From Quercus robur (Eukaryota > Streptophyta > Magnoliopsida > Fagales > Fagaceae), in contig NC_065536.1 in NCBI RefSeq assembly GCF_932294415.1, forward strand, positions 13,003,474-13,067,473: DNA of 64,000 nucleotides, in the 5' to 3' direction. The notes beneath the pieces were generated by a model. The model searched no databases, was not told where the DNA came from, and worked only from the letters and a program-made list of their open reading frames with translations. Position 1 is the first letter of the stretch. Each line of letters begins with the position of its first letter. Of the stretch, positions 1-64,000 are shown piece after piece. A program made the position numbers and the translations under genes.

Positions 1-3000
1 TAGGACATCTTTGTCATGCTGAGACCCAAATTCTGCACCAAACTTTGCAATCATATCACTCCAGGCTAGCTTGTTGAATTTTTGATCAACCATACTTCCA
101 TTATGAACTTGCTCTAACATTAGATCAATAAAATATCGGTCCATCGATGGTGTCCAATCAGTTCTTTGGTGATAGCTATTGTTAAGTCTGGCACCTTCAG
201 AAAATTCCAAAATAATGTAAATATGGGGAAAAGTAATCTTTATTTGCTCATTTTTAAAAAAACAAAAAAACAAAAATTTTCTTTTAACTTCAATGATCAC
301 TATGTTTCATATTAAAGAGGGAGTAGGGACTTGTTCTCTTTCTGTTTTTTTCCCTAGGTTCAAAAAAAATATTTAAACATATCTTGACAAAATGCTATTG
401 CAATCAATGCAATATGAAAGAGCAAAGGTATATGTATCCAGACACATTGAACACATATATCTAATTGCTCATTGACTAAAGACCAAATACTTGAAGAGGG
501 AAAAAATAGGCAAATGCTGAGATTGCTTATAAGCTTGTCGAACCAAAATCTCACCAAAACCATTACATCCTAGATCTTGATGCGCTTCATTACATCGTTC
601 ATCAGAAGCTGGATTTCCATAAATCAAGCACAAGTCATTATAATTTGGCATCGGCATGATTCGGTATGGTTTTGCATCTGGGTGTTCCTACATAAACAAA
701 GTCTTAGCCAATAGTTATGTATACTCGAACTGACATTTAAGACTAAAATAAGTTGACAAAGCACCTTCACATATGCATCCCAAACATCATCAAAAGCTGT
801 GGCCATTTGCTGTATTTCATCCCATGAAAATTGTCTCTGTTCAAGAAGATTTTTCATATCAAAGTACTGCTTTTCCAAACTTCTATAACGACTTTTCAGA
901 AAATCTGTCATGTTGTAATGAGAATCGTTCCTTGAACAACATAAACATATCTATCCATGCTTGATTGTTGAAGGCGTAGTCAATCTTCTTCCCCTTATGC
1001 ACTTCCTCTAGCATTACATCTATGAGGTAACGGTCCATTGAAGGTGTCCAATCTGTGGTCAAACAACCACTGTTTGCATAGCATTGGATATTCATATCCT
1101 CCCCTATTACAAAGCAAAGATTTTGTTAATTCATGCAATAAGAAATATGTATTTCAAAGATGATAAGTCCAATGAGACAACATATGCTTTATTTTTTTTA
1201 ATTAAATGCTGTGGTAACACTCGTTTTAGCCAAAGTTAGATATATCAGCATTGTCAACCCCAGTCAACAACCATTTAGAAACATTTAGAATGATAATTGC
1301 ATGGGTTCTGGTACATCAGAATTATGATAGCAATGAAAGAAAAGGAAATAATGCAACTGAAAGGAGACTGATATAGTAGGTTAAGAACAAAACAAAGAAA
1401 ATAAGACAATAAATAAGCAGGTAATAACTTCCTTAAATTATTTGGGAAGCTCTTGCTGCAGAAACAAGAAACCTACCAATTCTCAAATCTGGTTCTTCAC
1501 TGCCAAGATCTGCATTGCATGTCGAAATGTTGTATCTTCCATTACAAACTTCTTCACCATATATAACACATAATTTGTGATAGCTGGGAACAGATTTATT
1601 TCTATATGACTGAGCATCGGGATGCACCTGCATATTTTACACATAAGTCACATAATAAAACTACAAATATCTAAAGGATACAAGAATGAGTAAATAGAAA
1701 TTCACCTTGGTATAAGAATCCCAGACATAATCCTCAGCAGTTACCATTTCTCCTGTTTCATCCCAAGAAAACCCACTGTGATCAAGAAGAACCTTTATAT
1801 CATTATATTGTCCCCTTAAATGTTTGTATCTATTCCTCAGACCATCTTTGTCATGGTGAGATCCAAATTTTGCATTGAACAGTCTAACCATTTCAATCCA
1901 TGCCTCGGCCACAAATCCATGACCAATTTTATTCCCTCTAAGCACCTGGTCTTGTAACAATTCAATAAGGTAACGATCCATTGTTGATGTCCAATTTGTT
2001 CTCCAACATTCTCTATCAGAAGAGGCATGGCCCTCCTTTTCTTCAGCTACAGGATAGGTAAAACTGACTGATTTATAAGGATAATAGATAACTTCTATTA
2101 ATCAAAACGTTTCAGACTTTTAAACATAAATTAAGCTAGAAGAACATTATACTTGCCATCCCTTCACAAACGGTAATTCATATAATTCAACATCATCGAA
2201 TAGCAATAAGATGGGGTAGAGAACAATATCCACAGCCCAGTAAATCTGTCCTAACCCTAAGAGAAAATTTAAAGAAATTATTAAAATGAATTAAAATCTC
2301 ATGGATCTTAATGAACTGGGCATGCCTACAGGCACGTAATTAAAAAACTAGAACCTATAAATCAATTTTCCATTTAAGGAATGCAAACATGAGAAAAAAA
2401 TAACTGTAATACAGAATACGAATCTCTCTAATTAAACATATCTGATAAAATTCCATTTTGTGAAGCTTAAAGACCTACTGGACATCCGAATATTAACCAA
2501 AGTCTTAACTGTGATTATCAATAAATCCCAACTGGCATGTATAAAGACGAAACCAGATTTTTTATTTCGATAAGTAAACAGAATTATACTAATAAATTGG
2601 AGAGAAGTGTCCTCAAGAATACAGGCTCCCTCTAAAGGTCCTCCTTTTAATTCAAGAAATGAACCTCACCCATCTTGATCTGTATGATATCATCTTCAAA
2701 GTTTCTCCCTTGCAATAAATGACTGCAATGTCCATTGCTTACTGCATTTCCAAATATCAATCTCAAATTGCAATAGTTTAGCAAGGTCTTTCTACAATAC
2801 GAATGTGCATCTGGGTGTGCCTACATCAGCAATTGTACGCATGAAATACAGAAAAAATGAATACCAATAACCAAATATATATGATAGTGTACCTTGATGT
2901 AATTATCCCATACATAATCATCTGCTGATATCTTTTGTTGAATTTCATCCCAAGAAAATCCCTTTACCTCAAGTAGACTCTTCACATCAGTATAATATTT

Positions 3001-4570
3001 CAATAATTTCTTAAAACGGTGTTTTAAGAAACTCTTTCCATATTTAGAGCCAAATTTTCCATTGAACAAGGTGAGCATATCATTCCATGCTTGTTTCTTG
3101 AATGTATTACAGATCTTATTGCCTTTTTTAAGTTGCTCCAGCAAAAGTTTGACAAAATATCGGTCCATGGCTGGTGTCCAATCTATTTTTGAATGCTCTT
3201 TACTTGCCGGTACAAAGCTATTCATTGCTACACCTAATCAGTAAAAGCAGTTTTTATTCATTAAAAACAGATTATACTTCTTGAATACTCATTACTATAA
3301 GCTAACATAGAACATATGTAATTTCAATCAATCTTGCTGCACCCAGTTCCTAGCTATCAAATGAAGTAAGATATGCAACTTCCCAAAAAATAAACCACCA
3401 GGACCAGTTCAATCAAGTGTTCACACAAAGCCAAGCACAATGTGCTCATTTCACTGCAACATTTTTTTCTCTTTTCCGTGGATGGGAATAAAGGTGCTTG
3501 TTTCTCCCATAATACTGACAGGTTTGCAAAACAACAGCAACTACAAGTCTTATAATTAGGTACTACTTAGGTCATAATTGGCTAAGCTCAGAATCAGCAG
3601 TAACCACAATTCTGATTCTTGTGGAAAGCAGACCATGGTTGACTGCCCAAAGATTGGCTAAAAGAGAGATTGCAGTGTACAAATTTCAAAGATGGTAAAA
3701 GGCCATTATTACTTCAAAATTCATTAAATTCTAAGGGGCACAGAGTCCCATCTATCTCTGGATAGACTCATGAAAAAAAGGGGGAGGGGGTTGTTGCTTA
3801 TGGCCGTTTCTTGTTTTATGCATACTCTCTAGAATAAAATAGTACTAATAATAAATAATAAAGAATTAGATAGTATAACCAAATCAATCACAATGAAAAA
3901 TAGTAATTTAAGCAAAAAAACCCAATAGCATACATTCCAATGCCAATGGCATATGCATCATTTCTGCTGATCCATGACAGGATATAAAAACACACCAGTA
4001 TTCACTCCTTGAATGTCATCATCAAAGTCTATATCACGGCTTGATAGGCTGTATCTTCCATCTGCTGTTGTATGTGCATATACCAAGCACAAATCATTGA
4101 AATTCATCAAGGCTTTGTTTCTATAAAACTGTGCCTCTGGGTGAGCCTGCATGTATATAATGTCAAGTAACCACTCACTATGACACCAAAGGTGTAGATC
4201 AAATTTAAACATTGACAAAACTAATGCACCTTGATGTAAGCATCCCAAACATGATGACTGGCAACCACCATTTGTTTAGTATCGTCCCATGAAAATCCAT
4301 TCTGATCAAGTAGACTCTTTACATCATTGAATTGAGTCCACAAATTAGTGTAATGACTTTTCAAGACCTTTTCATCATATGGGGATCCAAAATAGGCATT
4401 GAACATGGTCAGCATATCAGTCCAAGCTTGTTTGTTGAATGTATGGCCCATCCTATTCCCCCTATGCACCTGATCTAATAAAAGATCAATAAAATAGCAC
4501 TCCATTGCTGGTGTACAGTTTGTCCTTGTACGATCACTACATGCAGGCATTTGGGTGCCCATTTCTTCCC
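1..4570 (-). CDS. Myb/SANT-like multi-module gene, copy A (partial, lesion-bearing)
   Basis: Probable nuclear DNA-binding protein of the Myb_DNA-bind_3 (L10-interacting MYB-like) family, minus strand, running off the left edge. Exons, first to last: 4230-4570 (ATG at 4562), 3996-4146, 2893-3233, 2670-2820, 1706-2046, 1477-1627, 765-1103, 555-687, 1-194 (incomplete). They form modules 1 to 5 of the six seen in copy B. Each odd exon carries the motif pattern W-T-P-x-M-D-R-Y through G-F-S-W-D to V-W-D-x-Y-x-K; the following exon starts H-P-[DE]-A and contains a D-L-x-L-I-[YF] block. Two defects are visible. Module 4 lacks two bases near 906 compared with copy B and shifts into an early stop. The first conserved Trp of module 1 is Cys (TGT for TGG). 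Introns follow GT-AG. Intron 1 (4571-7722) has gained a LINE and a MITE absent from copy B. Likely a decaying duplicate, although skipping module 4 would keep the frame. Confidence 0.75.
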
Positions 4571-5416
4571 CTACAACATTGAGACTATCATTCTAGTGAT
4601 AGAGTCCTTTTACATGCTAAGCTTCCAATACATAAACAATAAGTCAACCTAGTCCTTAGCTATAGAGGTGGAAAATTGAAATTCACCAGAAATATCTGAA
4701 ACCCATTAATAAGATTGCATACCTGTTTCAATTCATTTAACAATTCAAACACAAACTATTGATCATTGAAGCTAACACACTGATTATACCAATGTTTAGA
4801 ATCCTCCAGAGTTCTTAGGCTAACTTCATCATGGAATTCCTAAAATCTTATCTATTTGTTCTGAATTGAGTGGATTGCTAATGGCACATCATCAATAATT
4901 TAAATAGATACCAAAATGGTGATAGTCAATATTTTTTTAAAATGTACATCATAAATCTAATCCACTCATTTAAAAATGAATGTAAAATATTTTAGGAACT
5001 CTATAATTGCAAAATAAAAATTCAAACCCAAATCAGCTATCAAAATGAAGATAATAAAGAGATACTACTGTAAAATTCCAGCTCAAATTATACATAATAA
5101 CACCTTGTTTAATTCTCAAGAAAACTGATAGAAAATGAAAGAGGGGGAAAATATTCAATTATATGTGGTCCACAAAAGGATGAATTAAGCCAAATTTCCA
5201 ATACAAGTATGCCAAAGGTCTGCACGCTGTTTCAACATGCTTAACTCTTTCAAAAATCAAGAGTACATTTTAAATGAGTGATGCTACAAATTTTATAACA
5301 TAAGTCTTACAAACACACACAAACAAAAAGTTCAGAACATTTATTATGTTGTTGTGGCACTAAACACATTCATTATCGTGTCCATTTGCAAGCCTTTATA
5401 GTAAATTTAGCAATAG

Positions 5417-6542
5417 TGGAGGAGGGTGGTGGCTTTAAAATATGGGGAAGAGTGGGGGGGGTGGACCTCAAAACTGGGTAGGGGAGTTCATGGGTGTGGT
5501 TTGTGGAGAGGCATTCGCATGGGTTGGGAGGATTTTAGTAAGAATTGTCAATTTGTTGTTGGGTTGGGGAATAGAGTGAGGTTTTGGCAGGATGGGTGGT
5601 GTGGGGGTCAACCTTTTTACTTGGCCTTCCCAAGGTTGTATGGTATTGCTATTGATAAGGAGATATCTGTTGAAGCCTCCTTGTCAAGGCAAGGGGAGGA
5701 GGATAGACGAACTTGGGAGGTTCGTTTTACTCGAGAATTTAATGATTGGGAGATGGAGGAAGGGCTACATTTTCTTTGTATGTTGGGAGCTAATACTCCT
5801 CCTATGGATGTGGGAGACCGGATGAGGTGGAAGTTGAAGGTTAATGGGGATTTTGATATCCGGTCATATTATAACAAATTAAGGAATTCTCCTTCAATAG
5901 TCTTTCCGTGGAAAGCTATTTGGAAAGTAAAGGCCCCTACGCGAGTCTCCTTTTTTGTTTGGTGTGTAGCTTGGAATAAGATCCTAACGGGTGATAACCT
6001 AAGATTGAGGAGACTGGTGTATTTTGTGGATTGGTGCATTATGTGTAGACATTGTGGAGAGTCGGTAGATCATTTACTTCTTCATTGTGAGATGGCTTAT
6101 CGGTTATGGAGTTTTGTCTTTATAACTTTTGGCTTGTATTGGGTTGTACCTAGTTCGATCCCAGACTTGCTTTTTGGCTGGTGGAATTGGTTGGGGAAAC
6201 ACTCGTCTCAGATATGGAATTTAGTTCCGTTGTGCATCTTTTGGTGTATTTGGAAGGAACGGAATCGGCGGACTTTTGAGGATTTGATTAGCTCCGGTGA
6301 TCAGATGCTGGCTTCTTTCAGTGGGACTCTTTTTGATTGGTCTCGGGCTTGGGGACTCACGACTAGTGATTCTCTCCCTTCTTTCATTATCTCTCTCTCT
6401 CTTTGTAATTAATTTGTGATTTGGCTTTCTTTTTTGCTTTTTCGTTGTTTCCTCCTTGTACTTTTTGGGTTTGCTCTATGTTTTTTATGCATAGAGCAGC
6501 CATTCGTATATATAACATTCTTACTTATCAAAAAAAAAAAAA
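5417..6542 (+). mobile_element. 5'-truncated L1-type LINE with target site duplication
   Basis: Inserted sequence ending in TTACTTATC plus poly(A), flanked by the 14-bp duplication aaatttagcaatag at 5403-5416 and 6543-6556. Copy B of the segmental duplication has the empty site (atttagcagtag near 49840), so the insertion is later than the duplication. Only the 3' part of ORF2 remains. Confidence 0.9.
5426..6412 (+). CDS. LINE ORF2 C-terminal fragment (zinc-binding RT-associated domain)
   Basis: Open frame of about 328 codons and the C-terminal part of a plant L1 ORF2. It covers the region after the reverse transcriptase, including a zf-RVT domain with W-K-A-I-W-K-V-K-A-P and the cysteine/histidine cluster C-x2-C-x3-S-V-D-H-L-L-x-H-C. 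It ends with the W-C-I-W-K-E-R-N-R-R-T-F motif typical of LINE tails. There is no RNase H domain, unlike the LINE at 52.7-58.5 kb, so this is a different lineage. The frame is intact to its stop, but the start is only the truncation point and the catalytic domains are missing. It is not a functional gene. Confidence 0.85.
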   Translation: MVALKYGEEWGGWTSKLGRGVHGCGLWRGIRMGWEDFSKNCQFVVGLGNRVRFWQDGWCGGQPFYLAFPRLYGIAIDKEISVEASLSRQGEEDRRTWEVRFTREFNDWEMEEGLHFLCMLGANTPPMDVGDRMRWKLKVNGDFDIRSYYNKLRNSPSIVFPWKAIWKVKAPTRVSFFVWCVAWNKILTGDNLRLRRLVYFVDWCIMCRHCGESVDHLLLHCEMAYRLWSFVFITFGLYWVVPSSIPDLLFGWWNWLGKHSSQIWNLVPLCIFWCIWKERNRRTFEDLISSGDQMLASFSGTLFDWSRAWGLTTSDSLPSFIISLSLCN

Positions 6543-6561
6543 AAATTTAGCAATAGCTTTA

Positions 6562-6695
6562 TGTCCTGTTTGGATGGAAGGGAGAATGAGGGGGAGTGGA
6601 GGGGAATAGAGTAGAGTTGGCTAAAAATAAGCTAATTTTGTGCGAAATCTACTCTACTCTACTCCCCCTCCCTCTCCCTCAATCCAAACGGACCA
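6562..6695. mobile_element. Tourist-like MITE (TTA target site)
   Basis: 134-bp element starting tgtcctgtttggatgg and ending ccaaacggacca, so the ends are inverted repeats. It is flanked by TTA at 6559-6561 and 6696-6698. Copy B has the uninterrupted site (gctttagtg). A 3-bp TTA duplication suggests the PIF/Harbinger (Tourist) class. A relative lies at 27925-28055. Confidence 0.85.
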
Positions 6696-6823
6696 TTAGT
6701 GTTTTCCCAGTTTAAATATTACTTAGTTGATTAAATGAAGAACTACACTAAAAAAACGCACTAATCCAAGCTAATATTCAAAACACTAAACCCTCTCTAA
6801 CATTTGGTTTCAAATATATTATA

Positions 6824-7040
6824 GAGTAAATTTCATTAACTTACCCTGAGGTTTGAGTTAATGTCAATCGGGTCCAAGACATTTCAAAACTGACCAATTT
6901 GGTGCCTAAACAATAAACATTGTTAGGTTCATTTGTCATTTTTCCCTTCTCTCTTAGGGACCAAATTAGTTAGTTTGAAATGTCTTGGACCTGTTTAGTA
7001 TTTAGCCCAAACCCCAGGGTGGGTTAATGGAATTCACCCT
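6824..7040. mobile_element. MITE with about 33-bp terminal inverted repeats
   Basis: The left end agtaaatttcattaactta and the right end mirror each other through the ggtttg motif. Flanks share atattata (6816-6823, 7041-7048), an 8-bp duplication that would suit a hAT-type element, though the site is AT-rich. Also present in copy B at 49993-50465, so it predates the duplication. A relative lies at 63616-63821. Confidence 0.7.
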
Positions 7041-7722
7041 ATATTATAAGACTACAATTTACAACTCCAATTAGTCTATCAAATAAGCGAATACACCGAA
7101 AACGTACCAATCCAAAATTGCAAGATTACATCTAATTACAACTTAAAATCCTAATTAGTTCAGTCAAATAAAGAGATTAACTAAAATTCTAGCACTAACC
7201 CTCTCTAGCATGTAAAAAATCACAACACTACAACTCTGATTAGCCGATCAAATGAAGCAGATACACCCAGAATATACTAATCCAAGCTACAATTCCAACA
7301 TTAGCCCTCTGTTTGGTAGCCAAGAAAACCAAAACGAAAACAAAAATTTTTTTTTTAAATATAATTTTACACAAAAAAAAAAAAATAGAGATTCCATTAA
7401 CAAAATTCGTGAACTGTTTCGTTTACCTACTGCTAGATTAAAATTTTCGAATTCCGATTCTAAAAATAAATAAATAAATAAAGCCAGAATAAGTGAAGCT
7501 ATTTAGAGAACTAGACGAATAGTATAACGAAGATGAAATAAAAATTTCAGATTCAAAGTTTTTTTTTCTTTTTTATTTTTTCTTTTTAAGTTTTTTTTTT
7601 TTTTTTTTCATTTGTTTCTCAGTAACCAAACAGATCATAAGCTAATTCCATACTTTTATTATGTAACATATATGTGCGTGTGTGTTGATATGGAGAGATA
7701 GTTAGAGATTAGGGTTTGGTAC

Positions 7723-7850
7723 CTTTGATTTGTGGAGAGAAATCGCAGAGAGAGAGAGAGAGTGAAGAAGCGAAACTTCGAGGTGTGACTTGTTAGAAAG
7801 GATTTACGAAGAACACTGTGGCGGCTGTTTGGATGTTTTCACAGACATAC
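7723..7850 (-). other. 5' UTR exon of Myb copy A
   Basis: A GA-rich leader on the minus strand ends in CAAAG followed by GTACC, a good splice donor at 7722. The same leader and donor occur at 51110 in copy B, and the next acceptor in both copies lies just before the first ATG. The transcription start is not determined; the upper limit is approximate. Confidence 0.5.
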
Positions 7851-7939
7851 TCCTCTCCGTGGATAGCTATATCCTGCACCTGTTCAATGATATATTAGTA
7901 CTCTAGGAAAGGATGTGTCACATGTGTGAGAGTGGTTTA

Positions 7940-7940
7940 C

Positions 7941-7986
<46 letters not shown>

Positions 7987-9090
7987 CAAACTAATTCTAA
8001 GGAAAACTCTTCAAATTCTTTTTTTTTTTTATTAAATGTGAATTTTTAAAATTTGAGCATTAGATTGTATGTTCTTTATTGATAGGCCGAAAAACGTATT
8101 GACCCCTTATGATGAATTAATTGATTAATTAGTCAAGTTTATTAATTAATCAAATTAACATGCAAGATGCGTAGTAACACAAATAAATCACCAATTAAAC
8201 AAGTATGCAGCAGAAAATAAATTGACACGGCTATTTGTTTATGAATGGGGAAAATCTACACGGCAAAAACCTTACCGGGTAATTTTAAGGTCACCACTCC
8301 CGATAATCCACTATTATCACAACAAGCGGTTACAAGCAAAGGAATCTTAGTACCTTATACCAACCTACAGTTGAATCCTTACCTCAATATCCAATTGGAC
8401 TTGTTCTGTAGTGACAATCTCTCCTTTTAATGCACGGCTTCCAGTACGTGACTAACAAATTTCGCAGATCCCAGTACGCGACTTCAATCACCAACTAAAG
8501 AAGTTTGTTGACTACAAAATTCTTCAGATCATCACACGATGAAGATTAAGAAGTTCCTTGATTACAAAATCCTATAGTGCACAAACACAACTGCTTCTTC
8601 ACAAGAAATATGAACTAGAGCAAATTCTATCTCCGGTCACAATTTGCATGAACAAACTTTGCACTTGTGCAACTTGTGTTACCTTTGAAGGCCCTTAAAA
8701 AAATCATTATATATGTCTAGGGCTGTGAGAAAAGAAAACTCAAATATATATTTATGGATTGAATGAAAAATAGTCCTGAAAAACTGAACTTCATAAACCT
8801 CGATAAATACCCTATTTGTTGAGCTACTATCGAGTCACGGGTTGGAACAGCTCTTCAAGGCTCAATAGATGCTAGCTGTCGAGCTTTAATGAACAGCACT
8901 TTTCACATTTGAATCTTGAACAGACTTGTATGGCTTTAACACTTGAACTTGAAATCTTGTTTCTTGAAATATTAAACACATTGTAGATCTATCCAAATAC
9001 AAGTAAAATACGTTTTGTCAAAAGATTATCCAATTACATAAAATAGTGACATATGTTCCTAACATGTGTAACACATATGTCCTAACATTT
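7940..9090. repeat. Poly-T tract and unclassified inserted sequence
   Basis: Starts with a T-tract (about 7948-7986). From about 8060 to 9085 there is sequence missing from the aligned place in copy B (around 51880), so it is probably an insertion. It has no useful open frame and no clear ends. It may be a decayed retrotransposon piece. Confidence 0.35.
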
Positions 9091-9215
9091 ATGTTATTAA
9101 TATACAAATTTTAGAAATTAAAAAATTTAATCTTCTTGAAATTTTGCAAGTATGGGAGAATAATAAGAACATATAATGTAATGATTAGATTTTTAAGATT
9201 CACATTTAATAAATA

Positions 9216-9257
<42 letters not shown>

Positions 9258-10790
9258 AGTTTGAAGAGTTTCAAACTTTTTCCATTATCTTATGAGTCGC
9301 ATTTAAGATTTATAATTTTTTTTTTTTATTTCACAACACATGCTGCGAAATGGAGAATAAGAATAATAATATATATATGAAAAAATTTTGCAACAAACTT
9401 GGTAGTAGTTTAAGTCTACTACTCCACTTAATATCTTTTTATTAGATGCAAATTTTGATAAATCCACATTTGAATTATATTTTCTTTTCATATTCTCTAT
9501 GTTTGCAAAAATTTTAGAAGATCAAAAATCAATAACTATATTATCAATCAAATACTTAAATTTCAAGTTTTTGTAATCTAAAATTATACATAAAATATAA
9601 GTTTATAGATTAAATAGAAAATAAAATCTGATTGACATGAAATTTTATATGTGTTAAGAATATTAAGAACTTGCAATTTAACAATTAGATTCTTGACATA
9701 TTACCATGTTAATTTTTTAAATAGGAGTTGTAACCTTAGGCTATAACCAAGTTTGTAGACAAACTTTGTTCATACATATATATCTCGTGCATGAGATTTT
9801 TTTTTTATAGTCTTATTATCAATTGTAAATCAATATGTCCTTAGATATAGTATATTACACTTTTTAATTAAATTTAATGCAACTAGGTGGTGGAAAATTT
9901 GAATTTAATTAAGGAAGTTAGTATACTGCATTTGAACCTAAGAATGTGTATTTAAATTTTGTCCATACAGTAAGTTTAAAATGTCTCCTCTTTATAAAGA
10001 AAACGATTTTTCTTAGCAATTGGCCTTGGTCAATGCATTATGTTTTACAAAACAATATTTTATACAATAATACTATAGCCTTCCGAGAGGTTATGGCAGG
10101 AGGAATACGCTTGGAAGAATATTGACATTGTCCTATGTTTGTAAATATTTTATGAATTTCTTTTAGTTAAAAAGAAAGTTTGGCTATAGACTTGATTGTA
10201 ATTTAAGATTACAACTCCACCTTATAAAAAAAAAGGAAAAAAAAAGATTATAACTCCTACTTTAAAAATTAATATGATTACATATTTTGAAAAAAATTTC
10301 ATTAGAATACATGTTCTTTATGTTTTTAATACATGTAAAATATTTTCATATTAATCGGATTTTATTTACTATTTGATTTATAAACTTTTTTTTGAATAAT
10401 TTTAGATTACAAAAATTTGAAATTTAAACATTTAATTGATGACATAATTATTGATTTTTGATCTTTTGTAAATTTTGCAAACATGGAGGATATAAGAAGA
10501 AAATGTTCTTTATGTTTTTAATACATGTAAAATATTTTCATATTAATCGGATTTTATTTACTATTTGATTTATAAAATTTTTTTTGAATAATTTTAGATT
10601 ACAAAAATTTGAAATTTAAACATTTAATTGATGACATAATTATTGATTTTTGATCTTTTGTAAATTTTACAAACATGGAAGATATAAGAAGAAAATGTAA
10701 TCTAACGGTGGATTTATCAAAATTTACATCCAATAAAAATATAACAATATTTGACTACAATCTTAGTTATAGCTTACTAGCCTTTAAGCA
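9091..10790. mobile_element. Large foldback / long-inverted-repeat element
   Basis: The sequence at about 9400-9740 reappears in inverted, diverged form at about 10247-10760. Shared landmarks are gatcaaaaatcaataa on the left and its complement on the right. The interior has no coding frame. A related pair surrounds the LINE in copy B (51880-52590 and 58800-59090). A (TA)n run lies at 9221-9252. Class uncertain (Mutator-like or foldback). Confidence 0.5.
10311..10694. repeat. 192-bp tandem duplication in the right arm
   Basis: Two near-identical units, 10311-10502 and 10503-10694, both starting atgttctttatg. The corresponding arm at 58880-59080 has one unit, so the duplication is specific to this copy. 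Confidence 0.85.
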
Positions 10791-10878
10791 CGCGCGTACT
10801 CAAAGGCTCTTCTATTTTTTGGGTAAGAGTTAATTTAGAGCATTTATTATAATTTGGGATTACTATATCTTTCAATCA

Positions 10879-10920
<42 letters not shown>

Positions 10921-11041
10921 AGGGGTGTGATGAAAGGCTTTTTTTGTGATTGGAAGATAAAGTAATCCCAAATTATAATAAATGCTCTAAATTAATTTTT
11001 ACCCAAAAAATAGAAGAGTCATGCCCGTGCTCAGAGGCTAG
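10787..11041. repeat. Hairpin-forming inverted repeat around poly(A)
   Basis: Two arms of roughly 95 bp, both outer ends reading actagcct inward, flank a poly(A) run (10879-10917). Shared inner text includes the inverted pair of taatttgggattact and agtaatcccaaatta. Likely a small foldback element. Confidence 0.75.
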
Positions 11042-12419
11042 TATATTGAAAGGTAGTCTCCATCATATTAAACATCTTCTATATAATTTTTTTTGTCTGA
11101 ATTAAACACCTTCTATATAAATTTCTATTTCTAATTTAACTCACATGTTTCTTACTTTTTATCAAATAAAAAAAATGTACATCTGCAATTAACTTCTATA
11201 TCATGAAGCAAGGGATAATTTTGCCTTAGTAGACAACATGTACATGCATCTTGAAGGGCAACATACTTATTCACTACTTACTACACACTCGCAAAATTAA
11301 AATATTATTACATGCCTCAAATCCTTTTAGCCGAACCTGTGTACGATGTCCTCCATCTCCCTTAAATCTCCCTCACCAGTCACCACCATAATAATGGGAA
11401 AAAGAACCACAATCAGATATGGAATTTCCTAAGGGGAAAAAAAAATCAAATATAATATTAGGACAATGAATTATTATAATGAATAAATTCATGATAAATT
11501 CTTTTGTAGACACCCCCCATAAGTAAGTCGATCCCTACAAAACATGTATAGCCTTAGATGTCTTCACCCAAAAAAAAAAAAAATGTATAGCCTTAGGTGA
11601 AGGATTCTTACACTACAAATTTATGACTGCAGCAAATTAGTAATTTCATATTAATTTTTTAATGTTTTCTGATTAAAAAAACTTGTTGCCAAGTGAAAAT
11701 TCATCAAAATTTGGCCATTCAAGTCAAAAAGCTAATTGGACATATAAAAAATATAAATGAAAATTACATAAATCATGGTACTAACTTTTAATAAAAATTG
11801 TAATATTTACAAAATCATTTTTCCAAATAGATTTGTGGTCTATAAATTAAGATGGTTTCAACAGCTTATTGAATTTGGTTTCAGAAAGAAGAATTTTTAA
11901 CCAAAGATTTCAACATCTAAAATTACATCCAATTAACACCGGTGCTAAACTACTAATCACACAGTACAACTTTCTAGGTTTGATTAACACTCCCTTGAAG
12001 ACAAAAAAAGAAAAAGAAAAAAGAATTCATCAAGAAAATTTAGCGTTACTCACTTAGGTTTCAACCTCCATTCTTGAACAACTTTTTATTGCTACACTTG
12101 TTAAGTGCTTCCACTACAAACAACTGCTCCATTTGCTGGTTTTTGTTTTGCTTTGGTTCGGGCAGCACATTCACCAAATTGAAATACGAAAATAGTTCTG
12201 GAAACAAGCTTTTGCTTAAGAGACTCATGATGGAAACATTTAGATGTGGTGTGATAATTGATAAGCATAACCAGTTAAGAGTTGTAGGAGGTTATGTTAG
12301 AGGTAGGTTTTTGTTTTGGAGTGGGAGACTAATTAAACGTGTTTGTGTGGTTGTTTGTTCTTTTAAAATGAAAAATACTATCAAACGTGGGTTGCCATTT
12401 GCCAATATGGATAATAGTG
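11042..12419. other. Non-coding AT-rich stretch
   Basis: No gene recognised. It contains a 25-bp poly(A) micro-insertion (11558-11582). The open frame at 12074-12484 has no recognisable domain and runs into a homopolymer tract. Confidence 0.4.
11558..11582 (+). mobile_element. Poly(A)-only retroposon micro-insertion
   Basis: About 25 bp, mostly A, flanked by the 14-bp direct repeat atgtatagccttag at 11544-11557 and 11583-11596. This looks like a retrotransposition event that kept almost only the tail. Confidence 0.6.
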
Positions 12420-12900
12420 CCTTCTTTTTTTTTTTTTTTTTGGAGAAACTAGTGCGTTTTGAATTTTACAATGGATTTGTGTGACCTATTTTCAAGGAAC
12501 GGAGCAATTAACTGGGGAGCCTTGAGGATTTTTTTTTTTTTTTTTTTTGGATAAACTTGAGGATTAAAAAAAAAAAATTTGATTTGAAGACAAACGTGAG
12601 GATGATTTTTTTTAAAGGAAAAAAAAAAAAAAAACCAGCAACAAACGTGGATTTTTTTTACTTTTTTTTTTTTTATAGAAACGTGGGTTTTTTTTTTTTT
12701 TTTTTTTTTCATTAGGTTTTTTGTTTTTAATTTTTAAAATAAGTTAAAAACAATTTAAATAAATTGTAATATATATCTTTTTTTTTTTTTTGGATAAACT
12801 TGAGGATTTAAAAAAAAAAAAAATTGATTTGAAGATAACGTGAGGATGATTTATTTTCTTAAAGGAAAAAAAAAAAAAAAAAAAAAAAAAAAAACAACAA
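12420..12900. repeat. Homopolymer-rich region with repeated segment
   Basis: Many poly-T and poly-A runs. A segment containing ggataaacttgaggat occurs twice (about 12535-12620 and 12790-12870). Frames here are artefacts of homopolymers. Confidence 0.7.
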
Positions 12901-13119
12901 CAACAACAAACCTATAGTTGCTTTGAAGAAGTGGGTTAGTGGGAGAGTAATCCTATTTTGTAGGAAATGTTTTAGGTAAGAGTTAGAGATTTATTTTTAC
13001 TGTGTTATCCTTAAGTTTTGCCCCTACTTAAATGTAGACTGAAAGAGTATTTTGGAATTTAAAAAAAATGGTCCAAATAGAAAAGCTCCTTAAATAGTAG
13101 TATAAAAAACTACAAATTC

Positions 13120-13780
13120 CACTAAAAAAAATTAACATGATTATATATTTTGAAAATTTTTTGAATTGCATTTTCTTTATATTCTTAACACACATGTCAA
13201 ATTTTGTGTTAATCGGATGTTATTTACTATTCAATATATAAACTTAGGGGAAATTACACTTTACCTACCTATGGTTTGGTCTAAAATCACTTTGCCTATT
13301 CATGGTTTAAAAATTGGCACTTTACACACCTCAAGTATACTCTGTTTGTCTCTAGTTACCAACCTTGGTTAAAAACATGAGTAAATTTGTGTATTTACTA
13401 CCCTTTTATGCCTCTCTCCTCTCAAAACATAAAAATAAAAAAATAAAAAAAAAACTAAAAAATCAAGAGAAAAAAAGATCTAAAAGCTACCCAAAAAAAT
13501 AAAAAAAAAACTTATTTTTTATGCATAATTTTAGACTACAAAAACTTAAAATTTAAACATTTGATTGATGACATAATTATTAATTTTTTATCTTTTAGAA
13601 ATTTTGCAAGCAGAAAAAGATATAAAAAGAAAATATAATTTAATAGTAAATTTGTCAAAATTCACATCCAATAAAAAGATATTGAATGGAGTTGTAGCTA
13701 AATTTTGTCCATAAAAAGATTTTGAAAGGAATTGTAGACTTGGGCTACAACAAAGTTTATACCCAAACTTTATCCTTAAA
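13120..13780. repeat. Diverged arm of the foldback family with nested insertion
   Basis: 13125-13245 and 13510-13780 match the arm at 10250-10760 (ttaatcggat..tatttactatt and aaatttaaacatttgattgatgacat). The middle (about 13247-13505) is an insertion starting ggggaaattacactttacct, resembling one end of the ggtttg MITE family. Confidence 0.5.
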
Positions 13781-14893
13781 TTAAATAAAGTTGCTGATTT
13801 ATCCAGGGAAAACAAAATTCACCTCATGTTTGCTTATGAAAATTTTGTTCAGAAGCTTTAATTGTTTTTGTTCACAAGCTTTAATTTTAAACTTTTTTTT
13901 TTCTTTTTGCTTTCATGGGAAGAGGATTTGAATCCAAATTGTTATGCTACCATGCTACACAGCTCTTGGCTTGATTGGTACATTTCAACCCCCAAGATTT
14001 GAATTTAAATGAAATTGTTATGCTATCATTTAAAGATTTATTAATAATTTTATTTTAATCCAAAACTTTAGAAGTTAAAAATGTAGCATTTAAATATATA
14101 TATATATATATATATGGGACCAAATTGTGAAAGAATCAAACTTAAAAGAATAAGTTATACTTGAAAATTTGTCCACATAAAATTTGTTAATTTGATTTTA
14201 GAGGACCCCATGCTCCAATTTTATAATTCCTATCTTAATAGGTAGAAAAAAGAAAGGTAGATAGACATAGTAAAGAAGTGAAAGATAGGATTTGAACCAC
14301 AGACATGGAATGTTACAAAAGTTGCTATTGGGCTATTGCCTATTACTTGAACCCAATTTCAGAATTTTAAACCACCAATCAATCATTAGGATAACATTGT
14401 TGCAAAATTTTGTCAGAATAAAATCCATGTTCCAATCGTAGCATGTATCTCCCATTGAATTGCAACCTCGTCTATGCTCCATCTCATACGTGAGAAAGAA
14501 GCCTATGAGGCAAAACAAGCCATCATGAAAATCCCACTCACGATGAAATGCATATACAAAACAAAAGTATTGGCAATTAATTCCATGCTTTGACTAGTCA
14601 GCCTAGAAACTAGAAAGGCCTATAAAAATAAAAAAGTGTGTTTTGATAGGTAAGTCTGTTCAGTAACTGAGTTTTATGGGTATGCCTTATGTGAGAATGG
14701 GGCAAAAGGATGTGGGGCAGGAGCAAGAAACAGATAACTGGCAACAATATTTTGTGGGTCTAAAATTGTAAGCAATATTCATTTTCTGTCTCTAAAACAT
14801 GTAACTTTGCCTGTTTGTGACCTAATTCGGTTGACCTTTTGTATCCCCATATCAAAAAGGCTGAAGTTACAGCAACAACATACACAAGAAACC
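13781..14893. other. Non-coding stretch
   Basis: AT-rich sequence with a (TA)n run near 14096-14114. No gene or complete element recognised. Confidence 0.4.
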
Positions 14894-15507
14894 TCATCTA
14901 TATTCCTTCGGCAAGCAGTATCCGGACATGACTAGTTTGTCAGCAAACATCTTGCCAGTCTTGGGCATGACATGCCAATGCAATGCCAAGTTAAACTCTT
15001 TACCACGAAGGTTGCTTCCCTGCACAAATAAAAGGAGAAAGTAATTTTCTCATAAGCCAAGAAAGTGTGTGAGAGAATTAAATAAGACCACTACATAAAG
15101 GCAGCATACCTGATCAATAAAACGATACTTGTTAGAGGTATGTGTCCAAAACTTTGCATGCTCTTTAGAAGCTATAATGCCATCCCAAAGTGAAATCTGC
15201 AAAATGAAATTTCAAAACAAATCATGCAATGGACATGGTATTTGTGCAGCAAAACATGAAATATATGACAATAGTCAAGTGGGCATGCCATACAGGCTGT
15301 TGTGGCACTGACATAGGCAATTGGGAACATGTAAAAGACCAACAATTTCTAGTTCAATACATCTCTAGAAATGAAGTACTAAACCGTAAATACTCAACAC
15401 GACAAGATACAGAGGACTCAAAAATAAAATTGCAGTCAAATGCCAAAGCTTACCTGACTTAAGGAATTCTTTGGGGTTTCATACTCGGCAGCTAGAAATA
15501 CGAAAAC
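14894..15507 (-). pseudogene. Signal peptidase complex subunit 3, 3' half only
   Basis: Last three exons of a gene for subunit 3 (SPC22/23-type) of the ER signal peptidase complex, which supports removal of signal peptides in the ER membrane. Exons on the minus strand: 15454-15507 (18 codons), 15110-15196 (29 codons), 14894-15019 (42 codons with TGA). All borders are GT-AG and phase 0, and the joined frame is open. Recognisable stretches are [24 protein letters not shown] and [16 protein letters not shown]. This is 88 aa, about half the usual size of about 167 aa. The N-terminal membrane anchor exons were not found upstream, where a transposon cluster starts at about 15.57 kb, nor beyond that cluster at 26 kb. 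Probably a truncated copy; if the 5' part exists outside the window it would be separated by at least 48 kb. Confidence 0.8.
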
Positions 15508-17067
15508 CTGAAAAGATACAGTGGATAAAAATTCTAAATCAGCTTTGAACTTTATTAATCTATATACCATATTATATTATATTATATATAATAAAAGTTG
15601 AGCTTAGACGCCATGGTTGCGCCACGTGACTACACCAAATTGCAGAAATTTTATTAAATTTTTAGATTTTTAAAGAACTAAAAATGAATAGTATAGTACC
15701 AGGACTCTAATTCATTCTTATTATTAAATAAAATTAGATTAAAATTATTTTTTTATTTGTTAGGATATATTTGTTAAATTAAGAGATAATATTTAACATA
15801 CAAAAATTTAATTTAGATATATTATATATTATATATTATATTATATATATTATATCATATTATCATATTATATATAATAAAAGTTGGGCTTAGACGCCGT
15901 GGTTGCGCCATGTGTCTTCACCAAATCGTAGAAATTTTAATAGATTTTTGAAAAATAAATATAATTTCTTTTTGTTCTTATCTTTTTTTCCTATAATTTC
16001 TAAGTTGATAAAAATTTTAATTTGAAATCACTTCTTTAGATAAAGTTTGATAGACACAAAAACTTGATAATTTAATATCAACTTAACCTCTTCTCATCCA
16101 TTAAGGAAAAAAAATATATATTCTTAAGCTTCACACTTTCATAAATTTTTATAGATATATATATATATTTTTTTTGTTCTTATCTTCTTAAATTGCATGA
16201 TTTTTTTTTTAGAAGATAAGAACAAAAAAATATATTGAAGAAAAAATATATTAGTACATAATGACATATTTCATCAAATTGATTATAGGAAACAACAAAA
16301 AGAGGGGCTAACAATGGAAATGAAGCAATTGAAGAAAAAATCTGTGCCGAAGTAAAGAAAAGAAAGATTGTGAAGAAGTAAGTACAATTGCACAAATAAA
16401 AATTATTTGGTTCTTTTTTAAAACTTCACACTATTTTTATTTTCCTTAAGAAGAAAATAACTTTTGTATTTTTTCTGTTTTGCAAAGAAATAAAAAAAGA
16501 GAAAGTGGAGGACCAAATAGAAGTGTTAGACGATTAGAGAACATATAAAATATTTAAATGAAAGACTAATTTCATATTTAGAGTTTTAGATTGTTTTCAT
16601 TTTAGAATGATTTGAGTTTGGAAAAATTTACTTTTAAGCTATTGTATATACGCTAATTCAGTTAATAGATTTTATTTCGGATAGGTTGACTTAGTTTATT
16701 GTACATGTTTTCGGTGTTGCACTCTTTTTTTAACAAATGTGTTACTAATTTTCTTTCATAAAAAAATGTGCTAAAAAGAAGGAAGGATTTTGATGAATAT
16801 TACACAAGACTTCTTGCTGAGATTTCTTAATTGGAAGCAAGGTTTCAAGAGGTAAAGGATCACACAACTCTCTTATTTTTTAATTATACAAAATTCAATT
16901 ATTTTTTAGATTTTAAAAAAATAGATATATATTTTTTATCTTATATACAGAGAGAGAGATTTCATTAATAATTGTTATACTATTTTTACAATTTGCCATA
17001 GTTTTTAAAATATTTTAAAATATTTGTTTTTTTTTTTTTAAAGCCCAACTTGAACTTACATAATATT

Positions 17068-17839
17068 TGTGGGGCCCAATAATTTATGGGCCAGGCCCAC
17101 TTGCTCATGGGGAGTCCAAAGGCCCAAGCCGAAAAAGGTTATGGCCCAAGCTCAAAAATGTAAGGCAAAAAATGGCCCAAAGATGCAGCCGAGGACAGTT
17201 TAGTCCTCGGCAGACCCAAAGCTCCCTTGAGAAGAGGGGTAAAAAAGAGTTATAGGAACAAATCTATAAGGAGATCTAAAATATCTTGGGAAAGTTACCC
17301 TTACTACCTTTCCTAGATAAGACTCTGCACCTAACAGAGCAATATTCTTCAGCTTTATCAACCATCCCCAACAATTCTGGGATTAGACTGACAGGACAAA
17401 TATCAGTCTTGGAAAGGTTGACCCTACACGTGGACGAAGGACAGCAAACGTGGGATAGTATAAAAGAAAGCGTAAAGTAATAAAGCAGAGGGGGGGGGGA
17501 TCCCATCTCACCTCCAGGAGAAAAACTTCAAGGATGAGAATATCTTGACAATATATGCACAACATCACAAAAGCCCACCGCCGGGTAACCGGGAAAGGAA
17601 CTTAATGCTCCTCGGACCGAGTCTGAGGAGTCAAATTCCTCAGGCTACGAAGTTGTAGGGCTTGGATGTCCAGATTGAAACCCTTTCTTACCTAAATTCC
17701 CCTAAAATCTGGTATGGATCAACGCCCCGTGACCAAACGCTAGCCTTTCAAGCCCACTCTCTACAAATCATATTGTGAGGGATCTTTCATGTTCGAGCCC
17801 AACATCATTATTGGGCCGTTAAATAATCGTGTCCCTACA
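17068..17839 (+). repeat. 5' LTR
   Basis: 772 bp, tgtggggccc to gtccctaca. It contains a TATA-like box (tataaaag, about 17459) and a short poly-G run near 17490. Frames inside it are shadows repeated in the other LTR. Confidence 0.92.
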
Positions 17840-17840
17840 A

Positions 17841-17858
17841 TTGGCGCCGTCTATGGGA
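17841..17858 (+). promoter_or_regulatory. Primer binding site of the LTR element
   Basis: ttggcgccgtctatggga, one base after the 5' LTR. TGGCGCC is complementary to a tRNA 3' end GGCGCCA. The exact tRNA is not resolved. Confidence 0.7.
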
Positions 17859-18092
17859 AGGCTTGCGCGTTGGCACAGGTGGCGCATGAGTCAACTCTCT
17901 AGCAAGCAGAGATTCGCGGGTTTTCCCCCATCTCTAGTGACCTACAGTTGTTGCTCCGATATAAACTTGTGCCAGGGCTTACATCCTGTAGTGCCAACGG
18001 CACGGGCAGCTCTAGGGGCTTCCGACCTCAAGTCAGCTCTCCCCGCCATGGTCAAGGGGCTGACCTGCGAAAAAACAAAATAAGTACAAAAA

Positions 18093-19064
18093 CCAAGGCC
18101 TTGCATGGTCCTCGGACTCAAGCCTATAGGGAAACCAAGTACTCAAAAAAGTTTTGGACAGAACCAAGGCCTTGCATGGTCCTCGGACTCAAGCCTATGG
18201 GGAAACCAAGTACTCAAAAAAGTTTTGGACAGAACCAAGGCCTTGCATGGTCCTCGGACTCAAGCCTATGGGGAAACCAAGTACTCAAAAAAGTTTTGGA
18301 CAGAACCAAGGCCTTGCATGGTCCTCGGACTCAAGCCTATGGGGAAACCAAGTGCTCAAAAAAGTTTTGGACAGAACCAAGGCCTTGCATGGTCCTCGGA
18401 CTCAAGCCTATGGGAAAACCAAGTGCTCAAAAAAGTTTTGGACAGAACCAAGGCCTTGCATGGTCCTCGGACTCAAGCCTATGGGGAAACCAAGTGCTCA
18501 AAAAAGTTTTGGACAGAACCAAGGCTTTGCATGGTCCTCGGACTCAAGCCTATGGGGAAACCAAGTGCTCAAAAAAGTTTTGGACAGAACCAAGGCCTTG
18601 CATGGTCCTCGGACTCAAGCCTATGGGGAAACCAAGTGCTCAAAAAAGTTTTGGACAGAACCAAGGCCTTGCATGGTCCTCGGACTCAAGCCTATGGGGA
18701 AACCAAGTGCTCAAAAAAGTTTTGGACAGAACCAAGGCCTTGCATGGTCCTCAGACTCAAGCCTATGGGGAAACCAAGTGCTCAAAAAAGTTTTGGACAG
18801 AACCAAGGCCTTGCATGGTCCTCGGACTCAAGCCTATGGGGAAACCAAGTACTCAAAAAAGTTTTGGACAGAACCAAGGCCTTGCATGGTCTTCGGATTC
18901 AAGCCTATAGGGAAACCAAGTACTCAAAAAAGTTTTGGACAGAACCAAGGTCTTGCATGGTCTTCGGACTCAAGCCTATGGGGAAACCAAGTACTCAAAA
19001 AAGTTTTGGACAGAACCAAGGCCTTGCATGGTCCTCGGACTCAAGCCTATGGGGAAACCAACTA
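18093..19064 (+). repeat. 71-bp tandem repeat array 1 (14 units)
   Basis: Units start ccaaggccttgcatggtcct every 71 bases (18093, 18164, 18235 ... 19016); the last unit is partial. Units are nearly identical, with a few G/A differences (agtgctc or agtactc). Because 71 is not a multiple of 3 and no frame has a stop, all three forward frames stay open across the array and each reads the same 71-residue cycle in a different register. Confidence 0.95.
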
Positions 19065-20619
19065 CTTATAAGGAAAAACTACATTACATGGACTTTAGGA
19101 TTTATCCGAGGAAAACTCTCCACTAACAATTGGGTTAATTCCTAAATTGTGAGGATTCTTAAGTCTGCTTTCGGATCTTTAGCACTAAGGGGATCGATGC
19201 AATATAGAGCAATATGTCGCCGGAAACACAATCGGAGTTCCCTACTTCTCAGTCAACTGCTCGGATGGATTATTTAGAGATTATCATTCTCGGACGGTAT
19301 TCACGCGCTTATCACAGAATATTCAACTGTTACCTCGGTTAGTTTCCTAAGTTTGATTTACTATGAATTATCGTCATAATGCCTGGTAGTATTGGTAAAT
19401 CAGAATTAGTTGGATTATGTTTCAAGTTTTCCTGCTCTAAATATCCTTGAAGAAACACACACATGGAGCACATCCATTCACAAAGTAGTGTTGCCAAAAG
19501 ATCAGTATTCAAAACATGTAAATAAATTTATATTTTTACTAAAACAAAGAAATAGTACAGCGTACAATGAAAAGCTGGAATCAGCTTATGTCAAAGCTCA
19601 CTACATAATTGAAAAGGAAGATACAAGAAAATAAAACAAAGCCGAGGAGCAGTATAGACGAGAGGTTGGCTTCTAAAGCTAACCACATAATCAAAAAGAA
19701 AGATACAAGAGAATAAGATAAAGCCAAGGAGGTGGCACAGAAGAGAGGTTGGCTACTGCTTCAAGACCTCGTTCTTCCTCAATGCTTTTACATGCCCATA
19801 ACTCAGGCAGCAAAAGAGCCCAGCCTGGGGCCTGCAACCTCGAAGAAAAGGTGCAGAGAGAACCCAACTTGAGCCTCACACCGCTGAAGGAAAGGTGCAG
19901 GGAGCCGGAAGTTGAGGAGCCTTCACCAAAAATTTACCTGCAACAAGGCAGTGGCGCTGATGGCGGAGAATCTTTCTTCTGACACACCAAAATTCTGGCA
20001 TGAACAGAACCTGCTTCGGATTTTGACTAAAAAAGTGAGAGACACCCTTTCCCCTCGGTCGAAACGGAGTATCCTCTTAAATTTATGCTTCCCTTGCCCG
20101 TACCTCACTATTTTGAGTCTCAGGAGGACACGGCGCCTCTGTGGCGAAGAGAGTTCCTTCTCCCCAACCCTCGCCTCAAACATGTTATGCTAAGGGAGGA
20201 TAGCACTGAATATATGAGTTGTGATTTGGGAGGAAGCTGAAGGATTTGTGTGTAGGTAAAGCAACTGTCTCTCCCATTTATTTAAAAAGATAAGGTGGTG
20301 GCATTTAATTCACGCAGCATCCCAAGGGACGCTACCGATAAAATGGCTCTGACTCAATTTCCAACGCCAACTGCAACCACGAGATTAAAGGAGCCTCGTA
20401 AAGGCGCACCTCGAACACTAGGACGTCAAAGAATACCGCGTGGCCAAAGACTACAGAAATACCTCTTAATTCGTGGGCCTAGTGAATTCGCGGCCCATGC
20501 CCGTTTTGCATGAGGGCCCAGGGACTACGGCCCACGCCGAGGAAAGGCCGTTGCCGAGGACAACCTCCTGCTCGGCACCTCGTGAAATACCAGAGGAAAG
20601 GGAGAAACTGAACTCAAAG
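19065..20619 (+). other. LTR element interior, non-repeat segment
   Basis: No recognisable protein domain. It contains a tandem pair of about 90 bp (19584-19670 and 19671-19755, shared agctaaccacataat type text) and a segment (about 19980-20170) with weak similarity to 21830-21980. Confidence 0.5.
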
Positions 20620-20893
20620 TTTTGGACAGAACTAAGGCCTTGCATGGTCCTCGGACTCAAGCCTATAGGGAAACCAAGTACTCAAAAAAGTTTTGGATAG
20701 AACCAAGGCCTTGCATGGTCCTCGGACTCAAGCCTATGGGGAAACCAAGTACTCAAAAAAGTTTTGGACAAAATCAAGGCTTTGCATGGTCCTCGGACTC
20801 AAGCCTATGGGGAAACCAAGCACTCAAAAAAAAAAGTTTTGGACAGAACCAAGGCCTAGCATGGTCCTCGGACTCAAGCCTATTGGGACGCCA
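20620..20893 (+). repeat. 71-bp tandem repeat array 2 (4 units)
   Basis: Same unit as array 1, starting about 20632, 20703, 20774 and 20848; the last spacing is longer because of an expanded A run. Both arrays end in ccaactact, so the second is probably an internal duplication of the first array's end. Confidence 0.92.
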
Positions 20894-21469
20894 ACTACTC
20901 GGATGGGGAAAGTCCTCGGCTCAAATACAGTAAAATGTTAAGGCCAATAAAAGTGTTAGGATGATGGCGGGACGCCCCACTATTCGGTAGCCTAAGGGGG
21001 CTGTTCATTTTTGCGGGTGATATGTCTTCGGATGATTACTTCCTACACCGCATAGAGCATCCAATTCTAATCTCGGCATTGTTTTGAGTAAGTATCGTTA
21101 TTCACAGGTAGGCATTACTGTGTCAAGCAATTCTATTAAAATTATGGTGACATCTTTTTATTAGCAAGTATTTTGTCCTTAGTTGTCATTGATTCAAATG
21201 CTATACTATTGTGCCGAGCAGCGCTTGCAAATTTGTAAAAACATAGAGACAACATGTGAAGTAAAATAACAACAATTTTTATTAATATGAAAAATTATTA
21301 CAACGTACAAAGAGGGGCTTAAACAAGCCTATACAAAAGATGAACTGCCGAAGCAACGACAACATCCGCAATACAAATAAGTAAACAGTCAGGTGTCTTT
21401 TAAACTCGTCTTCAAAGTCTCTCCAATCTCTGCCTCAGTATTGCTCATATAGAGAGAAGAACCTTCTTA

Positions 21470-21735
21470 AGAAAAAGATGAAGGAGAAGGAAGAAGGAAG
21501 AAGAAGATGAAGGAGAAGGAAGAAGAGGATGGAGGAGATGAATGAGGAAGATGGAGGAGATGAATGAGGAAGATGGAGGACATGAGTAAAAGAAGGAGGA
21601 GGAGAAGAGGGAAGAAATGAAAAGAAAGAGAAATGAGCAAAAGAGGGAGAAGGAAAGGCACCAGGATGGATTTGGTGGTGGAAAGAAGAAGAAAGAGAGG
21701 CAAAGGGAGGCGCCAGTGAACGAAGAGAGGAAGAA
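21470..21735 (+). repeat. Purine-rich tract in LTR element
   Basis: About 265 bases almost entirely A and G, with short tandem units such as gatggaggagatgaatgagg. The complementary strand gives spurious Ser/Leu/Phe-rich frames. Confidence 0.8.
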
Positions 21736-22484
21736 GCAGGGGCACTTAGTCCCTGCCCCAGTCCTGACTCCTAACACACTGGTGCCATGTTAGATATGCT
21801 CGTAAAAGAGCGGGTGGTACTGATGGTGTGTGTCCTCGGCTCAGTCACGCCGAAAGTGTGACGTGACGAGTCCCTGCTTCGGATTTTGGCTGAAAGGAAG
21901 GCGAGGCAAATCTTGAGCCTCCGCCATCCTTGCCCTGACCGAGCCATATCGAGTTTCGTTAGAACATGGCGTTTCTGGGAGGGGAATGGTTTTTCCATTG
22001 CTTATTACTATGGTGAGTATATTTCAGGTTAAGGTATAACCAGAGAGCAAAAGTAAACTCCGGAAGGAATCTAAGGGTTCCAAATTTTGGAGGGATTAAA
22101 GGGATTCATCTGTGGGAGAAACAACTCTTGTTTTTTCTCTTTATATAGGGGACGAAGAAGAGGGTACTTAATGCGTTCAGATCTCTAAGGAAATCTGCAA
22201 ACAAGAATACGCCCGTTCCGTTTCCCCACGCCATCAATAACCGTTAAATCTGGGAGGTCTCGTAAAGGGAAGATATTAAAGACGCGCTTCGGATGACCAA
22301 ACGGCATAAGAGCATCGTGCGCAAATTAAGGGGAATATCTTGTAGACCGGTACACTCCCTGGGCAGGTGAAGAGTCGCCAGCGTCAGTCAAGGGTTGAAT
22401 TAAATGAGCCGTAATAAAGGCTCGGTATTACCAAAACCCCCCTCTCCAACCAAGATGTTGGACAGTAGGGTTTTGAGGGGCTAT

Positions 22485-23260
22485 TGTGGGGCCCAATAAT
22501 TTATGGGCCAGGCCCACTTGCTCATGGGGAGTCCAAAGGCCCAAGCCGAAAAAGGTTATGGCCCAAGCTCAAAAATGTAAGGCAAAAAATGGCCCAAAGA
22601 TGCAGCCGAGGACAGTTTAGTCCTCGGCAGACCCAAAGCTCCCTTGAAAAGGGGGGTAAAAAAGAGCTATAGGAACAAATCTGTAAGGAGATCTAAAATA
22701 TCTTGGGAAAGTTACCCTTACTACCCTTCCTAGATAAGACTCTGCACCTAACAGAGCAGTATTCTTCAGCTTTATCAACCATCCCTAACAATTCTGGGAT
22801 TAGACTGACAGGACAAATATCAGTCTTGGAAAGGTTGACCCTACACGTGGACGAAGGACAGCAAACGTGGGATAGTATAAAAGAAAGCGTAAAGTAATAA
22901 AGCAGAGGGGGGGGGGGGGGATCACATCTCACCTCCAGGAGAAAAACTTCAAGGATGAGAATATCTTGACAATATATGCACAACATCACAAAAGCCCACC
23001 GCCAGGTAACCGGGAAAGGAACTTAGTGCTCCTCGGACCGAGTCCGAGGAGTCAAATTCCTCAGGCTACGAAATTGTAGGGCTTGGACGTCCAGATTGAA
23101 ACCCTTTCTTACCTGAATTCCCCTAAAATCCGGTATGGATCAACGCCCCGTGACCAAACGCTAGCCTTTCAAGCCCACTCTCTACAAATCATATTGTGAG
23201 GGATCTTTCATGTTCGAGCCCAACATCATTATTAGGCCGTTAAATAATCGTGTCCCTACA
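22485..23260 (+). repeat. 3' LTR
   Basis: 776 bp, matching the 5' LTR. The extra length is mainly a longer poly-G run near 22907-22920. It is preceded by the polypurine tract. Confidence 0.92.
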
Positions 23261-23835
23261 ATATTCATTTTAATTGTTATTCAATTTAATTATTATCAAA
23301 ATACCATGTGGCTTCACCAAATTGCAGAAATTTTATTAAATTTTTAGATTTTTAAAGAACTAAAAAGGAATAGTATACTATCAGGATTCTAATTTATTTT
23401 TATCATTAAATTAAATTAGATTAACATTATTTTTTTTATTTGTTAGGATATATTTCTTAAATTAAAGGATAATATTGAACATACAAAAATTTAATTTAGA
23501 TAATATTTATCATCTAATTAACATTGTTTTATTTGTTAGGATATATTTATTAAATTAGGGGATAATATTTAACATTCAAAAACTTAATTTAGATAATATT
23601 TATCATCTAAATTTTCTAAATTTTAATATTATTAAATTAACATTATTTGATCAAAATATCAAGCTACAAAACTTGATTATTAAGGGATAAGCACAATCCA
23701 AATTCTTCAAGAGGTAATTAATATAAATCTATCCCAAGAAATAGTATATATCTCCAATAATTTGATAATCTCTATCTATTCTAAAAAACAGTATATATCT
23801 CCATTAATTTGATAATTTCTACATTAATAACATTT

Positions 23836-23884
<49 letters not shown>

Positions 23885-24850
23885 CAAAATTCCTTATAGC
23901 TATCAACCACGTTCTCTTTCTCTCTCTTTTTTTTTTCTAAAAAAAAAAATTTTATATGTTACGTTATGTTGAATCAACTTTTTTTTTTTTTTTTATTCTA
24001 TTCATATGACCTTTTTTTAATTCCAATTTTTATGGGATAAAAACAAACACATTGATTAGATATCTTTAATTTCAATTAGATTTAAATGAATTATATTTCA
24101 AATGGAACTCCACCAATATATATAACCCTATATATCCTTTTTGGAGTGAAACTTATTTCAATATGTGAATGCATAAATCTTATGGCAATGCAGGTATGCA
24201 TTCTTTCTTCTTTTATTGTTATTATTTTCATTTTGTTTATTTTCTTTAGTGTTATTATTGGTTTTTTGTCTTCATGTGATTTTAATTAATGAATTCAAAA
24301 CATTCGAAAACATTGTTAAGTTTCTAAAGGCTCCTTCTTCATTTTTGTATTTTGTTTTTATTAAATTGATTAGGTTTTGTGTATTGGTTGCCTTTTGTTT
24401 AAATTAATTTTCTTAGCTTTGATCTAATTTATATGCTTAGGGTTAGGGTCTTAGAATTAATGAATAAATATGGTTAGAATTAATAGATTAATTTTAACAA
24501 TTTTCTTATTTGATTTTAATGTTACATCAAATTATCAAGATGTTCTACACGTGTATTCTTGAATTATCAACTTAAATTTTAATTTATAATATTATCAAAA
24601 TTATATTAATTTTAGATTTATCAATTGTTTAGTGCTTTTTTTCAATAATTATCAATTTAAAATTCAATTTGAAATTATCAATTTAATTTAGTTTTAGGAA
24701 GAAATCTTACCCCTTATTTTAGTGAGACAATTATTTACACTTGATAATTTTTTTTTTATATATATTGAATCTATTAAAATATATAATTATTTATACATTT
24801 ATTTTATAAGCTTTTTCATAAAATAGTGCAATGCACGGGCCTATAACTAG

Positions 24851-25980
24851 TATATATAAAACCGAAGCTTTTAAAGCTCCTACAATTTTCCACGTCATCA
24901 CTATTTTCTTTTTCTTTTTCTTTTTATTTTAGATTCTTTTTATTTTTGGTTTTATATCTTATCAAGTATTACAATAGTTTAGTTTAAATAAAACTCTATT
25001 AGATATATGTTTCAAAAGTTTGAAAATTCTGTTTCAAAAGCTTGAAAATCCTATTTCAACTAAAATTCTATAACAAAAATTTTCACAAATATAAACTTCT
25101 TTAAATAAAACTCTATTAGATGTATGTTTCAAAAGCTTGAAAATTCTATTTCAACTAAAATTCTATAACAAAAATTTTCACAAATATAAATTTCTGCCAA
25201 GGTTGAAACCCTTCATACTCACTTAAATTTTTACAAAGAAAACACACATATCAAATTAAAGCCATAGTAGGAAGCAAGTTGATTCTTCAACGAGAACAAA
25301 TCCTGAAGTACAAAGGCCACCTAATCGCTTTTAGTTTTGAACTCAATTGTCTTATTAACAACAAAGTCTATGAATTGCAGTGATGGACAACCGTCCACAA
25401 ATAACATCCACGCAAGGGCCTGATGTTCTTCTTAATTATCTCATATAATTCTAGGAATTATTTTATTTAATATTTTTTGGAATTAATATATTTAGATGGT
25501 TGGCATAGCAGACAACGTAAAAACAATTTTCTGTTATTTATGTTGCCTTTTGCATAACCCTAAATCAATGTTGAAAGGTTGTGTTTTACAACCATCTGAT
25601 CTTGGTAACTAAACCCTGCACCTATGATTGTTTATGATTATTTTTGTTCATTGTTTGTAGTTTAAACCCATTAAAACTTATTACTTGATGGTATTTCATG
25701 GTTTTTTTCCCCTTTACTTTTTCTTTCAAGGTTGCTAGGAACACAACCTAACATGTGATTTTTTTTCATTGTTTAAAGTTTAGACCCATTAAAATTTAAA
25801 ACTTATTACTTTATAGGTTCAAACAATGACTTCTTTATCAAATTGTAACACAAATTGAAGTTATACAAGAGAAATTCATGCAATAATGTAGTTTCTTAAT
25901 CAATTTAAAATTTTATAAAATCATTTTAGTTTATCACATAAATAGGTAGGTTCCCGTGCATAGCACGGGTTAGCGACTAA
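24851..25980 (+). mobile_element. Non-autonomous Helitron-like element
   Basis: The 3' end shows a clean hairpin CCCGTGC-ATA-GCACGGG (25953-25969), then 11 bases ending in CTAA (25977-25980) before a T, as expected for Helitrons. The left end directly follows the CTAG of the preceding element, but the usual 5' TC is not clear. Inside is a tandem pair of about 110 bp (from about 24989 and 25106). No coding frame. Confidence 0.6.
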
Positions 25981-26926
25981 TATTAATATAAAACTAATAA
26001 AAGAATAATTGGCAGGAACTTCGGTGAAGAGTCAATTATATTCAAGCAAATCCATTAATATGAATTGGCATGCAGTGTTTTATAAAGATTTTCAATTTTC
26101 CTGAAAATCATAGGAAAATAACACCAACCAAACAAAACAGAGGGAAAGAAAGAAATATGAAAAATTTCTGTGCAATTAAATCAATCTTTAAGATATTCTA
26201 AACAGGATATCTAGAATGATGGATCCCAAACTCTTATTCAAAGATACACATATGAATACTTTAGAATTAGCATCAATAGAAAATAGCACTTTTAAGAAAT
26301 TCTAAAACCCAGTGCAAATATATCAAATTACCAATCTTTAAAACATACCTAATCAGACACCTGGAGTTTTGGAAACCAAACATCTTAGCCAGAACCTCAT
26401 ATTTATACTCCATATATACTTACAAATTTTTTTTTTTTTAAAAGCACATATTTATGCTACATATATGAGCTGTGAGCATGATAAGTCCATAGCATTTCCC
26501 AAACATTAATTTCAGACAACCCTCTTTTCCCTATAAGACATATAAATAATTAGACTATAAAATTGAAATATGAACTTGAACTAAATTCAAGATGTTCAGT
26601 TTGGGCATTACAACTAAAGTTTTTTATTTTTATTTTTTAAAGTAAGCCTAATGTAATTTATAGATCTAAGAACTATAATTTGATTAGGATTTTTTCTAAT
26701 TATTGTTTTCTAGGAAATTAGTTTTAGGTTTTTGCAAAGAAATTGCATGGATAATCCAGTTAGATGAGGGGCACAAACTTATTGAATCCCCACTTAATAC
26801 TTGAACAAAATTATTAAGAATCTCTTCTAAAAAAATTTTAAACCATATGTTAGAGAAACTCCTAATTATTTGATAAGATAATCTAATATTTTGTTATCTT
26901 ATTTTTACTATTGACCAATAGCTAAT
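25981..26926. other. Non-coding stretch
   Basis: AT-rich intergenic sequence; no gene, no missing signal peptidase exon and no complete element seen. Confidence 0.4.
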
Positions 26927-27370
26927 TGCCTTCGTAGAAAATATGACTAAAATCTATAGTAGTCATTAAATATAGGAACATACTCATGCATATTAGAACC
27001 TTTTTTCTTTTTTCTTTTTGTTATCTCATTAGAACTTTTTTTTTTTAATGAGAAAAACCATTAGAACTTGTAAGAGCATAAACTTGTTATGTGCATAAAA
27101 TTTGTCATTAAATATAGGAACATACTCATGCTTATAATTGCCTTAGTAGAAAATATGACCAAAAAAATCCATAGTAGTCATTAAATATAGGAACATACTC
27201 ATGCATATTAGAACCTCCTTTTTTTTTTTCTTTTTTTTTCTTTTTTTTTTTTCATTTTGTTATCTCATTAGAACTTTTTTTTTAATGAGAAAAACCATCA
27301 GAACTTGTAAGAGCATAAACCTGTCAAGTGCATAAAAGTAGTCATTAAATATAGGAACATACTCATGCTT
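26927..27370. repeat. Tandem duplication of TIR exon-intron junction
   Basis: Two diverged units (about 26927-27136 and 27137-27370) share cattaaataggaacatac-like text. The text tcattaaataggaacatactcatg-like, here containing tataggaacatactcatg, occurs four times (about 26966, 27107, 27179, 27342) and equals the last codons plus intron start of the TIR exon. Confidence 0.75.
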
Positions 27371-27850
27371 ATAATGCCAACCAGATATATTGGCAGCTTC
27401 ATGTAAAGTTTCCCTCCAGCTTTGCACCTTCTTGTTATCTTTTAATTTTTCTTCATGCTTAGACAATGCATCTCCAAACTTTCCTTTTTGATTACGAACT
27501 TCTGATGGATCTATGTTGTAAAAAACTGGTTGCACTAATTGGTCATTCTTCTTACACTCAACAATCTTGGCAAGTTCATCCAAGCATCATGTGGAGGATG
27601 CATAGTTTTCAGAAAACACAATTATTGAAATCCTTGAACTTTCAATGATTTTGATAAGTCTTGCAGAAATTTCTTCTCCCTTTTGAAGGTTATCATCAAT
27701 AAAGGTGTTAATACCCTGTTGACTCAAAGCATTATACAAATGGCCTATAAAACCAAGACGAGTATCTTCACCTCTGAAACTTAAGAAGACATCAAAGTTC
27801 TTGGGTTGATGGGTGAAGGAGGAAGATGAGGCTTCAATGACAAGAGCCAT
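27363..27850 (-). pseudogene. Solo TIR exon of a TNL resistance gene, with nonsense codon
   Basis: Minus-strand first exon of a TIR-NBS-LRR gene, ATG at 27850, with the motifs D-V-F-L-S-F-R-G-E-D-T-R and I-I-V-F-S-E-N-Y-A-S-S-T. The next codon, Trp in the intact gene at 40.7-41.2 kb, is TGA here, so the frame stops just before the C-L-D-E-L block that carries the catalytic Glu. The frame then continues to G-W-H-Y-K-H and keeps the splice donor (GA|GTATGT). No NB-ARC or LRR exon follows in the expected direction; only duplicated junction repeats and intergenic sequence are seen. A single substitution therefore truncates it and the rest of the gene is missing. It lies beside Myb relic C in the same layout as the intact TNL beside Myb copy B. 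Confidence 0.9.
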
Positions 27851-27924
27851 GAAGATTTAGGTGTAGATGGTTGAGAAGAGCAGAAAAAGAAATATATTGA
27901 TGAAATGGGATTTGGAAGAGACCC

Positions 27925-28055
27925 TAGCGCTTGTTTGGATTGAGGGAAGAAAAACGGGGAATGGAGGGGAGTAGAGTAGAATTGGCTAAAAATAGGTTAA
28001 TTTGGGGTCAAATCTACTCTACTCCCCTTCATTCCCCCTCAATGCAAATGGGCCA
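27925..28055. mobile_element. Tourist-like MITE, second copy
   Basis: Relative of 6562-6695: shares gagtagaattggctaaaaat-type sequence, a tgtttggatt left end and an inverted right end. It is inserted just upstream of the solo TIR exon. The target duplication is probably TA or TAA. Confidence 0.7.
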
Positions 28056-28817
28056 TAAGGAGTCTTCAGTTGTTTGGGTGAGGAAAGTTAATACGCAACT
28101 TACACCTGGACCAAGTAACGCCTGGACAAGCATGTCAACTTCAATAAAAGAGAATGGATTTGATATACAGTTTATAAACTAATATAGATAGCAATTTCCT
28201 AGTAGTTTGTGTGAATGAAAAAGCAAATAATTTTTTTTTCCTTTTTTCTTTTCACATTGCGGGATCTTGGATGTTTCTATATAAAACCAATAAAAAAAAT
28301 TAAAAAATATGTAAAATATTTTAAGAAATTTCCTCACGCTTAACCTGCGGCTCTTTTAGACTAAAGTGTAATTTCTCCCTTTGACCTTATCGTGAATGAT
28401 GTTTTGAGAATAATAAAAAATTTCTGATTAGTAAGTACAATGAAGGGAATGGGGCTGCCGACCCAACTGATGGTTTTGATATATTATATTAATAATAATA
28501 TTTCTTTTGAAATAGATAATTAATAATTTTTTTCCCATTAAGACCAGAAACATAAAAGATTGGACTTTTGAGGTTTGTTCATCGACTACACCAAGTTATT
28601 GTTGTCTTAATATGATAACAGAGAGCAATCATTATTGAAACTCTTTTTAAAAAATAAAAAACAACAAAAAAATTTATACACATTATTTATTTATTTTGTT
28701 TCATTAATATATATTTTTATCAAATTCCTATCATCTCACTAAATAGAACTGCTCTATTTCATTGAATGAGAAAATAAAATGAGACAGAAAATGTACAATC
28801 AATGCTCAATAGGTTAC

Positions 28818-28819
<2 letters not shown>
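28056..28819. other. Non-coding stretch
   Basis: AT-rich sequence, no gene recognised. The last exon of the Myb gene would be expected here by comparison with copy B but is not visible. Confidence 0.4.

Positions 28820-28908
<89 letters not shown>
28820..28908. repeat. (CT)n/(TA)n compound microsatellite
   Basis: About 34 CT repeats followed by about 11 TA repeats. The frame across it is an artefact. Confidence 0.95.
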
Positions 28909-29279
28909 GTGAAACGGAGTAGAATAAGAAAGAAAAGGAAAAAATGAAGAAGTACGGGGAAGAAAATAGCTGTAACAGAAAAAAAGCAACTTAACCTCTA
29001 GAAGACAATGACAAATAATCAGGCTTTATTATAACAGAAAATTATATTAGTTTCTTACTTTGGCGTGTATTGCATAAAACAAAAACGGCACCGTTTTGTA
29101 CTTGTTCCTTTTATATTCTTTAAAAGTTGAACGACGACGTTTCATTTAAGTGAGGATCTTTGGAATAAAACGACAGCATTTTGCCGTCACCTTTCCTCAC
29201 TGAGATCGGAATGAGAGTTGAGAATGCTCGATGATCTATCTTCAACAAGTTAATGCTTATATTCACTTTTTCGCATCTC

Positions 29280-29425
29280 ACTCAGCACTATAGACCCCAT
29301 CAGGCTCAATACAAAGAAAACAAATGCAGTCACCATTCCCATAATCATTTCCATAAATGTTGGTTGTTCTATATCGCTAAAATTTTTCCAACTCCAAGCC
29401 CAACAGGCATGTCAGTCAAACATTG
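29280..29425 (-). pseudogene. Cation/calcium exchanger fragment (C-terminal)
   Basis: Conceptual minus-strand reading gives P-V-G-L-G-V-G then, after frame changes, F-F-V-L-S-L-M-G-S-I-V, like a late membrane segment of plant cation/calcium exchangers (CCX). It also matches the DNA at 33000-33090. Broken by stops and shifts. Confidence 0.45.
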
Positions 29426-30139
29426 GCTCGACTATATACATTATATTGAGCTATGTATAGCCTATAGTCTTTGGCTCACTTTTAACCTAGCAACATTACT
29501 AATGAGAAAAAATAGCACCTTGATCAAGCTCCAATATTGATCTTTTAGTACATCTTTGTCACAGAGGAGTCCTTTTTTTTTCCTGAATGATGCATTCATC
29601 CGGGTCCAAGCTAAAGCATTGTATCTATGACCGATCTTATTCCCTCTGTGCAACTGTTCTAACATAAGATCAATAAAAGAACAATCCATTTCCCTAGTCC
29701 AATTTATCCTCAAATGATCAATATTGGCAGGGCACTGGTAATCCTCTACACTTAAAACCTCAAAACTAAACTGCCATTACATGAGAGAATGTGTTCTAGA
29801 GACATATGTTACAAAGAAAAAAACAAAATAATAATGTTTCTTCTTATTATTTAACAAATACATTAAATTAAAACATTACAGGAAATGGGTAAATTCAGTT
29901 CTTTTGTATTAAACTTTAAAAAAAAACTGAGTCTAGTAGTTGTTTTCGCATCAAATTAATACTTCTTTTGCAATGTTGGCAATAACCCCTAACAGGTCTC
30001 TTTGGTCTTTTCAAGGCACTTGTCTAGGTCAATAACCCCGGCCTTCTAATTGTCGGCAAACAGGTTCCTCTTTTTCACGTTTAAATGTTCATGTCAGTGA
30101 GTTATACACACATGAAGAAAAAAAAGGATTTTTTCTTTT

Positions 30140-30490
30140 CCTATAGTTCATAAGAATTTGGACAAAAACTAAATGTTTGTAAGACCAAAGCAGTTTGAAT
30201 GCCAACAGGCACGTTAAACATTGCCCTAGCCAAGTAGTCAGCCATGGACATTCCTGCTGACCTGCTTTGGCAACTTCCATATCAGCAATTAGATCCCTCA
30301 CTGAAGTTCCCAATTTTAAGTGTTGTGAGCCCAACAAGTGTAGGCAGCAATTCCAGAAGTGCTCCAAGCGATGATAGTCAGTTAAGCAGTTCCCCAGAAG
30401 TAGTGGATATCCATGACACAATCATAACAAATGCCATGAGCAGTACAGGCATCTGCTCAGTTTTGGGGGGCCTCTTCTTCTATTATAAAG
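30140..30490 (-). pseudogene. Cation/calcium exchanger fragment (second exchanger domain)
   Basis: The minus-strand reading shows S-W-I-S-T-T-S-G-E-L-L-N, L-G-A-L-L-E-L-L-P-T-L-V-G-L-T and, in another frame, D-L-I-A-D-M-E-V-A-K-A-G-Q. It then gives M-A-D-Y-L-A-R-A-M-F-N-V-P-V-G. These resemble the conserved second half of plant CCX proteins, which move cations across endomembranes or the plasma membrane. At least one stop and two frame changes break it. It lies between the two parts of Myb relic C. Confidence 0.6.
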
Positions 30491-31068
30491 TGAAGAACTG
30501 CAAGAGAGGAGCTGGCCAAGATTAGTATCAACTAGTGAGAGAAGTGGGTGTGTGGAAGGGGAAAATCAAGGGGATGATCAAATGGCATGAACCAGTTGCA
30601 AGTATTTAAATAGCCTAGGGGGCATAGAGCAATATTGGTTCATGCATACAATTTTCTCCATTCTGAAAGTGTCGTCTGCACAATTGTGAGCTTTAAAAGA
30701 AATGAGAGGAACCACCCATACTTGAGATTGCATATGCAATTAAAAGAGAACATCAGCACCTATCAATTACACAAATGTACTTATTTCTGTAAAAATAAAA
30801 CAATCTCAAATATACATGATACTTTAATAAAAACAGATGATACTTCCTGAAATAAATATTGCTATAAGATAAAATAGAACATATGTAATTTATATCAGCC
30901 TTACTGCATTTACTTCCTAGTTAATTAATGAAGTAAGAAGTGAAATGAACTACAATCACTTACAGAAAAATAAACCATCAAGCCAGTCCAAGTAAGTATT
31001 CACAAGGCCATGTAGCTTGTGCTCATTTCTCTGCAACATTTATTTATATTGTATCTGTGTGTCTATTT

Positions 31069-31094
31069 GGGGGGGGGGGGGGGGGGGGGGGGGG
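31069..31094 (+). repeat. Poly-G run of 26
   Basis: 26 uninterrupted G residues inside Myb relic C, at the place where copies A and B have ordinary intron sequence. Could fold into a G-quadruplex; length may be affected by sequencing. Confidence 0.9.
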
Positions 31095-31885
31095 TGGTGT
31101 GGAGTGTGTTAAGTGCTTATTTCTCCTCTAATATGAACAAGTTTGCAAACATGTCTCATCAACAAGATCTACTTAAGTCATAACGGGCTTTGCTTACATT
31201 CAGCAGAAACCATTTTACTGATTCTTGTAGAAGGCAGCAAATGGTTGGTGATCCAAAGAGTGGCTAAAAGTAAGATAGGGGTATATAAATGTTGGTGATA
31301 GTAAAGGGTTATTTTTCTACAAAAATTTATGAAATTCTAGTGGGGACAGAGCTCCAGCTATCTTTGCATAGACTAATAAGAAGGAAAAGGGGGGAGGGGG
31401 AAGTTTGGTTGCCTATAACTCTTTCCTGTTTTATGCACTACCTAGAATAGTAAATAAGTAATTAGATCTTTGCGTAAACAAGATAATCACTACTGAAAAC
31501 AAGCTCAATATAAGCAAAATACCAGTAGCATACATTAAAATGCAAATGACAAATGCAACATTTCTGCAGATCCATGACAGTATATAAAAACATACCCATA
31601 TTTACTTCTTGACTCATCATCAAGGTCTATATCATGACTTGATTGGCAGTTTCTTTCATCTGCTGTTGTATTTGCATGTATCAAGCACAATTCATTGAAG
31701 ATCATAAAGGCTTTATTCAGTACAACTGCACCTCCAAGTGATCCTACATGTATGTTATATCAGTTCACTATCACCCCAAAGGCAAAGATCAAATCAAAAT
31801 GTGAACAAAAAACTAGTGTAACAATCACTTGCTATGACCATTTGTTTAGTATCATCCCAAGAAAATCCATTTTGACTAAGGATGA

Positions 31886-32989
31886 TTCTTTCTGTTTATC
31901 CCTAATTTTCTACCGTCCTACATCATGTCTCATCCTTTGTCCTAAATTCCACCACCCCCCCCCCCCCATCCTCTCTCTCTCTCCAATGGCATCATTTTAT
32001 GTCCTAAATCTAACATACTTCACGTCTTTTCTTTTCTTTTTTTATATTAGTGACGTGACAGGTTAAGATCATTTTGCAAAATATTCAATAAAAGCCCAAA
32101 ATATGTTTTAATAAATTTCATCTATATAACAAGCTAATCATATAATTGCCCATGCATGCGTACATATGTCAAAGCAATAGTCTTTCAGTCTTAGTGCCAT
32201 CTGAATAACAAAAGCCACAAGAATATTATTGGTACCTCTGACAATCTTGTCATTTGCTAAGAAGCTACTTTTTCTTTTCGTTTTATGGTAAGTGGTTTGC
32301 TAATAAGCGTTGCCTGCACTAAAGCAAAATCAGACACATTCTTGATGTTGCACAAATACCATTATAATGGAATCTGCAAACCCCAGAATTAATCGAAACA
32401 TAGACACCAGTCAATCTGGATGCAGATAATCAAAGGTCATTAGCATCCAAAAACCCCCTCCTTTTAATTTGAGTATTGCATAGCAGTTATAGCCTAATAG
32501 CAAAGTGCTAAGAAGAGCAACTCACAATGACAGTGCAAAAGAATAAGATTTATTTTCAATTTCCAGCAGAAACAAAGCAACTACATCTTGATTTGATGCA
32601 TGGAACTTTAAGCACATATTTATCTGTATAAAAGCCTTTTCCACTTAATGCCCAGCCCTACAAACAAATGAAAAGAATATGTTTATACACTTTATTTTTA
32701 TACTTTATGAATAGTTTACACTCTTTACATCACTTGCGATCTTCAATTCATGTTGATAATTTTTACCGCTTGATGTGGTTATATAGTCTGGAGTTATTTG
32801 GTGGAGCTAATGTGCTGTAGTTATCTTATCTGTAGACTAACCAATACACATCTTCTTCCTTAAGCCCACTTCCAGTCTTACATATTCAACCTTCTACCTA
32901 TGACCTTTTCAGTATAAACAAAATACAGATTTAGACCTGCTTTGGCAATGGCCATTGTTTGTATTTGGATAAACATTGAACTCGAAATC
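31886..32989. other. Non-coding stretch shared with the right end
   Basis: 32100-32400 is similar to 63190-63430 (shared words such as gtgcca-tctgaataacaaaa and tgttgcacaaataccattat, diverged), so the duplicated block extends past the Myb relics. No gene recognised. Confidence 0.45.
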
Positions 32990-33310
32990 AGTATAGACCC
33001 CATCAAGCCCAATAACAGGAAGACAATGCAGTCACCATTCCCGTAAGCATTTGGATAAACATTGGGTTTTGTATTATCAAAGCTGTTCCAAGCCCAGCAA
33101 GCATGTCAAACATGGCTCAGCAAAGCAGCTAGCCATGGCCACTGTTGGCTGACCTGCTTTTGCAATGGTCATATCAGCAACAAAAATCCTGATCCAATTT
33201 GCCCATAACAAACTCATAACACATGCTCTGAACAGTACTAGCATCTGCTCAGTTTTTAGGGGCTAAAGTGAACAACTTCAAGAGGAGCTGGCAAAAGACT
33301 ACCCTAGATC
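32990..33310 (-). pseudogene. Cation/calcium exchanger fragment, third piece
   Basis: The minus-strand reading gives V-A-D-M-T-I-A-K-A-G-Q-P-T-V-A-M-A-S-C-F-A and, after a one-base shift, M-F-D-M-L-A-G-L-G-T-A-L-I-I-Q. This is a CCX segment with the G-Q-P and M-F-x-M-L-x-G-L-G motifs. Parallel to 29280-29425 and 30140-30490. Broken. Confidence 0.6.
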
Positions 33311-35450
33311 AGAGAGGAAAACAGGTGCATTAAAGGAGGACAACAATAGGATGATCAAATTATTTGCAAGAATATGGAAGGGATAAGGGCCAAAGAGCAA
33401 TATTGGCTGATATAAATAACTTGCTTCATTCTGAAGGTGCAGCTTGAGGAATTGTGAGCTTTAAAAGAAATGAGAAAAGAAGCCACCAAAGTTTTAAGAT
33501 CTGAATATGCAATTTAAAGAAAAAAATTACCCAAATCATTTGAAGAAAGCTACTTCCAGTTGATTCCTCTAAATATAAAACATTCTGAACCTGAACATGA
33601 GTTTCATGGTACGTCCCTATGCAAGGAGATTAGAAGAGAAGTACTAATAATATATAAAGTTACAGTTCCAAAATTGCTAGCATTTTCCTTTATCACTTTT
33701 CTATTGCTTGCTTGATTTGGGGAATATTAGGGTGGAATTTGGAAGGGATTGCTAGCTGAGGGTGAAATATATCAAGATAATAAAATAAAATTTTAAAAAA
33801 TTATTGTTTTGTTAACCTTCATTTCATTAATATAAGTCTATGCATCACCACAAGCTCCCATATACAAACTCAAAAGCAGGCACGTAATAAAATTTATTGA
33901 CTCAAACAAAGTAAGCGAAGTTACTAATCAGGAGACCCCATTGACATTTCAAGGCCAATACATTGACCAAGCACTTAAGGAACATTTCAAGAAGTTTATT
34001 TGATGCATACACGTATTCTACCAGCAGTTCCAAATAGGCATCTAGCTTTGTTGATCATTATCAACAAACAACAGAGTTACATCTGTTTTTTCTTCTTCTG
34101 ATAAATGAGTAACAAGGTATAGCAGAAGCTATAGTTAACAACTAAAGTAGGACTAAAGTCTTAGCAGTTATGCCAAACTGCAACACATAACCAGTCACAA
34201 GCTGAATGTGAGAACAGAACAGGAGATATCCCACAGGCTACAAAGGACCTTGTTTTAAATGGAATTACAGTAGCCTCCATTATCAAATTTAATTCTACCC
34301 TTTATCTTCCATTGAATTAATTTCACAATGCCTTCCACACTTCTTCATAATGTCATTCCAATTTTCACAGACTCAGTACACAAAAAACCAAAATTCCGAA
34401 ATAGTTTCTGCTGAATCAGCATCAAAGCAGATTAACAATGTTCCACATGATCCAGTGCATGAGGCCTACTAATATTTCAAGTGAAAATTCTCTTATTAAC
34501 GTTTATTCTATCTACTTAGTCAAGCTGGGCATATCTAGGAGCAAGAAAATATCAAGGTACACCTTTCAAAATCACCTTACAGCTGCATTCTTTCTTCAAA
34601 CCCTAAATCTCAAAAATTAAGAAAAATATTTTCACCATAGAACTGCCTCTTCTTGAATCCATCTAAAGAATAAGCCTTCAATTTATATCGCACACCAGGT
34701 ACTTTAACGATGTTTTACCTCAAATAATATATTGAATAACATTGTATTGTTTCCATGACCCTCGTATACAGAGAGACCTAAAAATTGAATTATCTTTCAT
34801 GCTTTGGCTCCAAAGAATCACATATGCCCTTGTTCATATTTTCTTTAGTCAAAGAAGAACCTTCTTTTTTTCCCCTGCATTAGCATCATTTACATAGTCA
34901 ACTTGATGTTCCTAATTTCTCTACTACTCAACATCCTGCATTTGATAGTCTTAATTTTACTATAATTCAGAGGTTTTAAAAGCCTTATTATGGAACTGCC
35001 TTTAAGAAAATAACATTCACCTATATACCAAAACAAAAAGGCAGATATACATAGAAATACGTACATGTATGCATGTTTGTGTGTGTGAAAAAGAGAGAGG
35101 GAATCAGACTGTCGAGTTTGTAACGATTGAATATATTTAGCAAGATATCATTTAACATAGACCCCATCTCCAAACTTTTTTCCACTCCAATAGCCGGGTT
35201 ACCAAGTAATGTAATCATGTAACTCCCATCTAATTCCCCAAAGCCAGTTTCCAAAGGATACGTCATTACTAAATTAAGCTCATTCTCATAGAAAATAAAG
35301 TAGTAGAACACAAAGAGCACCAGATATATACATAAACTCTAAAAACATTCAAACAAAAACAAAAGTCACATCTCAAACATACCATTCCAAGAGCTCGACA
35401 GGACCTAAATCAGGTTTCACTTCCTCCAAATTTCCTGAAACCTCTCTAAT
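33311..35450. other. Non-coding stretch
   Basis: No gene recognised. The open frame at 35021-35320 (minus) has no recognisable motif. Confidence 0.4.
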
Positions 35451-35950
35451 CTAGCAGTCTTGTTCAACCAAACCTCTCTCCACCTCACCTTCCCCTGATG
35501 AAACTTGCCTCAACACCCCTCCTCCATCATAATGACAATCCACACTCCACACTAAAACAGAGGAAAAAATTGTTAGTTCAAAGTCTAAAAAGTTTTAATG
35601 GAAAGAAAAGACCTAGGAATGAGCTCTAAGGCTAACAACTTATGCAGAGTTAGTTCTACCAAATGCTTAACCCTCAAATGACTTTGAAATTGTACCAAAT
35701 TTAACAGGGCAATGACTTTATGAGCAAACTATATAATTCTAAAATTTCAACTCAGCGATCCACTCCTACTCCAACTTCTAAAATTTAACAGTGCATTGTT
35801 TTGAATTAAGTCTTCTAGTGGAAAATAGTTTCAATGTAAAAATAATACCTGGGCATATTTCTTCGCATCGAACTCGGTTTCTTTGACGGTGGATACAGAT
35901 TGAAAATGGAGTCATCTTTTTATAAAGGGATTGGCTATTGAAGAAGAACC
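35451..35950 (-). other. Possible 3' exons downstream of the TNL stop codon
   Basis: A plausible splice donor at 35848 (CCCAG|GTATT) could join to an acceptor before 35551 (TTTTAG|TGTGG). The join leaves an open frame ending in TAG at 35451-35453. This could be a 3' UTR intron of the receptor gene or an alternative coding tail. No homology recognised. Confidence 0.25.
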
Positions 35951-36006
35951 CAAATCAAACCCATTACCATTTGCTATACCCACTGAACGCCTTGAATCAG
36001 ATGTCT

Positions 36007-39000
36007 TCAGGGACTAGAGGAGCTCGAAAGGTCTCCCGCGTCTGAGTCCATATGTGAACCATTTGGAGATAGTAAAGGTGCGAGCAGCTCTGTGTCGTCA
36101 GCAACATTTTGAGAATTGTGTTGGATGATAACGGAATTCTGAGGAGGACATACGCATTCCACATGTACTCCCATCCTTGCAATCACAGGAGCGTATTTTC
36201 CGTTTGTACTTACCCAGTGAGCGATTTTACATGAAATCTCAACATGATTCCGATCACCTTGCATCAAGTCTCCGAAACTCCTCTGTAATCGGCTATGAGG
36301 TTCACCGTGAAACCACAGATGATCACACTTCAATTCATATAAACGCCACCCAACCATGTGACGTCGCTTACGACTATCGGTAGAAATGTGGATATCGAAA
36401 TAACAATCGATTATATCATCACGAATAGAACCGTACTTATCATTATTAGCGTAACTGTCCTTCAACGGAATTAGATGAAAAGCAACACAGACAGCAATTG
36501 ATGGAAACTCAGGACCAACCCAGAATGATATGGAACTTTCAATGCTTTGATGATTGATCCAATTCGGAATCTTCTTTCCTGGTACTGTAATATTATATGT
36601 CTCTCCATAATCAACCAGATACGTATCTAGAGTGGGAAAGGACTCATCTTGAATTGCGTTGAGCTTAGAGAGGGAGACCCGGGAAGAGCAATCAATCTGA
36701 TTTGATAAATTGCGATGTGAATGCGAATCCATTAATACTCTGTGTTTCACACCTGAACATTTCATATTTGGTGAAAGCCCTAAATTTCTTCCAAACTGCA
36801 TGAAATTAGGAATTTTAAGAAATTGAAGTTTAGCAAATCTAGTAAATGTATTTGCAAAGGTAACCAAAATTGTTTCTATTATTACTTTAAGAGAGAGAGA
36901 GAGATGGGTACCTGAAGGATTAATTTTCTTAATGATTCTGAATTCAACGAGATGCAGTTTGTTGCATCTACTTGTCTTATACTTTCTGGAAGCTTTGGAA
37001 TTTTCTTAAGGAACTTGGAATTCTTAATTAGAAGCCAATTTAATCTATTGAATCTGATAATGCTTTCTCTGAAGTTCAAATCTTTACTCCCTGATAATAA
37101 ACATTTCTCTGAGTGGGTGAAGCAAGAAGTCAACTTTTTTAGAAAATTCAACTTTGGAAAACAATATTTTGAAAATCCACTGTAAGAATTGCACGCTGCT
37201 GCTTGTCTACCAATCCCCACGTCCTTTGGAAATTTGACATTACCATAAAGGTGGAGTGTGCGAAGTTGTTGCAATTTATAAATACTACTTGGAAGATGAC
37301 ACAAATAGAAAGTGGAACCTATATCTAATCGCTCAAGTCCAGTGAGATTCCCAATTGATGGAGGAAGCTCTCTAATAGCAGTGTGTCCCAGACTTAGAAG
37401 CTTTAAATTTTCCATTTCTTGTGGAATATCAGGGAACCTCTTAACCCTTTTGCAATTAAAAAGACGTAAATATTTAAGAGATTTCATCACGATACAACTT
37501 GGAAGAATTTGAAGTTCACTGCAGTTCCAGAGGTCCCAGCTTTCAAGCTTATCAAGATATCCAACAGAGTCATGAATCTTGACTAATTTTTTACACCTTT
37601 GGAGATCCAATTTCTTTACATTTGGGGTGGCACTCAATAAGTCGGGTAATTCCCTAATGTATTGATTGGAATTGAAATTCATATATGTCAAGTTTTTGCA
37701 TTGTATCCTCTGTAGAAAAAAGAAAATCAAAATTTTTAACTCCAACAAACGTTATTAAAATATAGTTTAATAAAGTAATAATAATTATAAATAAATAAAA
37801 ATGATTATACCTTGAAAAGCTTGTCCAATGTAACTCGACTTTCTGGCATGTTCAGTGCAATGAGATTTTGAGGATCAAAATTAGGTGGTAAGGAAGATAA
37901 AGGAAATCCGGACCAATCAAGAACCCTTAATTCGTTAGGAAGATATTTGAGACCTCTACAAATATCTACATTACTAACTATGAGGAACTTGAGATTTTTC
38001 ATCTTTTCAAGACATTTAGGTTCTAATTTCATCTTTGATGATTCAGGTGAGCATATCCTTATGCCTCGAATTTTTTCTGATCCCTAATTAGACAAAGCAT
38101 CAAGTCAATCACACTATACAATAAAATTCACTAAAGTGTAATGACGATTAATTTAAACAAGAACTAAACTAATAAACTTAAATTTTCTTCAACATTTAAA
38201 TGAAAAATAATCACTACATTTGCCATTTGAAAAAAAGGTAGAAAATGAACCAAGATAATGCATACCGTATTTTGTGTTAGTACTTTATAAACATCCTCAT
38301 AACACCATAGCCTACTACGCTCTCCGGGCATTTGTGGCGATTCCCGTCGAATAATGTCCCTACCCATTTGTTGGAGCAAGTCATGCATCAACAATCTATC
38401 ATAGTGATCAACAGTTATTAGGCACTTATCGAAAAGTTTTTGAATTCCACAAATTGGATGTAAATCGCAAGCATTCAATATATCCATGACATACTCCTTA
38501 AAATATCCCTTAAAGAAGCATGCGATATCAAGGAAAATATCTTTTTCAATTTCATCCAATCCTCCATAGCTTATTTCGAGAATTTTTTGAATTTCTTCAT
38601 TAGGAATTCTTTCATACTTATCTACTGCACTTCTCCATTCAGGTTTAGTTCTTCCATACAAATCAGCACCAATTATTACTAGAGCCAACGGCAATCCCTT
38701 GGCATATTGTATAACTCTGTCTGCAAGTTTCAAATAATCATCTTTGGGTTTGTTGCTTTGGAAGGCGTGCATACTAAAAAGTTCGAGAGCTTCATCTTGA
38801 TCTAATTCCTTAACCGAGTAGGTTGAACGACAATTTCCAAGAGTAGCTGCCAAGTGTTTGTCTCTTGTTGTTATAATGATTTTGCTTCCAGAAGCAAACC
38901 AATCACATCTTCCAAGCAAATTTTCTATTTGGATCCGTTTATCCACATCATCAAGAGCTAAAAGGATCCTCATAAATGAAAGTCTTTCCTTTATCATATT

Positions 39001-40146
39001 GATTCCTCTCGATTTGTTACCCACCTTTAAATTTGTATTCCTTAAGATCTCAAAAAGAAGTGTCTCTTGTAGTTCGATTACACCAGCATTTGTCCCCGAT
39101 CTTTCTCTTAAATTTTCTAGATAACAAAATCCATCAAATTCATCACAAATTCTATTAAAAATAGCTTTTGCGATTGTTGTCTTCCCAATTCCACCAGGGC
39201 CATAGATACCTATTATATGACCATCATTTGACTTAATATCTGAAAGTATGGTCTTTACACGATAATCTATTCCAACTGGGTATCGTGTGACAAATAATGG
39301 TGTTCTATTAAATTTAGAATTTGAAATCTCTTCAACAATTCCTTGGATAAATTTGAACTCGTTGCAACTGTCATTCGCATAACATTAAAAAATATATATA
39401 ATGAGTTAGACTAGAAAATAGAAATGTGAAGATCAACTAAATTTAAGATGCTCCGCTTGTGCATAAAAATTTTAAATATTGACAATTAAAGTAAGTGGCT
39501 TGTATTAATTCCCATATATATGACATTCAATTTAAACATAAATATGCAGGCATAACATAATTTGAAATTAATAGGATATTATTGTTTAGAAAATTTATTT
39601 ATATATAGAATTTATATGTGTTTATATTAAAAAAAAAAAAAAAAAGACTAAATAATAAGATACTTGAATTGATCATTTGCCTACTTATTTCAAGTTTGAA
39701 AGTTAAAGACTTAAAAGACAATAAATAAAAGTGTAAAATTGAAGGAAAGTATGGTTATTTGATCAAAATGACTTAACATTAAAAACAAAACCGTTTGAGT
39801 AAAGCCAATGTGTTTTGTTTTTTTTTAAAGTCAAATTTTCATGATTTAATCAGGTTTTTTTTTTTTTTTTGGTTGTGAAACATTTTTTTAGTTGTGAAAC
39901 TAAAGCTAAAGTTTCTGTCAGTACAATCCGGATTTTCATATGGTTTACCATTTTGACGGTTCAACCCTTGATTCAGTGCAATTCTGCGTACTACTAATAT
40001 GTCTAGAATGAAGTTGCATGGAAAAGCTCAGTTTTAATACTAGAACTAAATGTTTCTCAAAAAAAAAAAAAAATACTAGAACTAAATCATTAAGGATATT
40101 TTTGGGAAAATTTTTAAATAAATAATATGTGGGAGAAGGAAACTCC

Positions 40147-40177
<31 letters not shown>

Positions 40178-41247
40178 GATATGTTCAAAACATTTTTATA
40201 ACATTTTTACAACAAATCATAAGTGGCAGGTTGTTACTAGTTGTTATTGTTGGGGCAAAAAAGTAATCTTAGTGTTAGGTTCAAATTTAAACCAGTAATA
40301 ACTAACCACCTATAATTTGTTTTGAAAATATTGTAAAAATGTTGTGGACATAGCATCTTATATATATATATATATATATATATAAGATGCTATGTCCATA
40401 ACATTTTTACAACAAATCCTAAGTGGCAGGTTATTACTGGTTGTTATTGTTATGGAAAAAAAGTAATCTTAGTGTTAGATTCAAATTTGAACCAATAACA
40501 ACTAACCATCTATGATTTGTTGTGACACTCCAATTTAATTAGTAACTTTTTTTTTTTTTTTTAATCCTTCTATTTCAATATTGCTAGCTAATTAACCTCT
40601 ACAGTCATAGATATGAAGAAAAAAAAAATACATACATAATTTGGCCAAAAGACTAACATTGATAAATTAGTGGTAATTGTTGTTTAACAATAAAATTAAT
40701 GATCAGACCATTGACAATTATAAAAAGTACAATAGTTGTCATTAAATACATACCTATGCTTGTAATGCCAACCAGATATATTAGCGGCTTCATGGAGAGC
40801 TTTTCTCCATCTTTCTACTTTCTTGCTATCCTTAAGTTTTCTTTCATGTTTAGCTAGGGCTTCCCCGAACTTTTCATTTTGGTTACGAATTTCTGATGGA
40901 TCCACCTTGTAAAAAACCGGTCGCACCAACTGGTCATTCTTTTTGCACTCAACAATCTTGGCAAGCTCATCCAAACACCAAGTGGAAGATGCATAGTTTT
41001 CAGAAAATACAATTATTGACATCATTGAGTTCTCAATGGTTTGGAGAAGCTCTATAGAAATTTCTTCTCCCCTTGGAAGCTTATCATCAATGAAAGTGTG
41101 AATACCCCTCAAACGCAAAGCGTCATACAAATGGCTTATAAAACCAAAACGGGTATCTTCACCTCTAAAACTCAAGAAGACATCAAACTTCTTGAGTTGG
41201 TGGGTGAAAGAAGAAGATGAGGCTCCTTTGCAGGTCACAAGAGCCAT
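36007..41247 (-). CDS. TIR-NBS-LRR (TNL) immune receptor
   Basis: Intracellular plant immune receptor. Five coding exons: 40754-41247, 38266-39367, 37811-38083, 36912-37709, 36007-36795; all junctions are GT-AG and sum to 1151 codons plus stop. TIR domain, residues 20-150, with D-V-F-L-S-F-R-G-E-D-T-R and putative NADase Glu94 in C-L-D-E-L. NB-ARC domain: P-loop G-P-G-G-I-G-K-T-T (221-229), kinase-2 L-L-A-L-D-D-V (300-306), G-S-K-I-I-I-T-T-R, G-L-P-L-A (389-393), M-H-D (492-494). Exons 3-4 encode leucine-rich repeats (about 533-889). Exon 5 carries a post-LRR C-JID-like domain (P-G-K-K-I-P-N-W, 961-968). All key residues are present, so it looks functional. By family knowledge it would bind ATP/ADP, oligomerise on effector recognition and cleave NAD+ to start EDS1-dependent defence; the recognised pathogen cannot be inferred. 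Intron 1 contains a MITE pair. Myb copy B lies 1.2 kb upstream on the same strand. Confidence 0.95.
39368..40753 (-). other. Intron 1 of the TNL gene
   Basis: Separates the TIR exon from the NB-ARC exon. Holds poly-T/poly-A runs (near 39630, 39860 and 40545) and two related MITEs joined by a palindrome (40172-40530). Confidence 0.85.
40172..40530. mobile_element. Two adjacent MITEs with a central palindrome
   Basis: Element 1 (about 40172-40352) has long inverted ends built on aacatttttacaacaaat. Element 2 (about 40384-40530) repeats its left part. Between them, 40333-40410 is a near-perfect palindrome centred on a (TA)n run, with arms reading gtaaaaatgttgtggacata and its complement. Confidence 0.75.
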
Positions 41248-42446
41248 CGAGATTTATGAGCAAACAGTTGTAAAGATCTGAAATGAGGAGAAAGAAAACT
41301 GTGAAAGGATTGCAATATAACTCAGGAAAGTGAATGACAAATTAGGAAGGAGTGAATGCAAGCAAGAGGAGCCTTTAAAGGTGGCTTGCTTTCTGTGTGT
41401 CCAGCAACTCTTTGAACTTTAAAGTGCCATATTGATGCTTTTTACATTGCTTTTGGTGTGACCAGTAACTCTTTGAACTTTCCAACAACCATAGATGCTT
41501 TTTTTATTGCAATATCATGCAAGTTTCCATGTGAAACCTAAAATAAATTTTGGAACTTTCTAAGCACCATACCGGTAATTGTGGTCAAACAAAATGGTAA
41601 TTTCCTATCTTATTAGTCATTCGAAAGTGAGATGTAATAAACAAAGGGAAATGTTAATAAAAGTAGATATCCCTCTTCCATGCAATCCAACAAAGTTGAA
41701 AGAGAGGTCCACACGTTTATGACTTTCTGGAAAAGTAGCTATCTTTAGTCTAGCACCATGTCAGGTAAGATTTCTTTATAAAAAGTGAAGTTTCTCATTT
41801 TCCTACAGATTCCCCTCTTTTTCCATGACACTGATGGTGTAAAGAAGAAAGAAGGGAAGGGAAATATTAAACTTTCCTTTGTTTGGTTATTAGGAGAGGA
41901 GAAAAATGAAAAAGTGAAGAAAGTAGAATCCACTCACCACAATAATTTTTTATCAAAAATCTCACACTCAAACGGGGAAAGGGGATGTATGAAAAGTCCA
42001 CTAAAAGATATAGTGCATATAGATTTATTGTATATCAATATGCTAGCTAAATAGCTAAAAATCCTTTTCACTTGTAGATAAAATGTTATGCCCTAAAACA
42101 TGGACACAAATAAGTCCATTTACTGTCATATAAGCATTAAAAGATATAAACGCGCAACACATGTTAAAGCTTCAATCTATTTTTGTTTTGGGAAAAATAT
42201 CAATTGAGAATGTATTTTTCATCAACTTTCAAGGCAATCAACCATAAATCCAGCTACAACATGCGCAGGACCTCCCAGCAAAAACAAATTCAATTCCCTT
42301 TTTTTTCCCAATTTCAATAAGGAAATCAAACAGGAAATTGCATTGAAAAATGCCTTTACATTAATATAGGATCTGATTTACATTGGAAAAACTCCCCAAT
42401 AAAAAAGTACCAAAATTATATCTGACATTAACAAGAAAAATAGATG
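41248..42446 (-). promoter_or_regulatory. TNL upstream region / 3' flank of Myb copy B
   Basis: 1.2 kb between the receptor start codon and the Myb stop codon. Expected to hold the receptor promoter; no individual element is convincing. The 42240-42446 part resembles 61590-61850 next to relic D, as expected for the Myb 3' UTR. No other gene. Confidence 0.45.
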
Positions 42447-44028
42447 CTACCGTCTAAGCTTTTTCAATAACCACTTCCTCCGTGCTGTGACATCCATGGC
42501 CACGAACATCTTGGCCTTTCTCTCATCTTCTAAAAGTTCACAAGCCTCCAAGAAGATCTCATCATCCATGTCAGGAACGGTTTGAAGTGCTGCAACTATA
42601 CATTCTATTGAGCTGTAGTCTTTGTCTTCCTCAGTACCCAAATATGTTTTTACTACACATGGCTTCCCCTCAACTGCCTCTTGTGTCTCTTTCTTGATGG
42701 TTCTCCGAACTTTTTGGATACATCCTGAGGTTGATGAAGAAGCAGATTTTCGCTTTCTTCTCAGATGAGATATTTCTAACTCCATAATTGGAGATTGTGT
42801 ATCTCCAATTATATCGTCAATCCCCATCCCCAGGGTGTTGGTGTTGATCTCCATTTTTACATCGAAATAACTTGATCTACTATGCTGACTTTCATTACCA
42901 TAAATCAAGCACAAATCACAATAATCATCCAAGATCTTATATCTGTATGTAACTGCATCTGGATGATCCTGCAAAATGCCATTTTTAAATAAAAGCTGAT
43001 CAAAATTATAGAGTTCAATGTTCAACTATCAATAAGATTATGTTCTGCACCCTACATTATGCACCAACATATAGTTTACTTCATGAATACTGTTAATCAT
43101 TTCATCAAGGGGGAGAGAAAGAAAGAATATGTGTGCACGCACACATGTTTACCATACTGTGGCATGCTCAGTGCTCTTTAGTGATAACCAAAGGAAACAA
43201 AAGGAGATAACACTTTATCCTAGCAAGATTACAAATAAGAAAAAATAGCACCTTGATATAAGCTTCCCAAACATCATCATCAGCTGTCATTGTTTGGTGA
43301 ATTCCATCCCAAGCAAAGCCATTATGATTCAGGGTATCTGTGATGTCCGTATACTCTTTCCTCAAACTCCAATACCGATCTTCTAGTACATCTTTATCAC
43401 AAAGGAATCCAAATTTTTTACTAAATGTTGCATTCATCCAGGTCCAAGCTTGAGCATCGTACGTACGACCAATCTTATTCCCTCTGTGCAACTGTTCTAA
43501 CATAAGGTCAATAAAATAACGGTCCATTTCCCTTGTCCAATTTATCCTCAGAGAATCATTATTAGCAGGGGACTGGTAATTCTCTTCACCTACAACTTTA
43601 AAAATAACTGTCATTACATGAGAGGATTTATTCTGGAGCCATACAGTACAAAAAAAAAAAAAAAAAAAGTAATAATAATGTTGTTTCATACTGTTTGACA
43701 AAATTTAATAGCTTCAAACATTACTTGAAATGGACAAATTTCAGTTCTTTTGTATCAAACTTTCAGGAAAACTGAGTCAAGTAGATGTATTAGCATCAAA
43801 TTAAAACTTCCTTTTTGCATGGATAGTGACAAATTAATTACAACAACAAAGTTGACAATTTATTTATAGTAATTATTCTAGCAAATGGACAACTATTGCA
43901 CCTGTAAATTAAACATGCTAGTGCAGTTTTCAGATGGTCCTCCCCTAATATCACACCTGTAATTCAAACATTTTCTGAGAAGTCCTTAACTGATTGTACC
44001 AATCTTGTCTACCTAAAGGTAATATTGC

Positions 44029-44063
<35 letters not shown>

Positions 44064-47000
44064 AATATTTACTCCCAGCTAATAGTCCTCAGCATCCATA
44101 GAGTGACCAGAGTAATTTTGCCTTTGCTCAGTGTTGTCATTTCCATATATCAAAAACAAATCGTTGACATTTGGGAGAGTTCTATTGCGGTATGTTCTTG
44201 CATCAGGATGTACCTATAGAAATTATCTATAAGTTGTTGGGACCAAAAAGAATATTTATGTAATGGAAATTCAGAAGAAAATATCACCTTAACATAAGCA
44301 TCCCAGACATCATCTTCAGCACGTATAATCTGTTGCATTTCATTCCAAGAAAAACCACTCTGATCAAGTAGAGTTTTCATATCATTGAACCGCTTCCTCA
44401 AGTTCACAAAATGACTTTTTAGGACATCTTTGTCATGCTGAGACCCAAATTCTGCACTAAACTTTGCAATCATATCACTCCAGGCTAGCTTGTTGAATTT
44501 TTTATCAACCATACTTCCATTGCGAACTTGCTCTAACATTAGATCAATAAAATATCGGTCCATCGATGGTGTCCAATCAGTTCTTTGGTGATAGCTATTG
44601 TTAAGTCTGGCACCTTCAGAGAATTATAAATAACGTAAATATGGGGAAAGGTAATCTTTATTTGCTCATTAAAAAAAAAAAAAGATTCTTCTTTTGACTT
44701 CAATGATCACTATGTTTCATATTAAAGAGGGAGTAGGGACTTGTTCTCTTTCTGTTTTTTTCCCTTGGTTCAAGAAAGCATTTAAACATATCTTGACAAA
44801 ATGCTATTGCAATCAATGCAATATGAAATAGCACAGGTATATATATCCAGACACATTGAACACATATATCTAATTGCTCATTGACTAAAGACCAAATACT
44901 TAAATAGGGAAAACACAGGCAAATGCTGAGATTGCTTATAAGCTTGTTGAACCAAAATCTCACCAAAACCGTTACATCCTAGATCTTGACGCGCTTCATT
45001 ACACCGTTCATCAGAAGCTGGATTTCTATAAATCAAGCACAAGTCATTATAATTTGGCATCGGCATGATTCGGTATGGTTTTGCATCTGGGTGTTCCTAC
45101 ATAAACAAAGTTTTAGCCAATAGCTATGTATACTCGAACTGACATTTAAGACTAAAATAAGTTGACAAGGCACCTTCACATATGCATCCCAAACATCATC
45201 AAAAGCTGTGACCATTTGCTGTGTTTCATCCCATGAAAATTGTCTCTGTTCAAGAAGATTTTTCATATCAAAGTACTGCTTTTCCAAACTTCTATAACGA
45301 CTTTTCAGAAAATCTTTGTCATGTTGTAATGAGAATCATTCCCTGAACAACATAAACATATCTATCCATGCTTGATTGTTGAAAGTGAAATCAATCTTCT
45401 TCCCCTTATGCACTTCCTCTAGCATTACATCTATGAGATAACGGTCCATTGAAGGTGTCCAATCTGTTGTTGAACAACCACTGTTTGCATAGCATTGGAT
45501 ATCCTCCCCTATTACAAACCAAAGATTTTGTTAATTCATGCAATAAGAAATATGTATTTCAAAGATGATAAGTCCAATGAGACAACTTATACTTTTTTTT
45601 TTTTTTAATTAAATGCAGGGGTAACACTCTCGTTTTAGCCAAAGTTAGATAGATCAGCATTGTCAACCCCAGTCAACAACCATGTAGAAATATTTAGAAT
45701 GATAACTGCATGGGTTCTGGTACATCAGAATTAGGATAGCAATGAAAGAAAAGGAAATAATGCAACTGAAGGAAGACTGATATAGTAGGTTAAGAACACA
45801 ACAAAGAAAATAAGACAATAAATAAGCAGATAATAACTTCCTTAAATTATTTGGGAAGCTCTCGCTGCTGAAACAAGAAACCTACCAATTCTCAAATCTG
45901 GTTCTTCACTGTCAAGATCTGCATTGCACGTTGAAATGCTGTATCTTCCATTACAAACTTCTTCACCATATATAACACATAATTTGTGATAGCTGGGAAC
46001 AGATTTATTTCTATATGACTGAGCATCAGGATGCACCTGCATATTTTATACATAAGCCACATAATAAAACTACAAATATCTAAAGGATACAAGAATGAGT
46101 AAATAAAATTCACCTTGGTATAAGAATCCCAGACATAGTCCTCAGCAGTTACCATTTCTCCTGTTTCATCCCAAGAAAACCCACTGTGATCAAGAAGAAC
46201 CTTTATATCATTATACTGTCCCCTTAAATGTTTGTATCTATTCCTCAGACCATCTTTGTCATGGTGAGATCCAAATTTTGCATTGAACAGTCTAAGCATT
46301 TCGATCCATGCCTCAGCCACAAATCCATGACCAATTTTATTCCCTCTAAGCACCTGGTCTTGTAACAATTCAATAAGGAAACGATCCATTGTTGATGTCC
46401 AATTTGTTCTCCGACATTCACTATCAGAAGAGGTATGGCCCTCCTTTTCTTCAGCTACAGGATAGGTAAAACTGACTGATTTATGAGGATAATAGACAAC
46501 TTCTCATTCATCAAAACGTTTCAGACTTTTAAACATAAATTAAGCTAGAAGAACATTATACTTGCCATTAATTGACAAACAGTAATTCATATACTTTAAC
46601 ATCATTGGATAGCAATAAGATGGGGTACAGACAATATCCACAGCCCCGTAAATCTGTCCTAACCCTAAGAGAAAATTTAAAGAAATTATTAAAATGAATT
46701 AAAATCTCATGGATCTTAAATGAACTGGGCATCCCTACAAGCACATAATGAAAAAACTAGAACCTATAAATCAAATTTCCATTTAAGGATTGCAAACATG
46801 AGAAAATAATAACTGTTATACAGTATACAAATCTCTCCAATTAAACATATCTGATCAAATTCCATTTTGTGAAGCTTAAAGACCTACTGGACACCCGAAT
46901 ATTAACCAAAGTCTTAATTGTGATTATCAATAAATCCCAAGTGGCATGTATAAAAACGAAACCAGATTTTTTATTTTGATAGGTAAACTGAATTATACTA

Positions 47001-48980
47001 ATAAATTGGAGAGGAGTATCCTCAAGAATACAGGTTCCGTCTAAAGGTCCTCCTTTTAATACAAGAAATGAACCTCACCTGTCTTGATCTGTATGATATC
47101 ATCTTCAAAGTTTCTCCCTTGCAATAAATGACTGCAATGTCCATTGCTTACTGCATTTCCAAATATCAATTTCAAATCGCAATAGTTTAGCAAGGTCTTC
47201 CTACGATACAAATGCGCATCTGGGTGTGCCTACATCAGCAATTGTACGAATGAAATACAGTAAAAATGAATACCAATAACCAAATATATATGATAGTGTA
47301 CCTTGATGTAATTATCCCATAGATAATCATCTGCTGATATCTTTTGTTGAATTTCATCCCAAGAAAATCCCTTCACCTCAAGTAGACTCTTCACATCAAT
47401 ATAATATTTCAATAATTTCTTAAAACGGTGTTTTAAGAAACTCTTTCCATATTTAGAGCCAAATTTTCCATTGAACGAGGAGAGCATATCATTCCATGCT
47501 TGTTTCTTGAATGTATTACAGATCTTATTGCCTTTTTTAAGTTGGTCCAGCAAAAGCTTGACAAAATATCGGTCCATGGCTGGTGTCCAATCTATTTTTG
47601 AATGCTCTTTACTTGCCAGTACAAGGCTATTCATTGCAACACCTAATCAGTAAAAGTAGTATTTATTCATCAAAAATAGATTATTCTTCTTGAAATACTC
47701 ATTACTGTAAGCTAACATAGAACATATGTAATTTCAATCAATCTTGCTGCACCCAATTCCTAGCTATCAAATAAAGTAAGATATGCAAAATCCAAAAAAA
47801 TAAACCATCAGGACCAGTTCAGTCAAGTGTTCACACAAAGCCAAGAACAATGTGCTCATTTCTCTGCAACATTTTTTTCTCTTTTCCATGGATGGGAATA
47901 AAGGTGCTTGTTTCTCCCATAATACAGACCGGTTTGCAAAACAACAGCAACTACAAGTCTTATAATTAGGTACTACTTAGGTCATAATTGGCTAAGTTCA
48001 GAATCAGCAGTAACCACAATTCTGATTCTTGTGGAAAGCATACCATGGTTGAATGCCCAAAGATTGGCTAAAAGAGAGATTGCAGTGTACAAATTTCAAA
48101 GATGGTAAAAGGCCATTATTACTTCAAAATTTATTAAATTCTAAGGGGCATAGAGTCCAATCTATCTCTGGATAGACTCAAGAGAAAAAGGGGGAGGGGG
48201 TTGTTGCTTATGGCCCTTTCTTGTTTTATGCATACTCTCTAGAATAAAATAGTAGTAATAATAAATAATAAAGAATTAGATAGTATAACCAAATCAATCA
48301 CAATGAAAAATGGTAATTTAAGCAAAAAAACCCAATAGCATACATTCCAATGCCAATGGCATATGCATCATTTCTGCTGATCCATGTCAGGATATAAAAA
48401 CACACCAGTATTCACTCCTTGAATGTCATCATCAAAGTCTATATCACGACTTGATAGGCTGTATCTTCCATCTGCTGTTGTATGTGCATATATCAAGCAC
48501 AAATCATTGAAGTTCATCAAGGCTTTGTTTCTATAAAACTGTGCCTCTGGGTGAGCCTGCATGTATATAATGTCAAGTCACCACTCACTATGACACCAAA
48601 GGTGTAGATCAAATCAAAACATTAACAAAACTAATGCACCTTGATGTAAGCATCCCAAACATGATGACTGGCGACCACCATTTGTTTAGTATCATCCCAT
48701 GAAAATCCATTCTGATCAAGTAGACTCTTTACATCATTGAATTGAGTCCACAAATTAGTGTAATGACTTTTCAAGACCTTTTCATCATATGGAGATCCAA
48801 AATAGGCATTGAACATGGTCAGCATATCAGTCCAAGCTTGTTTGTTGAATGTATGGCCCATCCTATTCCCCCTATGCACCTGATCTAATAAAAGATCAAT
48901 AAAATAGCACTCCATCGCTGGTGTCCAGTTTGTCCTTGTCCGATCACTACATGCAGGCATTTGGATGCCCATTTCTTCCC
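42447..48980 (-). CDS. Six-module Myb/SANT-like protein gene, copy B (two in-frame stops)
   Basis: L10-interacting-MYB-like protein with six Myb_DNA-bind_3 modules, presumably nuclear. Exons: 48640-48980 (ATG 48972), 48406-48556, 47302-47642, 47079-47229, 46114-46454, 45886-46036, 45174-45508, 44964-45096, 44288-44613, 44063-44213, 43252-43589, 42447-42968; 3273 coding bases, 1090 residues. Modules start near residues 1, 162, 326, 490, 646 and 805. Each domain exon runs from N/D-W-T-P-x-M-[DE] to V-W-D-x-Y-x-K; its partner starts H-P-D-A and is 151 nt in four of five internal cases. The C-terminal tail has basic R-R-K-R-K-S and ends [11 protein letters not shown]. Lesions: TGA (45336-45338, codon 547), Arg CGA in copy A, and TAG (44079-44081, codon 799). 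Every module is symmetric (phase 1 to 1), so skipping modules 4 and 5 would leave a 776-codon four-module frame. Pseudogene or alternatively spliced gene; transcripts would decide. Confidence 0.75.
44033..44062. repeat. (AG)n microsatellite at the module 5 splice donor
   Basis: About 14 AG repeats. On the minus strand the donor after exon 44063-44213 reads GTCTCT, so the repeat has replaced the usual donor context. Confidence 0.85.
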
Positions 48981-51109
48981 CTACAACATTGAGACTATCA
49001 TTCTAGTGATAAGAGTCCTTTTACATGCTATGCTTCCAATGCATAAACAATAAGTCAACCTAGTCCTTAGCTGTAGAGGTGGAAAATTCAAATTCACCAG
49101 AAATATCTGAAACCCATAAATAAGATTGCACACCTGTTTCAATTCGTTTAACAATTCAAACTCAAACTAGTGATCATTGAAGCTAACACACTGATTATAC
49201 CAATGTTTAGGATCCTCCAGAGTTCTTAGGCTAACTTCATCATGGAATTCCTAAAATCTTACCTATTTGTTCTGAATTGAGTGAATTGCTTATGACACAT
49301 CATCAATAATTTAAATAGATACCAAAATGGTGATAGTCAATATTTTCTTAAAATTTACATCATAGAATCTAATCTACTCATTTAAAAATGAATGTAAAAT
49401 ATTTTAGGAACTCTATAATTGCAAAATAAAAATTCAAACCCAAATCAACTATCAAAATGAAGATAATAAAGAGATACTACCGTAAAATTCCAGCTCAAAT
49501 TATACATACTAACACCTTGTTTAATTCTCGAGAAAACCGATAGAAAATGAAAGAGGGGGAAAATATTCAATTATATGTGGTACACAAAAGGATGAGTTAA
49601 CCAAAATTCCAAACCAAGTATGCCAAAGGTCTGCACACTATTTCAACATGCTTAACTCTTTCAAAAATCAAGAGTACATTTTAAATGAGTGATGCTACAA
49701 ATTTTACAACATAAGTCTTACAAATGGATATGTCACCTTTTAAACACACACACACACAAAAGTTCATAAATTCATTTATTATGTTGTTGTGGCACTAAAC
49801 ACATTCATTATCGTGTCCATTTGCAAGCCTTTATAGTAAATTTAGCAGTAGCTTTAGTGTTTTCGCAATTTAAATACTACTTAGTTGATTAAATGAAGAA
49901 AATACACTAAAAACACACTAATCCAAGCTAATATTCAAAACACTAAACCCTCTCTAACATTTGGTTTCAAATATCAATTTCAAATATATTATAGGGTAAA
50001 TTTCATTAACTTACCCTGAGGTTTGAGTAAATGTTAACCGGGTCCAAGACATTTCAAAACTAACCAATTTGGTGCGTAAACAATAAACATTGTTAGGTTC
50101 ATTAGTCATTTTTCTCTTCTCTCTTAGGGACCAAATTGGTCAATTTTGAAATATTTTTTTGATAAGTAATAAGATTATATTGATAAAGAAAAGGAACACC
50201 CTAGTACACAGGGAGTGAACAAGGGAAAAGAAATCAAATACAAAAATTGCAAGAGTCTAGGAAATCAATAAAAGAAGGGAATGATTGTCTTTGCAAAGCA
50301 AACAACCAATCCCTTAAAGTTCTAAAAAAGAGAAGTTTGAGGTCCGGAATAGATCTCTCAATATCTTCAAAACATCTACTATTTCTCTCCCTCCAAAGAC
50401 ACCACATTAAGCAATGAGGAATGATGAACCAAACCTTAGGGTGGGTTAATGGAATTCACCCTACATTATAAGACTACAATTTACAACTCCAATTAGTCTA
50501 TCAAATAAGCGAATACACCAAAAACGTACCAATCCAAAATTGCAAGATTACTTCCAATTACAACTTAAAATCCTAATTAGTTCAATCAAATAAAGAGATT
50601 AACTAAAATTCTAGCACTAACCCTCTCTAGCATGTAAAAAATCACAACACTACAACTCTAATTAGCTGATCACATGAAGCAAATACACCCAGAATATACT
50701 AATCCAAGCTACAATTCCAACATTAGAGATTCCATTAACAAAATTCGTGCACTATTAGTATTTCGTTTATCTACTGCTAGATTTAAATTTTCGAATTCCG
50801 ATTCTAAAAAAAATAAATAAATAAAGCCAGAATAAGTGAAGCTAATTAGAGAACAGGAACGATAGCAAAGTTAAAATTGAACTAGACGAATAGTATAACA
50901 AAGATGAAATAAAAAATTTCAGATTCAAAGGGTTTTTTTTCTTTTTCTTTTTTTTTTTTCTTTTTTTTTCCATTTCCTACTCTTTCTCAGTAACCAACAG
51001 AAAATAAGCTAATTCCATTCTTTTATTATGTAACGTATGTGTGCGTGTGCGTGTGCGTGTGCGTGTGCGTTCTGATATAGAGAAATAGTTAGAGATTAGG
51101 GTTTCGTAC
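48981..51109 (-). other. Intron 1 of Myb copy B
   Basis: Between leader exon and first coding exon. It contains the old MITE (49993-50465) interrupted by a LINE fragment (50154-50428). It lacks the LINE and Tourist insertions of copy A. Confidence 0.55.
50154..50428 (-). mobile_element. 5'-truncated LINE fragment inside a MITE
   Basis: On the minus strand it ends in TTATTACTTATC plus poly(A). Upstream it encodes the ORF2 tail (W-C-L-W-R-E-R-N-S-R-C-F-E-D), the same family as 5417-6542. It replaced part of the MITE seen whole in copy A. Confidence 0.85.
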
Positions 51110-51230
51110 CTTTGATTTGTGGAGAGAAATCGCAGAGAGAGAGAGAAGAAGAAGAGAAACTTCGAGGTGTGACTTGCGAGAATGGATTTACGAAGAACAC
51201 TGTGGTGGCTGTTTGGATGTTTTGACAGAC
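51110..51230 (-). other. 5' UTR exon of Myb copy B
   Basis: Leader ending CAAAG|GTACG, followed by CCCTAATC. Matches 7723 onwards in copy A. Transcription start not determined. Confidence 0.5.
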
Positions 51231-51360
51231 ATACTCCTCTCTCTGGATAGCTATATCCTGCACCTGTTCAATGATATATCGGTACTCTAGGAAAGGATGT
51301 GTCATGTGTGTGATAGTGGTCCATTTTTTTTTTTTTTTTGCTAAAGTGTGTGATAGTGGT

Positions 51361-51652
51361 CCATAATAATCATCTTGGGACCAAGATTTTTTTCCCAAAC
51401 TGGTTCATAGAAAAACGCTTCGGACTCTTCTTTACTTTTTATTTTTATTTTTTATTAAATGTAAATTTTGAAAATTTAATTGATCCATAATAATCATCTT
51501 AGGACAAAGGTTTTTTTCCCAAACTGGTTCATAGAAAAACTTGTACGGGTAGAAGAGCTACCCAATGATTTGGATGCTATATTCCGATCTGATTTAGTTC
51601 AATAAATTTACTTACCTCTTTCTCAAAAAAAAAAAAAAAAAAAAAAAAAAAA
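51361..51652 (+). repeat. Short direct repeat and LINE 3' tail
   Basis: ccataataatcatctt..tttcccaaactggttcat occurs at 51361-51416 and 51485-51540. 51541-51652 looks like a LINE 3' end (ataaatttacttacctcttt) with a poly(A) of about 28. Confidence 0.55.
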
Positions 51653-51821
51653 CTATTCAGTTAGTTCAACTGGTAAAGTCTCTGATGGTTTGTATAAAAG
51701 ATCTTGGGTTCAATCTCCGTCTACACCAAAAATCGATTGGTGTCTTGGTCTGAGGATAAAGAGCTATCATTAGGAGCGGACGCCAAAGATTAAAACTCTC
51801 TCAAAAAAAAAAAAAAAAAAA
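51653..51821 (+). mobile_element. tRNA-derived SINE
   Basis: Internal pol III promoter: A box TAGTTCAACTGG (about 51662) and B box GGTTCAATCTC (about 51707). It ends ctctctc plus poly(A). Same target text (gactcttct) occurs on both sides (51422 and 51823). Confidence 0.85.
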
Positions 51822-51879
51822 GACTCTTCTTATTTTTTTATTAAATGTAAATTTTGAAAATTTTACTGGTCCATAATGT

Positions 51880-52700
51880 ATGTTATTAACATACAAATTT
51901 TGAAATTTTAACGTTATTCTTCTTGAAATTTTTCAAGCATGGGGAAATAATAAAAACATATAATCTAACGATTAAATTTTCAAAATTTACATTTAAGAAA
52001 AATATATATAGAAGAAGTTTTAAGAATTTCAAAAATTTTCCATTATCTTATGAGTTGGATTTATAAATTTTTTTTTTTTTAAATTTTGCAATACATACTA
52101 CAAAATGGAAAATACATATTGGAAAAAATTTTGCAACAAACTTGGTAGTAGTCTATGTCTACAACTTCACTCAATATTTTTTTTTTATTGGATGTGAATT
52201 TTGATAAATTCACATTTGGATTATATTTTCTTCTCATATCCTCTATGTTTTTAAAATTTTTAGAAGATCAAAAATCAATAACTTGTTATCAAATAGATAT
52301 TCAAATTTCAAATTTTTGTAGTCTAAAATTATATATAAAATAAATTCTCAAAAAAAAAATATATATATATATATATACACACATAAAATATAAGTATATA
52401 AATTGAATAGAAAATTAAATCCAATTAACACGAAATTTTATATGTGTTAAGAACATTAAAAATGTGTAATTCAACGACTAGATTTTTGAAATATATTACA
52501 ATATTAATTTTTTAAATAGAAGTTGTAACCTTAGGCTACAACTAAATTTGTAGCCAAATTTTATTCATACATATATATCTCTTGCATGAGATATTTTTTT
52601 ATAGTCTTATTATCATTGTAAATCAATATGTTTTTAGATAAAGTTTATTACATTTTTTAATTGAATTTAATGCAACTAGGTGATGGAAAATTTGAATTTA
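51880..52700. mobile_element. Left part of the foldback family, copy B
   Basis: Aligns with 9091-9910 of copy A. The right part is displaced to 58500-59090 by the LINE. Confidence 0.55.
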
Positions 52701-52749
52701 ATTAGGGAAGTTTTTTTTTTTTTTTTTTGAGGGGGAAATAGCTGAAACT

Positions 52750-55700
52750 TTATTGATGTAAAAGAGCCAAATCAGCTTGTACAATAGATTGAATGTGTGA
52801 TGGAACATCCTCCATCCAAGCTAAAAAATCTGGTATGCGTAGAGCATATTTGGCCAGACTATGAGCTACAGCATTGCCATCTCTTTTTGTATGAGAATAT
52901 AGCAATAAATCAAAATTTTGGGACAAACTTCTGACATCCTCAAGCAGTAAACCCGTAGGTGTTAATGTCTCTGTTCTTTCCAGTAGTGCTTGTATCACTT
53001 CCAGTGAGTCACCCTCCAGTATAAGGCGCTGAAAGCCAAGATCTTTTGCAAATGTTAGAGCCGTAGCAGCTGCCATGGCCTCTATCTCCACTGCCTTAAC
53101 GGACTGATGTATTTTCTTCGCACATGAAGCTAGAGCCAAACCGTTCATGTCCCGTACAACCACTCCAACTCCAGACTTTTTCTCCTGTGAACAAGTCGCC
53201 CCATCAAAATTTACTTTAACCACTTCCCTTGGAGGAGGACGCCAGTGGTTTTGGGCTGTATGAGTAGCCCGTCGCCCCTGAGATTCCCGCCTCTGTATTG
53301 ACCTGTGAAAATCCTCCAAACTGGATTTTGCAGCAACTGCTACCTGCTGAAGATCAGTGGCAGGTTCTTGTATCCGAGCCCGGTTCCGTTGATTCCAAAC
53401 TGACCAAGCCGTGAGTGCAAAAAGATCCAAGTTCTTCCCTTCCGTGATTAACCAAGAAACCAGGTCTGTGAAGTCCAGAAAACCAGTAGAGTTTCTGAAA
53501 TCCCATTCTGCGTGATCAACCCAGACGACATCAAGCTTGGTGCAGGTCCATAATGCATGAAGAGGGTCTTCGACATCGGTTTGGCAGCGTTCACATGTGG
53601 AATCTTCAGTGATAGTGCGTTTCATCAACGCGTGTTTTGTCGGCATTGCATTTCGACAGGCCCTCCATATAAACATTTTAACCTTCTGCGGAACTTGCAT
53701 CGACCAAATTGCTTTCCATATATTTTTATCTCGAAGAGGTGGAACCTGGTTTGAGACTTCCCTTTCAGCTTCTTCCTTGAGGAAATGGTAGCCCGATTTG
53801 CATGTATAAACCCCATTTTTTGTGTACGGCCAGAACAGGACGTCCTCTGCTTCAACATGGCTCAGTGGAATTGACTTAACTAGCTCAGCATCTTCTTCAT
53901 TGAATAGCCCATTCACCAAGTCTGCCCTCCATTGCCGCGTGGATTGATCAATCAAGCAGGACACCGAGGAGTTTTCAAAGTCCTGTATGGGGCAAATCGG
54001 TAGATATGGAGGATGTTTCCTTGGCAACCATCTTTGCTGCCATATGTTGATTTTCTCCCCATTTCCAACCCTCCACCTAACTCCCCTTTGAATAACATCC
54101 CTTCCTCTAATAATACTCTTCCATGCATACGAACCCATTCTTGAGTCAACCGCTTCCATGATTGTAGTATTTGGAAAAAATCGGGCCTTGAAAACCTTGT
54201 AGAAAAGAGAAGTTTTATTGTGCAAAAGTCGCCATGCTTGCTTTGCTAGTAGGGAGTCATTGTACATGGTTAGATCCCGGAAGCCCATTCCACCCACTGA
54301 TTTGGATTTTGTCATTTCCTCCCACTTGATCCAATGAATCTTTCTATGATCACCACGTTGCCCCCACCAAAATTTTTTAATTAGAGCTTCAATTTCATGA
54401 CACAATCCAATGGGTAATTTAAAACAACCCATTGTGTAGGTGGGGATAGCTTGTATGATTGATTTTAGTAGCACCTCCCTACCTGCTTGCGAGAGCAATT
54501 TACCTTCCCAACCTTGTAACTTCCTCCATATTTTTTCTTTGATGTAGTTGAAACTTGCTTTTTTCCTTTTACCCACAAAGGAAGGTAGCCCCAAATACCT
54601 CTCATATTGCATGATCTCTGGAACACCAAAAGCCACCTTTATTGCATGCCTCACATCACTTGGAGTACATTTGCTAAAAAATAATGCAGTTTTGTTTTTA
54701 TTGACTTTTTGCCCCGATGCCTCCTCATACATATTCAAGACCTCCAACACCTTTTCACATTCTTCTATGGTTACCCTGCAAAAAAGAAGACTATCATCTG
54801 CAAAAAGCAGATGGGTTAGTTTGGGCCCTCTCCTACACAGTGAAAAACCGTGTATTTCTCCATTATTTTCCGCTTTCTTGATTAGCCCATTTAGGCCTTC
54901 AGTACAAAGCAAGAAAAGAAAAGGTGATAGAGGATCGCCTTGTCTTATCCCCCGAGTAGGCTGAATCATACCACAAGGCTCCCCATTGACCAACACCGAA
55001 TATGAAACAGTTTTAACACACCCCATTATCAGTTGGATCCACCTTTCATTAAAACCCATTTGTCTCATCAGTTTTTCCAAGAAATTCCAATCAACCCGAT
55101 CGTAAGCCTTACTCATATCCAATTTAATAGCCATAAAACCATGAGTAGTAGACTTGAAATTTTGCAAACTATGAAGGGTCTCAAATGCAACAAGGATATT
55201 ATCAGAAATTAATCTATCTTTTGTAAAAGCTGATTGGTGTTCAGTGATAATAGATGGTAATAATTTTTTCAAACGGTTGGCCAATACTTTGGAATATACT
55301 TTGTAAAGTACATTACAAAGACTAATAGGGCGGAATTGATGAGCATATTCAGGCTTATTTATTTTTGGTATGAGAGTGATAAACGTATGGTTGAGGGGGG
55401 ATGGTAGAGTACCTGAATTCAACCATGCCAGGATGGAGGAGGTGACATCCTCTCTTACTGTGTCCCAAAAATGCTGGTAAAAAAGGGGTGGCATTCCATC
55501 GGGCCCAGGAGCTTTAAGTGGTGCCATTTGGTGTAGTGCTTCCTCCACTTCTTTCTCATCAAATTCTTGGCTTAGGGCGGCATTCATCTCATCATCAATG
55601 ATAGGTTGTACACATGATAATACATGTTGGGGCATATTGTGCTCAGTTGAGGTAAAAAGATTCTGGAAATAATTTACCAGAATTGTGGCGATATCAGTCG

Positions 55701-56862
55701 GTTGGTCTCTCCACCTATCCTCCTCATCTCTAATTCCTTCAATCAGATTTTTCCTATATCTCCTTGTAGCACAACTATGGAAATATTTGGTATTTCTATC
55801 CCCTTGCCTTGCCCATAGTACTCGTGATCGTTGGGCCCACATAATGGCTTCTCTCTCCAACAGCACCTCAATCTCCCTTTTTAACTGCCTCACTCGATTG
55901 TTGTTGCCACTAGCCATAGCTTCAACTTCGGCTTTTGCTAAGTTTTTCTTCAATCGGTCCAAATCCTTCCTCACACTACCAAAGACATTTTTATTCCACC
56001 AACACAAATCTTTCCCACATTTTTCAACCTTTGCTAGAATAGAACCTTCGAACCCGAAATCACCAACACTAGTCCATGCAGCCTGCACCACCTCTTCACA
56101 TCCCGTGTGTGACAGCCACATCTCTTCAAATCGAAACAATTTTTTCCGGGAAGGTGGATCAATTCCCGAAAAAACAATATGGAGAGGGATATGGTCTGAA
56201 AAGTCACATCTGAGATGATAGACTTTTGTTCCCGGAAACCTTAAAAACCAGCTGTTAGTTGCCAAACATCTATCTAATCTTTCCCATATTGAATTACCAT
56301 TCTCGAAATGTCTACTCCAAGTGTATTTTGGGCCTACAAAGCCCAAATCCATAAAACCGCACTCATCAATCACATCTCTGAACTGTTGCATCTGGTTATG
56401 GGACCGAATTGCTCCTCCCAACTTTTCATCCTGACGAACTATTTCATTGAAATCGCCATAACACAACCATGGCCTCTCTGGACTTGAATTCAATCTCCTA
56501 AGTTTCTCCCAAGCTTCAGACCGTCTTCCTGTTTCAGGTTCACCATAAAATCCTGTAAAAAACCATTCACTTTCCAAACCTTTGTCAATAACAGCATGAA
56601 TAAAATTTTTATCTGATCCTTCTATAGTCAAATTAATTGATGATCTCCAGTAAAGAACCAGACCACCACTGCGCCCCACTTTTGGAACTACCCATCGATG
56701 ATCAAAATTGATACTATTTTGAATGAACTCTATCCTTGCTTCGTCTGTAAGTGTTTCGGCTAAAAACACTACAGAGGGATCTTTTGCCCGTATTAATTCC
56801 ACGAGCTCTCTTCCTATACGTAGGTTCCCAAGCCCACGACAGTTCCATACTAAGCAACTCAT
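52750..56862 (-). CDS. LINE ORF2: endonuclease, reverse transcriptase, RNase H
   Basis: 1370 residues without a stop. The N-terminal APE-type endonuclease (about 1-230) has W-N-C-R-G (6-10), C-Y-G-D-F-N (about 133) and D-F-S-D-H (about 219). The reverse transcriptase follows, with the catalytic F-A-D-D near residue 687 and G-I-R-Q-G-D-P-L-S-P just before it. A zf-RVT domain starts near 1050 (W-K-A-I-W-S-M-Q-V-P). A plant-type RNase H (from about 1215) has F-D-G-A, E-I-E-A, E-G-D-S (about 1281) and R-D-G-N-A-V-A-H (about 1326). It would nick target DNA and copy its own RNA by target-primed reverse transcription in the nucleus. The ATG overlaps the ORF1 stop as ATGA. All catalytic motifs are present, so it may be active or a donor for the truncated copies, although the latter belong to another lineage. 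Confidence 0.95.
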   Translation of the reverse strand: MSCLVWNCRGLGNLRIGRELVELIRAKDPSVVFLAETLTDEARIEFIQNSINFDHRWVVPKVGRSGGLVLYWRSSINLTIEGSDKNFIHAVIDKGLESEWFFTGFYGEPETGRRSEAWEKLRRLNSSPERPWLCYGDFNEIVRQDEKLGGAIRSHNQMQQFRDVIDECGFMDLGFVGPKYTWSRHFENGNSIWERLDRCLATNSWFLRFPGTKVYHLRCDFSDHIPLHIVFSGIDPPSRKKLFRFEEMWLSHTGCEEVVQAAWTSVGDFGFEGSILAKVEKCGKDLCWWNKNVFGSVRKDLDRLKKNLAKAEVEAMASGNNNRVRQLKREIEVLLEREAIMWAQRSRVLWARQGDRNTKYFHSCATRRYRKNLIEGIRDEEDRWRDQPTDIATILVNYFQNLFTSTEHNMPQHVLSCVQPIIDDEMNAALSQEFDEKEVEEALHQMAPLKAPGPDGMPPLFYQHFWDTVREDVTSSILAWLNSGTLPSPLNHTFITLIPKINKPEYAHQFRPISLCNVLYKVYSKVLANRLKKLLPSIITEHQSAFTKDRLISDNILVAFETLHSLQNFKSTTHGFMAIKLDMSKAYDRVDWNFLEKLMRQMGFNERWIQLIMGCVKTVSYSVLVNGEPCGMIQPTRGIRQGDPLSPFLFLLCTEGLNGLIKKAENNGEIHGFSLCRRGPKLTHLLFADDSLLFCRVTIEECEKVLEVLNMYEEASGQKVNKNKTALFFSKCTPSDVRHAIKVAFGVPEIMQYERYLGLPSFVGKRKKASFNYIKEKIWRKLQGWEGKLLSQAGREVLLKSIIQAIPTYTMGCFKLPIGLCHEIEALIKKFWWGQRGDHRKIHWIKWEEMTKSKSVGGMGFRDLTMYNDSLLAKQAWRLLHNKTSLFYKVFKARFFPNTTIMEAVDSRMGSYAWKSIIRGRDVIQRGVRWRVGNGEKINIWQQRWLPRKHPPYLPICPIQDFENSSVSCLIDQSTRQWRADLVNGLFNEEDAELVKSIPLSHVEAEDVLFWPYTKNGVYTCKSGYHFLKEEAEREVSNQVPPLRDKNIWKAIWSMQVPQKVKMFIWRACRNAMPTKHALMKRTITEDSTCERCQTDVEDPLHALWTCTKLDVVWVDHAEWDFRNSTGFLDFTDLVSWLITEGKNLDLFALTAWSVWNQRNRARIQEPATDLQQVAVAAKSSLEDFHRSIQRRESQGRRATHTAQNHWRPPPREVVKVNFDGATCSQEKKSGVGVVVRDMNGLALASCAKKIHQSVKAVEIEAMAAATALTFAKDLGFQRLILEGDSLEVIQALLERTETLTPTGLLLEDVRSLSQNFDLLLYSHTKRDGNAVAHSLAKYALRIPDFLAWMEDVPSHIQSIVQADLALLHQ

Positions 56863-58265
56863 TGTTGTTGGCGGGGCTGACTATCAGCCTCCACCAATAA
56901 AGAAGTTGATTTCTCATCAGTATTCGATACTTGAATGCGTTTCGAAGGTACCTCAAACTGACATTCTGCTTCAACATTTGTTCTTTTTTGCCCTGAGATT
57001 TTCTGCTCTGTAAATTGCCCCACTGAGTTAACCGGTCTGCTTTTTCGTGTCCAGCAATGAGGGCTGCGTGTTTTCACAATTGATGGTGAAGCCCTAGATG
57101 GATCCTGATCAACACGTGCGTTGCTTAGTTGCTGGTTGGTATCTTTTAAATATTCACGTGAGCTAGAGTCCATTATTACTTCAGCTGCTGAGTCACACTC
57201 CTTTTCCAAACATAACTCTTCAGCTAGATCATCATCAATATTATTTTGCACCGGCTGATCCTCATTAGGTCCCTTAAATGCTCCTTCAATCACGGTATTA
57301 ACTGGATATGATTACTAATTTTCAGTTTCAGCCGAGGTGTTTACTCCAGAGAATCCGTTGCACTTTAATGGTGAGTTAATGCTTCCCACGTAACGTTCAT
57401 CCTCACTGCACGCACGGTCCAACCCTCTTCCCCTCCCCTGCTGTGGCGGCTTGCCTGAAGCTTGGCTTGCCATGGTGGTCGTGCTGCCTTTCTTTTTTTC
57501 AGCATAATACCCAGGAACCTTGATAACATTCCTCTTTGATGGAATAAATGGTGGAGCTCTCAGCTGTGGACCAAACTCTCTTTGATCAATGCTCAGCGTC
57601 CCTTCACTCTCAATCCAGAGATCGCAATCTCGATCGTCATGAGTTAACCGGCCACACCAATAGCAAATATTGGGCAATCTTTCATATTTGAAGGACACCC
57701 AAATCTCTTTCCCATCATGCAGTGATATAAGGCGACCACGACACAATGGTAGAGATAAATCAATGGATACCTGTAGACGGATGAAGTGACTCGCATCAAA
57801 CACCCTATTTTCCTTTGGCCGAAACACCTGACCTATAACCTCACATATTTTTATCCCGGCTTCCACACTCATGTACTTGACAGGAAGTCCATGCACTTGC
57901 ACCCATAGGATCGTCCTCTCGAACCTGATCTCATTCAAAGGTTTATCACCTTCATAACGCTCCATTACTACCAGGTGTTTATCAAAACTCCATGGTTCGC
58001 TACTAATAATTCTTTCCACATCCTCTTCGTTATCAAAAGTGAATAAAATTTTATGGTCCTCAAACTTCTGAATCTTGAACCCACTCCTGGCTCTCCACAA
58101 TGGTGTAAAAGTTTTAGCTATTACATCCACACTGAGAGCTCTCCTTGTCAAGAATTTCGCAGCGATGGAGAATTCCTTGACAGTTTCCTCGTGAGTGAGA
58201 CTACACCCTGGCCCTTCTCTCTCGGAGAGGGTAAGGCGGTTCCAAGAATTTGCTAGCTCATCCAT
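56859..58265 (-). CDS. LINE ORF1 (DUF4283, zinc knuckle), interrupted by TAG TAA
   Basis: RNA-binding type ORF1. From the ATG at 58265 a DUF4283 region (about residues 30-170; F-T-P-L-W, W-V-Q-V-H-G-L-P) leads to a CCHC-type zinc knuckle C-Y-W-C-G-R-L-T-H-D-D-R-D-C at about 200-213. At 57312-57317 two consecutive in-frame stops, TAG TAA, end the first segment. The same frame then stays open for about 150 more codons to a TGA at 56859-56861, which overlaps the ORF2 ATG. So the original ORF1 was probably about 469 residues and is split here, or a shorter ORF1 is made. By family knowledge it would bind LINE RNA in a ribonucleoprotein particle. Frames on the opposite strand are shadows. Confidence 0.85.
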
Positions 58266-58495
58266 GATCACTTACCCCACAAACTGTTTCCCAATCCCCT
58301 GAAAGAGAACCCAACAAACCTAGAGATAGTCTTACTATCCCAAGGATACAATCCACACCTCCAATGAAGTGACACCCCAATTCTACAAAGCCAAAGAAGT
58401 TAGAACAAGGCACTAGCTTCTTAGGCAGAGAGAAACCCGTCAAAGAGATTTTCTGTACATTTGTTAAATATCGAAAATCTCTGAAATTGCCTTTT

Positions 58496-59090
58496 GAGTT
58501 TATTTGTACCTAAGAAAGTGTATTTAAATTTTGTCCATACAGTAAGGTTAAAATGTGTCCCCTTATAAAGAAAACGATTTTTCTTAGCTATTGGCATTGG
58601 ACAATGCATTATGTTTTAGAAAAAAATATTTAGTACAATGATACTAATTTTTTTTTTTTTTTTTTTTTGAGAAACTAGTACAATGATACTAAATAAAGCC
58701 TTCCGAGAGGTTAAGGCAGGAGGAATCCGCGTGGAACAATATTGACATTGTCCTATTTTGTAAATATTCTATGAATTTCTTTTAGTTAAAGAATGAAGTT
58801 TGGGTATAGAGTTGATTGTAATTTAAGGTTACAACTCCTACTTTAAAATTATAACATGATTACAGATTTTGAAAATTTAATCATTGGAATACATGTTCTT
58901 TATATTTTTAACATACATAAAATTTCATATCAATCAATTTTATTTACTATTCGATTTATAAACTTTTTTTTTAATAATATTATACTACAAAAAATTAAAA
59001 TTTAAACATTTAATTGATAATATAATTTTTATTTTGATCTTTTGTAAATTTTGCAGACATGGAGAACATGAGAAAAAAAATAGTCTGCAT
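58496..59090. mobile_element. Right part of the foldback family, copy B
   Basis: Aligns with 9940-10500 (gccttccgagaggtta, atttaaacatttaattgat). Contains one arm unit instead of the two in copy A and a micro-insertion at 58648. Confidence 0.6.
58648..58676 (-). mobile_element. Poly(A)-only retroposon micro-insertion
   Basis: 29 bp (poly-T then gagaaac) between 17-bp direct repeats tagtacaatgatactaa at 58631-58647 and 58677-58693. Copy A shows the empty site near 10058. Confidence 0.85.
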
Positions 59091-59237
59091 AGAATCCGAA
59101 GGTGAAGTGGGATTTGGAGTAAGGTGGTGAATCTGGTGGTGTGGTTGGTTGGTTTGTCGAGTGACTCTCTCTCAAACATTCCCTTGTTTTTTTTTATGAT
59201 GGAATGTTTTGACAATTTTGGATCTCTCTAACACTCT

Positions 59238-59363
59238 TTTTTTTTTTTTTTTTTGAGAAATAATTATAATATGCTGCTAACCCCGCAGCTCGAACTCTTT
59301 CCTCCTTAGATCCCCAAGTACTTTGTACTTGGAGAGGTGCCAATTCAGTTACAAGGCTTTTGG
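59238..59363 (-). mobile_element. tRNA-derived SINE, antisense
   Basis: Poly(A) end at 59238. On the minus strand an A-box-like TAACTGAATTGG and a B-box-like AGTTCGAGCTG. Flanked by the 12-bp duplication ctctaacactct (59226-59237, 59364-59375). Confidence 0.85.
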
Positions 59364-59375
59364 CTCTAACACTCT

Positions 59376-59823
59376 CTTTTTAATAAAAGCTATTTTATTT
59401 ATTTTAATATACTTTTTCACAATTTTTTTAATATATAGAGAAATATAATTTAGGAAATAAGTAAAGTACCTTTTTTTTCCCCCCAAAAGGTAAGTACATT
59501 AGTTTATTAAAGTCGCTAGAAACTAGAAAGCCACAGTTTACCCCCCAAAAAACGCAATTGAAAAGCAAAAATGAGAAGGTTCCCTTAAAGAATCGCTTAC
59601 AATTATACAATACTGTTCGTTGTGGTACCCAAACGAAGGGAAAAGCCATAAATTTAGGTTCTCTTCACATTCCTAAGGACACACTTGTTGTATTTCCTTT
59701 TCTACTACCATCCGTGTTAAGTGGATTGTTTTGTGTTTGAGCTCCTACATAGACATGATGGATTGTCTAAAAATATGGCCATTTCTGCAAAGCCATAGTG
59801 GTCAAATTCCAAATGGATAAAAA

Positions 59824-59854
<31 letters not shown>

Positions 59855-59946
59855 GGGTGTTCCACGGGACTTTTGGAACATTATGCTTGTAGTGTTTGAA
59901 AGATTTTGTTCACACCACATTTCAGAGAGGATTAAAATATATATAT

Positions 59947-60000
<54 letters not shown>

Positions 60001-61589
60001 AAAAGCCATAATCAAAAGAAACAAGCTACTTTAGTTTTTGGATATAATTTTATTTTCATGAATAGCTAAAATAAAATGTCAAAATGAAAATTCAAAACTT
60101 AAAAAGAGCAAACAAAAAATTGAATCAAACATGAAGAGCCAAAACAAAATTTTAAAACATAAATAGCCAATTTGAAAATGGAATTAAACATGAAAGGCCA
60201 AAATAAAATTTTGAGTCGTAGAGGAACAAAATGAAAACAACTCCGAATTTTAAGAGCCAAAATGTACTTTATTAGTTTTTCATTGTTTTATCTATATATT
60301 TAATAATCTATTCATTTTAAGAGAAGTCTTGGCCACCAGTCATTATCTAAAAAGTAAGGATTAAGGACACTGTGAATAGGACAACGCTGGTTTTATGCAA
60401 CATAATTAATATTTACTAAAAGCATCCAATTAGCCTCCGCTCTTTTGTTTTTAACTAATCATTTTCAAATATATCCATTTGCTAGACTCAATATTTATTT
60501 TCTCCATCTATCAAAATATTATTTCCTTGGTTTTTTTTAATCTTTCTCTTTACATTTTTCTCACTTTGTCTTTGCTAATGCACACTTCAACTCCACTATG
60601 CTACACTGCACCGCGCACCTTTGCTAATGTCACTACCCACACCTGCAACCAACTACTACTAATTCCACATCCAATCCATAGTTAATTAACTAGTGCAATG
60701 CTAATGCTTCTAGGATCTAGCATCCAATCCAAAGTCTCACGTCTACTACTCAAGTATACAGTGCAATCAGCATACTGTTTATTGAACTTAGATCTAAATG
60801 ACATGAACCAACACAATTTTTTACATCTTTGATCATAAACGATATACCGTTTAACAAATAGGGTAACTTTTGACATATTAGGTTGTAAGGATAAATTGTT
60901 TGGTTGTTCTTAGCCCAAATGGCAGAAATGCCAAATAAGTTATATATGAATTGGGTGCAAACAACACCCTCTTTGCCATTTCAGCATGAATTTTGCTAAT
61001 AATAAAAGAGATGAGTAGATGAAATTTACAAACATAAATCCAAACCCACCTATGAAACAGTGTGTAAGAAAAGAAGAAACTTATATCTTGGTAGTTAAAG
61101 TTTATAAGCATAAGCCCAAACCACCTAAAAAAGGTGATTTAAACTAGAAAAGACATACAACTAATTTTTATTTTTAAAACATATAAATACAAGATGCTCT
61201 AAAAGTAAATCAAGGGCCGTGATGTTACATTATATCGTAATATTACATTATTGTAATCTTATATTAATGCAATCTCAATATAAGAATATAACATTACATT
61301 ATTTAGGAAGGATTAAGGTAAGGTGATGTGATATATTTTGTAATTTTAGATTATAGTAATGTTGGAAAAAATAACATTTACCAAAAATCTTAATGTCATA
61401 TAATCGTAATGTGTATCACATCAAAGACACATCACAGCGAATCAAATGCCCTTAGGTGTAATTGAAAGTATGTTCAATAACTTATGTCTTCTAGGGTTAT
61501 CTCAACTCTCAAGCCTAGAGAAGGATTGTGATAACTAATATAAAATTTGGTCACTTTTTTCTTTCAAGAATAGAGAAAGTAAACATCAC
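59376..61589. other. Non-coding stretch with (TA)n
   Basis: Contains a poly(A) run (about 59829-59854), a (TA)n microsatellite (59938-59998) and, at 60060-60260, short repeats around agccaaaat. No gene recognised. Confidence 0.5.
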
Positions 61590-62960
61590 CATGCAGGTGC
61601 TCCCAACAAAATCAAATTGACTTCCATCAAAGCGTTCAACACTGAAAATAATTGGAGTATATAAAATGAAATCAAGTAGAAAATAGTATTGATAAAATAC
61701 TTCAAATTAAAATTAGATCTTATTTACACTGACAAAACTTTGGAACCATATCTTTTTTTTTTCTTTTTTCTTTTTTTTTTTTTTAATTTTTATGAAATGA
61801 ACCATAGCTAAATTTAACTCCAAATTGACAAAAAAAATATATGTACCGTCAAAGCTTTCTTGATAACCATTTACCACTGCAAATTTCTTGACCTTTTTTT
61901 TTTTTTTGATAGGTAATAAAATCTTTATTGATAAGAAAAGACAATGAGTGTACAATAGTACACCACTGCAAAGAAATGAAATACAAAATAATCAAAAGGA
62001 TAAGCTAACAAAATTAAGGAAATCAAACAAAGAAATACAATGCATAAAACCCCAAATACGAGGCCACTCAAAGTCCTAAGTAGCAAAGACTTCAACCGAT
62101 CTATATGTCTCTCAATTTCCACAAAATGTTTGGGCATTGGGTTTCTTCCAAGTTAACCACATAAGACACGCCGGTACTATATTCCAAACATTTGAAGAAT
62201 GAATTCCCAAAAATCTTTCTTGGCCATTCTCTCATCTTTTAAAAGTTCACAAGCCTCCAAAAAGAGCTTCTCATCTATGTTAGGAACAATTTTGACTACT
62301 CATGGCATTTGCTCATCTGCTTCTTGTATCTCTTCCTAGATGTCCTCTGAACTTCTTGAGATCATGCAAAGGCTTAAGAAGTTACAAACTTTCTATTATT
62401 TCCACTGATAAGATATTTCAAACTCCCTAGTTGGATATTGCATATCCCAAGTTATATCATTGACCCCATTGGAAGGGCAATATTGTTGATCTCCATTTTC
62501 ATGTCCAAACAACTTGATCTTCCATTTTGACTTTCATTAACATTAATCAAGCACAATTCACAAATATGAGATCCTATCTCTATACGCAATTGCATCCAGA
62601 TGATCCTGCAAAATGTCACTTTTAAATGAATGAAAGCTACTCAAAATTATACAATTCATTAATTAGTATAGAATTAATATGATCGTGCTTCATTCCATAT
62701 TACCCAAAAACACTCAATTTACTTGATGAAGAAAGTAGTAATGTCATTTCATCGAAGGGTAAAAAAAAAATACAATTGTGCATGCGCCATGCTTTGGGAA
62801 ATGAAAGCTTCCCAAAGCTCAACATTACTAATGAGATAGAATGGCACCTTCATACAAGCTTCCCAAAGCTCAACATCAGCTGCCACTATTTTGCAAATTT
62901 CATCCCAAGCAAAGCCATTCTAATTGAGGAGATCCATGATGTCCAGTACTCTTTCATCAA
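61590..62960 (-). pseudogene. Myb/SANT-like gene, relic D
   Basis: Fourth, strongly decayed copy. 61590-61892 resembles the 3' flank and last codons of copy B. 62213-62620 matches the last exon (ggccattctctcatctt, aaaagttcacaagcctcca), with deletions and shifts. 62840-62950 matches the end of the module 6 domain exon (caagcttcccaa, catcccaagcaaagccattc). The exon order is the same as in copy B. A LINE fragment splits the last exon. No usable frame remains. Confidence 0.75.
61893..62212 (-). mobile_element. LINE 3' fragment inside Myb relic D
   Basis: The minus-strand end is TTATTACCTATC plus poly(A). Upstream is an ORF2-tail remnant (V-P-A-C-L-M-W-L-T-W-K-K). Flanks share a diverged ttcttgacc/ttcttggcc target sequence. 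Confidence 0.7.
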
Positions 62961-63615
62961 GCTCACTATTGGCAACAGAGGTCATCCTCTTCACCTACAA
63001 TAACCTCACCAATATATACAAGTTAGTTTAATGACTTGAACTTTGAGTTGCTTTCTCCTCCTCCATCTTGAACCCCACCCCCTCTTCTACAAGCACACCA
63101 TATCATATAAATCTAAAAATATTCCCAAACAATTTAAAATCATTTTGCAAAGTCTTCAAATAACTGCTATCTATCTTTGCTCAAATACCATCTATTAACA
63201 AATAAATGAAACAATTGCCTATATTTGTGCACTTAATGTCACAACAGCTGCCTTTCATTCTTAGTGATACCAGAATGACAAAAGTACAAGAATATTGTAT
63301 GCAACTTTGATGATATCCTCATTAGCAAATAAGCCTTTTAAAAAAAATTCAGTAAGTCATGTGCTAACAATCCTTGCCTAAAGTGAATGGAAATCAGACT
63401 CGATGTTGCAAAAACACCGTTATATTAAGAACTGCTTAAAACCCAAATATAACTTAACCCAAAAAAGATACACTCAATTTGGGTATAGAATCAAAGGTAA
63501 TTGACATACAGAAAGATCTTTTAATTATGAGCATGTCTAGCCTCATATTGAACTACAAGATATAGAAATGAAGAAGATATCACATATCTATTCCAAAAGA
63601 ACAAAGATTTGTTTT
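62961..63615. other. Non-coding stretch
   Basis: 63190-63430 is related to 32100-32400 beside relic C. No gene recognised. Confidence 0.4.
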
Positions 63616-63821
63616 GGGCAAAATACAACTAACACTCCTAAGGTTTGGGCTAATGCCAGCCAGGTCTGAGACTTTTCAAAATTGACCAACTTTGTCCCTA
63701 ATCACTGTGAGAAAGAGGAGAAAATAAGTAACAGTTTATGGACCAAGTTGGTCCATTTTGAAAAGTCTTGGACTTGGCTGACATTAGCCCAAACCACAAG
63801 GGTGTTAACTATATTTTACCC
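63616..63821. mobile_element. MITE of the ggtttg family
   Basis: Inverted ends of about 40 bp: left gggcaaaata..aaggtttgggctaatg, right the complement of gggtaaaata..gtggtttgggctaatg. Related to 6824-7040. Confidence 0.8.
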
Positions 63822-64000
63822 ATTTCTTTTCAACTTCAAATAGAAGAAGATACAACTACATGTTAACTTAATGCACGATTACAAATGGATCTGAGATAGG
63901 GCTCCACCACCTTACCACTGACTTGTTAACATGATTACAAATTCATTCGCAAATAACAATAATTAGAGCCTCATAACAAAAACATTTAAAAGGGAATAAT

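Follow-up and report, generated by a model that had tools for sequence, protein, structure and literature searches.

A Broken Copy of a Six-Module PF12776 Gene, Probably Carried Along as a Passenger in a TIR-NB-LRR Type Array

The Myb-like gene on the minus strand at positions 42447-48980 of the window, the 64,000-nt stretch analysed here (C3:13003474-13067473 of a genome of 785.7 Mb in 42 contigs), is in our view, which we hold with good confidence, a broken passenger copy of a six-module PF12776 gene within a TIR-NB-LRR type array, its cassettes having been duplicated at an earlier time. It is one of seven 12-exon copies (A-G) of identical exon order, all on the minus strand, which a PF12776 search of the genome located at 12.48-13.15 Mb of C3 over a span of 0.66 Mb; the best 150 of 756 candidates were scored, so that our counts are lower bounds. 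We refer to the gene in the window as copy F.

Domain exons alternate with partner exons along copy F (all coordinates are window positions on the minus strand). PF12776 module 1 is encoded by D1 (341 nt, 48640..48980), which probably contains the start codon (MGIQ), and is followed by P1 (151 nt, 48406..48556; phase 0 in, phase 1 out). Then come D2 (341 nt, 47302..47642; PF12776 module 2) and P2 (151 nt, 47079..47229), D3 (341 nt, 46114..46454; module 3) and P3 (151 nt, 45886..46036), D4 (335 nt, 45174..45508; module 4) and P4 (133 nt, 44964..45096), D5 (326 nt, 44288..44613; module 5) and P5 (151 nt, 44063..44213; donor GTCTCT), and finally D6 (338 nt, 43252..43589; module 6) and the terminal P6 (522 nt, 42447..42968), which carries the stop codon and a C-terminal domain matching PF24769 (At2g29880_C) with 34.5 bits (E 2.7e-8; cut-off 26 bits). 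All domain exons have lengths of 2 mod 3 and all internal partner exons lengths of 1 mod 3, and the introns measure 72-83 nt within modules 1-5, 283 nt within module 6, and 350-763 nt between modules. A sequence-only reading of the locus had given four of the five internal partner exons as 151 nt and the other as 133 nt, and had the six domain exons entering in phase 1, leaving in phase 0, and alternating with partner exons; both observations are reproduced here. Its description of symmetric cassettes holds for the internal phases, but the phase 1 ahead of module 1 may be non-coding, and the idea that any cassette is free to come and go fails for the last module, whose partner exon bears the stop codon and the C-terminal domain. 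D1 has its first in-frame Met at the third full codon. Of the three paralogues that were read, two have an MG start at a similar position, those on C2 (MGSQ) and C41 (MGIR, with the acceptor ahead of it in a different register), and the one on C35 (MDDD) does not. Across the seven array copies, in which exon edges other than those of copy F were projected from the alignment to copy F, GT or AG is present at every one of the 161 splice ends checked, and the P5 donor GTCTCT at the 151-nt length is kept in every copy.

Five of the modules (1, 2, 3, 5, and 6) were scanned against Pfam, module 4 being omitted owing to its stop, and all five match PF12776 (Myb_DNA-bind_3) with 89.9-117.7 bits (E 2e-25 to 4e-34; cut-off 23.6 bits). 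Module 4 has a PF12776 match of 99.5 bits in the search of its own genome, where it is marked '1 TGA'. None of the five scanned modules matches the classical MYB family PF00249 at E up to 1, and the best score against the trihelix family PF13837 (Myb_DNA-bind_4) is 22 bits, under the 27-bit cut-off. An alignment of these five modules with modules 2 and 3 of copy E contains 23 invariant columns, four of which are tryptophan, and the structure predicted for one module using these seven window rows is a weak model of four helices (mean pLDDT 62.6); a sequence search for solved relatives found none, the best hit having an E value of 0.67. An intact protein of this kind would bind DNA through several modules. 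Going by its family, the product of copy G, the open sibling, is most likely a nuclear protein that binds DNA and carries several Myb/SANT-like modules.

The reading frame of copy F spans 1091 codons from the first Met, the normal stop included, and is interrupted by an in-frame TGA in D4 (45336..45338; codon 547) and an in-frame TAG in the 151-nt form of P5 (44079..44081; codon 799). Neither stop occurs in any of the six other copies, copy E having frameshifts of its own in D4 and P5. These two nonsense codons had been overlooked when a working six-module gene was proposed for the locus, a proposal that we abandon since copy F is unable to make a six-module protein unless its splicing differs from that described above. 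Removal in silico of module 4, of P3 and D4, of D4, or of P5 leaves the frame closed, and it opens when modules 4 and 5 are both removed or when P3, D4, P5, and D6 are; skipping a single module is therefore of no avail because modules 4 and 5 each contain a stop. Copy F thus has the appearance of an unprocessed pseudogene, with introns retained between GT-AG ends and two nonsense codons, and, like most copies of the array, it is probably dead. We infer that it is without function.

Six of the seven array copies are broken, and the only open one is copy G (C3:13139454-13145136, just beyond the window), which reads through 1090 aa with no lesion. The first in-frame stop falls at codon 667 in copy A, 194 in B, 211 in C, 194 in D, 563 in E, and 547 in F, and at codon 1091, the normal end, in G. 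Lesions were counted by hand from the translations, those in one exon of one copy being taken as one, and total 14 independent events: two in A (a stop in D5 and a shift in P6), three common to B and D (an 8-nt deletion in D2, TAA in D3, and TAG in P3), one private P6 lesion in B and another in D, one in C (a deletion in D2), four in E (a 2-nt deletion in D4, a 1-nt deletion in P5, a stop in D6, and deletions in P6), and the two in F. Part of the broken copy E, comprising modules 1-4 and some of D5, occupies positions 1..4570 of the window on the minus strand, and the remainder lies below the window. The copies share 95.7-99.7% pairwise exon identity, and dN/dS between them is 0.31-0.61 (21 pairs), values below 1 that imply constraint during part of the history of these copies, or continuing constraint on some of them.

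We consider it unlikely that the broken copies yield useful truncated proteins composed of the first one to four modules, which might for example act as competitors of the intact protein. Module 1 is free of lesions throughout the seven copies, D1 and P1 being open with canonical splice ends in all of them, and it shows fewer replacement relative to silent changes than the remainder of the gene (12:17 versus 147:71; Fisher p 0.0075, for a contrast picked after viewing the data); this pattern may leave room for a working truncated protein. Besides its post hoc choice, however, the contrast draws on copies that are not independent, and module 1 makes up 15% of the length, so that 14 lesions spread over 3.3 kb would be expected to miss it in roughly a tenth of cases. 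Moreover, transcripts in which a stop is followed by downstream introns usually undergo nonsense-mediated decay. Decay of passenger copies is the reading that we prefer.

Downstream of copy F and on the same strand, at 36007..41253, lie the frames of a resistance gene of TIR-NB-ARC-LRR type, which were seen as separate frames: TIR (40699-41253), NB-ARC with a winged helix (Roq1-like; 38167-39384), LRR (36885-37751), and C-JID (36010-37005). Scanning the NB-ARC frame against NCBIfam yielded nothing informative. All seven complete Myb-like copies have an NB-ARC match 3.8-4.4 kb downstream on the same strand, the distance from the D6 match being 3874 bp in A, 3792 in B, 4176 in C, 3784 in D, 4447 in E, 3946 in F, and 3907 in G; for the six copies other than F it is the NB-ARC piece of the neighbour that was read, and not the TIR or LRR. 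Among the matches listed by the NB-ARC genome search, which scored the best 116 of 1253 candidates, 10 of the 17 at C3:12.40-13.15 Mb lack a complete Myb copy immediately upstream, and none lies within 1 Mb of the five unlinked multi-module loci on C2, C41, C35, C37, and C1. The NB-ARC stretches, of about 1.04 kb each, are stop-free next to all seven copies. Their dN/dS of 0.26-0.66 (21 pairs; 1.04 kb per copy compared with 3.3 kb of Myb exons) is not below the Myb-like range, so that this ratio cannot separate a decaying passenger from a driver that is kept.

A sign of joint copying comes from copies B and D, which are 99.7% identical in their Myb exons and introns and 99.8% identical in the NB-ARC stretch. 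Taken with the three shared lesions, this near-identity of both genes suggests that an already broken copy was duplicated together with its neighbour; the Myb-like gene was apparently a passenger in that event, and gene conversion between B and D may also have taken place. Over all 21 pairs, NB-ARC and Myb distances give a Mantel r of 0.49 (139 of 5040 permutations as high) and a Spearman coefficient of 0.31 (p 0.17), an agreement that is loose apart from the B/D pair, so that the units have been mixed. Duplication of the resistance gene would, on our reading, drive the copying of the Myb-like gene.

Every complete array copy has six modules, and the shorter copies are decayed. When module 1 of the C2 paralogue was used to search the genome, five additional D1 pieces and six additional P1 pieces were found within the array. 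One relic, at 13.0703-13.0734 Mb, consists of modules 1-3, interrupted by breaks and 89-95% identical, and its likeness to copy G stops about 100 nt past P3. Similar pieces lie near 12.723, 12.758, 12.806, 12.940, and 12.982 Mb, and these five may likewise end after module 3, although sequence was read only for the D1 and P1 at 12.982 Mb; the piece at 12.806 Mb comprises P1 and a later piece, with no D1 among the matches listed. The 12.982 Mb locus also contains older D2, D3, P3, and P4 pieces at 72-88% identity. Away from the array, a piece on C38 retains P5, D6, and P6 at 94-97% identity, and a 90% identical NB-ARC match is found 3.8 kb downstream of it.

The history of the cassettes themselves is best seen in an unlinked paralogue on C2, which has four modules and is open over eight exons for 775 aa. 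Its exons measure 341, 151, 341, 151, 341, 151, and 341 nt followed by a terminal exon, its phases are those of the array gene, and its C-terminus is similar. All four domain exons of 341 nt and all three internal partner exons of 151 nt thus recur, and such a recurrence of lengths and phases in an unlinked gene is more than chance would provide. An argument from independent odds for the phases was rejected, since duplicated exon pairs inherit their phases. In phylogenetic trees, for which some single-domain loci (L035-L040) also served as rows, array module 1 pairs with the first C2 module (95/94), module 3 with the third (100/99), and module 6 with the fourth (96/94); module 2 groups with the second modules of C2 and C35 (83/88) in one tree, is unresolved in a second, and is paired by best DNA match. 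On these sequence comparisons the C2 modules are the counterparts of array modules 1, 2, 3, and 6, with less firm backing for module 2. Between copy G and the C2 gene, dS is 0.47-2.17 and dN/dS is 0.17-0.54 over seven exon pairs, which shows the modules to be old and to have been under constraint.

No remnants of modules 4 and 5 were found in the C2 gene. That these two modules are late duplicates of one array module was also considered, and most of the groupings that this would entail are disfavoured. Seven groupings were tested with p values left uncorrected (4 with 1, 5 with 2, and 5 with 3 were left out): module 4 with 3 (p 0.032), 4 with 6 (0.028), 4 with 2 (0.027), 5 with 6 (0.037), and 1, 4, and 5 together (0.036) are disfavoured, and 5 with 1 (0.12) and 4 with 5 (0.49) are not. 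Loss of two modules from the C2 gene and gain of two by the array gene both fit, and either may have happened.

The C41 and C35 loci each have two modules, whose internal phases match those of the array gene and whose partner exons are 166 and 139 nt, and the C37 locus also has two. Module number therefore varies across paralogues (two, four, or six), and is constant only in the seven complete array copies, an outcome that bears out the evolutionary part of the earlier proposal, in-frame gain or loss of entire modules, paralogues of two, four, and six modules having the same internal phases. A further four-module gene on C1 is built differently: partner and next domain form one open frame in all three cases, so that its unit is a single exon that both begins and ends in phase 0. 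In the tree, the rows from C1 cluster (89/63) and form a clade with a single-domain C4 row (100/99), apart from the modules of C3, C2, C41, and C35 (93/91). Growth by whole units that keep the frame seems, from these gene structures and trees, to have occurred at least twice.

In a working gene, transcripts might skip modules 4 and 5 to give a four-module protein (1, 2, 3, and 6) as in C2, a reading that we regard as very improbable for the locus. With D4, P4, D5, and P5 removed in silico, the frame is indeed open for 775 aa, just as long as the C2 protein, and modules 4 and 5 are the two that have no C2 counterpart. Clustering of lesions in these modules was examined as a sign of skipping and rejected, however, because 5 of the 14 lesions fall there compared with 29% of the coding length, and copies B, C, D, and E are damaged in modules other than these. 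In addition, tandemly duplicated exon pairs carry symmetric phases even if they are never skipped; duplication alone explains the phases, which are consequently no evidence for skipping. The repeating exon pattern mostly records the evolutionary gain and loss of whole units.

We give equally little credence to the suggestion that errors of sequencing or assembly created the two stops, which would make copy F, like G, an intact six-module gene: each stop is a single-base difference from the other copies, but six of the seven copies are broken by differing lesions, three lesions are exactly common to B and D, and an assembly whose contigs measure 44-98 Mb is unlikely to contain two independent substitution errors within 3.3 kb. 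It is scarcely credible that the cassette design rescues the broken copies, with F minus modules 4 and 5 making a 775-aa protein and the array supplying graded module numbers, although, if true, this would place a graded set of DNA-binding proteins, ordered by module number, beside a resistance-gene cluster.

The history that we propose for the passenger copy begins with an ancestral cassette, probably of 492 nt (164 codons) divided between a domain exon of 341 nt and a partner exon of 151 nt, that would have been duplicated in tandem within one gene long ago. With each module split by a phase-0 intron and set off from the next by a phase-1 intron, entire modules could have come and gone with the reading frame intact. 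At a far later time, repeated copying of the entire gene would have followed, the gene travelling as a passenger while a gene of TIR-NB-LRR type expanded in tandem, and most passenger copies would then have decayed by nonsense and frameshift mutations while G remained open. A striking gene model is thereby corrected, the six-module gene being most likely a decayed copy. A single genome containing two-, four-, and six-module relatives with the same internal phases nevertheless offers a set for studying changes in module number, to which the separate C1 gene with its different exon unit adds. The array, in turn, is a set for studying how neighbouring genes are carried with expanding resistance genes and destroyed in the process, with seven complete copies, truncated relics, one open sibling, and one broken copy that was apparently itself duplicated.

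Among known systems, Arabidopsis At2g24960 is presumably similar to the multi-module PF12776 genes described here. The closest comparison within the genome is the C2 paralogue, which resembles copy F in its cassette of 341 and 151 nt, its phases, and its C-terminal region, and differs in having four modules, an open frame, and no NB-ARC nearby among the matches listed. LIMYB, presumably with a single PF12776 domain, would share this Pfam family with copy F; copy F, in contrast, has six such domains in one gene and is a broken locus. LIMYB is described as a repressor of translation-machinery genes that acts downstream of NIK1 and RPL10 (PMC10384534). Copy F is of the same Myb-like type as the Myb components domesticated from PIF/Harbinger elements, ALP2 and HDP2 among them. 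ALP2 is described as lacking the DNA-binding tryptophans and as present in a single copy in most plant genomes (PMC7282668). Four tryptophans are invariant in the five modules of copy F that were aligned with other window modules, and may correspond to those conserved in the PIF/Harbinger Myb proteins. We recognised no report of tandem PF12776 modules among open-licence papers, though one may exist elsewhere, and found nothing on passenger genes in TIR-NB-LRR arrays, which may still be in print. Within tandem arrays of TIR-NB-LRR genes, neighbours are repeatedly copied and decay along with the resistance genes, and the array of copy F differs from such passenger arrays in that the passenger is a multi-domain DNA-binding gene.

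Frame reading of all seven 12-exon copies of the six-module gene in the array on contig C3 shows that the sole open six-module copy is G (C3:13139454-13145136, outside the window), which encodes 1090 aa. The second copy in the window, copy E, occupies positions 1-4570 of the minus strand at the left window end and runs on below it. This copy is broken, and comparison of the array copies places its lesions in domain exons D4 and D6 and partner exons P5 and P6.

Searching with module 1 of the unlinked open four-module paralogue on C2, we also found about six truncated relics carrying pieces of modules 1-3, which are interspersed among the complete copies at C3 12.72-13.07 Mb. Judging by this placement, it is as if the truncated form were itself a member of the repeating array unit. 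A partial unit is present on another contig (C38:26615500-26621500), consisting of P5, D6 and P6 followed 3.8 kb downstream by an NB-ARC match that is 90% identical, among the matches listed (best 116 of 1253 candidates).

The search with the C2 module also returned a more diverged PF12776-like piece at 29516-29725 (minus strand; 49% identity to the query), with a similarly scoring match at C3:13125881. More diverged Myb-like pieces lie at C3:18746155-18759976, where a nearby NB-ARC match at 18757039 is 65% identical among the matches listed, perhaps representing an older pairing of a Myb-like gene with an NB-ARC gene. Elsewhere in the genome, a four-module PF12776 gene (C1:16952500-16962499) reads from partner into the following domain as a single exon, a 0-0 unit. 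Lone PF12776 frames, each about 107-122 aa long and scoring almost alike, are numerous and dispersed over many contigs (best 150 of 756 candidates in the PF12776 genome search), and these may be a transposon family.

Within the window, positions 17903-20933 (plus strand) form a tandem repeat, as judged by eye, in which three frames are simultaneously open over part of the length and a peptide resembling KVLDRTKALHGPRTQAYGETK recurs; its G+C is 0.45-0.46 versus 0.34-0.35 in both flanks. A zf-RVT frame is present at 5417-6412 (plus strand). Another, an open minus-strand frame of 1376 aa at 52750-56880, has endonuclease, reverse transcriptase, zf-RVT and RNase H-like domains, and is adjoined by a DUF4283/zinc-knuckle frame at 57315-58271 on the same strand, an arrangement like that of a non-LTR retrotransposon.
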